Source: Oricola nitratireducens
Lineage (GTDB): Bacteria; Pseudomonadota; Alphaproteobacteria; Rhizobiales; Rhizobiaceae
Length of the DNA: 64,000 bases
Reading direction: 5' to 3'
Assembly: GCF_014904745.1 (NCBI RefSeq)
Contig: NZ_JACZCS010000051.1
Coordinates: 1-64,000 of the forward strand
The position numbers were made by a program, and so were the translations under genes. The notes beneath the pieces were generated by a model. That model did no database searches. It was given only the letters and a program-made list of their open reading frames with translations, and was not told the DNA's origin. This document shows, in pieces, positions 1 to 64,000 of this stretch. Every line of letters begins with the position of its first letter. Within the stretch, counting starts at the first letter, position 1.

Positions 1-678
1 GATCGAAATCTCCATAGCCTTCGCCTGTGGCCCGCGGGTTCCTGCATGAGAGGCTTTCGTACGCCTGACGGCACCCGAAAACCTTCACCATAGCGGCCGT
101 TGAGATGAACCTCGTCGTTTCCTGAAAGCAGACATCGCTGGTGACCATGCAGCACGTCAGGAGCGCGGCGAGAGCGGTCTTTGAGGGTGGCTGTGCCAGA
201 CGGCGACTTTCGGCCCAGAACTCAACATCGGACAGCTCTTCGCCTGATAACCAATTGGACCTCCATAACGGACATCGGTTGTAGACGAATCTTCGGCCGT
301 AGTCGGCCACGGGTGCACCAAGCGTATCTATTGTTTCTGAACTAACCCGAAATTTGTAGGTGCTGCGCGAACTCGTGCGACTGCTAATGCAGTATTTGAA
401 TGTGAAAGGATTGGATGCCGGAACTGCCTCGCAAGAGGAGAATATTTGTCGTTTGCGTCAGTCCTTGATGACGCCTTTCCGGATCGGGAAAGCAAAAATT
501 GTACGGTACACGGGAGAAGCAACTTCGTTGTCATTACGTCCCGAATCCAGCCCGAGACCGGCTTGATAACCAACACTCCTCCGGCCCCACCTAACTCAAA
601 AAGCCAAAACAGCATCCACCCGGCTCACGGGCTCGGTCGGCCAGGTGTCGATGCTTTCAATTGCCGAAGATGAGCCGA
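1..678. other. Stretch without a recognisable gene
   Basis: I see no reading frame here with a convincing start, ribosome binding site or family resemblance. Short open frames around 328-673 overlap each other on both strands and have low-complexity compositions typical of chance frames in GC-rich DNA. The stretch ends at the stop codon of the small secreted protein at 679-939. Confidence 0.5.
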
Positions 679-939
679 CTACTTCCCGAGAATAGCAAAA
701 GCCTGAGTATAAAAATCATCCGCTCTGTGGTCGTCCTCGGATTTGCAGCGTTCGTCGCCCTTTGCCTTGAGTTCATCGAATTTCGCTTTGTTGGCATCGA
801 GGGGCTTTTTGGCCTGTAACGCTGTTTCCAACTGCTTTTGCATGTCTTCGCAAGGAACCGTTGCCGCATTTGCGGATACGGCGGCGAAGGAAGGGATAAC
901 GGTAATGCCGGCGATAAGAGCCAGAACAGGTTTACGCAT
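679..939 (-). CDS. Small periplasmic protein, unknown function
   Basis: The product is 86 residues. It begins with a typical Sec signal peptide (MRKPVLALIAG, a hydrophobic core, then an A-x-A-type site near residue 25) and has a short, charged, helical mature part with two cysteines and many Lys/Asp/Glu. A longer frame exists upstream, but this ATG follows an AGGAG ribosome binding site and leads straight into the signal peptide, so it is preferred. The gene is divergent from the COG4705 membrane protein at 1190 and shares its control region, which carries two TTAC-N6-GTAA dyads. I do not recognise the family. Co-regulation with the neighbouring membrane and two-component genes is inferred from the shared motif. 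Confidence 0.7.
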   Translation of the reverse strand: MRKPVLALIAGITVIPSFAAVSANAATVPCEDMQKQLETALQAKKPLDANKAKFDELKAKGDERCKSEDDHRADDFYTQAFAILGK

Positions 940-1057
940 TTCGATCTCCTGAGATTTCAGCTGGAACAGCCAGCGTGATGGACAAGCGGCAGATCGGTTG
1001 GCGGGTGCCGCTTGCCGCACAATCGGCAGCAATCCTGTCTTGCGCATTTCCTCTACC

Positions 1058-1104
1058 TTACCGATTGGTAAAGCGGCTGCAGCGGGTTTCTTACGAATCG
1101 GTAA
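1058..1104. promoter_or_regulatory. Tandem TTAC-N6-GTAA dyads in a divergent promoter region
   Basis: Two 14-bp imperfect palindromes lie exactly 33 bp (about three helical turns) apart: TTACCGATTGGTAA at 1058-1071 and TTACGAATCGGTAA at 1091-1104. They sit between the divergent genes at 679-939 and 1190-2068. The same pattern recurs at 3499 and 8322, and in degenerate form at 2784. This suggests operators of one regulator, most likely the OmpR-family protein encoded at 4257. Confidence 0.6.
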
Positions 1105-1189
1105 GATCGCGGCAAAGCGTCGGCAATTCGCCTCTCCTATCAACGGCGTGTCCATTCAACGCCGCTCGCCGGCAACAAGGAGAGGTCTC

Positions 1190-2068
1190 ATGACCAATGT
1201 TCAAGCGGATATGTCATCCGCGCTTCCGGCGGACACGCTGGTTCACAATCGCGTTCCGCAAGTCACCGTCGATTTCTGGCTCGTCAAATTGCTGGCCGTT
1301 ACGGTCGGCGAGACGGCGGCGGATTTTCTCAACATGAATCTCGGCCTCGGGCTATCGGCTACGTCCCTTATCATGAGTGGCTTGCTACTCGCCGCATTGT
1401 TCCTTCAATTCGCGCAGAGCAAATACGTACCGTGGATCTATTGGTTGGCTGTTGTGCTGATTTCGGTGGTCGGTACGCTGATTACCGACAACCTCGTCGA
1501 CAATTTGGGCTACAGCCTTCAGGCCTGCACGATCGGCTTTTCCATCGCGCTCGCTGCAACCTTTGCAGTCTGGTTCGCGTTCGAGAAAACGTTGTCGATC
1601 CACACCATCTACACGTTCCGCCGGGAAGTGTTCTACTGGCTGGCCATCCTGTTCACTTTTGCTCTCGGCACCGCCGCCGGCGACCTCGCTGCCGAAGGGC
1701 TTGCATTGGGCTACCTGCAGGCCGGTTTGGCATATCTGGCCCTGATCGCTGTGATCGCCGCCGCATACTATGTCTTCAAGGTGAACGGCATTCTCACATT
1801 CTGGCTGGCATATATCTTCACTCGGCCTATGGGCGCGTCATTTGGCGATCTGTTCTCTCAGCCCGTCGAATACGGAGGCCTCGGCTTCGGCACGATCATG
1901 ACCAGTCTGCTGTTTCTCGGGGGCATCGTTGCTGTGATCGCCTACATGCAGATCACTCATGACGGCGACGAACTGATTGCCGTTCCCGACATCGATAATG
2001 CGCCTGACGGTCGCGAGTTGGTCGATGACGGCGAAGAACTGGTTGCTGTTCGCGTCAAGGCGGAGTGA
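1190..2068 (+). CDS. COG4705-type multi-pass inner-membrane protein
   Basis: The product is 292 residues with about eight hydrophobic segments in four similar units, each carrying a small polar motif such as GETAAD, TLITDN, GTAAGDL or GASFGDL. This internal repetition and the motif TVGETAADFL are typical of the uncharacterised COG4705 membrane proteins. The C-terminus is a short acidic cytoplasmic tail. The start follows AGGAG at good spacing; the frame extends further upstream but without a ribosome binding site. The gene lies behind two TTAC-N6-GTAA dyads. Function is unknown; the location suggests an envelope role under the nearby two-component system. Confidence 0.8.
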   Translation: MTNVQADMSSALPADTLVHNRVPQVTVDFWLVKLLAVTVGETAADFLNMNLGLGLSATSLIMSGLLLAALFLQFAQSKYVPWIYWLAVVLISVVGTLITDNLVDNLGYSLQACTIGFSIALAATFAVWFAFEKTLSIHTIYTFRREVFYWLAILFTFALGTAAGDLAAEGLALGYLQAGLAYLALIAVIAAAYYVFKVNGILTFWLAYIFTRPMGASFGDLFSQPVEYGGLGFGTIMTSLLFLGGIVAVIAYMQITHDGDELIAVPDIDNAPDGRELVDDGEELVAVRVKAE

Positions 2069-2886
2069 TTACCGGGTACGCTGCTCGTGGGTTCTTTTTT
2101 CGGAGCGCGTAATGCAGGCACACCCCCGTGCTTGAGCAACGTAATTCCGAAGAAGGATCGATACTGGGGCAACACGAGTGGCGGGACGGATCGGGGCAAC
2201 CCGGTCCGTCTATAATTTTGACACCAATAACGTCGACGGGCAATTGCCTCACGATCGACCGGACCGCGGACCAACGGCAACGGAATAGCAGTGAACTCAA
2301 AGAACTGGAGAACCCAATTTTGAGCCAATATTTGCCCAACACACGCGAGGTGGTTTTGCCCCTCGCTACAGCCTTAACATTTGTCGACGGGTTCTTTGAC
2401 GCCCGTAATTGCTGAGATCCGGGATCAATGGCGACCCGTCGACAGGATGCTGTCCGACTACGTGGCGGGGGATATGATATCCAAACTATTCTTCTCGACC
2501 GGATTACCCCGGTCTCCGTTCAGGCGACTGTGTAGTTTCTACGCAAAGACAATTCCCTCGTGAGGTGCAGCGAATCCGTTACGCGAAATGCCGGAACGAT
2601 CACGAAACTGACCGTCGGATGCGCTGAACTGGGGGAGCCTGCCACGAGATAACAGCTGGGCGACCATGCCCGCAACGCCACAGGTTTTTAGTAAAATTAC
2701 GCCGCCATTTGGTGGCGAAATTCGTTTTGGCTGGCTGTCTATTCGAAGACAACGCCTGAAAATCCATCAGCAAATTGCGTTTCAGACAAATCGGTAAGGC
2801 TTTGGCACAGTGCCGGCAAAGTTCCTCAGCGAGATTGACATCGTGACGAGCGATTGGCGCTCGCATCCAACCCAAGGAGAAAAATC
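2069..2886. other. Long intergenic stretch, no gene recognised
   Basis: About 0.8 kb separates the COG4705 gene from the PepSY-like gene. The short frames in it (for example 2055-2342 and 2128-2415) lie on opposite strands over the same bases and have no convincing start signals or family features. The only structured element I can support is a degenerate TTAC-N6-GTAA site at 2784-2797. It may be a decayed gene, but I cannot name one. Confidence 0.5.
2784..2797. promoter_or_regulatory. Degenerate TTAC-N6-GTAA site before the PepSY-like gene
   Basis: AGACAAATCGGTAA keeps the right half-site and the AAATCGGTAA core seen in the 1091 site (GAATCGGTAA), but the left half has two mismatches. It lies about 90 bp upstream of the ATG at 2887. 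It is plausible only because perfect versions occur before neighbouring genes. Confidence 0.35.
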
Positions 2887-3186
2887 ATGAGCATTCTTTC
2901 AACGGCACGTATCGCCTTTCTTTCGTCCGCCCTGGTCCTGGCCGCGGGCATCGGCGCACAGGCAAACAGCTCCGCACTCGACTTTGTCCACACCGCGGTG
3001 CAGACCCATCCGGGAAAAGTGAAGGCCGTGCAGGAAGTGATGGAAAAAGGAAATGCGACAATCCGTGTGGTCGTTGATGGAGACGATGGCGCAATGCATA
3101 CGATGAATTTCGACAAGACCAGCGGCGATATGACCAGCGACATCCAGCAGCACGACATGATGCACGATCTGCTCTACGGGAAATAG
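2887..3186 (+). CDS. Small secreted PepSY-like protein
   Basis: The product is 99 residues: a Sec signal peptide ending near the AQA motif at about residue 23, then a single compact domain with the pattern alpha-helix (VHTAVQTHPGKVKAVQEV) followed by beta strands (IRVVVDGDDG, MHTMNFDKTSGDM). This resembles the small PepSY-type domains often encoded beside OmpR/HAMP-kinase two-component systems and cytochrome b561 proteins. The start has an AAGGAGA ribosome binding site. Neighbours are a hairpin at 3351 and the cytochrome b561-type gene at 3574. A role in periplasmic sensing is inference. Confidence 0.65.
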   Translation: MSILSTARIAFLSSALVLAAGIGAQANSSALDFVHTAVQTHPGKVKAVQEVMEKGNATIRVVVDGDDGAMHTMNFDKTSGDMTSDIQQHDMMHDLLYGK

Positions 3187-3350
3187 GATTCTCCGAGAAT
3201 TGGATCCTAGGTGAACTGGTCGTTCTCATACGACTAGGCAGAAGGCCTCGGGATCGGGAAAACAGCGTCAGAGGCAAACCGTTTCTTCGGCCGCCGTTTC
3301 CTTGTTTTCCATCGAGACCTCGCTGAAACAGGAATTGCGATACGACGAGA

Positions 3351-3376
3351 ACGGCCGGACTTAGACGTCCGGCCGT
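3351..3376. terminator. Strong hairpin downstream of the PepSY-like gene
   Basis: A perfect 10-bp stem (ACGGCCGGAC with GTCCGGCCGT) encloses a 6-base loop. It lies about 165 bp after the stop codon at 3186 and has no U-run, so it could be a Rho-assisted terminator or an RNA-stabilising structure. Confidence 0.45.
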
Positions 3377-3498
3377 CAACTGTTGTCGGTCCCGGAGCGG
3401 GTCAACCTCACAACTCCAAACCCCATCTCAAGCATGGAGGAAAAATTCGGGAGCCGGTCTCGGAAAGCCGAACCGCAAATTCCGATGCTCTGTTGAGT

Positions 3499-3512
3499 TT
3501 ACAAAAATGTAA
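3499..3512. promoter_or_regulatory. TTAC-N6-GTAA dyad before the cytochrome b561-type gene
   Basis: TTACAAAAATGTAA has perfect TTACA/TGTAA half-sites and lies 62 bp upstream of the ATG at 3574. It is the same pattern found at 1058, 1091 and 8322. Confidence 0.6.
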
Positions 3513-3573
3513 TTGGCTCGCCAGACGCAGGTAAGCCCGGTGGCAGATGTGAGGAGGCAACAAGGAGACCATC

Positions 3574-4209
3574 ATGGAATACACATCTTCCGGCCAGCGG
3601 CATTCGAAACCGACACGCATCGCGCACATGGCACTGGCGGTGACTATTGTCACCCAACTGATCAGCAGTCTTGTCATGATCCCGCCGCTTGACGGGAACA
3701 CCGCAGATTTCGCGTTTGCTGTGCATAAATACGCCGGCATTGCAGCATTTGTCGCTGCGCTCGCATTTTGGCTGGTAATCGCATCGCGACGGCGCGGCAC
3801 CCATGCTTTGTCGCTGTTCCCCTGGTTTTCCAGGAAACGACTTAGCCTTCTGGCGAATGACCTCAGGGATCATGGCGCGGCGATATCGCGCTTCCATATT
3901 CCCGATTACAGGGCCGAAAACCCGCTTGCCTCTGCAGTCCACGGTCTTGGGCTTTTGCTAATGACGGGCATGGCCGCCACTGGCGTCGCCTTTCTCGTCG
4001 CGGCGCGCAGCGGCCTTGGTGAAGAAACCGCGTGGGTTACGGCCGATCTGCAGCTTCACGTCCTCTTTGCTAATGTCGTCTGGGCCTACCTGATCGGGCA
4101 TGCAGCACTCGCGGTAGTCCACCAAATCGTGTCAAAAAGGTCACTTATGGAAATGTGGTCCTTGCGCCCCGATGCCGGAGCCCCTGTGACGGAAGTTCAA
4201 GGCAACTGA
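3574..4209 (+). CDS. Cytochrome b561-type membrane protein
   Basis: The product is 211 residues with four main hydrophobic segments. Histidines sit in or next to membrane segments at the places expected for b-haem ligands in the cytochrome b561 family: RIAHMAL (about 18), VHKYAG (about 51), AVHGLG (about 123) and LQLHVLFANVVWAYLIGHA (about 161-175). Members carry electrons across the inner membrane. An AGGAG ribosome binding site precedes the ATG. The upstream dyad at 3499 and the two-component genes immediately downstream suggest joint control. Confidence 0.8.
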   Translation: MEYTSSGQRHSKPTRIAHMALAVTIVTQLISSLVMIPPLDGNTADFAFAVHKYAGIAAFVAALAFWLVIASRRRGTHALSLFPWFSRKRLSLLANDLRDHGAAISRFHIPDYRAENPLASAVHGLGLLLMTGMAATGVAFLVAARSGLGEETAWVTADLQLHVLFANVVWAYLIGHAALAVVHQIVSKRSLMEMWSLRPDAGAPVTEVQGN

Positions 4210-4256
4210 AGCTCGCCACGTTTCAGACTTCGGATGCCCAGAAAGATAGATGAACC

Positions 4257-4934
4257 ATGAGAATATTGCTCATCGAGGATGATCAGAAAACCGCGGATTA
4301 CATACTTCGCGGTTTCCGCGAAAACGGTAATGTCTGCGATCACATCGAGAATGGTCACGATGCCTTGTTTCAGGCTTCCCGCGAAAACTATGACGTGATC
4401 ATTGCGGATCGCATGTTGCCAGGCCTCGACGGGTTGTCCGTCATCAAGGCGCTCCGAAGCACCGGGAAGAAGACGCCGGTGATTTTCCTGACGTCGATAA
4501 GCGGTGTGGATGACCGTGTTGAGGGACTCGAGGCTGGCGGCGACGATTATCTCGTCAAGCCCTTTGCCTTTTCGGAACTTGCGGCTCGAGTCTCTGCGCT
4601 TGCACGGCGCCCCGTCATGCAGCAGGAGAAAACAGTTCTGAAGGTGCATGATCTGGAACTGGATTTGATCCGCCGGCGAGCCTCACGGGCGGGAAAGGAG
4701 ATCGAACTCCAACCGAAAGAGTTTCTGCTGCTGGAAACGCTGATGCGCAATGAAGGGCGAGTCCTTACGCGCACGATGCTCTTGGAACGTGTCTGGGATT
4801 ACCATTTCGATCCGCAAACGAGCGTCGTGGAAACCCATATCAGCAGATTGCGGGCGAAGATCGACAAACCGTTCGAGGTGCCGTTGCTGCACACAATCCG
4901 AAGCACCGGTTATTCCATTCATGCGCCCGATTAA
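4257..4934 (+). CDS. OmpR/PhoB-family response regulator
   Basis: The product is 225 residues. The receiver domain (1-115) shows the acidic pair (IEDD), the phospho-acceptor D51 in IIADRMLPGLDG, a conserved Thr in VIFLTS and the Lys of YLVKPF. The C-terminal winged helix (about 125-222) has the RRASRAGKEIELQPKEF start and ends in TIRSTGYSI, typical of the CusR/QseB-like branch. The gene overlaps the sensor kinase gene by 14 bp, indicating translational coupling. It is the best candidate for the protein that binds the TTAC-N6-GTAA dyads nearby. The inducing signal cannot be read from the sequence. Confidence 0.92.
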   Translation: MRILLIEDDQKTADYILRGFRENGNVCDHIENGHDALFQASRENYDVIIADRMLPGLDGLSVIKALRSTGKKTPVIFLTSISGVDDRVEGLEAGGDDYLVKPFAFSELAARVSALARRPVMQQEKTVLKVHDLELDLIRRRASRAGKEIELQPKEFLLLETLMRNEGRVLTRTMLLERVWDYHFDPQTSVVETHISRLRAKIDKPFEVPLLHTIRSTGYSIHAPD

Positions 4935-6288
4935 GCTGTTTCAAAGCAGCGGTTTCCGTATCGCCTTTACGTTTACGCTTGTGTTCCTTCTGGCCGCGTC
5001 CATCGCCGGAGCGACGGCCTTCAGCATCATTGGTGAGGAACTCGTCAAGCGGCATGAACGCGTACTCGCCTCGGATTACGAGACCTTGAGATCTACCTTC
5101 CTCGCCGGCGGGCTTACCGATCTCTCCGAAGCGGTCGCCGCCCATGCGGCCGCTTCTCGAAACCACGAGAGCGTATACCTGCTTCTGGATCCCGGCTCCG
5201 CCAAGATCGCAGGCAATATCGATGCAGCTCCAAGCGTTTCCACCCCGCAAATGGTGCCCGCCAAGGAACTGGGACTTAATGCTGATTTTGGGTATTTCAT
5301 TCAACGTGGCGTGGTCGGCGGTAATGCGCTGGTCGTCGGCAGCAGCGCGGAGGACATCAGCGAGCTTCAGGAGATATTCGTTGAAGGTTCGCTATGGGCA
5401 TTCGTTGTTCTGATCGCGATTTCGCTTTCCGGCGCGGTCTTCCTGTCCCACAGAATGAACCGGCGTATCGAAGTTATCCAAAACACGCTTGAATCTGTTG
5501 CAGACGGTAAATTCGATGCGCAAATTCCGGCCACCGGAGGCGGTGACGACATCGACAGGCTCTCCGAGATAATAAACTCGACCGTCAGTCGGCTCGGCAC
5601 CTCGGTCGAGAGCGTCCGTCAGATCAGCAATGACATCTCCCATGACCTGAAGACGCCGCTAAACCGGCTACGGATTATCATGGAAGAAGCCTTCGAGAAG
5701 CAGGCGGCCGGTGAACCGGTTGCTGGGGAGATCGAGGAAGCGATCGGCGAAATCAGCCGGATCATCGGAACGTTCGACGCTTTGCTTCGGATCGCACAGA
5801 TCGAGTCCGGAGCACGTAAGGCGAGGTTTGCCGACGTCGACTTGGCCACCATTCTCGAAAACATCGCCGAGTTCTACAGCACGCTTGTCGAGGATGAAGG
5901 AATGAAGCTAGAGGTGCAGATCGAGCGCCCATTGATCGTCCATGGCGATCGCGAATTGCTCAGCCAACTGTTCGCCAATCTCATCGAAAATGCGCTGCGC
6001 CACTGCCCCGGGGGATCAGTCATAACCTGTTCGCTTGCGTCAAAGGATTCGCTGGCCGTGGCGTCTGTCTGTGACAACGGACCGGGAATCCCTGAAAACG
6101 AGCGTGATAATGTATTGCGCCGCCTGTATCGGCTCGAAACCAGCAGGACCACGCCCGGTTCCGGCCTTGGGCTTTCCATGGTCAATGCGATCGCCGATCT
6201 GCATCACGCGACATTGTCGCTCGAAGACAACAAACCGGGCCTTTGTGTCACCTCGCGTTTTCCATTGGTCGGATTGAAAGATCTGTAA
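4921..6288 (+). CDS. HAMP-domain sensor histidine kinase
   Basis: The product is 455 residues: an N-terminal membrane segment, a periplasmic loop of about 125 residues, a second membrane segment near 155-178, HAMP, HisKA with the phospho-acceptor H241 in DISHDLKTPLNRL, and HATPase_c with N-box NLIENALRH, G1 box DNGPGIP and G2 box GSGLGLSM. The ATG at 4921 overlaps the end of the response regulator gene. The open frame extends upstream to 4750, but that part runs inside the regulator gene and does not look like kinase. It is the cognate partner of the regulator at 4257. Confidence 0.92.
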   Translation: MRPIKLFQSSGFRIAFTFTLVFLLAASIAGATAFSIIGEELVKRHERVLASDYETLRSTFLAGGLTDLSEAVAAHAAASRNHESVYLLLDPGSAKIAGNIDAAPSVSTPQMVPAKELGLNADFGYFIQRGVVGGNALVVGSSAEDISELQEIFVEGSLWAFVVLIAISLSGAVFLSHRMNRRIEVIQNTLESVADGKFDAQIPATGGGDDIDRLSEIINSTVSRLGTSVESVRQISNDISHDLKTPLNRLRIIMEEAFEKQAAGEPVAGEIEEAIGEISRIIGTFDALLRIAQIESGARKARFADVDLATILENIAEFYSTLVEDEGMKLEVQIERPLIVHGDRELLSQLFANLIENALRHCPGGSVITCSLASKDSLAVASVCDNGPGIPENERDNVLRRLYRLETSRTTPGSGLGLSMVNAIADLHHATLSLEDNKPGLCVTSRFPLVGLKDL

Positions 6289-6293
6289 GCGCC

Positions 6294-8303
6294 ATGCTCC
6301 AATTCCTTCAGTCGATTGTCACGTATATCGGCGACCACCCTCATTCGGCCTTCATCATTGTCTTTCTCATCGCGGCCGGCGAAGCGATTTTCGTCCTTGG
6401 TCTTTTCGTACCTTCGACCGTCGTTATCGTAGGCGCAGGCACGCTGATCGGGATGGGCAAGCTCGCGCCGGTTCCGGTTTTCGCAGCGACCGCGCTCGGC
6501 GCCATAGCTGGCGACGCACTGTCCTACTGGATTGGGCACGCCTACAAGGAACACATACGGTCAGTTTGGCCCTTCAGCCGCTACACAGGTATGCTCGATA
6601 AAGGCGAAGCCTACTTCGATCACCATGGCGGCAAGAGCGTGTTTCTCGGGCGCTTTATTCCCGGCATCAAGTCCGTAGTACCGGGGATCGCCGGAATTGT
6701 CGGCATGTCGCCATGGCGATTTACCGTGATCAATATCGTGTCCGCAGTCGTCTGGGCGGCTGTCCACCTGTTGCCTGGCATCGGCATCGGACGGGGCATA
6801 GATGTCGCCAAATCCGGTAATCCGCGTCTGTTGGAGCTGTTCATCGTAAGCGCTCTCGCTGCGGGAGCGGCATGGTACTTGGCCAAGTTTGCATTCTTTT
6901 GGCTGTTGCCCCACGCGGAACGGTGGCATGGCCAGGCCATATCGGCGTTGGCGCAACGACAGACGCCGCGAGCAGCGCTGTTACGTCGATTGCTGGAAAA
7001 CGAAAATAACATTCTGGTGGCGTTTTTCTTCGCGTCGCTTGCATTGCTCGCGCTCTCCGGTTTCGCAATGGTGCTGGCCCAGTACTTGTTCGATCCGGAG
7101 TTCGTGAGGTCCGATACGGCGATTAGCGCATACCTGCAGTCCCTGCGCACTCCCGTTTTCAACGAGATTATGACCGGGATAACAATGCTGGGCGACGGGG
7201 TAGTCCTGACACCGGTCGCAGCGGCTGTCATCGCTGCCTTGATATGGCACAAGCGATGGAAGCTGTCCGGCGCGGTCTTGACCGCGTTCGTCAGCGCTGC
7301 GTTGTTCGTCCCATTGTTCAAATCGCTTATTCACCGCGCGCGGCCGATGGCGCTCTACTCGGGTGCCGACAGTTACAGCTTCCCCAGCGGACATGCGACG
7401 CTTTCAGCCACGATCATCGGTATCACGGCGTTGATTGCAGCTCGCGATTTCGAGCCGCGTATCCGCCGCTGGATTTATCTCGGCACAGCCTCCGCTGTCG
7501 GTTTGATCGCGTTTTCGCGACTTTATCTTTTCGCCCATTGGCCTAGCGATGTGGGCGCCGGATTACTTTTCGGAGGAACGTTGGTGTTCCTGTTGGCATA
7601 TTTGCTCCACGACGAGACACTCGTCCCGATATCGAAGCGGACCGCGGCCCTCGCAGCAATTGTGCTCACGATTAGCTATCCTTTCCATCTCTACACCGGC
7701 TACGCCACCGCCTTGTCACGTTATGAACTCCCTCCGACAGAAAAAGCGATTTCCCGCAAGGATTGGCTTTCCGGCGCGTGGAATGCTGTCGATTCGCAGC
7801 GGGTCCTTCTCGACGGCGAATTCGGCGAACCGATCCTGGTGCAGACCGACATGGACCTGGCGCGTGCCATAGAGAAGCTGCAAGCATCCGGCTGGTCGAT
7901 AACCGGCGCGGGCAGAATCCTTCAGATCGCTGATGCGATCCTTCCCGCCCGTGCACCGTTGGACCAAATGTCGGTTCTGCCGCTGACGAACAGCGGAAAG
8001 CCACCGCTTGCGGCTCTTACATCTGCGGAGCCGGACACCGCGGAAAAAAGATTAGTTCTCAGGTTTTGGGATTCGGGTGTGACCGTGGCGGGAGCTTCGG
8101 GGAACAGCCCGCTGCTATTGATTTCAACGACAATGGAAGTCCGCGATCCGTTGCCCTTCGGGTATGCGGTGATGGACGCCGCGCCGATGACATCGGCAGA
8201 AAGCGCCGCGTTGGCGGCCTCGGTGTCAGCAGCGCTGGGCGAGAATGCTATCGAACATGACGCGAATGTTGGAAAGCTGTTCCTGGTTCCGGAACCGCAA
8301 TAG
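6294..8303 (+). CDS. DedA-PAP2-LssY three-domain membrane protein
   Basis: The product is 669 residues. Residues 1-200 are a DedA/SNARE-associated domain (VFLIAAGEAIFVLGLFVPST, FLGRFIPGIKSVVPGIAG). Residues about 250-460 are a PAP2 acid-phosphatase domain with all three motifs: KSLIHRARP (about 343), PSGHA (about 364) and RLYLFAHWPSDV (about 409). The remainder resembles the soluble LssY C-terminal domain. DedA proteins help flip or recycle lipid carriers, and PAP2 enzymes remove phosphate from lipids or undecaprenyl pyrophosphate. The gene starts five bases after the kinase stop, so it belongs to the same operon and probably modifies envelope lipids as a response output. Confidence 0.88.
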   Translation: MLQFLQSIVTYIGDHPHSAFIIVFLIAAGEAIFVLGLFVPSTVVIVGAGTLIGMGKLAPVPVFAATALGAIAGDALSYWIGHAYKEHIRSVWPFSRYTGMLDKGEAYFDHHGGKSVFLGRFIPGIKSVVPGIAGIVGMSPWRFTVINIVSAVVWAAVHLLPGIGIGRGIDVAKSGNPRLLELFIVSALAAGAAWYLAKFAFFWLLPHAERWHGQAISALAQRQTPRAALLRRLLENENNILVAFFFASLALLALSGFAMVLAQYLFDPEFVRSDTAISAYLQSLRTPVFNEIMTGITMLGDGVVLTPVAAAVIAALIWHKRWKLSGAVLTAFVSAALFVPLFKSLIHRARPMALYSGADSYSFPSGHATLSATIIGITALIAARDFEPRIRRWIYLGTASAVGLIAFSRLYLFAHWPSDVGAGLLFGGTLVFLLAYLLHDETLVPISKRTAALAAIVLTISYPFHLYTGYATALSRYELPPTEKAISRKDWLSGAWNAVDSQRVLLDGEFGEPILVQTDMDLARAIEKLQASGWSITGAGRILQIADAILPARAPLDQMSVLPLTNSGKPPLAALTSAEPDTAEKRLVLRFWDSGVTVAGASGNSPLLLISTTMEVRDPLPFGYAVMDAAPMTSAESAALAASVSAALGENAIEHDANVGKLFLVPEPQ

Positions 8304-8321
8304 CCGTGCTGACCAGACAGA

Positions 8322-8335
8322 TTACAAATCTGTAA
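8322..8335. promoter_or_regulatory. TTAC-N6-GTAA dyad before the second operon
   Basis: TTACAAATCTGTAA is flanked by AGAT and AAGC and lies about 80 bp upstream of the ATG at 8417. The outer AGATTACA/TGTAA arms make it one of the best matches to the motif shared with 1058, 1091 and 3499. Confidence 0.6.
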
Positions 8336-8416
8336 AGCACCCGCAAACCAGAGGATAGTTTTCGAGGTCAGTCTCCCGTCAGACGCAAACGCCGCGCCTG
8401 ATCAATGGAGACAGAC

Positions 8417-9013
8417 ATGCAAAATCGACGGAATATGAAAACCAGAGCACATGGTGCTCTGATCGCAATGGCTGTTGCCGGCACGATCCTTTCTCCGGCA
8501 GTCGCCGCCATTCCCGCCCATGCCGAGAAGGCTGTCGCGCCGGAAAAGAACCCGCCCGGCGATATTCCAGACACCCAGGTTTTCATCGACTACACGTCCC
8601 CCGAAGGATTCACGCTCAAAGTTCCGGAAGGCTGGGCGCGCACAGACCGGGCCGATGGCGCAAGCTTCGTCGATAAACTCGACGGAGTGATCGTGACGGT
8701 AGGCAATGCGGACGCCGCCCCAACGCCCGAAAGTATCAAGGCCGACTATCTCCCGGCAATGGAGGCATCGGTCCGGGCAATCAAGGTCGAGAGCGTCAAG
8801 TCGGTCAAAATGCCTGCAGGCCCCGCGATCCTGATCGTCTACAGCTCCAACTCGGAACCAAATCCGGTGACCAACAAGCAGGTTCGCCAGGAAAACAACC
8901 GATACCTCTTTTTCAAGAGCGGCAAGCTGGTCGCGCTCGATCTCTACGCGCCGTTTGGTGCCGACAATGTCGACCAGTGGCAATTGATGTCGCACTCGTT
9001 TCGTTGGAACTGA
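8417..9013 (+). CDS. Secreted protein in an ABC-transporter operon, unknown
   Basis: The product is 198 residues: a signal peptide (cleavage near the AHA-E motif, about residue 36) and a domain reading FIDYTSPEGFTLKVPEGWARTD, which resembles the PsbP/DUF-type fold of secreted proteins with the 'GF-x-L-x-VPEGW' opening. GGAG lies 8 bases before the ATG. An ATG at 8405 in the same frame overlaps this ribosome binding site and is less likely. The gene is followed after two bases by the ABC ATPase gene, so the product may be the periplasmic partner of that transporter. Confidence 0.7.
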   Translation: MQNRRNMKTRAHGALIAMAVAGTILSPAVAAIPAHAEKAVAPEKNPPGDIPDTQVFIDYTSPEGFTLKVPEGWARTDRADGASFVDKLDGVIVTVGNADAAPTPESIKADYLPAMEASVRAIKVESVKSVKMPAGPAILIVYSSNSEPNPVTNKQVRQENNRYLFFKSGKLVALDLYAPFGADNVDQWQLMSHSFRWN

Positions 9014-9015
9014 TC

Positions 9016-9678
9016 GTGACCGTTCTTGAAGCGCATGAACTCTATCGGTTTTTCCACGTAGGCGACGAAGAGACCGCCGCGCTGCGCGGCGTCAGCGTGA
9101 CCGTAGCTCGTGGCGAAACCGTCGCGGTCATGGGGCTGTCCGGCAGCGGCAAATCGACATTGCTCAATTGCCTGACGGGCCTCGACGAACCGGACGCCGG
9201 TATGGTGATGATCGACGGCAAACGCATGTCGCGCCGTCCAGAGTACGAGCGGGCACGGTTACGCGCCCGAAGTTGCGGCATTCTCCTTCAATCGGGCAAC
9301 TTGTTTCAGCACTTCACCGTCGCTGAAAACATTCGTTTCCAGATGATGCTGCTTGGTGCCGTAGACGAGAAACGGCTGCACAGCCTGCTCGAAACCGCAG
9401 GCATCGAAAAACGTTCCGATGCTTATCCGGCACATTTGTCCGGTGGCGAAACCGCTCGCGCGGGTCTTGCAGTCGCGCTTGCCAATAATCCTCCTCTGCT
9501 CATTGCGGACGAGCCAACAGCCGAGGTCGATGTAGCGACGGAATCGCGTCTCCTCGACCAGTTCGACACGCGCCGGGATGCCGGACTTGCAACTCTTATC
9601 GCGACGCACAGCGAGGCCTTGGCCAACCGAGCCAACCGCATTGTGCGCCTGAAGGACGGGAGGCTGACGGATGAATAG
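9016..9678 (+). CDS. ABC transporter ATPase (LolD/MacB-like), first
   Basis: The product is 220 residues with Walker A GLSGSGKST, Q-loop, signature LSGGE, Walker B LLIADEPTAEVD and the switch His in IATHSE. A GTG two bases after the preceding stop is the likely start; an earlier in-frame ATG at 8977 lies inside the upstream gene. The residue after the signature (ETARAGLAVALA) departs from the usual QQRVAIARAL, which may mark a specialised or weaker ATPase of a heterodimer. It overlaps the next ATPase gene by 8 bp. Confidence 0.85.
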   Translation: MTVLEAHELYRFFHVGDEETAALRGVSVTVARGETVAVMGLSGSGKSTLLNCLTGLDEPDAGMVMIDGKRMSRRPEYERARLRARSCGILLQSGNLFQHFTVAENIRFQMMLLGAVDEKRLHSLLETAGIEKRSDAYPAHLSGGETARAGLAVALANNPPLLIADEPTAEVDVATESRLLDQFDTRRDAGLATLIATHSEALANRANRIVRLKDGRLTDE

Positions 9679-10354
9679 TATCTTGGTCGCAGCACATGGA
9701 GTGTCGAAGGATTATCCGATCCCGGGAGGTGGCGCGGTTAGCGTGTTGCAGGGCATCGACTGCAGCATTCGTGCCAATGACAGGATCGCGCTTCTCGGAC
9801 CGTCGGGCAGCGGCAAATCCACCCTGATGCATATTCTCGGCGGCTTGATCGAGCCAACCCGCGGCACCGTCAGTTGGCCAGGTCTCGGCGCCCGCGCGGA
9901 TCTTCAGCCATCCAAGGTACAGTTTGTCTTCCAGTCGCCAAGCCTGTTTCCCGCCCTGACGGTCGCCCGCAATGTGGCGCTTCCAATGATACTGGCCGGT
10001 GGCTTTGCGGACGCGCATGTCCGGGCGAACACAATGCTGGAGCGGTTTGGATTGGCCGATCTTGCCAGAAAATTGCCGGAAGAACTCTCGGGCGGGCAGG
10101 CGCAACGGGTGTCGATGGCGCGGGCGCTTGCCATTTCCCCGAAACTGATCCTCGCAGACGAACCGACCGGGCAACTCGACAGCCGGACGGCGAGCGAATT
10201 CCTGGATACCGTACTCGAACTCGTCACAGGTTCCGGCGCGGCCCTGGTTATCGCGACACACGATTTGGGAATAGCCGATCGGATGGACCGACGGTTGATC
10301 CTCGCGCATGGCAATTTGAGCATTCCGCGCGAACACCTGGAGTTGAACTCATGA
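9671..10354 (+). CDS. ABC transporter ATPase (LolD/MacB-like), second
   Basis: The product is 227 residues with Walker A GPSGSGKST, signature LSGGQAQRVSMARALA, Walker B LILADEPTGQLD and the switch His in IATHD. It is a canonical member of the LolD/MacB ATPase group that drives FtsX-fold permeases. Together with the atypical first ATPase it may form a heterodimer for the single long permease that follows with an ATGA overlap. Confidence 0.88.
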   Translation: MNSILVAAHGVSKDYPIPGGGAVSVLQGIDCSIRANDRIALLGPSGSGKSTLMHILGGLIEPTRGTVSWPGLGARADLQPSKVQFVFQSPSLFPALTVARNVALPMILAGGFADAHVRANTMLERFGLADLARKLPEELSGGQAQRVSMARALAISPKLILADEPTGQLDSRTASEFLDTVLELVTGSGAALVIATHDLGIADRMDRRLILAHGNLSIPREHLELNS

Positions 10355-13005
10355 ACATGTACTGGATCAGCGGACTTGTGCGCCATCGGATCGTACGCCT
10401 TGCCGGAGCCACCTTCGGCGTCGGAATAACCGTCGCGCTGCTGGCGTGCCTCGGCTTCTTCCTGGCCAACAGTTCAGCTTCGATGACCCAGCGGGCTGTC
10501 TCAGCGGTGCCGATAGATTGGCAGGTCGAGGCCGTTCCGGCGGCGGACGTAAATGCCATTCACGACGCGATAGGCACAGCGGCCAAGACAGACGCGATTC
10601 ATGAGGTGGTCTACGCACAGACGACAGGACTGGAGGCAAAGACAGGCGCAACGATTCAGACCACCGGGCCCGGAAAGGTCATCGCTTTCGACGCGGGCTA
10701 TCTGAAGGATTTCCCGAAAGAGATACGTCCGCTGTCCGGTACGCCCGATGGTGCCTTGATCGCCCAGCAGACGGCCGCCAACCTGCATGTGGGACCCGGC
10801 GACAAGGTCACAATCAACCGGGTTGGGCTTGGTCCTGAATCGGTGACCGTAACAGGCGTGGTGGACCTTCCGGATGCGGATTCACTTTTTCAGGCAGTGG
10901 GCTTGCCGCCACAGGCCGCGCCGCAGGCGCCGCCGGACAACGTGCTTATTCTTCCCCTTGCCGACTGGCACAGGATTTTCGATCCGCAGCAGGCCGTCAG
11001 GCCCGCTACGACACGGCTGCAGTTCCATGTCCGGCTGGACCATACAAACCTCCCCGCGCAGCCGACTGCCGCGTATGTTCAGGTCGCCGGAGCCGTAAAG
11101 AACCTGGAAGTCCAGGTTGCGGGACAGGCGCTCGTCGCCAACAATCTCGGGGCGCGCCTTGATGCCGTACGCGGCGATGCTCTCTACGCGACCGTGCTGT
11201 TCCTGTTCCTCGGCGTGCCCGGAGTTGCGCTTGCCGCGGCCTTGACGATCGCCGCCACCGCGAGCGGGGCCGGCCGGCGCAAACTCGAACAAGCCCTGTT
11301 GCGTGTGCGCGGCGCGACAACAAGGCGAATTCTGTCGCTTTCGGCGGCTGAGGCCATGACAACCGGAGCAACGGGTGTCTTGCTTGGTCTCGCAGGCGCC
11401 TATCTCTTCGCCCGGTTAGGGCTGCAGATTGGCGGTTCGGCATGGATCGCGGTATTTTCAGCCGTATTCGCGGCCGTGGCGGGATGCATCGTGGCGTTGG
11501 CTGCGGTGTTGCTTCCGGCCTGGTTTGCATCGCGCCAGGAAACGGTTTCGGCTGCCCGGCGCACGGTTGGTCGGCGATCCGCACCGCTATGGCAGCATGC
11601 CTGGCTGGATGTCATTTTCCTGGCCGCGTCCGGACTGCTGTTCTGGCAGTCCGCAAGCACCGGATACCAGGTCGTTCTCGCGCCCGAGGGGGTTCCCGCG
11701 GCATCGGTCGACTACAAGGCCTTTCTTACTCCGGCATTGTTCTGGATCGGGTCGGCCTTGCTGATCATCCGGATCGCTGTGACGACCATTTCGTCGAACG
11801 GCCGCCTCCTACGCGCACTGGCATTGCCCTTTGCCGGAAGGCTGGCGGAAACGGTCGCCGCATCGTTGTCGCGTCAGGCGCGGCGGATCACGCTCGGCAT
11901 TGCGATGACGGCACTTGCCGTATCCTTCGCCACGTCTACAGCGATCTTCAACACGACATACAACGCACAAGCCCGTGTCGACGCGGAACTTACCAACGGC
12001 GCAGACGTGACCGTATTTGGAACGACCGCGAATCCCGCCGGTCCGCATGCACCAGTGCTTGCAAAGCTGCCCGGCGTCGTTGCTGCCGAACCCATGCAGC
12101 ATCGCTTCGCATATGTCGGATCGGACCTGCAGGACATCTACGGTATCGACCCGGCGGCTATCGGAAGGGCAACGAGCCTGTCCAACGCCTATTTCACCGG
12201 CGGAACAGCATCCGAAATCCTGGCGCGACTGGCAAAGACACCGAACGGTGTCTTGGTCTCCGAGGAAACCGTGAAGGATTTTCAGCTCAATCCTGGCGAT
12301 ACGGTGAATCTTCGGCTGATAAGCGCGAGTAACAACCAGTACCATGCCGTGCCTTTCAAATTCATTGGCATCGCGCGCGAATTTCCGACCGCGCCCAAGG
12401 ATTCGTTCCTTGTCGCCAATGCCGCCTACATTGCCAAAATGACGGGCAACGACACGGCCGAATATGTACTGATGCGTGCCTCCGGCGAACCTGCGGTTCT
12501 AGCGGATCAGGCGCGCAAGGCTCTCGCCGGCAATCCGGCGCTCCAGGTGAAAGATGTCGGCACGGTCTCCCACATCATCGGCTCGAGCCTGACCGCGGTG
12601 GATCTCTCCAGCTTGACGCGTATCGAGCTCTTGTTCGCTGTTATCCTCGCGTCTGCTGCCGCCGGCCTTGTCCTAGCCCTCGGCTTCAACGACCGCAGCC
12701 GCGATTTCGCGATACTCTCGGCGATCGGAGCGAAGCCGGCACAGCTTGGCGCCTTCCTTTGGGCAGAGGGCGCACTTGTTGCGACAACCGGTATTGTATT
12801 CGGTGTTATCTCCGGAGCGGTGACTGCCTGGATGCTGGTCAAGCTCCTGACCGGCGTGTTCGACCCACCGCCCGAAGCTCTCGCAATCCCTTGGATCTAT
12901 CTAGGAATCGTTCTCGTATTGCTTCTGGGCTCGGTCGTCGCTGCAGTGTTTTATACCAGCGCGCATAGCCGCAAAGACGCAGTGGAGACGTTGCGGGACT
13001 TATGA
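10351..13005 (+). CDS. FtsX-fold ABC transporter permease, long form
   Basis: The product is 884 residues. It has an N-terminal membrane segment, a large periplasmic domain (about 50-270), a block of membrane segments (about 280-480), a second periplasmic domain (about 500-730) and a C-terminal three-segment FtsX block ending in AAVFYTSAHSRKDAVETLRDL. This double-FtsX layout is that of YbbP/LolE-like permeases acting on lipids, lipoproteins or peptides at the outer face of the inner membrane. The ATG overlaps the stop of the second ATPase. The open frame runs far upstream (from 9874), but that part is a shadow of the ATPase gene. The cargo is unknown. Confidence 0.85.
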   Translation: MNMYWISGLVRHRIVRLAGATFGVGITVALLACLGFFLANSSASMTQRAVSAVPIDWQVEAVPAADVNAIHDAIGTAAKTDAIHEVVYAQTTGLEAKTGATIQTTGPGKVIAFDAGYLKDFPKEIRPLSGTPDGALIAQQTAANLHVGPGDKVTINRVGLGPESVTVTGVVDLPDADSLFQAVGLPPQAAPQAPPDNVLILPLADWHRIFDPQQAVRPATTRLQFHVRLDHTNLPAQPTAAYVQVAGAVKNLEVQVAGQALVANNLGARLDAVRGDALYATVLFLFLGVPGVALAAALTIAATASGAGRRKLEQALLRVRGATTRRILSLSAAEAMTTGATGVLLGLAGAYLFARLGLQIGGSAWIAVFSAVFAAVAGCIVALAAVLLPAWFASRQETVSAARRTVGRRSAPLWQHAWLDVIFLAASGLLFWQSASTGYQVVLAPEGVPAASVDYKAFLTPALFWIGSALLIIRIAVTTISSNGRLLRALALPFAGRLAETVAASLSRQARRITLGIAMTALAVSFATSTAIFNTTYNAQARVDAELTNGADVTVFGTTANPAGPHAPVLAKLPGVVAAEPMQHRFAYVGSDLQDIYGIDPAAIGRATSLSNAYFTGGTASEILARLAKTPNGVLVSEETVKDFQLNPGDTVNLRLISASNNQYHAVPFKFIGIAREFPTAPKDSFLVANAAYIAKMTGNDTAEYVLMRASGEPAVLADQARKALAGNPALQVKDVGTVSHIIGSSLTAVDLSSLTRIELLFAVILASAAAGLVLALGFNDRSRDFAILSAIGAKPAQLGAFLWAEGALVATTGIVFGVISGAVTAWMLVKLLTGVFDPPPEALAIPWIYLGIVLVLLLGSVVAAVFYTSAHSRKDAVETLRDL

Positions 13006-13481
13006 CCGATCCCAGGTTTTCCATCGTTCGGTGAGACAGTGACCAATTCCCGACGGGGCTACGTGGAGCCCCGCCACATTTGGGTACGGAAGTTCATATC
13101 GGGTTCAATCCGATCTCGCCAACCATGGGCGGGAATGTCTGCTATGGGTCGAAAACAGAATGGCCGCTTCTTACGACCCCGCACTAAAAGCAGACCGTCC
13201 GCTTCCGGCCCCAGAACTGCCTGTCAGCAACGCGCCCTATCTCCGCCATTCGCGATCAAATTTTAGTGTCCCGAATGCGGCCGTTCCCCGCGGCCTGATC
13301 GAAGGTCTGAGACGGGCGAGAAGGCGACATTCGCTGCAGACCGAACCAACGCTGGCAATTTGCCAAGTAGCTGACTTTCAGGTTGCAGCGGCCGCAGCCC
13401 AATCTGTTATTTCTTTGTCCCGACACAAAGTCTGCGATCCGCACTTCCCGCATGTTCGAACAGGAAAGCGAGGAGAACGCG
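13006..13481. other. Intergenic stretch with a weak hairpin
   Basis: A 7-bp stem (CGGGGCT/AGCCCCG, loop of 6) at 13054-13073 could end the ABC operon. The rest has no convincing gene on either strand. An FNR/NnrR-type dyad at 13415-13428 belongs to the broken gene that follows. Confidence 0.5.
13415..13428. promoter_or_regulatory. FNR/NnrR-type box before the broken DUF1858 gene
   Basis: TTGTCCCGACACAA fits the 14-bp dyad TTG-N8-CAA of the Crp/FNR/NnrR family, and the surrounding CTTTGT/ACAAAG extends the symmetry. It ends about 54 bp before the ATG at 13482. It points to former control by oxygen limitation or nitric oxide, which fits the adjacent nirK remnant. Confidence 0.55.
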
Positions 13482-13583
13482 ATGAAAAGCAAGCAGACGA
13501 TCAATCCCGACTTGTGCATGGACGACATCATGCGGCAGTGGCCGGAGACCATCGGCGTGCTTATCCGGAACCGGATGCTGTAA
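13482..13583 (+). pseudogene. 5' fragment of a DUF1858 gene
   Basis: The 33-residue frame (MKSKQTINPDLCMDDIMRQW, then [13 protein letters not shown]) matches the start of DUF1858 domains, which normally continue after the RNRML segment with a CVGCPIA-type cysteine motif. Here the frame stops directly after ML, exactly where the remains of nirK on the other strand begin. The start and its GAGGAGA ribosome binding site are intact, as is the upstream FNR-type box. The essential cysteines are lost, so this is a truncated remnant. DUF1858 genes commonly accompany denitrification loci. Confidence 0.75.
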
Positions 13584-14163
13584 CAGGTTCGCCCTTCTCG
13601 TTCTTCAGGCCGTCGCGCGGCAGCACCATGATCGCGCCGCTCATGCCGGAAACCACGTGCCACGGAATCATCGCGCCGCCAGGCGCGCAGTGGTAAACAA
13701 AAGTGCCCGAGCGTGTCGCCTTGAAACGGAGCTTAGTCTGCTCGCCCGGATTGATAAGCGTAAGGGCGCCACCTCCGAGGCCGCCGGTCGCGGCGTGGAA
13801 GTCGATATTGTGCGGCATCGAATTGCTGGCCGGATTGACCAGCGTAAGTTCGACATAGTCTCCTTCATGGACGACCATCAGCGGGCCAGGGATAGAGCCG
13901 TTGAAAGTCATGCCCTGCAGGGTCGTGCCTTCGTCGTCGATGACGACAGGCTTTTCCTCGATCGTCATGATGAATTCGACGACCTTCGGGCCGCCCTTGG
14001 CAACCTGATCGTGCGTATGCACATAAGGCGGCGCGACCAGCGTCACCTTCTCGCGCGGAAGAGCGGCGATGTCCGTCCTTTCGGCTGCTGCCACTGCGGC
14101 GGGCATTGCGGCGACAACTGCGGCAACGCCGGCGGTCATCATGGCTTGTCTTCTCGTGAACAT
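13561..14163 (-). pseudogene. nirK: 3'-truncated copper nitrite reductase gene
   Basis: About 200 residues remain of a protein that should be about 370. The start follows AAGGAG and begins MFTRRQAMM, a twin-arginine-like signal. The motif [16 protein letters not shown] and the whole first cupredoxin domain are those of NirK. All type 1 copper ligands are present (H in MPHN, then HC in YHCAPGG, H in IPWH and M in VSGM), as are two of the three type 2 ligands. The second domain, carrying the third type 2 histidine, is gone: homology ends at KNEKGEPV, followed by a few unrelated codons that come from the opposing DUF1858 fragment. NirK reduces nitrite to nitric oxide in the periplasm; this copy cannot form a complete site. 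Confidence 0.88.
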
Positions 14164-14723
14164 CTCCGTTCTCCTTGTCATCCCTGGTTTGGATGGCGAG
14201 GTTTTATGAGACAATTCACTTGCCTTCTTTGTGCTTGCGCAAACTGGCGGCGAGAAGAGTTCGTCCATGACAGGGGTAAGAGCGCTTCATGTCGTCAGCA
14301 AAGCGGTTGAAGCCTGCGGATAGTTCGCTCTGGATTATCATAGGATATTCATTACGCACGGCGAGGATATGATTGAAGATGAGCGCGTAGCGTCAACCAA
14401 AAGGCAGTCGCGCATTCGAACATGGAAGGAAGCGTTGATACCTACTCATTCACCCAGGGCGAGGAGAGGAGAACGCGCTCTCCGGCAATCGCGGCAATGA
14501 AAACTCTGGCGGAACCCGAGAACATCATGCCGGACGAACGCGATCCGCCGTCATCTGACGAATTCGCTTGCCGTACGAATCCGCAGCGGATTTCGCGATC
14601 CGCGGCATCTCGGTCACACTAAGTTCCGCGAAGGCCGCGGACTTTTCCGCCTACGGGCATACCCAGTTCCCTATTGATTACGTGATGCTGCAGCTTCCAC
14701 TCGGATGCCTGTTGACAACGCGT
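14164..14723. other. nirK upstream region, otherwise no gene
   Basis: The stretch holds the nirK ribosome binding site, an NnrR-type box (14229-14242) and about 480 bp in which I recognise nothing. A 66-residue frame at 14422-14622 has a purine-rich lead but no family resemblance and was not accepted as a gene. The right end carries a perfect TTGACA at 14712-14717, probably the -35 element of the TetR gene. Confidence 0.5.
14229..14242. promoter_or_regulatory. NnrR/FNR-type box upstream of nirK
   Basis: Read on the nirK strand it is TTGCGCAAGCACAA: half-sites TTGCG and CACAA around four bases, close to the TTGCG-N4-CGCAA pattern reported for NnrR-type regulators in rhizobia. It ends 66 bp from the nirK start, a normal distance for activation. 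Its survival next to a broken gene implies a recent truncation. Confidence 0.6.
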
Positions 14724-14769
14724 TCAAGCCTGCATAGTTAGTGATCAATAACTAACTATGCAGGCTTGA
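14724..14769. promoter_or_regulatory. 19-bp perfect inverted repeat, TetR operator
   Basis: The left arm 14724-14742 (TCAAGCCTGCATAGTTAGT) and right arm 14751-14769 are perfect complements around eight bases, and the right arm ends one base before the TetR start codon. A perfect TTGACA at 14712 places the -10 element inside the left arm, so a bound repressor would block polymerase. As RNA the same repeat would form a long hairpin ending just before the start codon. Confidence 0.75.
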
Positions 14770-14770
14770 T

Positions 14771-15382
14771 ATGGCGCGCAAACCCGCTGACGAACGCAAA
14801 TCCGAGATCGTGATGGCCGTGCTGCGCCTTGCCGATAAACTCGGGCCCGACCGGTTGACGACGCAATCGATCGCTGACGAGGTTGGTCTGACCCAGCCGG
14901 GAATCTTTCGCCATTTCGCGACGAAACAAGCGCTTTGGCAGGCGGTCGCCGAACTGATCGCGGACAAGATGAGCGCAGCCTGGCAGGATGCGCTGTCCAG
15001 CGGGGATGACCCGCGGGAGCGGATCAAAAGCCTGATACTGGCGCAGCTCAAGCAGATCGAAACTTATCCGGCGATCCCCGCAATCCTGTTCTCGCGCGAA
15101 CTGCAAGCAGACAACGAACCGCTGCGGAAGGCATTGCTTGGCGTGCTCGCGCGTTTTCACGCGACCATCACGGCCGAACTCGCCGACGCGAGAAAAGACG
15201 GAATTATCCGCCAGGACCTCGATCCGGAAGATGGTGCGATCCTGCTGATCTCCCTGGTCCAGGGGCTGGCGATGCGATGGTCGCTCGGGGCGCGCACATT
15301 TTCGATGGAAGCCGAGGGGAGGCGCCTTCTCGACGCGCAGATCAAACTGTTCCAGTCCGGCCCGGCAGGAGAAACATCATGA
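14771..15382 (+). CDS. TetR-family repressor of the exporter operon
   Basis: The product is 203 residues. The N-terminal helix-turn-helix (about 28-58, LTTQSIADEVGLTQPGIFRHFATKQALW) is typical of TetR/AcrR proteins; the C-terminal domain resembles the TetR_C group seen with MFP/MacB-type exporters. There is no Shine-Dalgarno sequence before the ATG because the operator repeat runs up to it, so the message may be leaderless or the hairpin may control translation. It overlaps the MFP gene by 4 bp (ATGA), so regulator and transporter form one autoregulated unit. Confidence 0.88.
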   Translation: MARKPADERKSEIVMAVLRLADKLGPDRLTTQSIADEVGLTQPGIFRHFATKQALWQAVAELIADKMSAAWQDALSSGDDPRERIKSLILAQLKQIETYPAIPAILFSRELQADNEPLRKALLGVLARFHATITAELADARKDGIIRQDLDPEDGAILLISLVQGLAMRWSLGARTFSMEAEGRRLLDAQIKLFQSGPAGETS

Positions 15383-16542
15383 TGCGCCGAAGGATCCGGA
15401 TCTTGCTGGGGTTGGCTATAGCATTGGCCGTAATCGGCGGCGGTTACCTATTTGCCAATGAGCGCCCCCTGCTCGTTCCGGTCGTGATGCCCGAGAAAGA
15501 CGTCGCGGTTCGCGTCTACGGGCTTGGCACCGTCGAAGCGAGGATCGTTTCAAAAATAGGATTTGAGGTGGGCGCGGCGCTGACCGAATTGGCGGCAGAC
15601 AGCGGTGACATCGTCCGCAAGGGCCGGATTCTGGCCCGTTTGGACTCTGCGGAACAGGAGGCCAAGGTGTTGCGCGCCAAGGCTGATTTGGAGGCAGCGG
15701 AGGCCGGGGTTGGCAAGTCCGAAGCGGTCATCGTACGAACGAAGGCGGTTCTTGCGCAGCGCGAGGCGGCCAATGCGCGTCAGCAGGAACTGGTGGGCCG
15801 CAGTGCGATTTCGGCGCAAGCGGCCGAAGAAGCGCAACGGGATATGGCCATCGCCGCCGCCGATCTCGCTGTTGCGCAAAGCGAGTTGGACGTGGCCAAG
15901 GCCCGGGTCGCTGATGCGCGTGCGGCGCTTGTCTTTGAAACGGTGCAACTGGAACACCACGTCCTCAAGGCGCCTTTCGATGCCGTGGTCGTCGAGCGCC
16001 ATTCCGAAGCGGGCACCGTCGTGCATGCCGGTGATACGATTTTCACCTTGATGGATCCCCGGACCGTATGGACCCTGGCGTATATCGACGAGGAGCGAGC
16101 GGGCAGTCTCGCAATAGGCCAAACCGCGGAGATCCGCCTCAGGTCATTGCCGCACGAGGTTTTCTCCGGATCGGTTTCGCGGATCGGCATCGAAAGCGAC
16201 CGCGTGAACGAGGAGCGCCGTGTATGGATTACATGCGACGTTTGCCCGCCAGAGGCGTTTCTCGGCGAGCAGGCCGAAGTATGGATTACGGTTGCCGAAC
16301 TCCCCAACGCCCTTCTGGTGCCTGAAACCGCGATCGAAGGTTTCAATGGGCATCAAGGCCTCGTCTGGGCAGTGCGCGGCGGCAAGCTCAGCCAAGTCCC
16401 GCTACTATTCGGCCACAGGACGGAGGACGCCCGCGCGGAAGTGGAAAGCGGCCTTCCGGACGGCGCGGAAATCGTGTCAGCACCGGTGAAGGGATTGACC
16501 GAGGGGCGTCTCGCGCGCGCGACGGGCGGGAGCGCGCAATGA
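15379..16542 (+). CDS. HlyD/MacA-type membrane fusion protein
   Basis: The product is 387 residues: one N-terminal membrane anchor (about 7-25), a biotinyl-lipoyl-like half (VSKIGFEVGAALTELAADSGDIVRKGRILARLDSAE), a coiled coil hairpin (about 95-200, rich in AEAGVGKSEAV and AQSELDVAKARVADARA), the second lipoyl half (LKAPFDAVVVERHSEAGTVV) and a beta-barrel. Such adaptors link an inner-membrane ABC transporter to the outer membrane. An AGGAG site precedes the ATG, which overlaps the TetR stop. No outer-membrane TolC gene is nearby. Confidence 0.88.
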   Translation: MMRRRIRILLGLAIALAVIGGGYLFANERPLLVPVVMPEKDVAVRVYGLGTVEARIVSKIGFEVGAALTELAADSGDIVRKGRILARLDSAEQEAKVLRAKADLEAAEAGVGKSEAVIVRTKAVLAQREAANARQQELVGRSAISAQAAEEAQRDMAIAAADLAVAQSELDVAKARVADARAALVFETVQLEHHVLKAPFDAVVVERHSEAGTVVHAGDTIFTLMDPRTVWTLAYIDEERAGSLAIGQTAEIRLRSLPHEVFSGSVSRIGIESDRVNEERRVWITCDVCPPEAFLGEQAEVWITVAELPNALLVPETAIEGFNGHQGLVWAVRGGKLSQVPLLFGHRTEDARAEVESGLPDGAEIVSAPVKGLTEGRLARATGGSAQ

Positions 16543-17672
16543 ATCTTGCTTACCGAGACGTGCGGCACAACCTTTTTCGCTTCGTTTTGACGTGCCTTGG
16601 GCTTGGCCTGTTGATGTCTGTCGTTCTGGCGATGATCGGCATCTACAACGGGCTCGTCGCGGATGCGCTCAATTTGGTGAAGGCGCCGCAGGCGGACCTG
16701 TGGGTCGTCGAATCCGGCACCAAGGGACCATTCGCCGAAGCGTCCAAGATTCCGGAAGACACGAGGGAAGCCGTGGAAAGACTGCATGGTGTCTCCGAAG
16801 CCGGAAACATAACCTATCAGACCGTCGAAGCCCCCCTTGCAGGAAAGACATTGCGCCTTTACGTCATCGGTTATGAGCGGGATCGTCCCGGTGGTCCTGG
16901 CGACGTCGTCGAAGGTCGCAAAATCGTGCAAAGCCATTTCGAACTGGTCGCCGACCGCGATACTGGTTTGACCCTGGGGGTTACCATCCGGCTCGGACGC
17001 AATCGGTTCAAGGTCGTCGGGCTGGTTGAAGACACAATGAATTCCGGCGGCGATCCGGTGGTCTTTGTCACACTGGCCGATGCCCAGACGCTCCAATCCC
17101 AATTGGCTCCGCCAGCGGCGCGAGTTCAGGCAGCACGCGGCGCCAGCGCGGAAATCGCGAAGACCGTCGCAGCTGTAGTCGCACGCCTTGAGGCAAATGC
17201 CGACATAGACGCCGTGGCGCGTACCGTGCGCCAATGGAAACATTTGTCAGCCATGACGCAAGCGGATCAGGAACAGTTGTTGATTAAGTCCGTTGTGGAC
17301 AGGGCAAGGCGTCAGATCGGCCTTTTCCTGGGAATTCTCCTGACGGTCTCCGCCGTCGTCATCGCGCTGATCGTCTACACGATGACGATGGAAAAGCTCA
17401 AGCAAATCGCCACCCTGAAGCTGATCGGCGCGCCGGATCGTACGATCGTCGGTTTGATCGTTCAGCAGGCGATTGCCCTTGGCATGGTCGGTTGGGCGTT
17501 CGGCCTTGCCCTGATCACGCTGACAAAGGATGGCTTTCCCCGCCGCGTCCTTCTTGAGCCATACAACGCTGCGGTTCTGGCCGGCATCATCTTGGTTGTT
17601 TGTATCGCGGCGAGCGGCCTCGGCGTGCGGGCGGCCCTGAAAGTCGATCCGGCGACGGCAATCGGGGGATAG
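16539..17672 (+). CDS. FtsX/DevC-type ABC exporter permease
   Basis: The product is 377 residues: an N-terminal membrane segment (about 15-36), a periplasmic domain of about 220 residues and three C-terminal membrane segments (about 260-375), ending KVDPATAIGG as in MacB/DevC permeases. The motif LKQIATLKLIGAPDRTIVGLIVQQA is the usual FtsX-core loop. It overlaps the adaptor gene by 4 bp. Together with the adaptor and the next ATPase it makes a DevBCA/MacAB-like exporter of unknown cargo. Confidence 0.87.
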   Translation: MNLAYRDVRHNLFRFVLTCLGLGLLMSVVLAMIGIYNGLVADALNLVKAPQADLWVVESGTKGPFAEASKIPEDTREAVERLHGVSEAGNITYQTVEAPLAGKTLRLYVIGYERDRPGGPGDVVEGRKIVQSHFELVADRDTGLTLGVTIRLGRNRFKVVGLVEDTMNSGGDPVVFVTLADAQTLQSQLAPPAARVQAARGASAEIAKTVAAVVARLEANADIDAVARTVRQWKHLSAMTQADQEQLLIKSVVDRARRQIGLFLGILLTVSAVVIALIVYTMTMEKLKQIATLKLIGAPDRTIVGLIVQQAIALGMVGWAFGLALITLTKDGFPRRVLLEPYNAAVLAGIILVVCIAASGLGVRAALKVDPATAIGG

Positions 17673-17676
17673 AAAA

Positions 17677-18390
17677 ATGTCCGGGCAGACGCGCGACGCA
17701 ATCGTCGAAATCAGGGGGCTGTCGAAGCACTATGGCGAAGGACACACGCGGGTCGATGCGCTGCGTGATCTGGATCTCACCGTCCGCGCAGGGGAGGTCG
17801 TCGCATTGCTGGGCCCTTCCGGTTCAGGCAAGACAACGCTGTTGAACATCATCGGGTGCATCGTCGAACCGACGATCGGCAATGTCCGGCTCGACGGCGA
17901 AGAGGTCTATGACAATCGCTGGCTGCGCGGTGACCTGCGACGGCTCCGGCTCGACAAGATCGGCTTCATTTTCCAGTTCCACAACCTGCTGCCGTTTCTC
18001 AATGCCCGGGACAATGTGGCGGTCGTGCTGCAGCTGGCAGGCAAGTCCGGACCCGAGGCGCAGCGACGGGCTACCGAACTGCTAGATTACCTGGAAGTCG
18101 GAAATCGCAAGGATTCGATGCCTGCGCTGCTCTCCGGCGGCGAGGCGCAACGCGTTGCGATAGCGAGGGCGCTTGCAAACAGTCCCCGGATTATCCTGGC
18201 TGACGAACCGACTGCCGCCCTCGATTCAAAACGAGCGGGGATCGTCATGGACCTACTTCGCAAACTGGCCGCCGAACACGACGCCTGCATCATTGCGGTG
18301 ACCCACGACGAGAAAATCTACGATCGGTTCGACCGCCTTTTCCATCTACGGGACGGCCGGCTCGACGGTGCGGAGGGCGATCAGAAATGA
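17677..18390 (+). CDS. ABC exporter ATPase (DevA/MacB-like)
   Basis: The product is 237 residues with Walker A GPSGSGKTT, signature LSGGEAQRVAIARALA, Walker B IILADEPTAALDSKRAG and the switch His in VTHDEKIYDRFDR. It lies 4 bp after the permease gene and overlaps the next small membrane protein by 4 bp. It powers the FtsX-type permease encoded just upstream. Confidence 0.9.
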   Translation: MSGQTRDAIVEIRGLSKHYGEGHTRVDALRDLDLTVRAGEVVALLGPSGSGKTTLLNIIGCIVEPTIGNVRLDGEEVYDNRWLRGDLRRLRLDKIGFIFQFHNLLPFLNARDNVAVVLQLAGKSGPEAQRRATELLDYLEVGNRKDSMPALLSGGEAQRVAIARALANSPRIILADEPTAALDSKRAGIVMDLLRKLAAEHDACIIAVTHDEKIYDRFDRLFHLRDGRLDGAEGDQK

Positions 18391-18782
18391 CCGGGAACTG
18401 CCAGCGCGCAAAGGCATTGAAAGTTTCTGGCGCGATCGCGATTGTTTTCGGGGCGTTGACCATAGCCGCGGGCGGTCGTGCGCTCTTTGGCGGCGCCGTG
18501 GCGCGAGCGGCGGTCGGCGATGCGGTGCCTTTCGTGCTTTGGTTCAATTTCGCGGCCGGCTTCGCATATGTGGCAGCCGGAACGGGATTGTGGTCGCTTC
18601 GCCTTTGGGCGAGCTGGCTGTCAGTGCTTATCGCTGGAGGTACGGCACTGGTTCTTGTCGCATTCGGGTTGCATGTTTTCCTGGGCGGGGCTTTTGAAAT
18701 GCGCACGGTCGGAGCCATGTTCCTTCGAACATTCGTGTGGGCCGCGATCTCTGCTGTTGCAATACGCCAAACGATACGCTGA
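18387..18782 (+). CDS. Small four-helix membrane protein, unknown
   Basis: The product is 131 residues with four hydrophobic segments (about 13-33, 46-66, 75-97, 105-125). I do not recognise the family. The ATGA overlap with the ATPase gene makes it the last gene of the TetR-controlled exporter operon, so it may be an accessory subunit or a protein that handles the same substrate. Confidence 0.7.
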   Translation: MTGNCQRAKALKVSGAIAIVFGALTIAAGGRALFGGAVARAAVGDAVPFVLWFNFAAGFAYVAAGTGLWSLRLWASWLSVLIAGGTALVLVAFGLHVFLGGAFEMRTVGAMFLRTFVWAAISAVAIRQTIR

Positions 18783-18817
18783 GCGCGATCGGCGGTCGAG
18801 CCCGCGACGAATTTCTC

Positions 18818-19132
18818 CTATGTGTGATCGCGCCTGAGAGCTGGAGGAAGCGGGCGATCGCGGAAGTTGATGACGGAACGTCCCATTACCTTGCCCGACG
18901 GGCCGACCAGTATTCGCGCGCGTTTCCCTTTGAAGAAAAAGGTCAGGCGGAATTCTCCTTCATTTTCGTCGATGCCCTTTTCGCACAGACTCGTTATCGC
19001 CCTGGCGCGCAGGAGCTCTGGAATATCAGCTGGTTGGACACCGAGCATCGGTGCCAGCGTTCGGCAATCGACGGTCAGATCCCTGTCGCCGACTTCCACC
19101 AGCATCGCCCGCTCTGTTGTCTTTCCGGACAT
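18818..19132 (-). CDS. DUF6522-family protein (denitrification-associated)
   Basis: The product is 104 residues, probably cytoplasmic: LVEVGDRDLTVDCRTLAPMLGVQPADIPELLRARAITSLCEKGIDENEGEFRLTFFFKGKRARILV. This layout matches the small proteins now called DUF6522, often found with nitric oxide and nitrate respiration genes. Its function is unknown. The start follows AAGGTGAA. It is divergent from the small membrane protein at 19315, and an NsrR-like 23-bp box lies between them, so nitric oxide control is likely. Confidence 0.7.
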   Translation of the reverse strand: MSGKTTERAMLVEVGDRDLTVDCRTLAPMLGVQPADIPELLRARAITSLCEKGIDENEGEFRLTFFFKGKRARILVGPSGKVMGRSVINFRDRPLPPALRRDHT

Positions 19133-19217
19133 TGGCAGTTCACCTTTTCCACCGCCTGTGCTCGATGTGCTCCACTTTCGCGCCGCTGCTCGCGCCGCCG
19201 GGTTGCCCTTGCAAAAT

Positions 19218-19240
19218 AAGATACATTGAATATGTATCTT
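19218..19240. promoter_or_regulatory. NsrR-like 11-1-11 box between divergent genes
   Basis: The 23-bp dyad begins AAGATACAT and ends ATGTATCTT, nine perfectly complementary bases on each side of a five-base centre. This fits the 11-1-11 architecture (AAGATGCATTT-type arms) described for the nitric oxide sensor NsrR. It lies about 85 bp from the DUF6522 start and 75 bp from the small membrane protein start. Two NsrR-type genes follow in this region. Confidence 0.7.
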
Positions 19241-19314
19241 TTATCAAGTACAGCATCGGGGACGCCGAACGCGACTATCGGTTGCGAATGCGCGAGCAAT
19301 TATGGAGACGACCG

Positions 19315-19464
19315 ATGACACTCGATAATGGAAGCCCCGCAAAAGCGGGTATCGCCACTTACACATCCGTTGATGCCGAACAGGAAAGAACGCTGCTTCC
19401 GATGCTTGTCATCGGCCTCGTTCTGGCCGTTATCGGCGCCTTGGCGATAATGGCCTTTGTTTGA
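19315..19464 (+). CDS. 49-residue single-span membrane protein
   Basis: The product is a short polar N-terminus (MTLDNGSPAKAGIATYTSVD) followed by one hydrophobic helix (LLPMLVIGLVLAVIGALAIMAFV) that ends the protein. TATGGAG precedes the ATG. It sits behind the NsrR-like box and 49 bp before an nsrR gene. Size and context suggest a small respiratory-complex or nitric-oxide-response subunit, but I cannot assign a family. Confidence 0.6.
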   Translation: MTLDNGSPAKAGIATYTSVDAEQERTLLPMLVIGLVLAVIGALAIMAFV

Positions 19465-19513
19465 TGGTTAGCGCGGACCTTCAGGGCCGAAATCAGCCAG
19501 GGACGGCGGTTCC

Positions 19514-19984
19514 ATGCGACTGACCACATTTTCTGATTATGCGCTGCGGGTGCTCATGTACGCCGCCGCCGAGGCACCCCGACTGATAACGATCGACGAG
19601 ACCGCGGCGATCTACAACATCTCGAGGGCCCACCTGATGAAGGTGGTCAACCTTCTGACGAAAGCCGGCTATCTGCGAGGGGTGAGAGGCCGATCCGGCG
19701 GCTTCACATTGGCGAAGCAACCGGAGGACATCAACCTTGGCAGAGTGATCCGGGTAACCGAGCCTGATTTCGCTCTGGTGGAGTGCTTTTCGCCCGGCAA
19801 TGAGTGTGTCCTGTCGAATTGCTGCCGGTTGCCCGGCCTCCTCAACGACGCGCTTGGCGCTTTTGTCGCGGTTTTCGACCAGCATACGCTCGCGGACATA
19901 GATGTCGGCCGGGCGCGCTTTGCTGTGTCGAATACAATAAAGCTGAAGCGTCGCGGCCCGACTTCCCTCACGCAGACCGCATAG
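19514..19984 (+). CDS. nsrR: NsrR-type nitric oxide sensing repressor (Rrf2 family), copy 1
   Basis: The product is 156 residues. The Rrf2 winged helix opens MRLTTFSDYALRVLMYAA and continues SRAHLMKVVNLLTKAGYLRGVRGRSGGF. The cluster region VECFSPGNECVLSNCCRL carries cysteines in the C-x7-C-x4-CC arrangement, allowing the three-cysteine ligation of an Fe-S cluster. NsrR uses that cluster to detect nitric oxide and releases its 11-1-11 boxes. It could represent the neighbouring DUF6522/small membrane protein pair and the haemoglobin gene. The C-terminal tail beyond residue 130 is longer than usual. Confidence 0.85.
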   Translation: MRLTTFSDYALRVLMYAAAEAPRLITIDETAAIYNISRAHLMKVVNLLTKAGYLRGVRGRSGGFTLAKQPEDINLGRVIRVTEPDFALVECFSPGNECVLSNCCRLPGLLNDALGAFVAVFDQHTLADIDVGRARFAVSNTIKLKRRGPTSLTQTA

Positions 19985-20173
19985 AGTTTGCGTCGCACGG
20001 TTTCAGAATTCCGGCGGCGAACGCAGCGCACGGGAGCAGGGCAGGGTCGATCATGAGCTTGCATTCGCGCCGCGGGAGCGGATGCACCACGTCCGACGGA
20101 GAACAACTTCCCTGAAACCCTGAGCAATTCGCAATTCCGGTGTCAAATGAGCGGGGTCGATATCGAATTGGTC

Positions 20174-20389
20174 TCAGTGCTCCAATGACAGCAGGATTGC
20201 GCCCGACAGCCACATCAGGATGCCGGTAGCGATGATGCCGCCGCCGGTCTCGGGTGTCATGAAGGGCAGAAGGTCCTGACCTGCCACTGCATTTCCGGCG
20301 CAGTAGAAAACGATGCCAAGGAGAGCCGATCCGAGCCCCGCCAGCAGCAGCTTCTCACCGTCATGCAAGCTTCGCGTGTTGCCAGCCAC
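20174..20389 (-). CDS. Small two-span membrane protein
   Basis: The product is 71 residues with two hydrophobic helices (about 15-35 and 47-68) joined by a short loop. The likely start is GTG, preceded by a strong AAGGAGG. It overlaps the end of the DUF488 gene by 29 bp, so it is probably the last gene of the 5-FCL/DUF488 operon. The family is unknown. Confidence 0.55.
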   Translation of the reverse strand: MAGNTRSLHDGEKLLLAGLGSALLGIVFYCAGNAVAGQDLLPFMTPETGGGIIATGILMWLSGAILLSLEH

Positions 20390-20837
20390 GGTCTTTTCCT
20401 CCTTCGAAGTTTCGGGAAGTCTCCTGGTCAGACATGCGAACGGCTTGATTGTCCTCGACGTCTGCCGCTGATGCGCTGCACGCCGACAATTGCCGTTCCA
20501 GGTATTCCTTCAGCGCGACGGCGTTGTTCATTTCGTCGTTTTTCGCACCGTAAACGAGGGTAACCGGACCGTTCCGGAGGCTCTCCAGGATTCGCTTTGT
20601 CTCTGGCTTTTTGCCGTCCAATTCCCGGAAATAGGCCGTCCGGAACCCGTCCCATTTTCCGGGATCATGGCCGAACCAGCGCCGGAGATTGGGACTTGGC
20701 GCGATGTCTTTCGCCCATTCGGCGATACGCAGGCGTTCCCGAGTCATCCCGCGTGGCCAGATGCGATCCACCAGTATCCGCTGTCCATCGGAAATCCGTG
20801 CGGCGCGGTAGGCGCGTTTGACCCGAATGTCCGTCAT
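20361..20837 (-). CDS. DUF488-family protein
   Basis: The product is 158 residues: MTDIRVKRAYRAARISDGQR then ILVDRIWPRGMTRERLRIAEWAKDIAPS, LRRWFGHDPGKWDGFRTAYFREL, VTLVYGAKNDEMNNAVALKEYLE. These are the hallmark segments of the DUF488 family (E. coli YeaO-like). The last 40 residues are an extra, probably disordered, tail. The ATG overlaps the stop of the 5-formyl-THF cyclo-ligase gene by 4 bp. Molecular function is not established for the family. Confidence 0.8.
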   Translation of the reverse strand: MTDIRVKRAYRAARISDGQRILVDRIWPRGMTRERLRIAEWAKDIAPSPNLRRWFGHDPGKWDGFRTAYFRELDGKKPETKRILESLRNGPVTLVYGAKNDEMNNAVALKEYLERQLSACSASAADVEDNQAVRMSDQETSRNFEGGKDRGWQHAKLA

Positions 20838-21496
20838 CGGGGCCGTTCCCATTGCTTGTCGCCGAGGATTATCCAGTCCAGCGGCACATCGTGCGGTTGG
20901 GGAAATATGGTGTCGATTTCGGCAACCGGATGGCCGACGCCGATCGTCAGCGCGCGGTGGGGGAGGTTCGCGAGTGTCCTGTCGTAGAAACCGCCGCCAT
21001 AACCGAGACGGTAGCCTGCACGGTCTGCACCGACGACGGGAGAGATCACGATTTCCGGAACGAGTGGCCGATCCGCCGCCGGAACAGGGATATTCCAAAC
21101 GCCGCGCTCCATCCGGCAACCCGGTCGCCATTCGCGAAAGACAAGCGGCTCACCCTTTGCAACAACGACGGGCAGAGCAATCCGGGCTCCCTGTCCGGCG
21201 AGATCCTTCATCCAGTCCCGCAGGTCCAGTTCGCCGCGAAATGGCCAGTAGAGACCTACGACGGCGCGCGGGAACACGGTTGTAAGCCCGGTCAACGCCG
21301 CCGTTACCCGCTTCGCCACGGTCACGCGTTCTTCGACCGGGACAGCCAGACGCGCTGCGATCAGCCGGGCACGTTCTCCCTTTCGCCAGCGCGCGACATC
21401 AATTTGCGTCTGAGGATCAACGGCCTCGAAGCCGTTCCAGCCCGCTTCAAGTTCGTGAGCGAAACAGGGTGGCGATGAAACTGTCGAGTTGCTCAT
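20834..21496 (-). CDS. 5-formyltetrahydrofolate cyclo-ligase family protein
   Basis: The product is 220 residues. The family core is clear: ARLAVPVEERVTVAKRV, VGLYWPFRGELDLRDWMKDLAGQGARIALPVV, PLVFREWRPGCRMERGVWNIPVP, ISPVVGADRAGYRLGYGGGFYDRTLA and IGVGHPVAEIDTIFPQPHDVPLDWII. It converts 5-formyl-THF to 5,10-methenyl-THF with ATP. The chosen ATG has AGGA about ten bases upstream; a longer frame begins with TTG at 21568. The GYGGGFYDR phosphate-binding motif is intact, so it should be active. Confidence 0.85.
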   Translation of the reverse strand: MSNSTVSSPPCFAHELEAGWNGFEAVDPQTQIDVARWRKGERARLIAARLAVPVEERVTVAKRVTAALTGLTTVFPRAVVGLYWPFRGELDLRDWMKDLAGQGARIALPVVVAKGEPLVFREWRPGCRMERGVWNIPVPAADRPLVPEIVISPVVGADRAGYRLGYGGGFYDRTLANLPHRALTIGVGHPVAEIDTIFPQPHDVPLDWIILGDKQWERPR

Positions 21497-21631
21497 TGCG
21501 GATGCTTTCCTGCTACCGCGGGCGTCGAAAGCGCGTCCCGCGCATTTCGCATTCTCCTCCGGCTTCAAATATTGTGAAAGCGAATTTTAATTGTAGATAA
21601 CATCGAGAATAGCGATACATTGAGCTCTGCC

Positions 21632-22492
21632 ATGAACATCGAACAAGCCAGAACCTTTCTCGCGGTGGCCGATACCGGCAGCTTTGTTTCAGCTGCCGAA
21701 CGACTGCATGTGACTCAGTCCACGGTGAGCGCGCGCATCGGTTCGCTGGAGGAAACGCTTGGCGCAAGACTGTTTGTACGCAACAAGTCCGGCGCCACGC
21801 TGACCAGTTCCGGCGGGCGGTTCCTGAGATATGCCGGCCAGCTCGTGCGCACCATGGAACGCGCGCGTCAGGATATCGGCTTGCCGAAACAATTCCGGGA
21901 CCGCGTCGTCATCGGGGCCAGGATCGGTCTTTGGGACGGCGCGATGGTGGATTGGTTCGCCGGACTGCCTTCCGGATACCCCTTTGTTTCATTCCGTGCG
22001 GAAATCGGATTTGAGCCGGAACTCATGCAGGGGCTGGTCGAGGGGCGCATCGACATAGGCGTCATGTTCACGCCCCAGCGCAGACCCAATCTCACAATCC
22101 GCCCATTGCTCACAGAACGCCTCGTCATGGTGACTTCGGCGCCGGATGGCGCAATGCGGCCGGAAGCCTATATCCACGTGGATTGGGGGCCGGAGTTCGA
22201 CAACCAGTTCAGCGCCAGCTTTCCCGAATTCCCCGGACCGGCGATCACTGTGAACATCGGATGGCTTGGCCTGCAGAACCTCAAGCGGAATGGCGGATGC
22301 GGGTATTTTCCGCGCCGTCTCGTCGAGCGCCGGATTGCCGAGAAAACACTGTTTGTCGTTCCCGATGCGCCGGTTTTCGAGTTGCCCGCCTGGGTGATTG
22401 TCCGAGAGGACCGCAGCGAGTCGCTGATCGATCCAATGGTCAGCGGGCTCGTGCAAGCCGTTTCCGGGCCGACCGCGTCTAGAGAGCGATGA
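21632..22492 (+). CDS. LysR-family transcriptional regulator
   Basis: The product is 286 residues: an N-terminal winged helix (MNIEQARTFLAVADTGSFVSAAERLHVTQSTVSARIGSLEETLGARLF) and a periplasmic-binding-like effector domain. It is divergent from the 5-formyl-THF cyclo-ligase operon, so that operon may be its target. It is unlikely to act on the haemoglobin gene downstream, which has its own NsrR-like box. The effector is unknown. Confidence 0.85.
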   Translation: MNIEQARTFLAVADTGSFVSAAERLHVTQSTVSARIGSLEETLGARLFVRNKSGATLTSSGGRFLRYAGQLVRTMERARQDIGLPKQFRDRVVIGARIGLWDGAMVDWFAGLPSGYPFVSFRAEIGFEPELMQGLVEGRIDIGVMFTPQRRPNLTIRPLLTERLVMVTSAPDGAMRPEAYIHVDWGPEFDNQFSASFPEFPGPAITVNIGWLGLQNLKRNGGCGYFPRRLVERRIAEKTLFVVPDAPVFELPAWVIVREDRSESLIDPMVSGLVQAVSGPTASRER

Positions 22493-22576
22493 GAGACCCG
22501 AATCCGGAAAACGTGACTTGTGGAATGGCTTCGGGCGGAGCCTGTTTTGCGTTGCGGACGTCGTCGAACGGCATTA

Positions 22577-22599
22577 AAGTGGTGTTTAAAATACCACTT
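22577..22599. promoter_or_regulatory. NsrR-like 11-1-11 box before the haemoglobin gene
   Basis: The 23-bp dyad starts AAGTGGTGTTT and ends AAATACCACTT around a single central A. The outer seven bases are perfectly complementary and the AT-rich inner parts match the AAGNNGNATTT-type arms of NsrR sites. It lies 14 bp before the GTG start at 22614, so bound repressor would block transcription initiation. Confidence 0.7.
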
Positions 22600-22613
22600 A
22601 TGGAGTGCTGACC

Positions 22614-23036
22614 GTGAATGTGAGAATCGAGCAAGCCCGGCCGGTACAGGAAAAGCCGCTGGGCGATGAAAGCGTGGACAGGAATTTCATCGGGCAATTG
22701 GTACGGGAGTTTTATCGTCGCGTGCGTTTGGATGCCAGGCTCGGTCCGATTTTTGCGCGGGAGATCGAAGGCGATTGGGAGCCGCACCTGGAGAAGATGA
22801 CCGAATTCTGGTGCTCCGTTATTTTGAAGACCGGAAATTATCACGGACGCCCGGTTCCGGCTCACACGAAACTCGCGGACGTGACCGAGGACGATTTCCA
22901 GATCTGGCTCGGCATCTTCAGGGAAACCACTCGCGACCTCTGCGCGCCGGAAGTTTCGCGTGTGTTCAATGAGAGAGCCGAGTTGATTGCGAGAAGCCTG
23001 CAATATGCGATGTTTTTTCGGCTGCCGGCGGCCTGA
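22614..23036 (+). CDS. Group III truncated haemoglobin
   Basis: The product is 140 residues with the group III signatures: REFYRRVRLDARLGPIFAREI (B-helix Tyr, CD1 Phe), WEPHLEKMTEFWCSVILKTGNYHGRPVPAHTKL with the proximal His in PAHTKL, then FQIWLGIFRETTRDL. Such haemoglobins bind oxygen or nitric oxide and are tied to nitric oxide detoxification. The GTG at 22614 is chosen because GGAG lies eight bases before it; another GTG at 22605 overlaps that site. The nsrR gene follows after 17 bp, so the two are probably co-transcribed from the NsrR-boxed promoter. Confidence 0.85.
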   Translation: MNVRIEQARPVQEKPLGDESVDRNFIGQLVREFYRRVRLDARLGPIFAREIEGDWEPHLEKMTEFWCSVILKTGNYHGRPVPAHTKLADVTEDDFQIWLGIFRETTRDLCAPEVSRVFNERAELIARSLQYAMFFRLPAA

Positions 23037-23053
23037 CGGCGGGTGAATATTTT

Positions 23054-23524
23054 ATGCGGATGACATCCCATACGGATTATGCGCTCAGAATGCTGATCCA
23101 TCTCGCTGTGGGCAACGGCCGCCCGTGTACGGTCAACGACGTCGCCGAACGCTTCGGCCTGTCTCGCAACCACCTTCTGAAAGTGGCAGCGAGGCTCCGC
23201 AAGTCCGGGCTCATCGAAGCGACCCGCGGACGATCCGGTGGCATACGTCTTGCGATCGTTCCGGCAGACATCAACCTGGGTAGCGTCATTCGCCGGATGG
23301 AAGCGGATTTCGCGCTGGTCGAATGTCTGCAGGAGGACGGCGGAGCATGCCTGATTTCTCCGTCATGCCGCTTGAAAACGGTGGTGAAGGAAGCGCTCGA
23401 AGCCTGGCTTGCGGTCTTCGACAAGTACACGCTGGCCGATCTCGTGCGGAATGAAAGAGCTCTCTATGCGCTCCTGGGCGCGACTTGGGAACCGGATGCC
23501 AAGGCGGCCGGACATTTGGAGTAA
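23054..23524 (+). CDS. nsrR: NsrR-type Rrf2-family repressor, copy 2
   Basis: The product is 156 residues. It opens MRMTSHTDYALRMLIHLAVG and carries SRNHLLKVAARLRKSGLIEATRGRSGGI, close to enterobacterial NsrR. The cluster ligands lie in VECLQEDGGACLISPSCRL (C-x8-C-x5-C), followed by FDKYTLADLV. Placement right after the truncated haemoglobin gene suggests autoregulation through the box at 22577. It differs from copy 1 in recognition helix and cysteine spacing, so the two may read different boxes. Confidence 0.85.
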   Translation: MRMTSHTDYALRMLIHLAVGNGRPCTVNDVAERFGLSRNHLLKVAARLRKSGLIEATRGRSGGIRLAIVPADINLGSVIRRMEADFALVECLQEDGGACLISPSCRLKTVVKEALEAWLAVFDKYTLADLVRNERALYALLGATWEPDAKAAGHLE

Positions 23525-23580
23525 CGCTTTCACGGCACGTCTGCGAAGGTTTTTCGACGCGCCCCACTGTGTGTGCAATT

Positions 23581-24108
23581 TCAAAGGCGGCGTATTGTCG
23601 AGATTTGACGGGGAAACAGATCCTCGATGATGATCGAGATGTGACGGTCCATGGCCGCCGACGCGCTATCGGAATCGCGCCGGGCGATCGCCTCAACGAT
23701 TTCCTCGTGATGGCCGCAATATTCCCTGCGTTTGGCCTCCGTGATTACTTTCTTCTTCAATCGGATCCAAGGCGTACGGTTGCGGATGTCGCCGAGCAAG
23801 TTGTTCAAACTGATCAAAAGTTCGTTCCGCGTGGCAGCGTAGATGCGACTATGCAACTCGGCATCCCAGCGTTCGAAGCTGGCGAGGTCTTCCGCGCTTA
23901 CTGCGTGTTCGTGGGCATCGCGTATCAGTTTGATTTCGGCACCGGTCGCGCTCGATACAACTGCAGCTGCTGCTTGGGGCTCGATGATCAGGCGTACAGC
24001 CAGGATGTCTGCCGGGCTGGCACCTGCCAGCCGCTTGAGAATAGCGATGAAATCGCGTGTCGTGCCGGCGGTGGAGACGATATTGCGGAGCTTCGGATGG
24101 GCGGGCAT
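23581..24108 (-). CDS. Stand-alone FCD (GntR C-terminal) domain protein
   Basis: The product is 175 residues and is almost entirely an FCD ligand-binding domain: DILAVRLIIEPQAAAAVVSS, ASFERWDAELHSRIYAATRNELL, EAKRREYCGHHEEIVEAIARRDSDSASAAMDRHI, including the Asp/His residues that hold a metal in FCD proteins. No winged helix precedes it. The ATG has its own AGGAG site and lies 24 bases after the stop of the complete GntR gene, so it looks like a translated second cistron rather than debris. It could modulate the full-length regulator by mixed dimers. Confidence 0.7.
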   Translation of the reverse strand: MPAHPKLRNIVSTAGTTRDFIAILKRLAGASPADILAVRLIIEPQAAAAVVSSATGAEIKLIRDAHEHAVSAEDLASFERWDAELHSRIYAATRNELLISLNNLLGDIRNRTPWIRLKKKVITEAKRREYCGHHEEIVEAIARRDSDSASAAMDRHISIIIEDLFPRQISTIRRL

Positions 24109-24132
24109 GAAATTTGATCTCCTAAAACGAAT

Positions 24133-24804
24133 CTACTGACCGAAATAGTTGCGGCGACGGGACAGGAGATGATTACGCATGGCGTGCGCCGCCGCTTTGC
24201 CGTCCCAGTTCCGGAGCGCGGTGACGATTTCCTCATGTTCGCGATCGTAGGCGAGCCGACGTTCCTCGGTGAACGATCGGCGGCGTATTTCCATCATCGG
24301 GCGCTGATAGCGGATGATCGACAGGAGATCGAAGAAGTCGGTGAGGAAGGCGTTGTGTGCCGCTTGGTAGATGCGCTTGTGGAACTGGCTGTCCCAGTGC
24401 TCATACTTGACGAGATCGGTGGCTTCGGCGCATTTCGTGTCCGCATCGAGGATCGCTTCGAGTTCGGCGGACGAGGCGTTTCGCGCCGCGGCCTCGGCGC
24501 AATGGGGCTCGATGAAAATGCGCAGGTTGAGGATGTCGATCGGGCTTGCGTCTAGAAAATGATCTAGTATGTCGGTGAACTGCGTATCGGGCCGGTCAAG
24601 CACGATGGTTCCGCGACCGACCTGCCGCTCGATAAGCCCGTCCTCCTCCATCTGCGCCAATATTTTGCGAACCGTGTTCCGGGCCACGCCGTATTCGCTC
24701 GCCAATGCCCGCTCGTTTGGCATCAGTTCTCCCGGCAGCCATTCGCCGCCTTCAAGCCGGTGTTGCAAGTCCGCGCTCAGCATCGGTGCTTTCTTGACGG
24801 GCAT
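24133..24804 (-). CDS. GntR/FCD-family transcriptional regulator
   Basis: The product is 223 residues: a winged helix (about 10-68, LPGELMPNERALASEYGVARNTVRKILAQMEEDGLIERQVGRGTIV) and an FCD domain with KYEHWDSQFHKRIYQAAHN and RLAYDREHEEIVTALRNWDG. The ATG at 24804 has GGAG nine bases upstream. It is divergent from the FAH-hydrolase operon and is its likely repressor, with inverted repeats in the intergenic region as candidate operators. Confidence 0.87.
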   Translation of the reverse strand: MPVKKAPMLSADLQHRLEGGEWLPGELMPNERALASEYGVARNTVRKILAQMEEDGLIERQVGRGTIVLDRPDTQFTDILDHFLDASPIDILNLRIFIEPHCAEAAARNASSAELEAILDADTKCAEATDLVKYEHWDSQFHKRIYQAAHNAFLTDFFDLLSIIRYQRPMMEIRRRSFTEERRLAYDREHEEIVTALRNWDGKAAAHAMRNHLLSRRRNYFGQ

Positions 24805-24835
24805 AACGGTCTGCTCCGGTGATCCAATCCAGGAA

Positions 24836-24965
24836 TGGTTCACTTAAAGCGAACCAATTCGTCCAACTTTCTGCACATTGGCGCAAATTATTCAATGAAT
24901 ACGTACTTGCAGCGCCAGATTGGTCCCCATAAGCTAACTTCAATAATAAGCCAATGGAAAATTGG
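24836..24965. promoter_or_regulatory. Divergent control region with two dyads
   Basis: Two inverted repeats stand out: TGGTTC-N9-GAACCA at 24836-24856, close to the GntR start, and CCAAT-GGAAA-ATTGG at 24951-24965, about 20 bp before the FAH-hydrolase start. Both contain the TGG/CCA half-sites common in FCD-type GntR operators. Confidence 0.5.
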
Positions 24966-24985
24966 TGCATATGGGAGGATCAAGC

Positions 24986-25861
24986 ATGAGGGTAGCCTCG
25001 ATCAGGCATGCCGGGGAGAGGCGTGTCGGTATCGTCAGCGAAGACGGGCAATCGATCGCTCCGGTCGCGCTTTCGATGGAAGAGGCCGAGCATGGCGTCT
25101 TGGCGCTGATCGGCAAGGATCCAACGACGCTTGCAACCCTGTCGCCGCTACCCCTGTCCGAAGTCGAAGTGGAAGCGCCGTTCCCGCGGCCGTGCCGCAA
25201 CATCTTCTGCGTCGGCAAGAACTATCACGCCCATGCCCGCGAATTTTCGCGCAGCGGTTTCGATTCGTCGGCTGCCCAAAGCGAGGTGCCGGCTCACCCG
25301 ATCATCTTTTCAAAGGTGCCCGAGACCGTGATCGCCTCGGGCATGCCGGTTATCATCGATCCAAAGATTTCCGACGCCATCGACTACGAGGCTGAGCTTG
25401 CAGTCATTATCGGCAAGGGCGGGAGGGGTATCCGCGCGGAAGATGCGATGGAACATGTCTGGGGCTACACAATCATCAACGATGTCACGGCCCGCGACCT
25501 GCAAGGCAAGTATAGCCAGTGGTTGATCGGCAAGTCGCAGGACACCTTCTGTCCGATGGGGCCTTTCGCAGTAACTGCCGATGAGATCGACATTTCTGAT
25601 ACCGCCGTGACGAGTTGGGTGAATGGCGAGATGCGCCAAAACGCCAACACACGCGACCTGATCTTCGACGTACCGACCATTATCGCGACGATTTCTGCTG
25701 GTGTGACGCTCAAGCCAGGCGACATCATTGCGACAGGAACGCCGGAAGGCGTGGGTATCGGTTTCAAGCCGCCAAAATACCTGCGCGACGGCGACGTGGT
25801 TCGAGTCGACATTTCCGGCATTGGTACACTCGAAAACCGGTTCTCGGAGCGTCGGCCATGA
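24986..25861 (+). CDS. FAH-family hydrolase (fumarylpyruvate/acylpyruvate type)
   Basis: The product is 291 residues. The FAH catalytic domain starts near 70: NIFCVGKNYHAHAREF, PIIFSKVPETVIASG, DYEAELAVIIGKGGRGI (metal ligands of the ExE type), NDVTARDLQ, KSQDTFCPMGPF, IATGTPEGVGIGFKPP. These enzymes split C-C bonds of beta-keto acids such as acylpyruvates or decarboxylate oxaloacetate-like acids, using Mg2+ or Mn2+. GGGAGG precedes the ATG. It is the first gene of the operon and overlaps the alpha/beta hydrolase gene by 4 bp, which suggests a ring-cleavage-type substrate. Confidence 0.87.
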   Translation: MRVASIRHAGERRVGIVSEDGQSIAPVALSMEEAEHGVLALIGKDPTTLATLSPLPLSEVEVEAPFPRPCRNIFCVGKNYHAHAREFSRSGFDSSAAQSEVPAHPIIFSKVPETVIASGMPVIIDPKISDAIDYEAELAVIIGKGGRGIRAEDAMEHVWGYTIINDVTARDLQGKYSQWLIGKSQDTFCPMGPFAVTADEIDISDTAVTSWVNGEMRQNANTRDLIFDVPTIIATISAGVTLKPGDIIATGTPEGVGIGFKPPKYLRDGDVVRVDISGIGTLENRFSERRP

Positions 25862-26631
25862 CGACAACGGTAACCGCCGGAATGAGCATCGAACAGGACG
25901 GGGAGGGGCCGGCGATAATCCTTCTCCACGGGCTTGGCGCGACATCGAACTCGTTCCAGCCGTTGATGCCGGCGCTTCGGGGGCGACGGGTCGTGCGTCC
26001 GGACCTGCCAGGCGCCGGTCGGTCGCAGACGCCACGGGGAGCGCTCGACGTTCGATCAATCGTCGATGCAATCATCAAGGCGTGCTCCGATCTTGGCATC
26101 GACGAAGCCGATCTCGTCGGCCATTCCTTTGGATCGCTTGTCGCCCAACACGTGGCTCAGGCACGGCCCGCCTTGGCCCGCACGCTTACCCTTTTCGGTC
26201 CCATTATCGAGCCGGCCGACTCGGCGCGCGAACGCCTCAAGGGTAGGGCGCAACTGGCCCGAGACGAGGGTATGGCCGTGGTCGCCGACCAGGTTGCAGC
26301 GGCGGGACTGGCATCAGGCTCCGACGAAACAAATTCCGCGGCGGTCGCCTTCGTGCGTGAAAGCCACATGCGTCAAGACAACGAGGGTTTCGCCAAGTCA
26401 TGCGAGGCGCTTGCCGGCGCCAACAAGGCAGACGTCAGGGCGCTGAAAATGCCGGTTCTGGTTGTGACGGGTGAGGAAGATGCTGTGGGGCCGCCCTCCG
26501 TCGCTCATCAGTTGGCTGATGAGGTGGGACACGGCAGGGCGGTGATCCTGCCGGGCTGTGGCCACTGGACGCCGATAGAAAAGCCGGCCGACTGCAGGCG
26601 GCTAATCGCCGAATTCGTCGGGAGAGCATGA
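25858..26631 (+). CDS. Alpha/beta-fold hydrolase
   Basis: The product is 257 residues. The oxyanion motif is LLHGLGATSNSF, the nucleophile elbow is GHSFGS (Ser about 85), the acid lies in VVTGEEDAVGPP and the histidine in LPGCGHWTPIEKP. It resembles 3-oxoadipate enol-lactonase and related small-ester/C-C hydrolases. The ATGA overlap with the FAH-family gene suggests the two act on successive intermediates. The exact substrate is unknown. Confidence 0.85.
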   Translation: MTTTVTAGMSIEQDGEGPAIILLHGLGATSNSFQPLMPALRGRRVVRPDLPGAGRSQTPRGALDVRSIVDAIIKACSDLGIDEADLVGHSFGSLVAQHVAQARPALARTLTLFGPIIEPADSARERLKGRAQLARDEGMAVVADQVAAAGLASGSDETNSAAVAFVRESHMRQDNEGFAKSCEALAGANKADVRALKMPVLVVTGEEDAVGPPSVAHQLADEVGHGRAVILPGCGHWTPIEKPADCRRLIAEFVGRA

Positions 26632-26692
26632 CCGATGCGCAATAACAATTGCCGCCAGGCCCGGGAGAGCCGGCGGAGCAAGGGAGGAACGA

Positions 26693-28015
26693 ATGGCTGA
26701 CTATTCGAACAGCTGGAACGGGAACGGCGGTTCCGTCCTGTTCACTAATGTGCGCATTCTCGATGCCACCGGCGAGATGCCCTATTCGGGCGAGGTGCTT
26801 GTCCAAGGCAACCGGATCAAACAAATCACCCGCGGTTCTTCGCGCTTGTCACAACCGGTGACATCGACCGGCGCGACCGTGATCGACGGCATGGGCGCGA
26901 CGTTGATGCCGGGTATGATCGATGCCCACCTTCACCTGTCCTGGAATAACGCGCCTGGCATCGACCCCATCCAGATGATGGAACTCGAGGAGCACATGCT
27001 GGTGACCATGGAGATGGCGAAGCTGGTGCTCGATGCCGGCTTCACCGCGGGTCGGGGTGCAGCAGCTGCCAAGCCACGTCTCGATGTGGTCGCCAAACGC
27101 TTCATCAATGAGGGGCGCTTCCCCGGACCGCGCTATCTCGCCGCGGGTCCGGAGATAACCACCGTCGGTGGTCTGGGTGATTCCGCGCCTTCGCACATTC
27201 CACACGAAGGGCTCAATCTCGGGATCGTGGTTTCGGGGCCCGAGGAAGTGCGGCGGGTTGTCCGCACACTGATCAAATACGGCGTGGATTCCATCAAGCT
27301 CAACCTGTCCGGCGAGGAGATAACCGGCATGGGTGCTGAGGAAACGCCGATGGCGGAAGAGGAAGTGGCAATGGCGGCTTCCGAGGCGCGCTGCCGAAAT
27401 CGCGTACTTTCCGCCCATGCCCGTTCATCGGGCTCAGTGATGCAATGTATTCGCCACGGCATTCAGAACATCTACCACGCCTCGTTCGCCAACGAAGAAG
27501 CGCTTGATGCACTGGAAGCGGCCCGCGACAGGCATATCGTTGCGCCGGGGATTGCCTGGCTGATCAATACGGCCCGCCATGCAGAGGAGTGGGGCATCAA
27601 GCCCGGTTCGCAAATCTCGATGCTCTACGAGCGGGAACTGGAGATGTGCATCGACACGATGAAGAAGATGCACCGTCGCGGCATTCGCATCTGTATCGGC
27701 GGCGATTACGGCTTCGCGTGGACCCCACAGGGCACCAATGCCAAGGACATTCAGACATTCGTCGAAATACTCGGCTTCTCGCCGATGGAAGCGATCCAGG
27801 CCGCGACGAAATATGGCGGCGAGATAATGAACATGGAATCCGAACTCGGCATGATCAAGGAAGGCTACCTGGCCGACCTCCTGCTGATTGACGGGGATCC
27901 GCTGGCTGATGTCCGCATCCTGCAGAACAGGGACCGAATTCTTGCCATCATGAAGGACGGTAAATTCCATAAAGCGCCGCGTGCCAACGAAACCCGCCGC
28001 CGGCTGACAGCCTGA
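26693..28015 (+). CDS. Metal-dependent amidohydrolase
   Basis: The product is 440 residues. The metal site opens with GMIDAHLHL, with further ligands in the SAHARSSGSVMQCIRHGIQNIYHASF segment and the conserved aspartate in CIGGDYGF. The C-terminus has the amidohydrolase closing strand GYLADLLLIDGDPLADVRIL. It belongs to the imidazolonepropionase/prolidase-like group that hydrolyses C-N bonds in rings or amides. It lies between the hydrolase genes and the importer, so the imported compound probably contains an amide or cyclic C-N bond. Confidence 0.85.
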   Translation: MADYSNSWNGNGGSVLFTNVRILDATGEMPYSGEVLVQGNRIKQITRGSSRLSQPVTSTGATVIDGMGATLMPGMIDAHLHLSWNNAPGIDPIQMMELEEHMLVTMEMAKLVLDAGFTAGRGAAAAKPRLDVVAKRFINEGRFPGPRYLAAGPEITTVGGLGDSAPSHIPHEGLNLGIVVSGPEEVRRVVRTLIKYGVDSIKLNLSGEEITGMGAEETPMAEEEVAMAASEARCRNRVLSAHARSSGSVMQCIRHGIQNIYHASFANEEALDALEAARDRHIVAPGIAWLINTARHAEEWGIKPGSQISMLYERELEMCIDTMKKMHRRGIRICIGGDYGFAWTPQGTNAKDIQTFVEILGFSPMEAIQAATKYGGEIMNMESELGMIKEGYLADLLLIDGDPLADVRILQNRDRILAIMKDGKFHKAPRANETRRRLTA

Positions 28016-28021
28016 TCCGCC

Positions 28022-29074
28022 ATGGTCGATACATCCGGCAGCCACTCCAATCCGCTCGCCCAGAGCCAGGGCATGACCCGTCGTCAGGTTTGGGGCATCG
28101 CCGTGCTCGTGATCGCGGCTGTCTTGATTTGGATGGTTTTCGCGCAATGGCCCGATTGGCTGAATTCGATCCTGATCTCCAAGAAGGCGTTCCTGTCGGC
28201 TATCCTGAACGGGCTGACGCTCGCCGGACTCTATTTTCTCGTCGCCAGCGGTTTCACGCTGGTTTTCGGGCTGATGCGCAACGTCAACCTCGCGCACGGA
28301 TCGCTCTACCTCTTGGGCGCCTATATCGGCTACGAATTCGCTGAATGGACGGGCTACTGGTTGATCGGCGTGGCGGCGGGTTTCATCATTCTCGCGGTGG
28401 TCGGGCTTGTCATGCAGATCCTCGTCTTCCGGCGGCTCGAGGGCGACGATTTGCGCCAGACGCTCGTCACGATCGGCATTTCGGTGGTCGCTGCCGATCT
28501 GATGCTCGCCTATTGGGGTGGCACCACCTATCAGATCCTGACGCCGGGTTGGCTTAGCGGTGCGATCAAGTTGCCCGTGGTGACCGCAGTGCGGTCGAAC
28601 GGCACGGAAGTCTTTCTCGTCTACCCGTTTTACCGACTGGTCGTGCTTTTGTCGGCGATTGTCATTGGCATCGGGCTCTGGCTGCTCATCAACCGCACGC
28701 GGATCGGCTCGATGATCCGCGCCGGGGTCGACGACCGCGACATGCTTTCGGCCTCGGGCGTCAACGTCCACTTCGTCTTCGCAATCGTCTTCGCGCTCGG
28801 TGCGGGGCTCGCAGGCCTGGCCGGTGTCGTCGGCGGCTCGGCGCTCTCCGTCGCGCCCGGCGAGGACGTACGTTACCTGCTCGCGTCTCTCGTCGTCGTC
28901 ATCGTCGGCGGCATGGGCTCGATCACCGGTGCGGCAATCGGCGCGCTGATCATCGGCCTCGCCGAGCAGATCGGCCTCGTCTACTTCCCGACCTACGGTG
29001 TCGTGCTGACCTTCGTCATCATGGTCGTCACCTTGGCGATCCGGCCCCACGGCATCATGGGGAGGTCGATGTGA
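28022..29074 (+). CDS. Branched-chain-type ABC permease (LivH family)
   Basis: The product is 350 residues with eight to nine membrane segments and the LivH motifs AILNGLTLAGLYFLVASGFTLVFGLMRNVNLAHGSLYLLGAYIG and GSMIRAGVDDRDMLSASGVNV. A 50-residue N-terminal extension contains one extra hydrophobic helix. It starts 6 bp after the amidohydrolase gene and overlaps the next permease gene by 4 bp. The substrate is not predictable from the permease. Confidence 0.88.
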   Translation: MVDTSGSHSNPLAQSQGMTRRQVWGIAVLVIAAVLIWMVFAQWPDWLNSILISKKAFLSAILNGLTLAGLYFLVASGFTLVFGLMRNVNLAHGSLYLLGAYIGYEFAEWTGYWLIGVAAGFIILAVVGLVMQILVFRRLEGDDLRQTLVTIGISVVAADLMLAYWGGTTYQILTPGWLSGAIKLPVVTAVRSNGTEVFLVYPFYRLVVLLSAIVIGIGLWLLINRTRIGSMIRAGVDDRDMLSASGVNVHFVFAIVFALGAGLAGLAGVVGGSALSVAPGEDVRYLLASLVVVIVGGMGSITGAAIGALIIGLAEQIGLVYFPTYGVVLTFVIMVVTLAIRPHGIMGRSM

Positions 29075-30144
29075 CGGACTTAACCCTCAATCCGACGCGG
29101 AACCGACTCCAGTCGCAGAACTGGATCGAGAAGGCCGGTATCGGCCATATCCTGCTTGCCTTGTTCCTACTCATCTACCCGGCCATGGCGAGCGATTTCT
29201 TCCTCACCCAAATCGGCGGCTATTCGCTGGTTCTCGGGATGATCGCGCTGTCGCTGATGTTGCTGGCTGGTTACGGGGGTATGGTGTCACTGGCGCAGAT
29301 CACGGTGGCAGGGGCGGCCGGCTATGTGGTCGCAATTTTTGGCGAGAACAATTCGGGGGTCTATGGCTTTGGCTGGCCTTGGTGGATCTACGGGCCGCTC
29401 GCCATCATGATCGCGTCAATGATGTCGGCCCTGATCGGATGGATCGCGGTTAGGACCGAGGGCATCTACACCATCATGATCACGCTGGCGGTCGCGACGG
29501 CCTGCTTCTATTTCGCCCAGCAAAATTACGCGCTGTTCAACGGTTTTCCCGGCTACAACGGTCTGCGGGCGCCGGAATTCTTTGGCGTCTACTGGCGCGA
29601 TCCGGTGCCGTTCTATTACCTGTGTCTCGCCAATGCGGTCGTCGCCTATGTCGCCGTCCTTTACGGGGCGCGCTCGACTTTCGGCCTGACCCTCCAGGCG
29701 ATCCGCGACAACCAGCGCCGAATGCGCGCCATCGGCTTCAACGTGACCGCGCACAAGGTCTTCGCCTGGTGGTTGGCGGGCCTGATCGCGGGGGCTGCGG
29801 GCATACTGCTCGTCTGGTTCAACGGGCGGATCTCGCCCGGAACCATCGCCGTCGGGCCGTCGATCAATATCCTCGTCATTGCCATCATCGGCGGCCTTCG
29901 TCACCCGATCGGACCGTTTCTTGGAGCTGTCATTGTGGTCCTGATGCAGACGTTCGCGATCGATCTCGTCGGTGCGGAGCGATTCAATACGCTCATCGGT
30001 CTCGTTTTTCTGGTGATCGTCTTCATATCACCGGATGGAATTCTCGGTCTGTGGGAGCGGTTCAAACCGCAAGAGGGCCGGGATAATTGGCGGTCGTTCA
30101 AAAAGGCCGCGAACAAAAGTGAAAACCAAGGGAGGAATGCATGA
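29071..30144 (+). CDS. Branched-chain-type ABC permease (LivM family)
   Basis: The product is 357 residues with about nine membrane segments. LivM motifs include LSLMLLAGYGGMVSLAQITVAGAAGYV, TLQAIRDNQRRMRAIGFNV and a C-terminal GLVFLVIVFISPDGILGLW. It forms the heterodimeric channel with the LivH-type protein. It overlaps neighbours on both sides by 4 bp. Confidence 0.88.
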   Translation: MTDLTLNPTRNRLQSQNWIEKAGIGHILLALFLLIYPAMASDFFLTQIGGYSLVLGMIALSLMLLAGYGGMVSLAQITVAGAAGYVVAIFGENNSGVYGFGWPWWIYGPLAIMIASMMSALIGWIAVRTEGIYTIMITLAVATACFYFAQQNYALFNGFPGYNGLRAPEFFGVYWRDPVPFYYLCLANAVVAYVAVLYGARSTFGLTLQAIRDNQRRMRAIGFNVTAHKVFAWWLAGLIAGAAGILLVWFNGRISPGTIAVGPSINILVIAIIGGLRHPIGPFLGAVIVVLMQTFAIDLVGAERFNTLIGLVFLVIVFISPDGILGLWERFKPQEGRDNWRSFKKAANKSENQGRNA

Positions 30145-31388
30145 ACATCAACAGACGCACACTGCTTGCGCTTGCGTTGGCAACTGGCATGAGCGCTCCG
30201 ACACTCGCCGTGGCGCAGGCCGAATCTATCAAGATCGGACTGCTGGCCACGTTCGAAGGCGCCTTTACGGTTCTCGGCGAGGACAGTGAACGCGGCGCGA
30301 TGACCGCGGTCGACGAGTTCGGCGGCAAGGTCGCCGGCAAGGACATCGAGATCGTCAAGGGATCGTCGGACGCGTCCCCGGACAGCGCTGTGCGCGCTGC
30401 GCGCAAGCTCGTTGAGCAGGACGGCGTGAAGGTTCTCATCGGGCCGCTTTCCGGCGACGAGGGCATCGCCATCAAGGACTATGCCAAGACCCAGCCGGAC
30501 GTGACATTCCTCAACGGCAGCTCGGCCGCGCAGGACACGACGCTGCGTGATCCGGCGTCGAATTTCTTCCGCTTCTCGACCGACGGCGCGCAATGGATGG
30601 CGGGTCTCGGCGACTACGCGTTCAACGAGAAGGGCTACAAGACGGTGGCCACGGTGGCGGAAGACTATTCCTTCCCCTACACGCAGGTCTTCGGCTTCAT
30701 GGCCGAGTTCTGCAAGGCCGGTGGTCACGTTCCGTCGAAATCCTGGGTGCCGATCGGCAACAAGGACTATTCCTCAGTCATCGCGGCCATTCCGGACGAC
30801 GTCGACGCCATCTATGTCGCGCTCGGCGGAGCGGACGCCGTCAACTTCCTGTCCCAGTACAACGACGCCGGTGGCCAGGCGCCGCTTATCGGCGGTTCCA
30901 TCACGGTGGACCAGACCGTGCTGACAGCCAAGGGGCGCCTGCATGACGTGCTGGTCGGCACGCCGGCGGCCGGTCCGACCGCCGACACCAATGACGATCC
31001 GGCCTGGAAGGAATTCTCCGAAGCCTACAAGAAGCAGAACGGCGCGTTCCCGTCACCGTCGCTGTTCGCCCATGCCTATTACATCAACATGAAGGCGGCG
31101 CTTCTGGGGCTCCAGGAAGTCAATGGTGACGTTTCTGACGGCGGCAAGAAGTTGCGCGAGGTCTTGTCGGGCCTCGAATTCGAGACGCCGACCGGCAAGG
31201 TGTCGCTGGACGAGAATCGCAACGCGATCGCCGACATGTTCCTGACGGAAGTGACCGAAGCCGGCGACGGAACGCTCGTCAACAAGCTCATCAAGGTTAC
31301 GCCGCAGGTCAACCAGACGCTCGGTATCCCGAAGGACGAGTTCCTGGCGCTCGGCGCGGTCAGCCGCGAAAACCCGAGCTGCCCGTAA
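30141..31388 (+). CDS. Periplasmic substrate-binding protein (LivK/amide-type)
   Basis: The product is 415 residues: a signal peptide (about 1-26, ending AVAQA) and a periplasmic-binding type I domain (IKIGLLATFEGAFTVLGEDSERGAMTAVDEFGGKVAGKDIEIVKGSSDASPDSAVRAARKLVEQDGVKVLIGPLSG). The family covers branched-chain amino acids, amides and aromatic acids. It supplies the LivHM permeases and sets the importer specificity; the flanking hydrolases argue for an aromatic, amide or cyclic compound. Confidence 0.88.
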   Translation: MNINRRTLLALALATGMSAPTLAVAQAESIKIGLLATFEGAFTVLGEDSERGAMTAVDEFGGKVAGKDIEIVKGSSDASPDSAVRAARKLVEQDGVKVLIGPLSGDEGIAIKDYAKTQPDVTFLNGSSAAQDTTLRDPASNFFRFSTDGAQWMAGLGDYAFNEKGYKTVATVAEDYSFPYTQVFGFMAEFCKAGGHVPSKSWVPIGNKDYSSVIAAIPDDVDAIYVALGGADAVNFLSQYNDAGGQAPLIGGSITVDQTVLTAKGRLHDVLVGTPAAGPTADTNDDPAWKEFSEAYKKQNGAFPSPSLFAHAYYINMKAALLGLQEVNGDVSDGGKKLREVLSGLEFETPTGKVSLDENRNAIADMFLTEVTEAGDGTLVNKLIKVTPQVNQTLGIPKDEFLALGAVSRENPSCP

Positions 31389-31415
31389 GGCGCACGGACA
31401 GAAGAGGGCCCGACC

Positions 31416-32207
31416 ATGGCAACGAATGTCGCCGCATCACGCTTGCAGGGAACCGGCACCAACGCGCTGGAACTCGATGGCGTCGGCCGGCAGTTCGGGG
31501 CGCTGGCGGCCCTCTCTGGCATATCGATGAGGATCGCGGCCGGGGAACGGCGCGCGGTCCTCGGCTCGAACGGTGCGGGAAAGACCACGCTGTTCAACAC
31601 GATCACGGGCGACTTCAACCCGACGAGCGGTACCATCCGCTTCTTTGGCGAGGACATCACCACGCTCGCCGCCCACGAACGGATACGCCGCGGGCTTCGT
31701 CGCACCTACCAGATTTCGCAACTCTTCACCAATCTCACGGTGCTTGAATCGGTATATCTCGCCTGTCGTGGCGTTTCGCGCCGCCGGTATTCCCTGTTGA
31801 GGCCGAGGGCCTCCGACGGGGCGATGGCGCAGGCGGAATCGATCGTGCATGCGGTCCATCTCGACGGAGAGAAGGATGCGATGGTCGGCACGCTCTCGCA
31901 CGGCCAGCAGCGGCAACTCGAAATCGCGCTTGCGCTGGCCGGCGCGCCGCGCTTCATCCTCTTCGACGAGCCGGCGGCCGGCCTGTCGCCGACCGAACGG
32001 CGAGACCTGATCGACATCCTCAACGCCCTGCCGAAACACATCGGCTACATCATTATCGAGCACGACCTCGACGTAGCGCTCCGCGTCTCCGAATACGTCT
32101 CGATGATGCACAATGGTCGGCTATTCAAGGAGGGCACGCCCGAGGAGATCGAGAACGATCCGACCGTCCAGGAAATCTATCTTGGAGGAGGGCACCGGCA
32201 TGGCTAG
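31416..32207 (+). CDS. Branched-chain-type ABC ATPase (LivG family)
   Basis: The product is 263 residues with Walker A GSNGAGKTT, signature LSHGQQRQLEIALALA (LSHGQ instead of LSGGQ, normal for LivG), Walker B FILFDEPAAGLSPTE and the switch His in IIIEHDLDVALRVSEYV. Its last bases overlap the start of the LivF-Tm-1 fusion gene by 8 bp, so the two ATPases are translationally coupled. Confidence 0.9.
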   Translation: MATNVAASRLQGTGTNALELDGVGRQFGALAALSGISMRIAAGERRAVLGSNGAGKTTLFNTITGDFNPTSGTIRFFGEDITTLAAHERIRRGLRRTYQISQLFTNLTVLESVYLACRGVSRRRYSLLRPRASDGAMAQAESIVHAVHLDGEKDAMVGTLSHGQQRQLEIALALAGAPRFILFDEPAAGLSPTERRDLIDILNALPKHIGYIIIEHDLDVALRVSEYVSMMHNGRLFKEGTPEEIENDPTVQEIYLGGGHRHG

Positions 32208-34428
32208 ACGGCCGGAAACCAGACCGCGCGCGGCGCTGGCGATCGACGACCTGCACGTCTTCTACGGCGAAGCGCATGTGGTCCAGGGCGTCTCCCTTTC
32301 GCTGGAGGCGGGCGTAATGAGCGTTGTCGGCCGCAACGGCATGGGCAAGACAACGCTCTGCAATACGATCACGGGGCTCAAGGAAGCCCGCTCAGGCTCG
32401 ATCCGGCTGCATGGTCGCGAGATTTCGCGCCTCGAGCCGCACCAGATCCACAATGCCGGCGTCGCATATGTGCCTCAGGGACGGCGGGTCTGGCCGAGCC
32501 TCAGCGTCGACGAGCATTTGCGGCTCGCCGCAGCCGGCGGGAACGATGCCGCCTGGACCCTCGACCGCGTCTACCAGACCTTTCCGCGACTCCACGAGCG
32601 GCGGACCAATGGCGGTTCCCAGTTGTCTGGCGGCGAACAGCAGATGCTGGCTATCTCGCGCGCGCTTCTCGCCAATCCTAAGCTCCTGGTGATGGACGAG
32701 CCAACGGAAGGGTTGGCACCGGTCATCGTCGACCAGGTCGCCGACATGCTGCTGCAACTCGGTCATGACGGCGACATGGCGATCCTCGTCATCGAGCAGA
32801 ACATCGGCGTCGCGACCTCGGTGTCCGACACGGTCGCGATCATGGTCAACGGCCAGATCAACCGGACGATGGAAGCGAGCGTTCTCGCCGCCGACCGCGA
32901 TCTTCAGCAACGCCTCCTGGGGGTCGGGCGGCATGCCGATGAGCTGGAAGAACCGGTCCTGGAAGCAGCCGCGCCTCGCGAGAGTGCCGCCGAACGGATG
33001 GCCGGAGTTTTTGTCGTCTCGCGCGGGGAGCGCGGCGGTGCGCCCTCCTCTTCGGGCACCATCCAGACCGTCTCGCAGATCCCCAACCGCTGGAACCTGT
33101 CGGCGACCAGTCTGCGTGACGAAATGGTCGATCGGCGCAAACCGGCGGCGGAATCGGACGGCAGGAAGGTCTTTCAGATCCCTTATTCGGAGCGGATCGG
33201 AAAGATAGCGTTTGTCGCCGGAACCTTCGACACTAAGGGTCAGGAACTGGGCTACATACGCGATTGTCTCAAGAAGCTCGGGATCCCGGTCCGGACGATC
33301 GATCTGTCGACCTCACAGAAGCCGTCTCGCGCGGATGTCACGCCACTCCAGGTTGCGGGCTACCATCTACAGGGGGCATCGGCGGTATTCGGCGACGACC
33401 GGGGCAAGTCAGTGGCAGCAATGGCCGAGGCATTTGCGCGCTACATGGCTGCCCAACGCGGTGTTGGCGGGCTGATCTCCGCAGGTGGATCCGGTGGCAC
33501 ATCGATCGCGACCGCCGGCATGCGGGCGCTGCCGATCGGCATTCCGAAAGTCATGGTCTCGACGGTCGCCTCCGGCGACACGCGCGCCTATGTCGGGGCG
33601 TCCGACATCAACATGTTCCATTCGGTTACCGATGTTCAGGGGCTCAATCTGATCTCCGAACGGGTGCTCGCCAACGCGGCTCATGCGCTGGCCGGGATGG
33701 TCGCGCGGATGCCGAGCGGCGAGGAGATTGCGGCGCGCCAGGCCAGCGCGCGGCCGGCGGTCGGCATAACCATGTTTGGCGTGACAACGCCTTGCGTCCA
33801 GGCGGTGCAGAAATCGCTAGAGCAAGATTACGACTGCCTCGTCTTCCACGCGACCGGCACCGGTGGCAAGGCGATGGAGACAATTGGCCATTCCGGCCTG
33901 CTGGCGGGTATTATCGACATCACGACCACCGAAGTCGCCGACATGATCGTCGGCGGCGTCTTCCCATGCGACCGCCAGCGTTTCGGGGCGGCGATCGCGA
34001 CGGGCCTGCCGTGGGTCGGATCCTGCGGCGCTCTCGACATGGTCAATTTCGGAGCGCGCGACACGGTGCCCGAACGGTTCAATGGGCGGAATTTCGTCAT
34101 CCACAATCCATCCGTGACGCTGATGCGGACGACGCCTGAGGAAAACCGCGCCTTCGGCGAATGGATCGCCGAGCGGATCAACCAGATGGAAGGGCCGGTG
34201 CGTTTCCTCATTCCCGAGGGCGGAGTGTCGATTCTCGACAAGCCCGGAGCGCCTTTTTTTGAACCCGCCGCCGACAAGGCTCTATTCGACGCCATCGAGG
34301 GAACGGTACGTCAGACCGCCCGGCGCCAAGTCATTCGCGTCAACGCTAACATCAACGATCCGGCATTCTCCGATGCAGTCGTAAACGCATTTTCCGCGGT
34401 CGCCGGTCCGATGAGGAGGTCTGCCTAG
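32200..34428 (+). CDS. LivF-type ABC ATPase fused to a Tm-1/UPF0261 domain
   Basis: The product is 742 residues. Residues 12-243 are a complete LivF ATPase: Walker [10 protein letters not shown] (45-53), signature LSGGEQQ (142-148), Walker [12 protein letters not shown] (162-172), and E199 in the switch region. A polar linker (about 245-330) follows, then a full Tm-1-like ATP-binding domain (UPF0261) from about 334: [76 protein letters not shown]. LivF proteins normally stop near 240 residues, so this is a genuine in-frame fusion with no internal stop. The next gene encodes the TIM-barrel partner that plant Tm-1 proteins carry at their C-terminus. The joint could tie import to the first reaction on the cargo. 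Confidence 0.88.
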
Positions 34429-35258
34429 TGCCGAGATTTGAACGAAGAGAACTGGTCGAGAAATTCCAGCAGATGAAGCGCGACCGGGTACCGATCGTCG
34501 GTGGCGGCGCGGGCACCGGTCTTTCGGCCAAGTGCGAAGAGGCAGGCGGCATCGACCTCATCGTCATCTACAATTCGGGCCGCTACCGGATGGCCGGCCG
34601 CGGTTCGTTGTCGGGCCTGCTTGCCTACGGCAACGCCAACGAGATCGTGGTCGAGATGGCGAGCGAAATCCTACCGGTAGTAAAGAAGACGCCGGTGCTC
34701 GCGGGGGTGAACGGCACAGACCCCTTCTGCATGTTCGAGCCCTTCCTCAGGCAACTCAAGGATATTGGTTTCGCCGGAATCCAGAATTTTCCGACCGTCG
34801 GACTGATCGACGGGACCTTCCGGGCCAATCTCGAGGAGACGGGGATGTCCTACGGACAGGAAGTCGACGTTATCCGCATGGCTCGTGACTTCGATCTTCT
34901 GACCACGCCCTACGTCTTCTCGCCGGACGACGCGGCGGAAATGGCAAAGGCAGGCGCAGACATCATCGTCTGCCATCTCGGGCTGACGACGGGCGGTTCG
35001 ATCGGAGCCGAGACGGCGCTCAAGCTGGAGGAATGCCCGGCGCTTGTCGACGAATGGTCGGAAGCGGCGCTGAAGGTCAACAAGGATGCGATCATCCTGG
35101 TGCACGGCGGTCCGGTGTCCTCGCCGGAGGATGCGAGCTACGTGCTCAACCGCGCCACGAATTGTCACGGTTTCTACGGCGCGTCCTCAATGGAACGGCT
35201 GCCAACGGAAACCGCACTGACCGAACAGACGAAGAAGTTCAAGGCGGTGACTTTCTGA
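34428..35258 (+). CDS. TIM-barrel protein of the PEP-hydrolase/Tm-1 C-terminal family
   Basis: The product is 276 residues: [126 protein letters not shown]. These are signatures of the TIM-barrel family annotated as phosphoenolpyruvate hydrolase-like, which corresponds to the C-terminal half of the tomato antiviral protein Tm-1. The start is GTG overlapping the stop of the fusion gene by one base. The enzymatic reaction of the family is not established; pairing with UPF0261 suggests a two-component enzyme. Confidence 0.85.
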
Positions 35259-35298
35259 GACCGTTCGGTCCGGGTCGTCGCGAGAAGGGAGGATAGAA

Positions 35299-37506
35299 AT
35301 GTCAGGCGAATTGATTGGTCAGACGCTGATCTGGCTGGTGGTGGTCGTCATCGCCATTGTGGTGGCCGTCTACATACTCAGATGGCTTTATCGGAGATCA
35401 ACCAAGGAAGTGGCCTTCGTCCGCACCGGTTTTCTGGGTGAAAAGGTGGTCGTCAACGGTGGCGCCTTTGTCATCCCGGTCCTGCATGAAATCACGCCGG
35501 TGAACATGAACGTGATGCGGATCGAGGTGCCTCGCCGCGACGAACAGGCGCTGATCACCCGCAACCGCATGCGCGTCGACATCACAGCCGAGTTCTTCGT
35601 TCAGGTCGGCTCGTCGCGGGAAGCGGTCGCCGCCGCCGCCCAGACTCTGGGTAGCCGCACCATGCAGGAAGACGGGCTTATCTCGCTGCTCGAAGGCAAA
35701 TTCGCCGGGGCCATGCGGACGGTCGCTGCCCGGATGACACTCGAGGAAATGCACGAACAGCGCGGCGAATATGCCGACGCGGTGAAGGAACTCGCCTCCC
35801 AGTCCCTGTCCCGCAACGGACTCGACCTCGACGCCGTGGCCATCGCAGATCTTGACCAGACTGGGCTCGAGTTCTTCGATCCGTCCAACGCCTTCGACGC
35901 CGAGGGCCTCACTCAGATCACCGAGTCGATAGAGACTAGGCGCAAGATGCGCAACGAGATCGAGCAGCGAACGCTGGTGGAGATCCGGACGCAAAACCTG
36001 GCGGCCCAGAAGCAGGTCTTCGACATCGACAGGGACCAGGAATATGCCCGTCTCGAACAGGAGCGGGAACTTGAAATCCGCCGTGCGGCGCAGCGGTCCG
36101 AACTGGTGCGTGAACGAGCTCTGAAGGAACAGGAGAGCGAGCAGGCGCAATTAGCATCCCGCGAGGCGGTCGAAAAGGCGCGGCTTGCTCAGGAGCGGGC
36201 GATCACCGACGAGCGCATCAAGTCCGAGGAAGAGACCCAGCGCCGGGAGATCGCGCGCCGCCGCGCAATTGACGAGGCCGAGATCAAGAGCCGCGAAAAG
36301 ACAGAACGCGAGCAGATCAATCTCGAACTCGAGCTCGAAAAGGTCCGCATTGCCCGCGATCTCGATCGCCGGGAACGGGAGATCGCAAGCGAGAAGGCGA
36401 TCGAGATTCACGCTCTCGAACGCCAGATCGCCATCGCGGAGAAGGCGGTGGAACTGGCCAGCGCCGAGGCCGAGAAGCAACGGAACGAGATCGTCCAGAA
36501 CCAGTTGACCGAGGCCGAACGTGTCGCCCAGGACCGCGCGCTGGACGAAGTTCGGATCGAACGGGAACGCAGGCTCGACGCCCTGCAGATTGCCAAGCGG
36601 CAGGCTTTCGAGGAAGCCGAACTGGCAATGTCCGAGGAGGTGGAACGGGCCCGACTCGCCACCGAACGGGCTGTGGCCGAGGCCCGCATCGTCAATGAGC
36701 GCGAGATCTCGACCGCACGGGTCAATCGCGACCGCGCCGTCGAGATCGCCGAGATCGAGAAGGCGGTGGAACTGGCCAAGAAATCGCAGGAGCGGTCCTC
36801 CGCGCTCGCGGCCGCGGCGGCTGTCCGGGGCAAGGCCGTGCAGGCTGAGGAACAGGCGCTCACCACCCGCGAGAAGGAGATCGCCGAGCGCCGCAGCCTG
36901 ACGGAGCGGATTGCCACCGAGCGGGAAGTGGCGCGCGAAACGCTACGGGTTACCGGACGTGCCGATGCCGAAATGAAGGCAGCCAAGAGCCTGGCCGAGG
37001 CACAGAAGATCGCGGCTGCCGCCAAAGCGGAAGCCGAAAAGATCGCCGCGCTTGCTGCCAGCGAACGCTACAAGGTCGACGCCGACGGCCAGCGCGCGCT
37101 CAACGAGAGCGAGAATGCGCTGTCCGACAACGCCCGCCAGGCCCGGATCCGCGAGAAGCTGCTTGAGCGGCTCGAAGGTATCGTCCGGGAGAGCGTCCGT
37201 CCCATGGAAAAGATCGAGGGCATCAAGATCCTCCATGTCGATGGCATGAACGGGCATGACGGCAACCGAAAGAACGTCACCGACGAGGTGATCGATTCGG
37301 CGCTTCGCTACCGGGTCCAGGCCCCGATGATCGATAACCTGATGAAGGAGATTGGCATCGAGGGTGGCTCGATTGGGCGAATGACCGACGTATTGCGCGA
37401 TGCCAAGGACATGGCTTCGCTGGTCGACAAGGCCGACGGCAAGAAGGCCAAGGGCACGGAAGCGGCGAGCGATGACGACGACCGGGATCGCGACCGTGAC
37501 CGCTAG
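35299..37506 (+). CDS. Flotillin/SPFH-domain membrane protein
   Basis: The product is 735 residues. An N-terminal membrane anchor (about 8-28) is followed by an SPFH/band-7 domain (about 35-215: VAFVRTGFLGEKVVVNGGAFVIPVLHEITPVNMNVMRIEVPRRDEQALITRNRMRVDI). A very long charged coiled coil (about 215-600, repeating RQ/REIA/EKA blocks) and a conserved C-terminal part (IREKLLERLEGIVRESVRPMEKIEGIKILHV) complete it, as in YqiK/FloT proteins. Flotillins build ring-like scaffolds on membranes. Its presence inside a catabolic transport operon is unusual and suggests a scaffold for the importer and enzymes. GGGAGGA precedes the ATG. Confidence 0.88.
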   Translation: MSGELIGQTLIWLVVVVIAIVVAVYILRWLYRRSTKEVAFVRTGFLGEKVVVNGGAFVIPVLHEITPVNMNVMRIEVPRRDEQALITRNRMRVDITAEFFVQVGSSREAVAAAAQTLGSRTMQEDGLISLLEGKFAGAMRTVAARMTLEEMHEQRGEYADAVKELASQSLSRNGLDLDAVAIADLDQTGLEFFDPSNAFDAEGLTQITESIETRRKMRNEIEQRTLVEIRTQNLAAQKQVFDIDRDQEYARLEQERELEIRRAAQRSELVRERALKEQESEQAQLASREAVEKARLAQERAITDERIKSEEETQRREIARRRAIDEAEIKSREKTEREQINLELELEKVRIARDLDRREREIASEKAIEIHALERQIAIAEKAVELASAEAEKQRNEIVQNQLTEAERVAQDRALDEVRIERERRLDALQIAKRQAFEEAELAMSEEVERARLATERAVAEARIVNEREISTARVNRDRAVEIAEIEKAVELAKKSQERSSALAAAAAVRGKAVQAEEQALTTREKEIAERRSLTERIATEREVARETLRVTGRADAEMKAAKSLAEAQKIAAAAKAEAEKIAALAASERYKVDADGQRALNESENALSDNARQARIREKLLERLEGIVRESVRPMEKIEGIKILHVDGMNGHDGNRKNVTDEVIDSALRYRVQAPMIDNLMKEIGIEGGSIGRMTDVLRDAKDMASLVDKADGKKAKGTEAASDDDDRDRDRDR

Positions 37507-37542
37507 GGCTGTTGTAGGCGATAGTCACCAGCGGAGTCGGTC

Positions 37543-37983
37543 ATGACTCGCGTCTATGTCTCGAGCGTCATCCCCGCGCCGGCGGCAAGTGTCTGGCGGC
37601 GAGTGCGCGATTTCAACGGCTTGCCCGAATGGACGCCATTCGTCGCCGAAAGCCGGATCGAACAGGGCCTGCCGTCGGACAAGGTGGGGTGCATCCGCAA
37701 CTTTATCCTGACCGACGGCGGCACTATCCGCGAGCAGTTGCTGGCTCTGTCCGATTACGACATGAGCTGCACCTACTCGATCCTCGAAAGCCCGATGGGG
37801 GTGGAGGACTATATCGCGAAATTGTCGCTCACGCCGGTGACCGACGGGAACGTCACCTTCGCCCAGTGGCAGGCAGACTTCGACTGCGCCCCGGAGCGCG
37901 AGCAGGCGCTGATCGACCAGATCGGCAAGAACGTGTTCCAAGCAGCTTTCAACGCGCTCAGGCAATCCTTCGGCGGCCGCTGA
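37543..37983 (+). CDS. SRPBCC (START-fold) protein
   Basis: The product is 146 residues. It opens VYVSSVIPAPAASVWRRVRDFNGLPEWTPFVAESRIEQGLPSDKVGCIRNFILTDGGTIREQLLALSD, the standard SRPBCC pattern with a hydrophobic ligand cavity. It is clearly paralogous to the N-terminal domain of the next gene (VPIVEVWRWLRDFNSHRDWHPAIDDSEIENGLPADTVGAVRAF). Members act as cyclases, lipid carriers or chaperones for hydrophobic compounds. It lies 36 bp after the flotillin gene in the same operon. Confidence 0.82.
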   Translation: MTRVYVSSVIPAPAASVWRRVRDFNGLPEWTPFVAESRIEQGLPSDKVGCIRNFILTDGGTIREQLLALSDYDMSCTYSILESPMGVEDYIAKLSLTPVTDGNVTFAQWQADFDCAPEREQALIDQIGKNVFQAAFNALRQSFGGR

Positions 37984-38028
37984 CGATGGTTGTTTCGATC
38001 CCGACCCGTAAGATACAGGAGGGCGGTC

Positions 38029-39579
38029 TTGGCGCGGGTGCGTGAGAGCGCGATCGTTGACGTTCCGATCGTGGAGGTCTGGCGCTGGCTGAGGGACTTC
38101 AACAGCCATCGGGACTGGCATCCCGCGATCGACGACAGCGAGATCGAGAATGGCTTGCCCGCCGATACGGTCGGCGCCGTCCGCGCCTTCACGCTCAAGG
38201 ATGGCAGCTTTCTGCGCGAACAGCTGCTGAGCCTCGACGACGAGCTGCATGAACTCAGCTACTGCCTGATCGACTCCCCGATCCCGCTCTACGGCTACGT
38301 CGCGACGATTCGGCTCCTGCCGGTGACCGATACCGGCGCCACGTTCTGGCAATGGGAAAGCGAATTCAACCCGCCGCGCGACCGGGCGCGCGAACTCGTC
38401 GCCTTGGTTGCAAACGACATCTACCGTGCCGGGATGCGCGGTCTCGAGCGGCGATTGCGTGCCGGGCCCGGGGAGGGCGGCAACGGTGTTCTACGTGTCG
38501 CGCGCGCAACAGAAGGCACGCCGGCTGCGCCACGTGAGAAACTGCTACCGGTGCACCCGGTTGAAGCCACAGTCGAACCCGCAACCGATGCTGCAGGAAG
38601 CCTGAAAGCCCGCGCGGTAGTGATGGACCGGCACGGCGGCCCCGAGGTCCTTTCGCTGCGCGACATCGACGTTCCGACGCCGGGGCCGGGCGAAGTCCGG
38701 ATCCGGCAGAGCCATGTCGGGGTCAATTTCATCGATGTTTACTGCCGGACGGGGTACTTCGATCTGGTCACACCGCCGGGCGTTCCGGGCATGGAGGCGG
38801 CAGGGACGGTCGAAAGCGTGGGATCGGGCGTTTCCCATCTCGCCGCAGGCGACCGGGTGGCCTACGCCTGTCCCCCCGCGGGGTCTTATGCCTCGGTACG
38901 AACGATGAACGCCGATTTGGTGGTGCGTATTCCCGACTGGCTCGATACGGCACATGCGGCGGCCGGTTTGCTAAAGGGGGTGGCCGCCGGTTTCCTGCTG
39001 CACGATGTCCACCCGATCGCACGTGGCGAATGGGTCGTTGTCCACGCCGCAGCGGGCGGTGTCGGATCCTTGCTTACCCAGTGGGCGGCGGCACTCGGCG
39101 CACGGGTCATCGCCACGGTATCGGATGCGGAGAAGGCGCGGCTGGCGGAAGCGAGCGGAGCCGACGATGTCATCATCGGCCGCGGACCGGAATTTGTCGA
39201 CCGCGTCAGGCGGCTAACCGGCGACCGCGGAGCCGATGTTGTCTACGATGCGATCGGCCGGGACAGTTTCGATGCCTCGATGGCGGCGCTCGCAGTGCGC
39301 GGTCATCTCGTCTCTTTCGGTCAGGCGTCGGGCGACATAGGTGCGCGCGAAATCGGACCGATGGCGAGTAAGTCGCTGACTCTTTCACGTCCCAATTACG
39401 GCCACTACATCGCCGACCGAACGATGATGACCATGCAGGCTGAGCGGCTGTTCTCCGCGATCGAGAGGGGTTTCCTAAATATCCCACCGCCGCAATTAGC
39501 GCCGATCGAGGATGTCGCCCGCGTCCATTCCGAACTCGAGTCCGGACGCACGACAGGTGCAATCGTACTCGAAGCATAA
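38029..39579 (+). CDS. SRPBCC-quinone oxidoreductase fusion protein
   Basis: The product is 516 residues. Residues 1-145 are an SRPBCC domain; a linker (about 145-195) rich in Ala/Pro/Glu leads to a full medium-chain dehydrogenase of the quinone oxidoreductase class: KARAVVMDRHGGPEVLSLRDIDVPTPGPGEVRIRQSHVGVNFIDVYCRTG, VVVHAAAGGVGSLLTQWAAALGARVIATVSDAEK, GADVVYDAIGRDSFDASMAAL. It lacks the zinc-ligand set, as expected for QOR. The proposed start is TTG at 38029 with AGGAGG just upstream; GTG at 38038 is the alternative. The fusion suggests that the SRPBCC domain presents a hydrophobic quinone or enone to the NADPH-dependent reductase. Confidence 0.82.
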   Translation: MARVRESAIVDVPIVEVWRWLRDFNSHRDWHPAIDDSEIENGLPADTVGAVRAFTLKDGSFLREQLLSLDDELHELSYCLIDSPIPLYGYVATIRLLPVTDTGATFWQWESEFNPPRDRARELVALVANDIYRAGMRGLERRLRAGPGEGGNGVLRVARATEGTPAAPREKLLPVHPVEATVEPATDAAGSLKARAVVMDRHGGPEVLSLRDIDVPTPGPGEVRIRQSHVGVNFIDVYCRTGYFDLVTPPGVPGMEAAGTVESVGSGVSHLAAGDRVAYACPPAGSYASVRTMNADLVVRIPDWLDTAHAAAGLLKGVAAGFLLHDVHPIARGEWVVVHAAAGGVGSLLTQWAAALGARVIATVSDAEKARLAEASGADDVIIGRGPEFVDRVRRLTGDRGADVVYDAIGRDSFDASMAALAVRGHLVSFGQASGDIGAREIGPMASKSLTLSRPNYGHYIADRTMMTMQAERLFSAIERGFLNIPPPQLAPIEDVARVHSELESGRTTGAIVLEA

Positions 39580-39898
39580 CACCTATAATTCAGGCGGATC
39601 GCGCAGGGAATCGAACCGGCTATACGGCGTTTGAAACTTGCACTGGCTTCTTCACCAGTGCCGGATGCACTTACACAACTGCGTTAGCAGGGTTGTATAG
39701 CGGCAACGCTGTACGAACATGCTGTGTTCACTCGGGATTTGGTTAGACTTAATTAAGGTTATCCCCGTTCCAGTACATTTCAAGAAACGGCCAGTGAAAG
39801 TATTTCTGCAGCGCTGACGTCGCCTGCCATCGCCGAAGTGAACATTCACTCTATCAAGGCCGAAACGACGATGAGGGAAGATAGATAAGTGGCTCGCG
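39580..39898. other. Intergenic, several small hairpins, no gene
   Basis: After the last gene of the operon there are short inverted repeats (GCACTGG/CCAGTGC at 39640-39661 and an ACAAC/GTTGT stem near 39675-39697) but no reading frame I would call a gene. It borders the IS remnant and is probably decayed mobile DNA. Confidence 0.45.
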
Positions 39899-40040
39899 GC
39901 CGCGCCATTCCCCGGCCGACAAGCACCTCAACTTGCCGCAGCTTCGTGACAATTTCCTCTGGCTTGTGTCGCTTGTTTCCCATCTTTGATCCTCCGTTTT
40001 CCTAAACATAACGGTGGACCAACTCATTGGGGGAGGATCA
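39899..40040 (-). mobile_element. End of an IS3-family element with truncated orfA
   Basis: On the minus strand an ATG at 39983 with GGAGGATC upstream begins MGNKRHKPEEIVTKLRQVEV and continues LVGRGMAR, the start of IS3-family (IS407-type group) orfA. Homology breaks near 39899, after about 28 codons. Upstream, the terminal sequence TGATCCTCCCCC ends at 40040, where a beta-galactosidase-gene fragment begins abruptly; its TGA-start and C-run suit the ends of this IS group. The other end and orfB are missing. Confidence 0.7.
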
Positions 40041-40043
40041 TGT

Positions 40044-40270
40044 TCCATCACCCACCAGCGTCCTTCGGACTCGCCGTTCCGCACCTGGCCACATGCGTGG
40101 TAGAGATCGTGGTGCAGCGCCTGGTTGTCGGGATCGCCGACGCCAAGATAGCGGCGCTTGTTCTCCTCGTCGCTGGCATCGCGGTCGAGGAAGCCGATCG
40201 GATAGGAATCCTAGGATGCGATGTCGAGATCGCGGCTTACCGCGAAATGGTCGAAACCGACGAAGCGGCC
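40044..40270 (-). pseudogene. Internal fragment of a GH42 beta-galactosidase gene (direct repeat)
   Basis: These 227 bp align without gaps to 62856-63082, inside the complete GH42 gene, with about 12 mismatches by eye. The encoded stretch corresponds to the region from the IASWDSYPIGFLDRD segment to RNGESEGRWWVME. Neither start nor end of the gene is present; the IS end lies directly at one side. It is a relic or recombination product, not a working gene. Confidence 0.85.
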
Positions 40271-40359
40271 TGACCCGGGAAGCCAGCGAACGCGAATCGG
40301 CGGCGCGGGTACGGCGACGTTCTTGCCCCGTTCCCGTACGGGCGGTATGCTGGACGGCC

Positions 40360-40653
40360 ATGGGCAAGGACTCGGACATCGAACTCAAGCTGAACTGGCG
40401 GCGCACGTGGCCCGACAGGAACCACGACTTCGCATGCGCTGCGCCGGAACACCGCGGCAACGTCGGACGCATCTGTCTGCACGCGCACGGCCCGACCTCC
40501 GGACCGTGGTTCTGGAGCTATCAGGGGCATATCCCGGGAGTGACCCGGGGCGCCGACAGCACGGGCATGGCACCGTCCCTTCGGGAGGCCGCGAAGGCGA
40601 TCGAGGACAGATGGTTCGCCGACTTCGAAAAGGCGTCGAAATCCGTCATCTGA
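40360..40653 (+). CDS. Conserved small hypothetical protein
   Basis: The product is 97 residues, probably cytoplasmic: ELKLNWRRTWPDRNHDFACAAPEHRGNVGRICLHAHGPTSGPWFWSYQG, then SLREAAKAIEDRWFADFEKA. The regular Trp/His/Cys pattern and the C-terminal helix look like a real protein of the type scattered in rhizobial accessory DNA. I see no good ribosome binding site, and the reading frame continues upstream through the beta-galactosidase relic, so the start is uncertain. Confidence 0.5.
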   Translation: MGKDSDIELKLNWRRTWPDRNHDFACAAPEHRGNVGRICLHAHGPTSGPWFWSYQGHIPGVTRGADSTGMAPSLREAAKAIEDRWFADFEKASKSVI

Positions 40654-40776
40654 CAGTCAAAGACTCCGGCACGTAAGGACGCTTTTCTGCCGTTTCCGAA
40701 CGTCGAAAGCCCGGAGTTTCGGGGCAGTTTTCGTGGCGGATGCTGGAAGTCAATCCGCTAAGCCATTGAAAAGATT

Positions 40777-40828
40777 TGTGGGCGGTGAGAAGTTCGAACT
40801 CCCGACATCTTCGGTGTAAACGAAGCGC
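40777..40828 (-). pseudogene. tRNA-Val(TAC)-like 3' half, likely integration scar
   Basis: Read on the minus strand, 40825-40809 gives a 5-bp anticodon stem CTTCG/CGAAG with loop TTTACAC (anticodon TAC, valine). It is followed by a 5-base variable region, a T-arm with TTCGAAC loop and the 3' acceptor strand ACCGCCC plus ACA. The D-arm is absent, and the T-stem has a G-T pair in place of the conserved G-C. A GGGCGGT that could pair with the acceptor occurs at 40873-40879 but is 47 bases too far upstream and lies in the end of the oxidoreductase gene. Such tRNA 3' halves are typical attachment-site scars. Confidence 0.5.
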
Positions 40829-40870
40829 GTCGAAGCCTGGTCCCTTGAGCGGCAGAGCCGCTCGCGATTT

Positions 40871-42415
40871 TCACCGCCCGGACTTGTTGATGTCCAGTGC
40901 GGACCATGTCTCCGCGATCGCCACGACCGCGGCGTTGATCGGTCCGCAGGGAATCTTGGGAATGATCGAGGCGTCGACGACATAGACGTTGTCGAGACCA
41001 TTCAGGCGCAGGTCGGGATCGACCACCGCGCGCTCGTCCTTGCCCATCCTGCACGTGCCGCAGGGATGGTGATGCGTCGAGGCGGCGTTCGCGATGAATG
41101 CGTCGATTTCCGCATCCGTCTGCGCATCCATGCCTGGAATCGCTTCGGCCTTGCGCCATTCTGCAAGCGCCTCGTGATGCCCGATCCGGCGCGCCATCCG
41201 GAAAGCCCTGCGGAAGGTCGTCCGGTCGTATTCGGTATCCAGGTATTTCGGGTCGATGATCGGATGGTCATGGCGTCCGGGGCCGCCAGGGCGGAGCGAG
41301 CCGCGGCTGGTCGGGTGCGTCACGCCGCAAAGGATGGTGAAGGCCGATCCAAAGGCCGGTGGTGTGAACTCGGCGCTGACGCTGGGCGCAACCACGCAAG
41401 CCAGAACGATGTCCGGGCTCCCTTCCGTTTCGGTGATGTCTGCGCTGTTCAGGTACATCAGCGACTCGGAATGCTGCAGCCTCGACGCGGGTACCGGTTG
41501 CCGCGCGGCGTAGACATTGCCCAATACAAGCAGATGGTCCTGCAGGTTGGAACCGATCTCGGGGTTCTCGATCTTGCAATTGATGTCGGCCTGCCGGAGC
41601 ACCTTGCGGTCGCCGATGCCTGATCGCATGAGCAGAAGCGGCGTGGCGATTGAGCCCGCGCTGAGGACGATCCTGTCGGCGGTCAGCGTCAGTTCCTCAC
41701 CGTCACGCAAGGCGACGACGCCGGTCGCCCTGGCGCCGTCCAGGACAAGGTTCTCGATCTCGCAGCCCGTGACGAGTGTCAGGTTGTTACGGGCGAGGAC
41801 TTCGTCCGTCAGGTAGGCGTCGGCAAGGCTCACGCGTTCGCCGTTGCGGATTGTCAGTGAATTGGGCGATGTGCCGAGGATCGGACCACTGTTGTGGTCG
41901 CTGAGTTGCGGAACACCGAGGGCGTTGCCGGCGGCAATATAGGCGCGGACGACAGGGCTGACTTCATCGTCCGGCAGATAGACATCGAGCGGGCCAGCGG
42001 AACCGCGTGTTTCCGACCGGAATGCGGAAAAGGATTCGCTGCGTATGAATCCCGGCAACAACCCGTCATATGACCAGCGGTCGCCACCGGCTTCCCGCCA
42101 GGCTTCGAAGTCGTCGCGGTGGCCGCGCACATGCGCCATGGCGTGCATGCAGCTCGAACCGCCGACGACGCGGCCGCGCGGCCAGTCATGAACGCGGTTC
42201 GCGGTATGGGGCTGCGGAACGGTGCTGTAGGCCCAGTCGAAGGCGCGACCGGGCAGGGAAGGCCATTTGCCCGGTTCACGGATATCCGGGTCGGATGGAA
42301 AATCACCGGCCTCGATCAGGCAGACGTCGCATCCGGCATCCTCACTTAGCCTTGCGGCGACAACCGATCCCGCCGTTCCCGCGCCAATGACAAGGACGTC
42401 GTAATGTTGCTTCAT
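40871..42415 (-). CDS. Pyridoxine 4-oxidase (GMC oxidoreductase)
   Basis: The product is 514 residues. The FAD-binding motif is VLVIGAGTAGSVVAARLSED, followed by the GMC signature GRVVGGSSCMHAMAHVRG and the catalytic region STHHHPCGTCRMG (His about 448-450). Long stretches resemble M. loti pyridoxine 4-oxidase as I remember it, for example SRLQHSES, THPTSRGS, DRTTFRRA and PNSL-I-NG-R-V. The enzyme oxidises pyridoxine to pyridoxal with oxygen, giving hydrogen peroxide. It follows the GntR gene on the same strand and is probably co-transcribed with it. This is the entry step for pyridoxine into the catabolic route encoded further right. Confidence 0.85.
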   Translation of the reverse strand: MKQHYDVLVIGAGTAGSVVAARLSEDAGCDVCLIEAGDFPSDPDIREPGKWPSLPGRAFDWAYSTVPQPHTANRVHDWPRGRVVGGSSCMHAMAHVRGHRDDFEAWREAGGDRWSYDGLLPGFIRSESFSAFRSETRGSAGPLDVYLPDDEVSPVVRAYIAAGNALGVPQLSDHNSGPILGTSPNSLTIRNGERVSLADAYLTDEVLARNNLTLVTGCEIENLVLDGARATGVVALRDGEELTLTADRIVLSAGSIATPLLLMRSGIGDRKVLRQADINCKIENPEIGSNLQDHLLVLGNVYAARQPVPASRLQHSESLMYLNSADITETEGSPDIVLACVVAPSVSAEFTPPAFGSAFTILCGVTHPTSRGSLRPGGPGRHDHPIIDPKYLDTEYDRTTFRRAFRMARRIGHHEALAEWRKAEAIPGMDAQTDAEIDAFIANAASTHHHPCGTCRMGKDERAVVDPDLRLNGLDNVYVVDASIIPKIPCGPINAAVVAIAETWSALDINKSGR

Positions 42416-42525
42416 GGGGTGTGTTCCTCGTGGAAAACGGCGGATGGCGGGAATTATCGCAGGCGTACGTGATGACCGTCAGCACGCTCGCCAGCATCGC
42501 TTTCGGCCGGGAAACCGAACGAGAA

Positions 42526-43197
42526 CTATGCGGCGTAGGCGCTGGAGCGTTCGTTGATTTGTTGCTGTACGGATTGGAGGTGCGCGCGCATGGCGGCTTC
42601 TGCCGCTTCCGGATCGCGCTGGGCAATCGCTTCGGCAATCAGCAAGTGTTCCTGGTCGCGCTGGGCGATGCGTTTGGGGCAGGTCGTCGGCGTCAAGCGC
42701 GCGACCCGGACGCGCGAATCCACGCCCACCTGGCGCAGCATCTTGTAGAATTCGCCCGCGAGATGATTTCGGGCGGCGCTGACGATCGCCAGATGAAAAC
42801 TGAGGTCGACCGCGCCCGAGTTTGCGTTTTCCGGCGTTTTGGCCGCTTCCCTGATCTGTTTGATCTCCAGCGCCGAAGCGCGCAGAGATGCAAGGCGCGC
42901 AAGGCCGGGTTCAATCAGCATGCGCATCTCAAGGACTTCCAGCGGGTTGGTGATGCGAACCAGTTCCTCGCTGTAGCGGGGATGGGGCGCAGGCACCCGG
43001 CGCGGCTGGACCTGATGCAGGTCTCCGCTCTCGCGCAACACGGCTAGCGCCTTGCGCAGCTGGTGGCGCTTGACATTCAACCGGTCGGCCAGCACTCGCT
43101 CGGACGGGAGCTTTTCTCCCTCTTTCTGGAATTGTTTGACGGCCTCAATGATCCCGTCCACGTCATGCGACTGGTTTGCGTCACCTGTAACCGACAA
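42526..43197 (-). CDS. GntR/FCD-family regulator of the B6 cluster
   Basis: The product is 223 residues. The winged helix (KLPSERVLADRLNVKRHQLRKALAVLRESGDLHQVQPRR) precedes an FCD domain with EVLEMRMLIEPGLARLASLR and DLSFHLAIVSAARNHLAGEFY, and RDQEHLLIAEAIAQRDPEAAEAAMRAHL. The start appears to be TTG with GGGGAG upstream. It is divergent from the GMC dehydrogenase gene at 43420. The intergenic region and the promoter of the cupin operon share CAACC/GGTTG repeats, so it probably controls both units and the pyridoxine 4-oxidase gene. Confidence 0.82.
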   Translation of the reverse strand: MSVTGDANQSHDVDGIIEAVKQFQKEGEKLPSERVLADRLNVKRHQLRKALAVLRESGDLHQVQPRRVPAPHPRYSEELVRITNPLEVLEMRMLIEPGLARLASLRASALEIKQIREAAKTPENANSGAVDLSFHLAIVSAARNHLAGEFYKMLRQVGVDSRVRVARLTPTTCPKRIAQRDQEHLLIAEAIAQRDPEAAEAAMRAHLQSVQQQINERSSAYAA

Positions 43198-43289
43198 AGC
43201 AGTCTCCCCTCACGTGAAGTCCAACAGAAATATTTGGCGCCTGTTTGCGATGTCATGTGATCGCGCGGAAGCCAACAGAGATTCGTACT

Positions 43290-43345
43290 CAACCATCTTT
43301 TAGCTGGTTTTCTCATGGTTGACAACCGGCCCAACCGCGTGGTTG
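43290..43345. promoter_or_regulatory. Cluster of CAACC/GGTTG repeats in divergent promoter
   Basis: Three dyads occur within 56 bp: CAACCA-N9-TGGTT at 43290-43309, the perfect GGTTG-A-CAACC at 43317-43327 and CAACC-GCGT-GGTTG at 43332-43345. They lie between the GntR gene and the GMC dehydrogenase gene. A related repeat, TTCAACCAA-N7-TTGGTTGAA, occurs at 45064, which supports a common regulator. Confidence 0.6.
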
Positions 43346-43419
43346 ATTTGAAATGAGGCGTCGGATGCCTGCCGGCATGAGCAGCTTCACAACCACTTCA
43401 TATTTTTCAAGGACATGGC

Positions 43420-45048
43420 ATGACGGCGACCGAGGAATTTGACTATGTCATCGTTGGCGCCGGCTCTGCCGGGTGCGTGCTCGCGAATCGGTTGACGGAG
43501 GATCCGGCGGTATCGGTGCTGCTGCTCGAGGCCGGCGACTGGGATCGCGATCCGATGATCCATATTCCGCTTGGCTGGGGCAAGATCCTCACTGAACGCC
43601 GCCATGACTGGATGTATTTCTGCGAACCGGAGGCCAATGTCGGCGGCCGCAAGGTCGAGTGCGCCCGCGGCAAGGTCATAGGTGGGTGCTCGTCAACAAA
43701 CGCCATGGCCTATGTGCGCGGCGATCGCGCGGATTTCGACCGGTGGGCGCAAACCGGACTGACGGACTGGTCGTTCGAGAAGGTTCTCCCCTACTTCAAG
43801 AAGCAGGAAAGCTGGGAAGGCGGCGAGAGTGAATATCGCGGCGGAAACGGCCCGGTGCGCACCCAGGTCTGCCGCTACAAGGACGAACTGATCGATGCCT
43901 TCGCCGAGGCGAGCAGAACCGCCGGTTATCCGCAAACCGAGGACTACAACGGCGCTGAGCACGAAGGCTTCGGCCGGCTGCAGATGACGATCGCCAACGG
44001 ACGCCGCAACTCCACCGCCTCGGCCTATTTGCGGCCGGCCATGCGCCGGCCCAACCTCAAGGTTGCGACCAAGGCGATGGCGACCAGGATCAGGCTGGAG
44101 GGCGGACGCGCCACAGGGATCGATTACCAGCAGGGCGGTGTCGCGAAAACGGCCAGTGCGCGGCGCGAAGTGGTCCTGTCCGGTGGGGTCATCAACACGC
44201 CGCAGCTTCTCATGCTTTCAGGCATCGGGGATGGTCGCAAACTCGGCGAGTTGGGTATTCAAGCCGTTGTTTCTTCACCGAATGTCGGTGCGAACCTGCA
44301 GGATCACGTATCGGTGATCCTGATGTACCGGCGCAAGGAACCGGGGCCGTTCCTCAAGATGATGCGAGCCGATCGGATTGGCCTGGATTTCGCGAAAACG
44401 TACCTGACCGGGCGTGGTTTTTCGGCCGATGTGCCGGGGGGCGTGGTTGCATTCCTGAAGAGTGACGAGAGCCGTCCCGTGGCGGATGTGCAGCTGCTGT
44501 TCACTGCGGCGCCGCTGGCCGCCTGGCCCTATTTCCCACCTTTCAAGCAGCCGTTCACGGATGGTTTCGCCACCCGAATCGTTGCGGTTCAACCCGAAAG
44601 CCGGGGGTATGTCGGGCTCTCTTCTGCAGACCCGTTCGAGGCGCCGCGCATCCACCAGAACTTCCTGTCGTCCGAAAGGGACTGGCAGTCGCTTCGCTAC
44701 GGCCTGGGGGTGGCCCGCACGCTCGCCGCGCAACCGTCGATGCAACCATTCGTGGATGCCGAGTTTTTCCCGGGTCCCGATTGCCGGACGGACGAGGCGA
44801 TCGATGCCCATATCCGCGATACGTCGATTACGGTCCACCATCCCGCGGGGACATGCCGGATGGGGGTGGACAAGACATCCGTGGTCGATTCGGACCTGAT
44901 GCTGCGCGGTGTCGAGGGGCTGAGGGTGGTTGACGCTTCGGTGATGCCGGATCTGCCCAGCGGCAATATCAACGCCGCCGTGATCATGATCGCGGAGAAG
45001 GCGTCAGACTTGATCAGGGCCGCTGCCAGGCAAAAGGTTGCTGCCTGA
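43420..45048 (+). CDS. GMC oxidoreductase, candidate 4-pyridoxate dehydrogenase
   Basis: The product is 542 residues (about 59 kDa): FAD motif [22 protein letters not shown] signature [20 protein letters not shown], catalytic [12 protein letters not shown] and C-terminal [26 protein letters not shown]. It is choline-dehydrogenase-like. The size matches the FAD-dependent 4-pyridoxic acid dehydrogenase of M. loti, which oxidises the 5-hydroxymethyl group to give FHMPC. All neighbouring steps of that pathway are encoded nearby, so this is the natural assignment, but the family alone would allow other alcohols. Confidence 0.7.
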
Positions 45049-45063
45049 CGCCTTTTGGTGGAA

Positions 45064-45088
45064 TTCAACCAAATTGCTATTGGTTGAA
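45064..45088. promoter_or_regulatory. 9-bp inverted repeat upstream of the cupin operon
   Basis: TTCAACCAA and TTGGTTGAA are perfect complements around seven bases. The repeat lies directly after the GMC dehydrogenase gene and about 255 bp before the cupin gene. Further CAACC copies follow near 45235 and 45280, with GGTT copies near 45296 and 45304, so this AT-rich 295-bp gap looks like a multi-site promoter. The core matches the 43290 cluster. Confidence 0.6.
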
Positions 45089-45343
45089 TCTTTTCGCGGC
45101 CATTCTTCGGATCGTTCCGGGTGACGGGACAAGTCCCGGATGCACAATAAATTCTCTTATAACTCTTTGTTATATAACAGAAAGATTTTAAAGCGCCATC
45201 GCGTGACGCCTTATGAGGCAGGTGGTTGTAGCCTCAACCAAAAAAACTTAACCGGATGCAAATTTCTGTATTGATGCACTCAACCAATCTGCTACGGTTA
45301 TCTTGGTTAAGAAAAATTCTCTCCGGTAGTGAAGGTGGTTGAT

Positions 45344-46495
45344 ATGTCTCATACGCAAACGGCGAACGACGCGATCAGCAATAAGAAGGCGGCGCTCAAG
45401 GGGCTTTATGACGACCTCTATTCCAAGAACATGTTCCCCTTCTGGGCGACGTCGGAAGGCGTGGAGCATGACGAGATCGCCCAGCTGATGGCGACCTCGA
45501 AGGCAATCCCGTTCGTCTGGAAATATTCCGACATCGAGCCTTTGCTGCAGCGCGCCGCTCAGCTGGTGACGATGGACGACAGCGAGCGCCGCTCCCTGAT
45601 TCTGGTCAATCCCGGTCTCGCGCCGAAGCGCGCATCGGTATCGACGATGTATACGGCTTACCGGTTGAACGATCCTGACGAGATCATGCCGCCGCACAAG
45701 CACTCGCCGAGCGCCATCCGGTTCGGCCTGACCGGCGAGGGCAACTTCACGGGCGTCGAGGGCGAGGACGTGACCTTCGGACCCGGCGACATGGTCCTGA
45801 CCCCCAACGATGCCTGGCACAATCATGGCACTGTCGGCGGCGAGCAAGCGGTGAACCTCTCGGTTCTCGACCTTCCGCTGGTGGAAACCCTGCATGCCGT
45901 GCATTTCGACCACAACTACACCGAGATCGAAGACGGCAAGGAAGTCGCCAGGAAGGTGCAGACCGCGCGTTATCCGACGGATTACTCGCAGCGGATCTAT
46001 GGCGCTGGCGGCATGATGCCTCGTTTCGTCGACCATAAGCGCGGCGGCGGCCTGTCCTCGCCCATGTATGTCTATCGCTGGGAAGTGATGGAGGCTGTCC
46101 TGGACGCCCACAAGGATTGGGACGGTGATCCGCATGAAGGCATTGTGGTGGATTATATCGATCCGACCACCGGCGGCCCGGTCTTCCAGACCATCAATTT
46201 CTATGTCCAGATGCTGCGTCCCGGCGAAAAGACCTTGCCGCAGCGGGAAACCGCGAGCCTCCTGCTCGCCCCGTTCCGCGGGAAGGGTCACTCGATCATC
46301 GACGGTGAGCGTTTTGACTGGGATCAGTTCGATACGATCGCCATCCCGGGCGGCTGCTGGGTCGAACATGTCAATGAATCGCCGACCGAACCGGTGATCT
46401 TCTTCGGTGCAACCGATGCGCCGACCCAGAAGCATCTTCACCTCTATAAGCGTTACGGCCGCAACCAGGCCGGCGATCTGCTGCGTCTCGCATGA
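45344..46495 (+). CDS. Bicupin of the gentisate/salicylate 1,2-dioxygenase family
   Basis: The product is 383 residues with two cupin domains. The first shows the iron site MPPHKHSPSAIRFGL with H118 and H120, and a third histidine H159 in PNDAWHNHG, positions nearly identical to those I remember for salicylate 1,2-dioxygenase (119/121/160). R126 and R83 match arginines that hold the carboxylate and hydroxyl of the aromatic acid in that family. The second cupin has the usual PGGCWVEHVN. These Fe(II) enzymes split the bond between the OH-bearing and COOH-bearing ring carbons. It heads an operon with RidA, GST-type and FHMPC-dehydrogenase-like genes, so a pyridine hydroxy-acid of B6 catabolism is a likely substrate. 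Confidence 0.82.
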   Translation: MSHTQTANDAISNKKAALKGLYDDLYSKNMFPFWATSEGVEHDEIAQLMATSKAIPFVWKYSDIEPLLQRAAQLVTMDDSERRSLILVNPGLAPKRASVSTMYTAYRLNDPDEIMPPHKHSPSAIRFGLTGEGNFTGVEGEDVTFGPGDMVLTPNDAWHNHGTVGGEQAVNLSVLDLPLVETLHAVHFDHNYTEIEDGKEVARKVQTARYPTDYSQRIYGAGGMMPRFVDHKRGGGLSSPMYVYRWEVMEAVLDAHKDWDGDPHEGIVVDYIDPTTGGPVFQTINFYVQMLRPGEKTLPQRETASLLLAPFRGKGHSIIDGERFDWDQFDTIAIPGGCWVEHVNESPTEPVIFFGATDAPTQKHLHLYKRYGRNQAGDLLRLA

Positions 46496-46506
46496 TCCGA
46501 ATGAAC

Positions 46507-46536
46507 GTCACGCCCCGCGCTGCCGCGGGGCGTGAC
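46507..46536. terminator. 13-bp perfect stem-loop after the cupin gene
   Basis: GTCACGCCCCGCG pairs perfectly with CGCGGGGCGTGAC around a CTGC loop, 11 bases after the cupin stop. No long U-run follows (CCTTTGG), so it may be a partial terminator or protect the cupin message. It lies between genes of one apparent operon. It also covers a GTG at 46532 that would otherwise be the first possible start of the next gene. Confidence 0.6.
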
Positions 46537-46576
46537 CCTTTGGTTCACGTTCCGGATTCTTGAAAGTGAAAATCAG

Positions 46577-47704
46577 TTGGTTTCAGCGTTAAACACAAAG
46601 CTTCTCGGCCACATTGATTGCCCCGGCGGCGGTCAGGTGTGGGTGGACGGAAACATCCTTTATATTGGCCACATGCGTCCGCCCAGCGGGACGACCCTGG
46701 TCGATATATCCGATCCACGGAATCCGAAGAAAATTACCACGATCGACGTCCCGCCGGGCTGGCACTCGCACAAGGTGCGGGTCAAGGACGGCCTGATGAT
46801 CATCAACCACGAGCGCTTCGGAAACGAGGGGCCGGCTGAATTCGGCGGTGGCCTCGCGATATACGATACCAGCAAGCCGGCCGAGCCGAAGCTGATCTCC
46901 AAATGGATCACCGGCGGCAAGGGCGTTCATCGATACGATTACGATGGCCGCTACGCCTATATCTCGCCGACCGCGGATGGCTACGTCGGCAATATCGTGA
47001 TGATCCTCGATCTGATCGATCCCGCCAATCCGGTGGAAGTCGGGCGCTGGTGGATCCCCGGTCAGTGGACCGGCGGCGGCGAGGAATATCCCTGGCACAA
47101 TTACGTCACGCCGCGTTGCCACCATCCGTTGCGCATGGGTGACCGGCTCTATGTCAGCTACTGGCATCATGGACTGTTCATTCTCGATATCTCGGACATG
47201 ACCAAGCCGCGCGCTATCGCGCACATGAATTCGAGTCCGTCCTTCCCGCATCCGACGCATACCTGCCTGCCGATCCCGCAGCCCTTGAAGGGGCGCAACA
47301 TCATGGTCGTCGCGGACGAGGACGTGGCCAAGCTCCATCCGTCGCCGCCGTCGTTCGCATGGATCTACGATATCACGGACGAGACAAATCCGCTGCCGAT
47401 CTCGACCTTCCAGGTGCCGGGGATCGATCCGGACGGCGCGCCTCAGCCGCCAATGACCGGTTGCCACCAGCCCTCCGAACGCTTCAAGGGGTCGATTATT
47501 CCGTTTGCATGGTTCGCCCAGGGCCTGCGTCTGGTCGATATCGCGGACCCCTTCGCGCCGAAGGAAGTGGGGCATTTCATGCCGGACGCGCCGGAGGGCG
47601 CGGAGCGTTCCTCGTCCAATGACGTGACCATCGACGATCGCGGAATCATCTATCTCATCGATCGGATTCGCGGCGTCGACATCATCGAGACATCGGTTTT
47701 CTAG
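46577..47704 (+). CDS. LVIVD-repeat (COG5276-like) beta-propeller protein
   Basis: The product is about 375 residues without a signal peptide. It consists of repeated units with LVDISDPRNPKKI, LAIYDTSKPAEPKLI, MILDLIDPANPVEVG, FILDISDMTKPRAI, YDITDETNPLPIS and LVDIADPFAPKEVG, the LVIVD-repeat pattern expected to form a propeller. Many conserved His/Trp residues (WHSHKV, WHNYVTPRCHHP, YWHHG) hint at a metal or ligand site. The start is uncertain: TTG at 46577 avoids the hairpin, whereas GTG at 46532 lies in it. No enzymatic role is established for the family; here it sits between the dioxygenase and RidA genes. Confidence 0.75.
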   Translation: MVSALNTKLLGHIDCPGGGQVWVDGNILYIGHMRPPSGTTLVDISDPRNPKKITTIDVPPGWHSHKVRVKDGLMIINHERFGNEGPAEFGGGLAIYDTSKPAEPKLISKWITGGKGVHRYDYDGRYAYISPTADGYVGNIVMILDLIDPANPVEVGRWWIPGQWTGGGEEYPWHNYVTPRCHHPLRMGDRLYVSYWHHGLFILDISDMTKPRAIAHMNSSPSFPHPTHTCLPIPQPLKGRNIMVVADEDVAKLHPSPPSFAWIYDITDETNPLPISTFQVPGIDPDGAPQPPMTGCHQPSERFKGSIIPFAWFAQGLRLVDIADPFAPKEVGHFMPDAPEGAERSSSNDVTIDDRGIIYLIDRIRGVDIIETSVF

Positions 47705-47713
47705 GAGACGCTT

Positions 47714-48121
47714 GTGTCAGACAAATCAAAGAAATCGGATACGCATTACGCGATCGGCAACAAGAATCCGAACCTGCCATTCCATCCAGCAGTCCGCGCC
47801 GGCGACTTCATTTTCGTCTCGGGCCAGGTGGCCAAGGACGAGAACAACAACATGATCTCCGGCACGATCGAGGAAGAGACACTCGCGACGCTCAAGACCA
47901 TCGAACGCGTGATCGCCCATGAAGGGGCAACGCTCTCGGATGTCGTGCGCATTACGACCTACCTCGAGGATACACGCGACTTCGGCCGCTATAACCGCGC
48001 ATTTCTCGAAGGCATTGGCGACGCGGTCCTGGCGCGTACCACGGTCGAGGCCAGGGCGGTTATCAGCACCAAAATCGAAATGGACGCCATCGTCTACAAG
48101 CCGCTCTCCAAGAAGAGCTGA
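47714..48121 (+). CDS. RidA-family imine/enamine hydrolase
   Basis: The product is 135 residues. The YjgF/RidA core is clear: HPAVRAGDFIFVSGQVAKDENN, TLATLKTIERVIAHEGATLSDVVRITTYLED and VLARTTVEARAVIST-K-IEMDAIVY. The arginine (R108) and glutamate (E122) needed to hydrolyse 2-iminoacids are in place. RidA converts 2-aminoacrylate/2-iminopropanoate to pyruvate and ammonia. The start is GTG with AGGAG upstream, 9 bp after the LVIVD gene. In a pathway that opens a pyridine ring, an imine-hydrolysing enzyme fits well. Confidence 0.88.
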   Translation: MSDKSKKSDTHYAIGNKNPNLPFHPAVRAGDFIFVSGQVAKDENNNMISGTIEEETLATLKTIERVIAHEGATLSDVVRITTYLEDTRDFGRYNRAFLEGIGDAVLARTTVEARAVISTKIEMDAIVYKPLSKKS

Positions 48122-48150
48122 GCCGGAACCCGGATCGAGGAGAAATTCAT

Positions 48151-48774
48151 ATGTACAAAATTCTAGGCCGCCAAACCTCCGGCAATGTCCAGAAAGTCCT
48201 CTTCATGCTCGAGGAAATGGGCACTGCCTACGAACGCGAAGACTATGGTCGCCAGTTCGAGAATACGCAGACCGCCGAATACAAGGCGATGAACCCGACG
48301 TCGAAGGTTCCGACCTTCATCGATGGTGATGTGGTGATCTGGGAATCCAACACCATCCTGCGCTACATCGCCAACGTCGCCGCACCGGAACTGACCGGCT
48401 CGACACCGGCCGAAAAGGCCGAAGTCGAGCGCTGGATGGATTTCCTGCTCGCCGCCGTCAATGCCGGCTATCTCGCCGCGTTCAAGGGCGCGAAGCTTCC
48501 GCCGGAAGAGCACACGGATGCCTACAAGGCTGAAGTCAAGGGGCTGGTCGATCAGCTCAAAATCATGGATGCACATCTGGCCGGCAAGGACTTCTTTGCG
48601 CTCGACAAGCTGACGATCGCCGATATCGCCTGCGCCCCGGTGATCAAGCGCTGCATCGGCTTCAAGATCGATCGTCCGGCCCTGCCGAACCTCGAACGCT
48701 GGGTCGCCGCAATGGAAGCGCGTCCGGCCTTCGAGCGCGCAACCGGTGCCAGCGCAGCCGCAAAGGTTGCCTGA
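48151..48774 (+). CDS. Glutathione S-transferase family protein
   Basis: The product is 207 residues: a thioredoxin-like half (MYKILGRQTSGNVQKVLFML, with the cis-Pro in SKVPTFIDGD and the gamma-glutamyl contact in IWESNTILRYIA) and a helical C-terminal half (DKLTIADIACAPVIKRCIGF). The active-site region TSGNVQKV suggests a Ser-type enzyme. In gentisate-type pathways GST-fold proteins act as maleylpyruvate isomerases, so a cis-trans isomerisation of the ring-opened product is possible. It overlaps the next gene by one base. Confidence 0.85.
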   Translation: MYKILGRQTSGNVQKVLFMLEEMGTAYEREDYGRQFENTQTAEYKAMNPTSKVPTFIDGDVVIWESNTILRYIANVAAPELTGSTPAEKAEVERWMDFLLAAVNAGYLAAFKGAKLPPEEHTDAYKAEVKGLVDQLKIMDAHLAGKDFFALDKLTIADIACAPVIKRCIGFKIDRPALPNLERWVAAMEARPAFERATGASAAAKVA

Positions 48775-49706
48775 TGACGATCCGGCGGGTAGCCCTCATC
48801 GGTCTCGGGACGATGGGTCCCGGCATTGCCGCGCGGTTGACGCGGGGCGGCCTGGATGTGGTTGCTTTTGATGTGTCGCAAGCGGCGATCGAGCGCGCAA
48901 ACGCGATGCTCGGTGTCGCGGCCGGCGTGCTCGACAGGTTGGAGATTGTCGCACCCGAGAGCGGCGAGGGGACCGTGAAAATGGCGGCCTCGATCGCCGA
49001 AGCGGTCGATGGCGCGGATCTCGTGATCGAGAACGTGCCCGAAAACGCCGAGATCAAGGCCGAGACCTATCGGGAGATCGAGAAGCATATCGGTTCCGAC
49101 GTGATCGTCGCCACCGACACTTCCGGCATACCGATCACCAAGCTGCAGGCAAATATCTCCAATCCCGGCCGCTTTGTCGGAATGCACTGGTCGAACCCGC
49201 CGCACATCATCCCGATGATCGAGGTAATCGCCGGCGAGCAGACCGCGCCGGAAACCGTCGCAACGATTCGCGACCTCATTCGCTCGCTGGGGCTTCTGCC
49301 GGTGGTCGTCAAGAAGGACGTGCCGGGCTTCGTCGAAAACCGCGTCCTTTACGCGCTGTTGCGCGAGGCTGTCGACCTGGTCGAGCGCGGCGTGATCGAG
49401 CCTGAGGATATCGATACCTGCGTTTCGTGGGGCATCGGCTACAAGATCGCGGTGGTCGGCCCGATGGCCCTGCTCGACATGGCAGGGCTCGATATCTACC
49501 GGTCCGTATCCTCCTTCCTCAACCAAGACCTCGCAAACCGCAACGACGTGGCTCCGATCGTCACGGAGAAGACGGAGGCCGGCAGGTTGGGCATCAAGTC
49601 GGGAGAGGGGATCTACAGCTACACGCCGGACAGGATCGCCGAACTCCAGGCGGACAGGGCCAGCAAGCTGATCGCTGTGCGCCGCATTCTGGAAGGCCGG
49701 AGCTGA
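48774..49706 (+). CDS. 3-hydroxyacyl-CoA dehydrogenase-family protein, probable FHMPC 5-dehydrogenase
   Basis: The product is 310 residues. The NAD motif is ALIGLGTMGPGIAARL; H138 in FVGMHWSNPPHIIPMIEV is the conserved catalytic histidine; the C-terminal domain has GFVENRVLYALLREAVDLVERGVIEPEDIDTCVSWGIGYK. The sequence resembles M. loti 5-formyl-3-hydroxy-2-methylpyridine-4-carboxylate 5-dehydrogenase as I remember it, an NAD-dependent member of this family. That enzyme makes the dicarboxylate HMPDC from the 4-pyridoxate dehydrogenase product. The MHWSNPP motif differs from fatty-acid-type enzymes (HFFNP), which supports a non-CoA substrate. Confidence 0.8.
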   Translation: MTIRRVALIGLGTMGPGIAARLTRGGLDVVAFDVSQAAIERANAMLGVAAGVLDRLEIVAPESGEGTVKMAASIAEAVDGADLVIENVPENAEIKAETYREIEKHIGSDVIVATDTSGIPITKLQANISNPGRFVGMHWSNPPHIIPMIEVIAGEQTAPETVATIRDLIRSLGLLPVVVKKDVPGFVENRVLYALLREAVDLVERGVIEPEDIDTCVSWGIGYKIAVVGPMALLDMAGLDIYRSVSSFLNQDLANRNDVAPIVTEKTEAGRLGIKSGEGIYSYTPDRIAELQADRASKLIAVRRILEGRS

Positions 49707-49710
49707 TTCA

Positions 49711-50271
49711 ATGGGCAAATCGGCGGCATACCGGGATATCAAGGCCGACGATGGCGGTTCCAAGGGGCCGCTGGGCCATCTCGGTTCCGCCGTCGAGTGG
49801 GTGCTGGGTCTGGTGTTGATCGGGGTTGTCCTTATCAACGTTGTCAACGCTACCGGCCGGTATCTCTTCTCGGCCTCGATGACGGGCGCCGACGAGCTCA
49901 TGGTGTTCATCATGATCTTCGTCGTCATGGTGGGCGCGGTTCTCGCGCTCGCCGGCCGCCGGCACATCTGCGTCAACCTGTTGCCGTCCTACGCGACGGG
50001 CCGCCGGCTCCATTTTCTGTATGTCGTCCATGACCTGATTGGGCTCGCGGCCACATCCTACGCCTTCCATGCGTCGTGGTTGTTCGTATCGAAGATCGCG
50101 CGACTTGGAACGAAGAGCATGACGCTCGGCATTCCGATGACGATCCCGCATTCCGCGCTCCTCATCGGTTTTGGTGCGATGGCCGTGATCTCGTTCGTGT
50201 GCCTGATCCGGGACCTGTTCCTTCTCGCCGGTGCGCCCGCCAGCGATGCCCGCCGGGGGGACAGCGCATGA
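49711..50271 (+). CDS. TRAP transporter small membrane subunit (DctQ type)
   Basis: The product is 186 residues with four membrane segments and the DctQ motif NVVNATGRYLFSASMTGADELMVFIMIFVVMVGAVLALAGRRHICVNLL. It overlaps the large-subunit gene by 4 bp. TRAP transporters use a sodium or proton gradient and a binding protein to take up carboxylates, so the substrate may be 4-pyridoxate or a related acid. Confidence 0.87.
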   Translation: MGKSAAYRDIKADDGGSKGPLGHLGSAVEWVLGLVLIGVVLINVVNATGRYLFSASMTGADELMVFIMIFVVMVGAVLALAGRRHICVNLLPSYATGRRLHFLYVVHDLIGLAATSYAFHASWLFVSKIARLGTKSMTLGIPMTIPHSALLIGFGAMAVISFVCLIRDLFLLAGAPASDARRGDSA

Positions 50272-51539
50272 TCTTCACGCTCGCTGTCATACCCGTCGTA
50301 TTCCTCGCGCTCGGTACGCCGGTCTTTCTCGTCTTTCTATCAGGCGCGGTTCTGACGCTCTTCTTCGTTCTGCCGACCCCACCGGTGGTCTTGCACCAAG
50401 TTATTTTCGGCGGACTCGACAATTACGCGTTGCTCGCGGTCCCGTTTTTCGTCTTCGCCGGCGAACTGATGGCGGCAAGCGGTATCGCCTCACGCCTGAT
50501 CGTCTTCGTGCTCGCGCTGACCGGTCGGCTGCCCGGAAGTCTTGGTGTCGCAACCGTGGGCGCATCGGCAGCCATCGGTGCGATCTCGGGCTCCAGCGCC
50601 GCAGCGGTCGCGGCCCTCGGGAAGACGCTTTATCCCAAACTCGTCGGCGCCGGATACGGAACCGAGCGATCAGCGGGCCTACTCGCATCGGCCGGCGCGA
50701 TCGACATCGTCATTCCGCCGAGTATCGCGATGATCCTTTACGGTCTTGCGGCCGAACAATCGATCCCGCGTCTGTTCGTGGCGGGAGTTCTTCCCGGCCT
50801 GTTGATCGCGCTGCTGATGGCGACCTTCATCGTGGCCGTCGCTGTGGTCAAGAAACTGCCAATTTCCGGATCCTTCGATCCACGCGAGATCTGGAGCGCG
50901 ACCAAGGGTGCGGTCTGGGCGATCCTGATGCCGGTCGTGATCCTCGGCGGTATCTACAATGGCTGGTTCTCGCCGACTGAAGCCGGTGGCTTTGCCTGCC
51001 TCTACGCAATGATCGTCGCGCGCTTCATCTACCGCTCGATGACCTGGGCGGAGATCATCCGCAGTGCCGCCAACTCGGCGATGCTATCGGCGCAGATCAT
51101 GATCATCGTCGCCGCCGCTGGCGTACTGACCTGGTTGTTGACCACCCAGGGCGTGCCGCAGGCAATCGTGGCGGGCATGGAGGCGATGAACATGAGCCTC
51201 GTGACCTTCCTGCTCGCGGTCAACCTCGTGCTGCTGGTCGTCGGCTGCTTCCTCGATCCGACCTCGGCGATCCTTGTGTTGGCGCCGCTGCTGGTTCCGA
51301 TCGCGGTTTCGGTGGGTGTCGATCCGATCCACTTCGGCATCATCATGACGGTCAATCTTGCGATCGGGATGTTCACGCCGCCTTTCGGCCTCAACCTCTT
51401 CGTCGCGCAGACCGTGACCAACCTGCCGGTTCATTCGCTTTATCGCGGCGTTCTGCCGTTCGTCGCGGTGCAGATCATCGCGCTCGTCATCATCACCTAT
51501 GTCCCGCAGCTATCCCTGATGCTCGGTGCTTCACTTTGA
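50268..51539 (+). CDS. TRAP transporter large membrane subunit (DctM type)
   Basis: The product is 423 residues with about twelve membrane segments. Typical motifs are LAVPFFVFAGELMAASGIASRLI, GASAAIGAISGSSAAAVAALGKTLYPKLVGAGY, IPPSIAMILYGLAAEQSI, FSPTEAGGFACLYAMIV and MTVNLAIGMFTPPFGLNLFVAQ. The ATG overlaps the DctQ-type gene. Confidence 0.9.
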   Translation: MIFTLAVIPVVFLALGTPVFLVFLSGAVLTLFFVLPTPPVVLHQVIFGGLDNYALLAVPFFVFAGELMAASGIASRLIVFVLALTGRLPGSLGVATVGASAAIGAISGSSAAAVAALGKTLYPKLVGAGYGTERSAGLLASAGAIDIVIPPSIAMILYGLAAEQSIPRLFVAGVLPGLLIALLMATFIVAVAVVKKLPISGSFDPREIWSATKGAVWAILMPVVILGGIYNGWFSPTEAGGFACLYAMIVARFIYRSMTWAEIIRSAANSAMLSAQIMIIVAAAGVLTWLLTTQGVPQAIVAGMEAMNMSLVTFLLAVNLVLLVVGCFLDPTSAILVLAPLLVPIAVSVGVDPIHFGIIMTVNLAIGMFTPPFGLNLFVAQTVTNLPVHSLYRGVLPFVAVQIIALVIITYVPQLSLMLGASL

Positions 51540-51556
51540 CCCGAAGGAGAACACGC

Positions 51557-52573
51557 ATGATCAAGTCATTCATTCGCGCCGCGGCCGTCGGCACGTCCAT
51601 GGCGTTGCTGTTGATGAGCGCATCGGTGACAACCACCCAGGCGTCCACGATGAAGCTCGCTTCGGCAACCATCAACGATGTTCAGCATGAGTGGCAGAAA
51701 GTGTTCGCCGAGGAACTCAAGCAGCGCATCGGCGACAAGGTCACGACCGAAATCTATCCGGCGAGCCAGCTGGGCCCGATCCCCCGTATGGCGGAAGGCG
51801 TATTGCTTGGCACGATCGAGGCATTCACCACACCGACATCGTTCATGACGAACGTCGATCCGCGATTCCAGGCATTCGATGTCCCGGGTCTCTTCAAGAC
51901 GCCGCAGGATGTCGACGCCGCAATCCATGATCCGGAATATCGCAACCACATGGAGACGATGTTCCTCGACAAGGGCCTGCGTGTGATCGGTGCGATCTAC
52001 AACAGCCCGACCGTGGTCTTCACCATGAAGCCGGTGACCAAGCTGGACGAGATGAAGGGGTTGAAAATCCGCACCTTCGCGTCCCCGATGCAGGTCAAGC
52101 CGATGGAGCTTCTCGGTGTTACGCCGCTGCCGCTCGCACTGACCGAAGTCGTTCCGGCGCTGGAGAATGGCGGTCTCGACGGCCTGCTCGTCGGGATGCC
52201 GATCCTTACCGCGTTCAAGTATTACGATATCGGCAAGAACATCACCGATCTTCGTTTCGCCGAGATCGTTTCGGTGACCGTCGTCAACGAAGACTGGTTT
52301 CAGCAGCAGCCGGAAGATGTCCGCCAAGCGATCATCGACGCCGGCCGAGCTGCTGAAACCGCGGTCTTTCCGTGGGGCATCAAGAACGTCGAGCGCACTT
52401 ACAAGATCTGGACGGACAATGGCGGTGTCGTGAACCACCTGTCGGATGAAGACCAGTCCAAGATGGAAGCCGAGTTCGCCGATCTCGCCACCAAGCTGGT
52501 GGATGCCGATCCGGCGGTGAAGGCGGAATACGACCAGATGAAGGCGCTGGTCGACGCAAAGGCTGCGAAGTAA
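51557..52573 (+). CDS. TRAP transporter binding protein (DctP type)
   Basis: The product is 338 residues: a signal peptide (about 1-31, ending TTQA) and a DctP domain (MKLASATINDVQHEWQKVFAEELKQRIGDKVTTEIYPASQLGPIPRMAEGVLLGTIEAFTTP). The carboxylate-binding arginine is in GLKIRTFASPMQVKPMELLG. AAGGAG precedes the ATG at 51557. It completes the TRAP system and sets its specificity for an organic acid. Confidence 0.9.
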   Translation: MIKSFIRAAAVGTSMALLLMSASVTTTQASTMKLASATINDVQHEWQKVFAEELKQRIGDKVTTEIYPASQLGPIPRMAEGVLLGTIEAFTTPTSFMTNVDPRFQAFDVPGLFKTPQDVDAAIHDPEYRNHMETMFLDKGLRVIGAIYNSPTVVFTMKPVTKLDEMKGLKIRTFASPMQVKPMELLGVTPLPLALTEVVPALENGGLDGLLVGMPILTAFKYYDIGKNITDLRFAEIVSVTVVNEDWFQQQPEDVRQAIIDAGRAAETAVFPWGIKNVERTYKIWTDNGGVVNHLSDEDQSKMEAEFADLATKLVDADPAVKAEYDQMKALVDAKAAK

Positions 52574-52586
52574 GCGCGATGGCCCG

Positions 52587-53033
52587 CTATTCGCAGACCG
52601 TTCGCCCCGCATCTGCCGAACACCGCACGGTGTTCGCGGAATGCTCGGCTGCCAGCCGGCGGTCGAGCGGCAGGCGCGCGCGGGTGGCGTATGCGCGGCC
52701 GTCGATTCCGCACCAGAGCGCCTCAACCGGCATGTTCTCTCGCTTGTCGTTGAGCAGCGTGTACGTGCCGGTCTTCGGGTCGAACCACAGGTCGATCCGT
52801 GCCGTAGCGTCCGGAGCCACAGTTGCGATTTCGGTCGAGTACCAGTGCGCGAGGTTTGCTTTGCAGGCCAGCTGTACCGAGCCCGAATTTGCGACCACCA
52901 ACGGTGTGTTGACGAGTCCTTCGGTTCCCTTGCGCACCGAAACCGGTCTGAGCTCGACCGCTTCCGAGGGAACAGTGCAGGTGAGAAAGGCTGCAGTTTG
53001 AACAACCAATGCGAGCTTCAACATAATGCCCAT
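52587..53033 (-). CDS. Secreted protein of unknown function
   Basis: The product is 148 residues (or three fewer if the second ATG is used): a signal peptide (about 1-26) and a mature part with four cysteines and a WFDPKTGTYTLLNDKRENMPVEALWCGIDGRAYATRARLPL segment. I do not recognise the family. It points against its neighbours, ending 14 bp from the TRAP binding-protein gene, and its upstream region is shared with the BMP-transporter operon. It may be unrelated to B6 use. Confidence 0.65.
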   Translation of the reverse strand: MGIMLKLALVVQTAAFLTCTVPSEAVELRPVSVRKGTEGLVNTPLVVANSGSVQLACKANLAHWYSTEIATVAPDATARIDLWFDPKTGTYTLLNDKRENMPVEALWCGIDGRAYATRARLPLDRRLAAEHSANTVRCSADAGRTVCE

Positions 53034-53070
53034 CCAAATGAGATTAAAAGACTGATCACGGGCGGGACAC

Positions 53071-53090
53071 TATCGTAGTATCAACGATAC
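53071..53090. promoter_or_regulatory. Inverted repeat before the BMP-transporter operon
   Basis: TATCGT-N7-ACGATA (53071-53089) and, nested, GTATC-AAC-GATAC (53078-53090) occur about 26 bp before the ATG at 53116. It does not match the CAACC/GGTTG repeats, so this operon may have a different regulator. Confidence 0.45.
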
Positions 53091-53115
53091 AACAACAGCC
53101 AACTTGGAGGTACAG

Positions 53116-54144
53116 ATGAAAAATTACATAATCTCTACTGCGAGCGCCATAATATTATCTGGCGTTATGCTTAGCGGAGCTTTTGCTGCGGAAGTCAAAT
53201 CGATAGCCATTCTTACGCCGGAAGAAGGTACTGACTACGGCTGGAACCAGCAAGGTGTCGATGGGGCCAAGGCCGCGGCCAAGGCAGCAGGCATCGAGGC
53301 GATCGTTGCCCAGGGGCTCGGCTACGGCGATGTCCGTCCGACCCTGCGTGAATTGGCCGAAGGGGGCGCTAGCCTGATGATCGCCCATGCCAGCGGCTAC
53401 AATACGGCAGCGCCGGAAATCGCCGAGGAAACCGGAGTGCCGGTCGCCATCGTCGATAACCCCTCCGCAATGAAGAAGGGTCTCGTCGCCGATTACACCC
53501 TGTCCGGCCATGAAGGCGCCTATCTTGCCGGCCGCATGGCAGCCATGATGAGCCGCACCAAGGCTGTTGGCATCGTCGTTTCCGGTGAGCCGCCGTCCTG
53601 GAATTCGCAGTCGGCTGCATTCGCTCAGGGCGTCAAGGCGGAAAATCCGGACGTCAAGGTGATCTATGCCGTGATCGGGCCCGCAGCATACAGCGACGCC
53701 GCAGGCGGCAAGCGCGTGACCGAGAGCGTAATCGCTGCCGGTGCCGACATCATCTTTGGCCAGGGCAACGGCTCCAGCTTCGGGATGCTGCAGGCGGTGG
53801 AAACCACCAAGGCGACCGACGGCGGCAAGGTCTACTTCATCGATGTGATCGGCGACAAGTCACCCATCGACAAGGGTTATCTCCTGTCGTCGGTGATCTG
53901 GAACATCGAGCCGGTCTACGCGGCCATGATCGAAGACCTGAAGAACGACACCTTCGGCACCAAGAGCTACTCGATCGGCCTCGCGGACGACTCGCTCAAG
54001 CTGCTCAAGACGCCGCAGATTCCCGACGATGTCTGGGCGAAGGTGCAGACCCTTCGCGAAGACGTCATCTCCGGCGCGATCAAGGTCGAGCCGATTTTTG
54101 AAGCCACGCAGGTACGTGCCCTGATGAGCGACGTCAAGGAATGA
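53116..54144 (+). CDS. BMP/PnrA-family ABC substrate-binding protein
   Basis: The product is 342 residues: a signal peptide (ending AFA-A near residue 25) and a BMP-family domain (SIAILTPEEGTDYGWNQQGVDGAKAAAKAAGIEAIVAQGLGYGDVRPTLRELAEGGASLMIAHASGYN). BMP proteins bind nucleosides and other heterocycles such as riboflavin or B6-like rings. GGAGG precedes the ATG. The operon ends with three B6-degradation genes, so pyridoxine or pyridoxamine is the likely ligand. Confidence 0.87.
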   Translation: MKNYIISTASAIILSGVMLSGAFAAEVKSIAILTPEEGTDYGWNQQGVDGAKAAAKAAGIEAIVAQGLGYGDVRPTLRELAEGGASLMIAHASGYNTAAPEIAEETGVPVAIVDNPSAMKKGLVADYTLSGHEGAYLAGRMAAMMSRTKAVGIVVSGEPPSWNSQSAAFAQGVKAENPDVKVIYAVIGPAAYSDAAGGKRVTESVIAAGADIIFGQGNGSSFGMLQAVETTKATDGGKVYFIDVIGDKSPIDKGYLLSSVIWNIEPVYAAMIEDLKNDTFGTKSYSIGLADDSLKLLKTPQIPDDVWAKVQTLREDVISGAIKVEPIFEATQVRALMSDVKE

Positions 54145-54152
54145 GCCAAAAA

Positions 54153-54180
54153 CGGGGAGGGGCGTTGCCGCTCCTCCCCG
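54153..54180. terminator. Stem-loop after the binding-protein gene
   Basis: CGGGGAGG pairs with CCTCCCCG around a 12-base interior that itself can pair (GGC/GCC). It lies 8 bases after the stop codon. Such hairpins between a binding-protein gene and its ATPase gene usually keep the binding protein message more abundant than the rest. Confidence 0.55.
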
Positions 54181-54212
54181 CCTCATGAAGCAAACAAATA
54201 CAGATTCTGGAA

Positions 54213-55787
54213 ATGCGCGTGCTATCCGAACGATCAGTCAGTCCCGGCGACAAGCCCATCATAACGCTCGAGGGCGTGACCAAGCGGTTTCCCGGCGTTG
54301 TCGCCAATGATGCCGTCAATCTTGAAATCCGGCCTAGCGAAGTCCACGTCCTTTTGGGCGAGAACGGTGCGGGAAAATCAACTCTCATCGGCATGCTCTC
54401 AGGGCTGCAGCAGCCGGACGAAGGGCGCATCCTGATCGACGGCGAGGTGCGTGCGATCACATCGCCGCGCAACGCGCTCGCACTCGGTATCGGCACGGTG
54501 TTCCAGCATACCATGCTGGTGCCGACGCTGACGGTCGCCGAAAACCTTCTGCTTGGCGCGCCCTGGTGGCAGCGGCCCCGGAAGGAAAGCCTGCGCACCG
54601 AGGTTGAGGCGCTCTCAAAATCCCTCGGCATGCAGGTCGATCTCGACGCGGTCGCATCCGATCTGTCGCTCGGTGAGCAGCAATTCGTCGAGATCATGCG
54701 CGCGCTTCTGCGCAACAGTCGTATGGTCATTCTGGACGAGTCGACATCGATGCTGACACCGTCCGGTATTGAGGAACTCGGCGCGCTGATGCGCCGTCTG
54801 GTCGAGCGTGGCCTCGCCATCGTCTTCATCACCCACAAGCTGCGCGAGGCGGCAGCATTCGGTGACCGGATCTCGGTCCTCAAGCTCGGCCGCAAGGTGG
54901 GGGAAATCACGCCGGAACGCTTCCAGGCGCTGCATGAGGACGATCTCGTCACGGAGATCGTGGACATGATGTTCGGCAAGCGCAGCGATGACCCGGAAAA
55001 CGGCAAACGCGCCGGCACAACCATCGCCGAAGACGCGAAGACCGTTCTTGCCGTCGATGGGGTGAACCTTCCCGCGACCCAGACGTCTCCGGGCCTGCAC
55101 AATATTTCCTTCGATGTTCGCGAAGGCGAATTGCTGGGGATCGCCGGTATCGACGGCAACGGCCAGAAGCAACTGGCCGAAGTCCTGGCCGGTCAGATCA
55201 GCGGCGCAAGCGGTAAGATTGTCCTCGACGGACGCAACGTGGAATCGCTTTCCGTGGGCGGACGGCGCGATGCCGGTTTGCGTTATCTGACGGACGACCG
55301 GCTTGGTGAAGGTACGGTAGGGACGTTCCCGGTCTCAATGAACTTTTTGCTGAAGGAAGTCGGCAAGCCGCCGCTCTGGAACAAGGGTTTCGAAAAGACC
55401 TCCGACATTGAAAAGCATGCCGAGCGGCTGATTGCAGAATACGACGTGCGCACGCCGCGCGGCCATACGCCGGTCGGCCGCCTGTCCGGCGGCAATATCC
55501 AGAAGGTCGTGCTGGCCCGCGAACTTGCCGAGGGTGCGCGGCTCGTCATCTTCAACAAGCCGACATATGGCCTCGATCTCGCCAACACGCTCGCGATCCG
55601 TCAGCGCATCCTCGACATCGCGGCCGAAGGGAAAGGCGTTCTTCTGATCTCGACCGATCTGGAGGAACTCCTCGGGCTCTGCGACCGGATCGCGGTCATG
55701 GCGGAGGGGAAACTGGTTGGCATGGTCAACAATGGTGAAAACGCCCGGACGGAAATTGGCCGGCTGATGATTGGTCTGGAAGAATGA
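54213..55787 (+). CDS. Two-domain ABC ATPase of a BMP-type importer
   Basis: The product is 524 residues with two ATPase halves. Half 1: Walker A GENGAGKST, signature LSLGEQQ, Walker B MVILDESTSML. Half 2: degenerate Walker A region GIAGIDGNGQKQLAEVLAG, signature LSGGNIQK, Walker B LVIFNKPTYGLD. The second half has Asn instead of Glu/Gln before KPT, normal for sugar/nucleoside-type ATPases. It overlaps the first permease gene by 4 bp. Confidence 0.88.
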   Translation: MRVLSERSVSPGDKPIITLEGVTKRFPGVVANDAVNLEIRPSEVHVLLGENGAGKSTLIGMLSGLQQPDEGRILIDGEVRAITSPRNALALGIGTVFQHTMLVPTLTVAENLLLGAPWWQRPRKESLRTEVEALSKSLGMQVDLDAVASDLSLGEQQFVEIMRALLRNSRMVILDESTSMLTPSGIEELGALMRRLVERGLAIVFITHKLREAAAFGDRISVLKLGRKVGEITPERFQALHEDDLVTEIVDMMFGKRSDDPENGKRAGTTIAEDAKTVLAVDGVNLPATQTSPGLHNISFDVREGELLGIAGIDGNGQKQLAEVLAGQISGASGKIVLDGRNVESLSVGGRRDAGLRYLTDDRLGEGTVGTFPVSMNFLLKEVGKPPLWNKGFEKTSDIEKHAERLIAEYDVRTPRGHTPVGRLSGGNIQKVVLARELAEGARLVIFNKPTYGLDLANTLAIRQRILDIAAEGKGVLLISTDLEELLGLCDRIAVMAEGKLVGMVNNGENARTEIGRLMIGLEE

Positions 55788-56881
55788 GCGCGCACACTGC
55801 AACAACGAACGCCGCAACGGATATCGACGCGTCGCATGCGAAACAGGCGCGCAAGGCCTTCTTGAAGCGCATCGCCATGACCCTCGGGCCAATCCTGATC
55901 GCGCTCGTGATCGCCGGCCTCCTGTTGCTCGCCTTTGGCATAAATCCGCTGACCTACTACAGCTATGTCATCGATCGCGGGCTGTTCTCGCCGTCGGGGG
56001 TCCAGCAAACGCTGACCCGCATGGCACCACTGCTTTTCATCGCGGCAGGGCTGATCGTTGCCTTTCGGGCCGGCATCTGGAACCTTGGCGCCGACGGGCA
56101 GTTCCTCCTCGGAGCGGTGACGGCGGCTGCGGCGGCGCCGTATCTCGCCGATTTCCTGCCGGTCTGGCTGGCTGTCGTTCTAGCCTTTTTGCTTGCCACC
56201 CTGATCGCTGTCGCTTGGTCGTTGGTCCCCGCATTGCTGCGTGCCTACCAGGGCATCAACGAGATTATCACGACCTTGATGATGACCTTTCTCGGGACGT
56301 CGTTTGCCAATGTCATGGTCAAGCTCGTGTTCCTCGATCCGTCGACGACAGTGCCGCAGACACGGACGTTGCCGGTGACCGACCGTTTGCCGCGCCTGTT
56401 CGACACCACGATCACCAGCGGCCTGGTCTTCGCGTTGGTCGCCATCATCGCGGTCCATCTGATGATGACCCGCACGGCTTTCGGCCTGAAGCTGCGGATC
56501 GTCGGCGCGAACCCGCGCGCCGCCGTTCACTCCGGTCTCGGCGTTCCGCTGTTGACCGTGGCGGTGTTTGCCATTTCCGCAGGATTATGCGGCATGGGCG
56601 GTGCGATCGACATTCTCGGCGTCCAGGGCAATGTTCGTGCGAACTGGAATCCGGCCTATGCGCTGATGGTCGTCCCGATGGTTTTCCTGGCGCGTTTCAA
56701 CGGCTTCGCGTCGATCGCTTTCGTGCTGTTGCTTTCGGTCATGCAAATCGGCGGCGAAAGCGCGGCCCGCCGTCTCGGCGTCCCGAATGTCTTCACGCTT
56801 CTGCTCGTCTCGATCGTCCTGATCGTGCTGGCGATCGCCGAATATATCGACCACCGGCACAACAACTCAGTGAAGGCGTGA
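55784..56881 (+). CDS. BMP-type ABC importer permease 1
   Basis: The product is 365 residues with eight to nine membrane segments and nucleoside-type permease motifs: TRMAPLLFIAAGLIVAFRAGIWNLGADGQFLLGAV, LRAYQGINEIITTLMMTFLGTSFAN, FGLKLRIVGANPRAAVHSGL. It pairs with the next permease. Confidence 0.88.
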   Translation: MSAHTATTNAATDIDASHAKQARKAFLKRIAMTLGPILIALVIAGLLLLAFGINPLTYYSYVIDRGLFSPSGVQQTLTRMAPLLFIAAGLIVAFRAGIWNLGADGQFLLGAVTAAAAAPYLADFLPVWLAVVLAFLLATLIAVAWSLVPALLRAYQGINEIITTLMMTFLGTSFANVMVKLVFLDPSTTVPQTRTLPVTDRLPRLFDTTITSGLVFALVAIIAVHLMMTRTAFGLKLRIVGANPRAAVHSGLGVPLLTVAVFAISAGLCGMGGAIDILGVQGNVRANWNPAYALMVVPMVFLARFNGFASIAFVLLLSVMQIGGESAARRLGVPNVFTLLLVSIVLIVLAIAEYIDHRHNNSVKA

Positions 56882-56885
56882 GACG

Positions 56886-57821
56886 ATGAGCGACCTGTTT
56901 ACGAATGTTTTCCTGAGTGCGCTTCTCTTCGGCGCCGTGACGGCCGCGGTCCCGCTGCTTCTGGCAGGCCTCGGCGAGCAGATGTCGGAAAAGTCCGGTG
57001 TGCTGAATATCGGCATCGAGGGGATGATGCTCATGGGCGCCTATACCGGTTTCCTCGGCGCTTATCTGACGAACTCGCTGTGGTTCGGCTTCCTGACCGG
57101 GGCGGTCGGCGGGTTGCTGGTGTCCTGCATCATGGTGATCTTGTGCGTCCGGCACGGGCTCAACCAAATCGTCATCGGCATCGGCCTGACGCTGGGCTGT
57201 GAAGGTTTGACGGCGCTGTTACACCATTTCCAGTTCTCGCGGACCTATCCGCGTCTGCCAGCGGCGGATCCGACCGTGATCCCTATTCTTTCCGACATTC
57301 CGGTGATCGGCCCCGCCTTCTTCAAGCAACATCTGCTCGTCTATATCGCCGTGCTGCTGGTCTTCGTGGCCACCTTCATCTATCGCCGCACGCAGCTGGG
57401 CTTGAACCTTCAGGCGGCCGGCGACAAGCCCGCGGCGCTTGATGTCTCCGGTGTCGACGTATTCCGCACGCGCGCTTTCGCGGTGCTTGCAACCGGAACG
57501 CTCGCAGGCCTCGGCGGCGCCTATATGGCCAATATCGGCGCCGGCATCTTCGTGCCCTTTATAACCAATGGGGCAGGGTTTCTGGGCATCGTGCTCGCCA
57601 TGCTGGCGCGGGGACGCCCGGTCTGGGTACTGATCGGTGCAATGGTCTTCGGCATCTGTCTGTCGCTGACGACCGCGCTGCAGGTCGCCGGCATCAACAT
57701 CCCCACCGACCTCATCCAAATGATCCCGTTCCTTGCCGTGATGGCGATGCTGATCATGTTCGGTCGGCGCTCGACGCTGCCGGCCGCGCTCGGAATTCCC
57801 TATGAGCGGGGCGCGCGCTGA
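56886..57821 (+). CDS. BMP-type ABC importer permease 2
   Basis: The product is 311 residues with about eight membrane segments: VPLLLAGLGEQMSEKSGVLNIGIEGMMLMGAYTGFL, GLNLQAAGDKPAALDVSGVDVFRTRAFAVLATG, LGGAYMANIGAGIFVPFITNGAGFLGIVLAMLARGRP. It starts 4 bp after permease 1. Confidence 0.88.
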   Translation: MSDLFTNVFLSALLFGAVTAAVPLLLAGLGEQMSEKSGVLNIGIEGMMLMGAYTGFLGAYLTNSLWFGFLTGAVGGLLVSCIMVILCVRHGLNQIVIGIGLTLGCEGLTALLHHFQFSRTYPRLPAADPTVIPILSDIPVIGPAFFKQHLLVYIAVLLVFVATFIYRRTQLGLNLQAAGDKPAALDVSGVDVFRTRAFAVLATGTLAGLGGAYMANIGAGIFVPFITNGAGFLGIVLAMLARGRPVWVLIGAMVFGICLSLTTALQVAGINIPTDLIQMIPFLAVMAMLIMFGRRSTLPAALGIPYERGAR

Positions 57822-57836
57822 CCTGAAACACCAAAC

Positions 57837-57859
57837 GCCGGCTGACCAAGCAAGCCGGC
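57837..57859. other. Small stem-loop before the lactonase gene
   Basis: GCCGGCT and AGCCGGC pair around nine bases, ending 18 bp before the lactonase ATG and just upstream of its GAGGAG ribosome binding site. It may stabilise the downstream part of the message. Confidence 0.4.
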
Positions 57860-57874
57860 CACCAAGAGGAGTGA

Positions 57875-58684
<810 letters not shown>

Positions 58685-58709
58685 GCGTTATTTCGGACAG
58701 GAGAATTCA

Positions 58710-60664
<1,955 letters not shown>

Positions 60665-60697
60665 AGTTCGCCTGAGGCGCTGTATCAAGGCCACATG

Positions 60698-60720
60698 TCA
60701 GGGCCCGTAACGGGCCCTGA
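60698..60720. terminator. 10-bp perfect stem-loop after the B6 operon
   Basis: TCAGGGCCCG pairs perfectly with CGGGCCCTGA around a TAA loop, 34 bp after the stop of the pyridoxal dehydrogenase gene. A weak T/A stretch follows. It is a probable operon terminator. Confidence 0.65.
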
Positions 60721-60755
60721 TCGCAATTAAGCCCGACTAATTAAGGTGAAACGAG

Positions 60756-61592
60756 TTGAACCTTCCCTTCGATCCGACCACGCTAGACAGCGTGACCCTC
60801 GCCATTCTCGCCGCGGGAATGGTTGTTACCGGCATGATATCGGGAACGCTCGCCGGATTGCTGGGCGTGGGCGGTGGCATCGTCATCGTGCCGGTGCTCT
60901 TTTGGGTGCTTCAGACTTTCAAGATCGCTCCCGAATATGCGAGCCATCTGGCAGTCGCGACCTCGCTCGCGACGATCATACCGACCTCGATTTCGTCGAT
61001 GCGCGCGCACAACAAGCGCGGGACAGTGGATCGTGACTTGCTGAAGCTCTGGGGGCCGGCGGTGATCGTGGGGGCGGTCATCGGAGGGGCGCTTGCCAAA
61101 GTGGTTTCGGGCGACAGCCTGCGGTCCATCTTCGGCGTCGTCGGCCTGCTCGTCGCGATCAACATGATGATCCCGAAGACGCTTGTGATCTCGGAACATT
61201 TGCCGAGTAGCAACTGGATCAACCGAGTGATCGCAGGTGTCATTGGCATTATCTCGTCGCTGATGGGTATCGGCGGCGGCACATTGTCGGTGCCGACCCT
61301 TTCGGCCTTCTCCTTTCCGGTGCACCGCGCGGTCGGTACGGCATCCGCCATGGGGCTGATGATCGCAATTCCGGGGGTGATCGGTTTCATCTATGCCGGC
61401 CTCGGCGTCGAGGGGCTGCCGCCGGCGAGCCTCGGCTTCGTCAGCATCCCCGCCGCGCTGATCATTTCGCCTGTGAGCTATCTCTTCGCTCCGCAGGGCG
61501 CGAAGCTGGCGCATGCTCTCAATCAGCGGGTGCTGAAGCTTGTCTTCGCGCTGTTCCTCTCGGTCACGGCGGCGCGGATGCTCCTGGCCTGA
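60756..61592 (+). CDS. TauE/SafE-family permease
   Basis: The product is 278 residues with about eight membrane segments in two similar halves, each with the family motif: GTLAGLLGVGGGIVIVPVLFWVL and IISSLMGIGGGTLSVPTLSAF. The start is TTG preceded by AAGGTGA. These proteins export or import small anions, often sulfite or organic sulfonates; a link to B6 use is not evident. It stands alone behind the terminator at 60698. Confidence 0.85.
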   Translation: MNLPFDPTTLDSVTLAILAAGMVVTGMISGTLAGLLGVGGGIVIVPVLFWVLQTFKIAPEYASHLAVATSLATIIPTSISSMRAHNKRGTVDRDLLKLWGPAVIVGAVIGGALAKVVSGDSLRSIFGVVGLLVAINMMIPKTLVISEHLPSSNWINRVIAGVIGIISSLMGIGGGTLSVPTLSAFSFPVHRAVGTASAMGLMIAIPGVIGFIYAGLGVEGLPPASLGFVSIPAALIISPVSYLFAPQGAKLAHALNQRVLKLVFALFLSVTAARMLLA

Positions 61593-61840
61593 CGGTCGCC
61601 CGCCGCTCCGGGGCAGACGGACAGACAGCCGCGCGCGCGATTGCCAAGGGTAGCGCCGCGGCGGCAGCTCAATAGGACTACGCCGTGTACGGAGTCCTGG
61701 AAATGCGGGCACGGGCCGTCGACCCGGACGATTGGAAATCGCGAATCGGATTTTCGACATCCCATCAGTGGCCCGAGCGACTGCTTGCGGCATTCAGAAT
61801 AGCGATCGCGGTCATTCGACGCGATCGCACCGGGTTCCCT

Positions 61841-63832
61841 TCATTCCGGCTGAAGTCTGAAGGCGGCAACTTCTCGCGGTGGCAAGACTGTCGTCCCGAA
61901 CAATGTTTGTGCGCCATCAAAAATATCGGCGACATCAACCGGTTCCGGTCCGTAATTGAAGACATAGCGCACCGCGCCGTTGTCGCGGACCCTGATGTCG
62001 CGGTGGAGATCGAGGGTTTCGATGCCTGCCTCCTGCAGGATTTCGTCTGTAATGGCTTTCGCTGTCTCCTCATCCGGACGGCCGCCGAGATAATGTACGC
62101 GGCCTTGCGCGACATGGGCGGGATGACCGTCGGTGGCGGCGCGCTTCGTCACGACGCCGTTACCGGGCACCAGGAATTCGCGCCAGCCGTCGAAGCGTCC
62201 GCCATCCGCAAGCGGCACGCTCGCGAATGGCGGCAGGCTTTCCACGCGCCGAACGTTCACATCGATCAGCCTGCGGAACGGACCGGGCGGCAGACCGTCG
62301 GCGATATGGAAGTCGGCGGTCTTCGATCCGGTCCGCGGACCGAGCAGAACGGTGGCATCGCCTGCGACGAGTGCGTCGATCAACGCTTGCGTTCCCGCGA
62401 ACAAGCCGGGCACCACAACAAGCCTGCGATCCGAAACAGCCCCCGGATCGGGCGGAACGACGTCGACCGAAACGCCGCATTGGCGAAGCGCGCGGTAGAA
62501 GCGCATCACGAGATCGATGTAGCTGAAGTCGCGGCCTTGCGGCTGGATTTTCCAGGCCCAGGCGCTTTCGTAGTCGAAGACGAGCGCAACGTCCTGGCGC
62601 TTCGGCGCCGCAATGGCGCCGATCGATTCGAGCTCGCGCGAGACACGGCAACAGACCTCGAACGCCTCGTTCGGTTCGCCGTCGGGCAACAGCAGGGCCT
62701 CGTGCATCTGTTCCTGTGCGAATGAGGGCTGGCGCCAGCGGAAATAGCTGACGACTTCCGCTCCCGCCGCGAAGGCCTCCCACGCCCAGAGCCGCACGGC
62801 GCCGGGAAACGGCGCCGGATTCCATGGCGCCCAGTTGACCGGCCCGGGTTGCTGCTCCATCACCCACCAGCGTCCTTCGGACTCACCGTTCCGCACCTGG
62901 CCACATGTGCGGTAGAGATCGTGGTGCAGCGCCTGGTTGTCCGGATCGCCGACACCGAGATAGTGGCGCTTGTTCTCCTCGTCGCTGGTGTCGCGGTCGA
63001 GGAAGCCGATCGGATAGGAATCCCAGGATGCGATGTCGAGATCGCGGCTTACCGCGAAATGGTCGAAACCGGTGAAGCGGCCCATGAAATTGTGCGCGAT
63101 CGGCACGCCGTGCGAATGCGCCCGGATAATATCGGTCTGGAGCCGGTTGAAGGCGACGACCTGGTCCGACGAATAGCGCTGAAAATCCATCACATGCGAT
63201 GGGTTCGCTTCGGTTACGGTGAGGTTCGGCAGGCCGATCTCCTCAAAGGAACGGTACTCCATCGACCAGAATACGTTGCCCCAAGCGCGGTTGAGCGCGT
63301 CGGGCGACTGGTATTTCTGTGACAGCCAATCGCGAAATCCCTCAAGCGCCGCGCGCGAATAGCTTTCGACCGTGTCGTGACAACCGTATTCATTGTCGGT
63401 CTGCCAGGCCGCCAGCGCCGGATGGCGGCCGTAGCGTTTCGCCAGATCGGTGACGATACGGGCACATTCGCGGCGGTAGCCCCGATGGCTGAAACAGTAG
63501 TGGCGGCGTGAACCGAAACCGCGCGGATTTCCGTTCCTGTCGAGGGCGATCATGTCGGGCATCGAGTCGACCAGCCACTTCGGCGGTGTCGCCGTCGGCG
63601 TGCCGAGGACGATGCCAAGACCATGCGCGGCGAGTGTCTCGAAGGCGCGGTCCATCCAGTCCCAGTCGTAGCCTCCGGGCTGCGGCTCGATCCGGCTCCA
63701 GGCGAACTCGCCGATGCGCACCCGGGCGATGCCGGCGTCGGCCATCATGCGAGCATCCTCGTCCCAGCGCTCATCCGGCCAGTGTTCGGGATAGTAACAG
63801 ACACCGAGTATCTGTTTTCTGGCAGCAACCAT
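61841..63832 (-). CDS. GH42 beta-galactosidase
   Basis: The product is 663 residues with the three GH42 regions: the catalytic barrel (about 1-380; GVCYYPEHWPDERWDEDARMMADAGIARVRIGEFAWSRIEP, acid/base Glu in QTDNEYGCHDT, nucleophile Glu in RWWVMEQQPGPVNW), the trimerisation domain (about 390-590) and a small C-terminal domain. It lacks a signal peptide, so it is cytoplasmic. The ATG at 63832 lies 4 bp after the aldolase stop. A 227-bp internal part recurs as a relic at 40044-40270. Confidence 0.9.
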   Translation of the reverse strand: MVAARKQILGVCYYPEHWPDERWDEDARMMADAGIARVRIGEFAWSRIEPQPGGYDWDWMDRAFETLAAHGLGIVLGTPTATPPKWLVDSMPDMIALDRNGNPRGFGSRRHYCFSHRGYRRECARIVTDLAKRYGRHPALAAWQTDNEYGCHDTVESYSRAALEGFRDWLSQKYQSPDALNRAWGNVFWSMEYRSFEEIGLPNLTVTEANPSHVMDFQRYSSDQVVAFNRLQTDIIRAHSHGVPIAHNFMGRFTGFDHFAVSRDLDIASWDSYPIGFLDRDTSDEENKRHYLGVGDPDNQALHHDLYRTCGQVRNGESEGRWWVMEQQPGPVNWAPWNPAPFPGAVRLWAWEAFAAGAEVVSYFRWRQPSFAQEQMHEALLLPDGEPNEAFEVCCRVSRELESIGAIAAPKRQDVALVFDYESAWAWKIQPQGRDFSYIDLVMRFYRALRQCGVSVDVVPPDPGAVSDRRLVVVPGLFAGTQALIDALVAGDATVLLGPRTGSKTADFHIADGLPPGPFRRLIDVNVRRVESLPPFASVPLADGGRFDGWREFLVPGNGVVTKRAATDGHPAHVAQGRVHYLGGRPDEETAKAITDEILQEAGIETLDLHRDIRVRDNGAVRYVFNYGPEPVDVADIFDGAQTLFGTTVLPPREVAAFRLQPE

Positions 63833-63836
63833 CGGC

Positions 63837-64000
63837 TCAGACCTCCAATGTTCCGGTGAAGACGGCGTCCCATGTGGCGACCGTCTTTTTGGCGCGGCGC
63901 GCGATTTCCGCCGGGTCCATGCCGGGCCGGAAGATCGACGAGCCGAGCCCGAACACGCGAATGCCCTGACGTCCATAGGCCTCGAAATCGAGATCGGAAA
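63837..64000 (-). CDS. dgoA: 2-dehydro-3-deoxy-6-phosphogalactonate aldolase, 3' part
   Basis: Only the last 53 codons are in the window: DLDFEAYGRQGIRVFGLGSS then IFRPGMDPAEIARRAKKTVATWDAVF, matching the C-terminus of KDPGal aldolases (FGLGS-ly-PGM motif). The enzyme splits KDPGal to pyruvate and glyceraldehyde 3-phosphate in the De Ley-Doudoroff galactose route. It directly precedes the beta-galactosidase gene, so the two form a galactoside-use operon that extends beyond the window edge. Confidence 0.8.
   Translation of the reverse strand, partial: SDLDFEAYGRQGIRVFGLGSSIFRPGMDPAEIARRAKKTVATWDAVFTGTLEV

Follow-up and report, generated by a model that had tools for sequence, protein, structure and literature searches.

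The window analysed here, which is the whole stretch of 64,000 nucleotides from Oricola nitratireducens, contains a cluster of genes for the breakdown of vitamin B6 arranged around the gene of a bicupin protein. Details of the features are presented in Table 1. FHMPC is 5-formyl-3-hydroxy-2-methylpyridine-4-carboxylate, and its oxidation gives HMPDC (3-hydroxy-2-methylpyridine-4,5-dicarboxylate). The trio known from pathway I of Mesorhizobium loti, namely pyridoxine 4-oxidase, 4-pyridoxolactonase and FHMPC dehydrogenase, is entirely present in the window.

Table 1. Features of the vitamin B6 cluster in the window, with the evidence for their names
Feature	Position	Strand	Basis
Pyridoxine 4-oxidase	40871-42415	-	PDB 4ha6, 584 bits; next 278 bits
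GntR/FCD-family regulator	42526-43197	-	
GMC oxidoreductase, likely 4-pyridoxate dehydrogenase	43420-45048	+	Family and position; no specific model
Bicupin, proposed Fe(II)-dependent HMPDC 3,4-dioxygenase (ring opener)	45344-46495	+	Family, fold, residues, tree
LVIVD-repeat beta-propeller; metal-dependent hydrolysis of a ring-opened product is proposed	46577-47704	+	
RidA-family enamine/imine deaminase-like protein	47714-48121	+	
Glutathione S-transferase (GST)-like protein, proposed isomerase (role uncertain)	48151-48774	+	
FHMPC 5-dehydrogenase, makes HMPDC	48774-49706	+	NF042925, 557 bits (cut-off 500); PDB 4om8, 507 bits
TRAP transporter DctQ/DctM/DctP	49711-52573	+	
Putative B6 ABC importer	53104-57821	+	Binding protein 53104-54144, ATPase 54213-55787, two conserved ORFs
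4-Pyridoxolactonase	57878-58684	+	NF047925, 502 > 325
Short-chain dehydrogenase, perhaps pyridoxal 4-dehydrogenase	59942-60664	+	Pfam adh_short/adh_short_C2

Some of these names are less firm than others. The pyridoxine 4-oxidase scores the same 584 bits against 3t37, a 'probable dehydrogenase'. The GMC oxidoreductase, likely 4-pyridoxate dehydrogenase with the specific name resting on position, is 73-78% identical to the GMC protein found near the FHMPC dehydrogenase in 46 loci of the textbook type and 65% identical over a partial match in locus L085. The B6 ABC proteins are supported by their family models (NF047927, 509 > 400; NF047930, 837 > 670), and the two ORFs at 55784-57821 are possibly the permeases of the importer, a presumption based on conservation only. 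The short-chain dehydrogenase match covers residues 274-510 of the ORF 59123-60664, and its role as pyridoxal 4-dehydrogenase is a possibility inferred from context. The genes for the bicupin, the LVIVD protein, RidA, the GST and FHMPC dehydrogenase follow each other on one strand with gaps of -1 to 81 bases, where the 81-base gap assumes a start of the LVIVD gene at 46577. The LVIVD ORF opens at a GTG at 46532 and homology begins at about the TTG at 46577, which is likely to be the true start.

Several further features of the DNA were observed around these genes. The sequence AACCAA/TTGGTT occurs five times within 242 bases (45067-45308) upstream of the bicupin, partly as inverted repeats, and 26 times in the 64 kb window; these repeats are possibly operator-like, perhaps for the GntR/FCD regulator. 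Scans for sigma-70 promoters (4 versus 3.0 in shuffles) and for terminators (7 versus 9.4) gave counts at about the shuffle level. A strong, G+C-rich hairpin of 13 pairs without a T run is located at 46507-46536, in the gap between the bicupin and LVIVD genes, and the GTG at 46532 lies inside it. This gap measures 60-209 bases and folds (-18 to -141 kcal/mol, no shuffle control) with differing sequence in 13 of 16 loci, and measures 1-11 bases with no fold in L108, L123 and L124. In two loci (L108:10292-13135 and L109:8340-11374) RidA and GST are separated by a TRAP transporter pair, assigned to the TAXI type by eye from its sequence. A long antisense ORF (45248-46441, minus strand) overlaps the bicupin gene, and the ORF at 52579-53001 (140 aa) has no Pfam match at 1e-5; its counterparts in many loci, of either cluster type described below, are 37-62% identical.

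The bicupin ORF translates into 383 amino acids without an internal stop. Its PDB relatives by phmmer include the gentisate 1,2-dioxygenases (GDOs) 3bu7 (E 1.4e-52) and 2d40 (E 1.2e-45) and salicylate 1,2-dioxygenase (SDO) 2phd (E 7e-35), and the family match is therefore far beyond chance. The AF2 model predicted from 38 sequences has a mean pLDDT of 89.4 and a pTM of 0.88, and GDO and SDO are also the top PDB folds found with this model by Foldseek (3bu7, E 2.4e-35; 2phd, E 2.5e-32; 2d40, TM 0.92 by target length), so the bicupin fold expected of class III (cupin) ring-cleaving dioxygenases is met. By sequence and fold the protein thereby belongs to the gentisate/salicylate 1,2-dioxygenase family. 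The score against TIGR02272, the model of gentisate 1,2-dioxygenase proper, is 211.9 bits and lies far below the curated cut-off of 442.1, as do those of three further bicupins of the same clade (211.5-218.9 bits). Of the homologs used for comparison, L099 exceeds this cut-off with 561 bits, and others, at 211-374 bits, also fail. The score against NF049978 (5-aminosalicylate 1,2-dioxygenase MabB) is 202.5 bits, with a cut-off of 650. These scores place the bicupin within the superfamily but outside both named groups. In a tree of 35 rows against 21 other homologs the B6 bicupins form one clade with a support of 100/100 and a long stem; members of the clade are at least 58% identical to the bicupin of the window and the other homologs 27-42%.

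The active site was read by alignment with L138, the second bicupin in the genome of Pseudaminobacter salicylatoxidans DSM 6986 (locus L021). L138 was identified as SDO because 78 of 79 residues agree with those of a PDB 4fag fragment; P. salicylatoxidans carries both an SDO and a B6 bicupin, and L138 is 29% identical to the bicupin. The SDO iron ligands H119, H121 and H160 correspond to H118, H120 and H159, and every one of the 35 clade members and 21 other homologs has this triad (20 duplicates having been merged to reach these numbers). Arg83, Arg127 and His162 of SDO correspond to R82, R126 and H161, and the positions of Ala125 and Leu176 are kept as well. The substrate carboxylate in SDO is bonded by Arg83, Gln108, Arg127 and His162 (PMC10306065). 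The preliminary description, which had claimed a dioxygenase of the salicylate/gentisate type with the triad H118/H120/H159, held in both respects (by phmmer, fold and residues for the former and by the alignment for the latter). Its two catalytic arginines held in part: R126 was right, and R83 was off by one, since R83 aligns with Arg84 of SDO, a neighbouring arginine that is also conserved. The operon claimed with the HMPDC-making enzyme is consistent with the five-gene layout on one strand, an inference from gene layout alone with no co-transcription data.

The specificity shell of the bicupin is altered as compared to SDO. Gln108 is replaced by R107, Trp172 by N171 and Asp174 by S173, and further changes are Gly106 to A105 and Leu38 to Phe. 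R107 is present in all 34 clade rows that have this column (one row, presumably the truncated L037, is gapped, hence 34 and not 35), and N171 and S173 are present in 35 of 35. Among the 21 other homologs the same three columns hold Q in 16 and S in 5, W in 20 and F in 1, and D in 20 and N in 1, respectively. Gln108, Trp172 and Asp174 are described as conserved among all GDOs (PMC11264262), and the bicupin does not meet this trio. In SDO, Asp174 together with Trp104 binds the 5-OH of gentisate (PMC10306065). In HMPDC the place of the gentisate 5-OH is unsubstituted, and a second carboxylate lies beside the first. Therefore, the site seems to suit a second carboxylate rather than gentisate, and it is possible that R107 holds the 5-carboxylate of HMPDC, as inferred from the residue change without any binding data.

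The LVIVD protein is conserved at least as strongly as the bicupin (69-93% identity to that of the window in 20 relatives). Its invariant histidines include H47, H78, H80, H93, H133, H197, H198, H213, H240, H243 and H312. The closest PDB propeller is the haloalkylphosphorus hydrolase 5hrm (sequence E 1.3e-8; Foldseek E 2.2e-17), and a relationship to phosphotriesterases was considered on the basis of this best match and rejected. WD40 propellers tie with it in Z and the HMMER alignment is limited to short repeat stretches, and therefore no reaction of the LVIVD protein can be deduced. That it is a metal-dependent hydrolase of the ring-opened acid is a guess with as much against it as for it. 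The RidA protein carries the motif ARTTVEA, which aligns with the AR of 2dyy; its arginine, conserved in the 35-row alignment, is the one we take to be the active-site residue Arg105 of the E. coli protein. PDB relatives of RidA include the 2-aminomuconate deaminase 6izh (E 9.8e-12), an enzyme that, judged by its name, acts on a ring-opened enamine. The GST scores 47.0 bits against TIGR01262 (maleylpyruvate/maleylacetoacetate isomerase, maiA) and does not meet the cut-off of 171. An isomerase role is again a guess, with odds that we rate below those of the hydrolase role of the LVIVD protein.

We compared the surroundings of FHMPC dehydrogenase in 80 loci, namely those whose FHMPC dehydrogenase ranked highest among 429 relatives in similarity to that of the window, and searched all of them by tblastn for both gene sets, a locus with the bicupin being called type A and one with the textbook genes type B. 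The textbook block of L055 (M. jarvisii) contains AAMS hydrolase (3kxp, 579 bits), MHPC oxygenase (3alj, 858 bits) and a class II aldolase-like gene which, by family and place, we take to be HMPDC decarboxylase; as a query it is named by family and position and not by a solved structure. All five block genes (the three textbook genes and two further ones) and none of bicupin, LVIVD, RidA and GST are present in 46 of the 80 loci, and L058, whose contig begins within the block, has four of the five. Decarboxylase and MHPC oxygenase without the bicupin are thus found in 47 of the 80 loci, 46 of them also having the last hydrolase, and the decarboxylase is at least 72% identical in the type-B loci. 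The bicupin, LVIVD, RidA and GST genes together, with no block gene, are present in 30 loci and likewise in L037, whose contig starts in the bicupin, giving 31. The two sets occur together in none of the 80 loci. Two loci remain unclear. L084 has the GST only, its contig starting there; GMC, bicupin, LVIVD and RidA lie on a different contig of G224, which seems to be the same genome, judging from identical coordinates of FHMPC dehydrogenase. In L072 the GST and FHMPC dehydrogenase are present, RidA is cut at its residue 75 beside unrelated genes (L072:4163-4336), and no bicupin was found on the contig, which has unrelated genes upstream; this is possibly a rearrangement or a chimeric metagenome contig.

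The two further block genes (L055:6348-7466) lie between MHPC oxygenase and decarboxylase and are kept in 47 of 47 textbook-type loci. One codes for 209 aa with no NCBIfam match at 1e-15, and the other for a YbhB/YbcL-like protein of 152 aa.

Whole genomes were searched for textbook genes lying elsewhere, namely the genome of the window and those of 33 loci (33 bicupin-type genomes and that of the unclear locus L072; G039 duplicates the genome of L051 and is not counted extra). No ortholog of MHPC oxygenase was found in any of the 34. The hits are flavoproteins related at family level only, all genomes but G046 giving matches at E 8.6e-25 or weaker; G046, a bicupin-type genome, has a full-length relative at 38% (E 3.9e-59). 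The best match in the genome of the window has E 4.6e-11 (34% over 151 residues), and the control was recovered at 100% with E 1.4e-263. AAMS hydrolase was absent from 34 of 34 genomes at 1e-25 and HMPDC decarboxylase from 32 of 34 at 1e-15, with both controls found; the other two genomes, both bicupin-type, carry a decarboxylase relative at 38% and 40%. In the converse search of 47 type-B genomes, bicupin homologs at 1e-20 appeared in nine, all 32-38% identical and none an ortholog.

Genomes drawn independently gave the same picture. Among 397 genomes drawn evenly from the order, with only the first 4-5 candidates of the first pass scored per genome, FHMPC dehydrogenase is present in 12 (59-100%), the bicupin in 7 (72-100%) and MHPC oxygenase in 5 (86-98%). 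The seven and the five do not overlap and together make up the 12 with FHMPC dehydrogenase; otherwise these thresholds return only oxygenase relatives at 41-42%, in G398 and, as an additional copy, in G352 and G369. A draw of 385 genomes from the class added five bicupins of other orders at 59-64%, followed by homologs at 42% and below. FHMPC dehydrogenase and LVIVD adjoin the bicupin in all five, and RidA, GST, the B6 ABC genes and the lactonase are kept in four. In the remaining genome, G786, RidA has no match at 1e-10 and the GST one of only 37%. The scheme therefore does not depend on RidA and GST in every genome, and its core appears to be the bicupin, FHMPC dehydrogenase and LVIVD. None of these B6 neighbours was found as an ortholog in the surroundings of the 42% and 37% homologs L128 and L129.

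Gene content, mutual exclusion, clade, residues and fold are shown directly. From the gene content we infer that the bicupin module is likely to replace three textbook enzymes in many related bacteria. The loci share ancestry, and the combinatorial figures of 2.7e-12 and 1/792 ignore this kinship. In a tree of FHMPC dehydrogenase (88 rows, quick method) the A and B clusters are separated by one change (SH-aLRT 85), and the exclusion may therefore record a single replacement and not 80 independent events. Midpoint rooting nests the textbook type within the bicupin type. The rooting is weak, and it is merely possible that the bicupin route predates the textbook route, the latter being a later replacement.

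Taken together, we consider it likely, with a probability of roughly 0.78, that the bicupin catalyses ring opening in a third route by which bacteria degrade vitamin B6; substrate, cleavage site, product and activity are inferred from the chemistry of the family. In the proposed scheme, the known enzymes would convert pyridoxine oxidatively to 4-pyridoxate, FHMPC and HMPDC. In gentisate-type enzymes the hydroxyl and the carboxylate are bound to iron and cleavage takes place between the two carbons bearing them (PMC10306065). By analogy, Fe(II) on H118/H120/H159 would bind HMPDC via its 3-OH and 4-carboxylate, with R82, R126 and H161 acting as in SDO and R107 holding the extra 5-carboxylate, and O2 would be inserted between C3 and C4 to give HOOC-C(CH3)=N-CH=C(COOH)-CO-COOH. 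Such a product would be a pyruvate imine joined to an enamine, which would offer a reason for a RidA protein in the operon. Hydrolysis of the imine/enamine and cleavage of the acid that is left may then be the work of RidA, GST and LVIVD, with pyruvate, NH3, formate and oxaloacetate as plausible end products. If hydrolysis is complete, pyruvate and ammonia would be released together with formyl-oxaloacetate, which would yield formate and oxaloacetate. The balance is correct (C8H7NO5 + O2 + 3 H2O = C3H4O3 + NH3 + CH2O2 + C4H4O5). The scheme is weakest in what it assigns to GST and LVIVD and in its end products.

The proposal of the preliminary description that the bicupin takes over from decarboxylation and the flavin oxygenase together is thus well supported by gene content (80 loci, 397 genomes and 34 whole genomes) and residues, and its direct C3-C4 cleavage in an iron-dependent branch is strongly supported as an inference, activity and exact substrate being inferred. 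It had named two outcomes that would refute it. The presence of the known decarboxylase and flavin oxygenase genes was not met in the genome of the window by whole-genome search, and activity on gentisate only is made unlikely, judging from the residues, by the loss of the Asp174 that binds the gentisate 5-OH. It had overlooked the replacement of the last textbook hydrolase and the place of LVIVD, RidA and GST in the module.

Three rival explanations remain to be considered. The one that survives best, though we consider it unlikely, is that the bicupin acts on FHMPC or 4-pyridoxate and so opens the ring one or two steps sooner, with FHMPC dehydrogenase serving another branch or a ring-opened aldehyde. 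Both 4-pyridoxate and FHMPC share the ortho pair of 3-OH and 4-COOH. However, FHMPC dehydrogenase accompanies the bicupins found without it as bait in 7 of 7 genomes and is adjacent in 5 of 5 in other orders, and R107 in 34 of 34 clade rows is suggestive of a further carboxylate. A second rival, which seems very unlikely, is that a non-homologous enzyme decarboxylates HMPDC and the bicupin acts elsewhere in the module, for instance in oxidising the ring-opened product. An unknown decarboxylase remains possible even where the known one is missing, and two type-A genomes have the relative at 38-40%. However, MHPC (3-hydroxy-2-methylpyridine-5-carboxylate) has no carboxylate next to its hydroxyl, and the genes scanned in the conserved module include no other oxygenase. 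Equally improbable is an ordinary gentisate or salicylate dioxygenase lying by chance in a B6 cluster; GDO and SDO are indeed the best named relatives, but we reject this on scores (212 bits against 442 for TIGR02272, 202 against 650 for MabB), residues (Asp174, Trp172 and Gln108 replaced throughout the clade) and co-occurrence (presence tracks FHMPC dehydrogenase), and P. salicylatoxidans carries, in addition to the B6 bicupin, a separate SDO that is 29% identical. The whole-genome searches for textbook genes outside the cluster found no ortholog.

Ring opening of HMPDC by the bicupin therefore remains our preferred reading, and a bolder version of it can be put forward, to which we incline by a small margin only. 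It holds that this is a third, undescribed route in which a gentisate-type Fe(II) cupin opens HMPDC between C3 and C4 without decarboxylation or NAD(P)H, RidA and the histidine-rich LVIVD protein lead on to pyruvate, NH3, formate and oxaloacetate, and the route is spread over several orders of Alphaproteobacteria (as judged by names of relatives) and is maybe older than the textbook route. Two routes of B6 breakdown are described in PMC3538738 and that of M. loti and Pseudomonas in PMC6253932, and neither route is known to use a cupin; no report of a cupin in B6 breakdown was found in the open-licence literature searched, which does not show its absence from print. If true, genes automatically annotated as gentisate dioxygenase or cupin would have to be read anew in the light of a third ring-opening step, present in many genomes of Mesorhizobium and its relatives as well as in other orders. 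A gentisate-type dioxygenase would then act on a pyridine ring, and a highly conserved propeller and a RidA protein of unknown substrate would gain a functional context. The flavin oxygenase of the textbook route uses NAD(P)H; by the proposed balance none would be needed, and the carbon lost as CO2 in the textbook route would be saved.

SDO of P. salicylatoxidans (2phd, 3njz, 3nl1) and the GDOs (3bu7, 2d40) have the bicupin fold, the three-histidine iron site and the catalytic residues in common with the bicupin, whereas SDO differs in its 29% identity and in Gln108, Trp172, Asp174, Gly106 and Leu38, all changed in the bicupin. NicX, an Fe(II) 2,5-dihydroxypyridine dioxygenase (PMC7910607), likewise opens a pyridine ring in an Fe(II)-dependent manner; it belongs to a different enzyme family. 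5hrm is the propeller closest to LVIVD, yet the identity is 19-23% and shared metal ligands are not shown. The gentisate/maleylpyruvate route consists of a dioxygenase, a GST-type isomerase and a fumarylpyruvate hydrolase. The B6 operon resembles it in having a gentisate-type dioxygenase and then a GST in one cluster, with a propeller and RidA where that route has fumarylpyruvate hydrolase, which fits a nitrogen-containing product. Pathway I of M. loti and Pseudomonas MA-1 shares pyridoxine 4-oxidase, 4-pyridoxolactonase, FHMPC dehydrogenase, a GMC gene resembling 4-pyridoxate dehydrogenase and the B6 ABC genes with the window; it has HMPDC decarboxylase, MHPC oxygenase and AAMS hydrolase where the window type has bicupin, LVIVD, RidA and GST instead.
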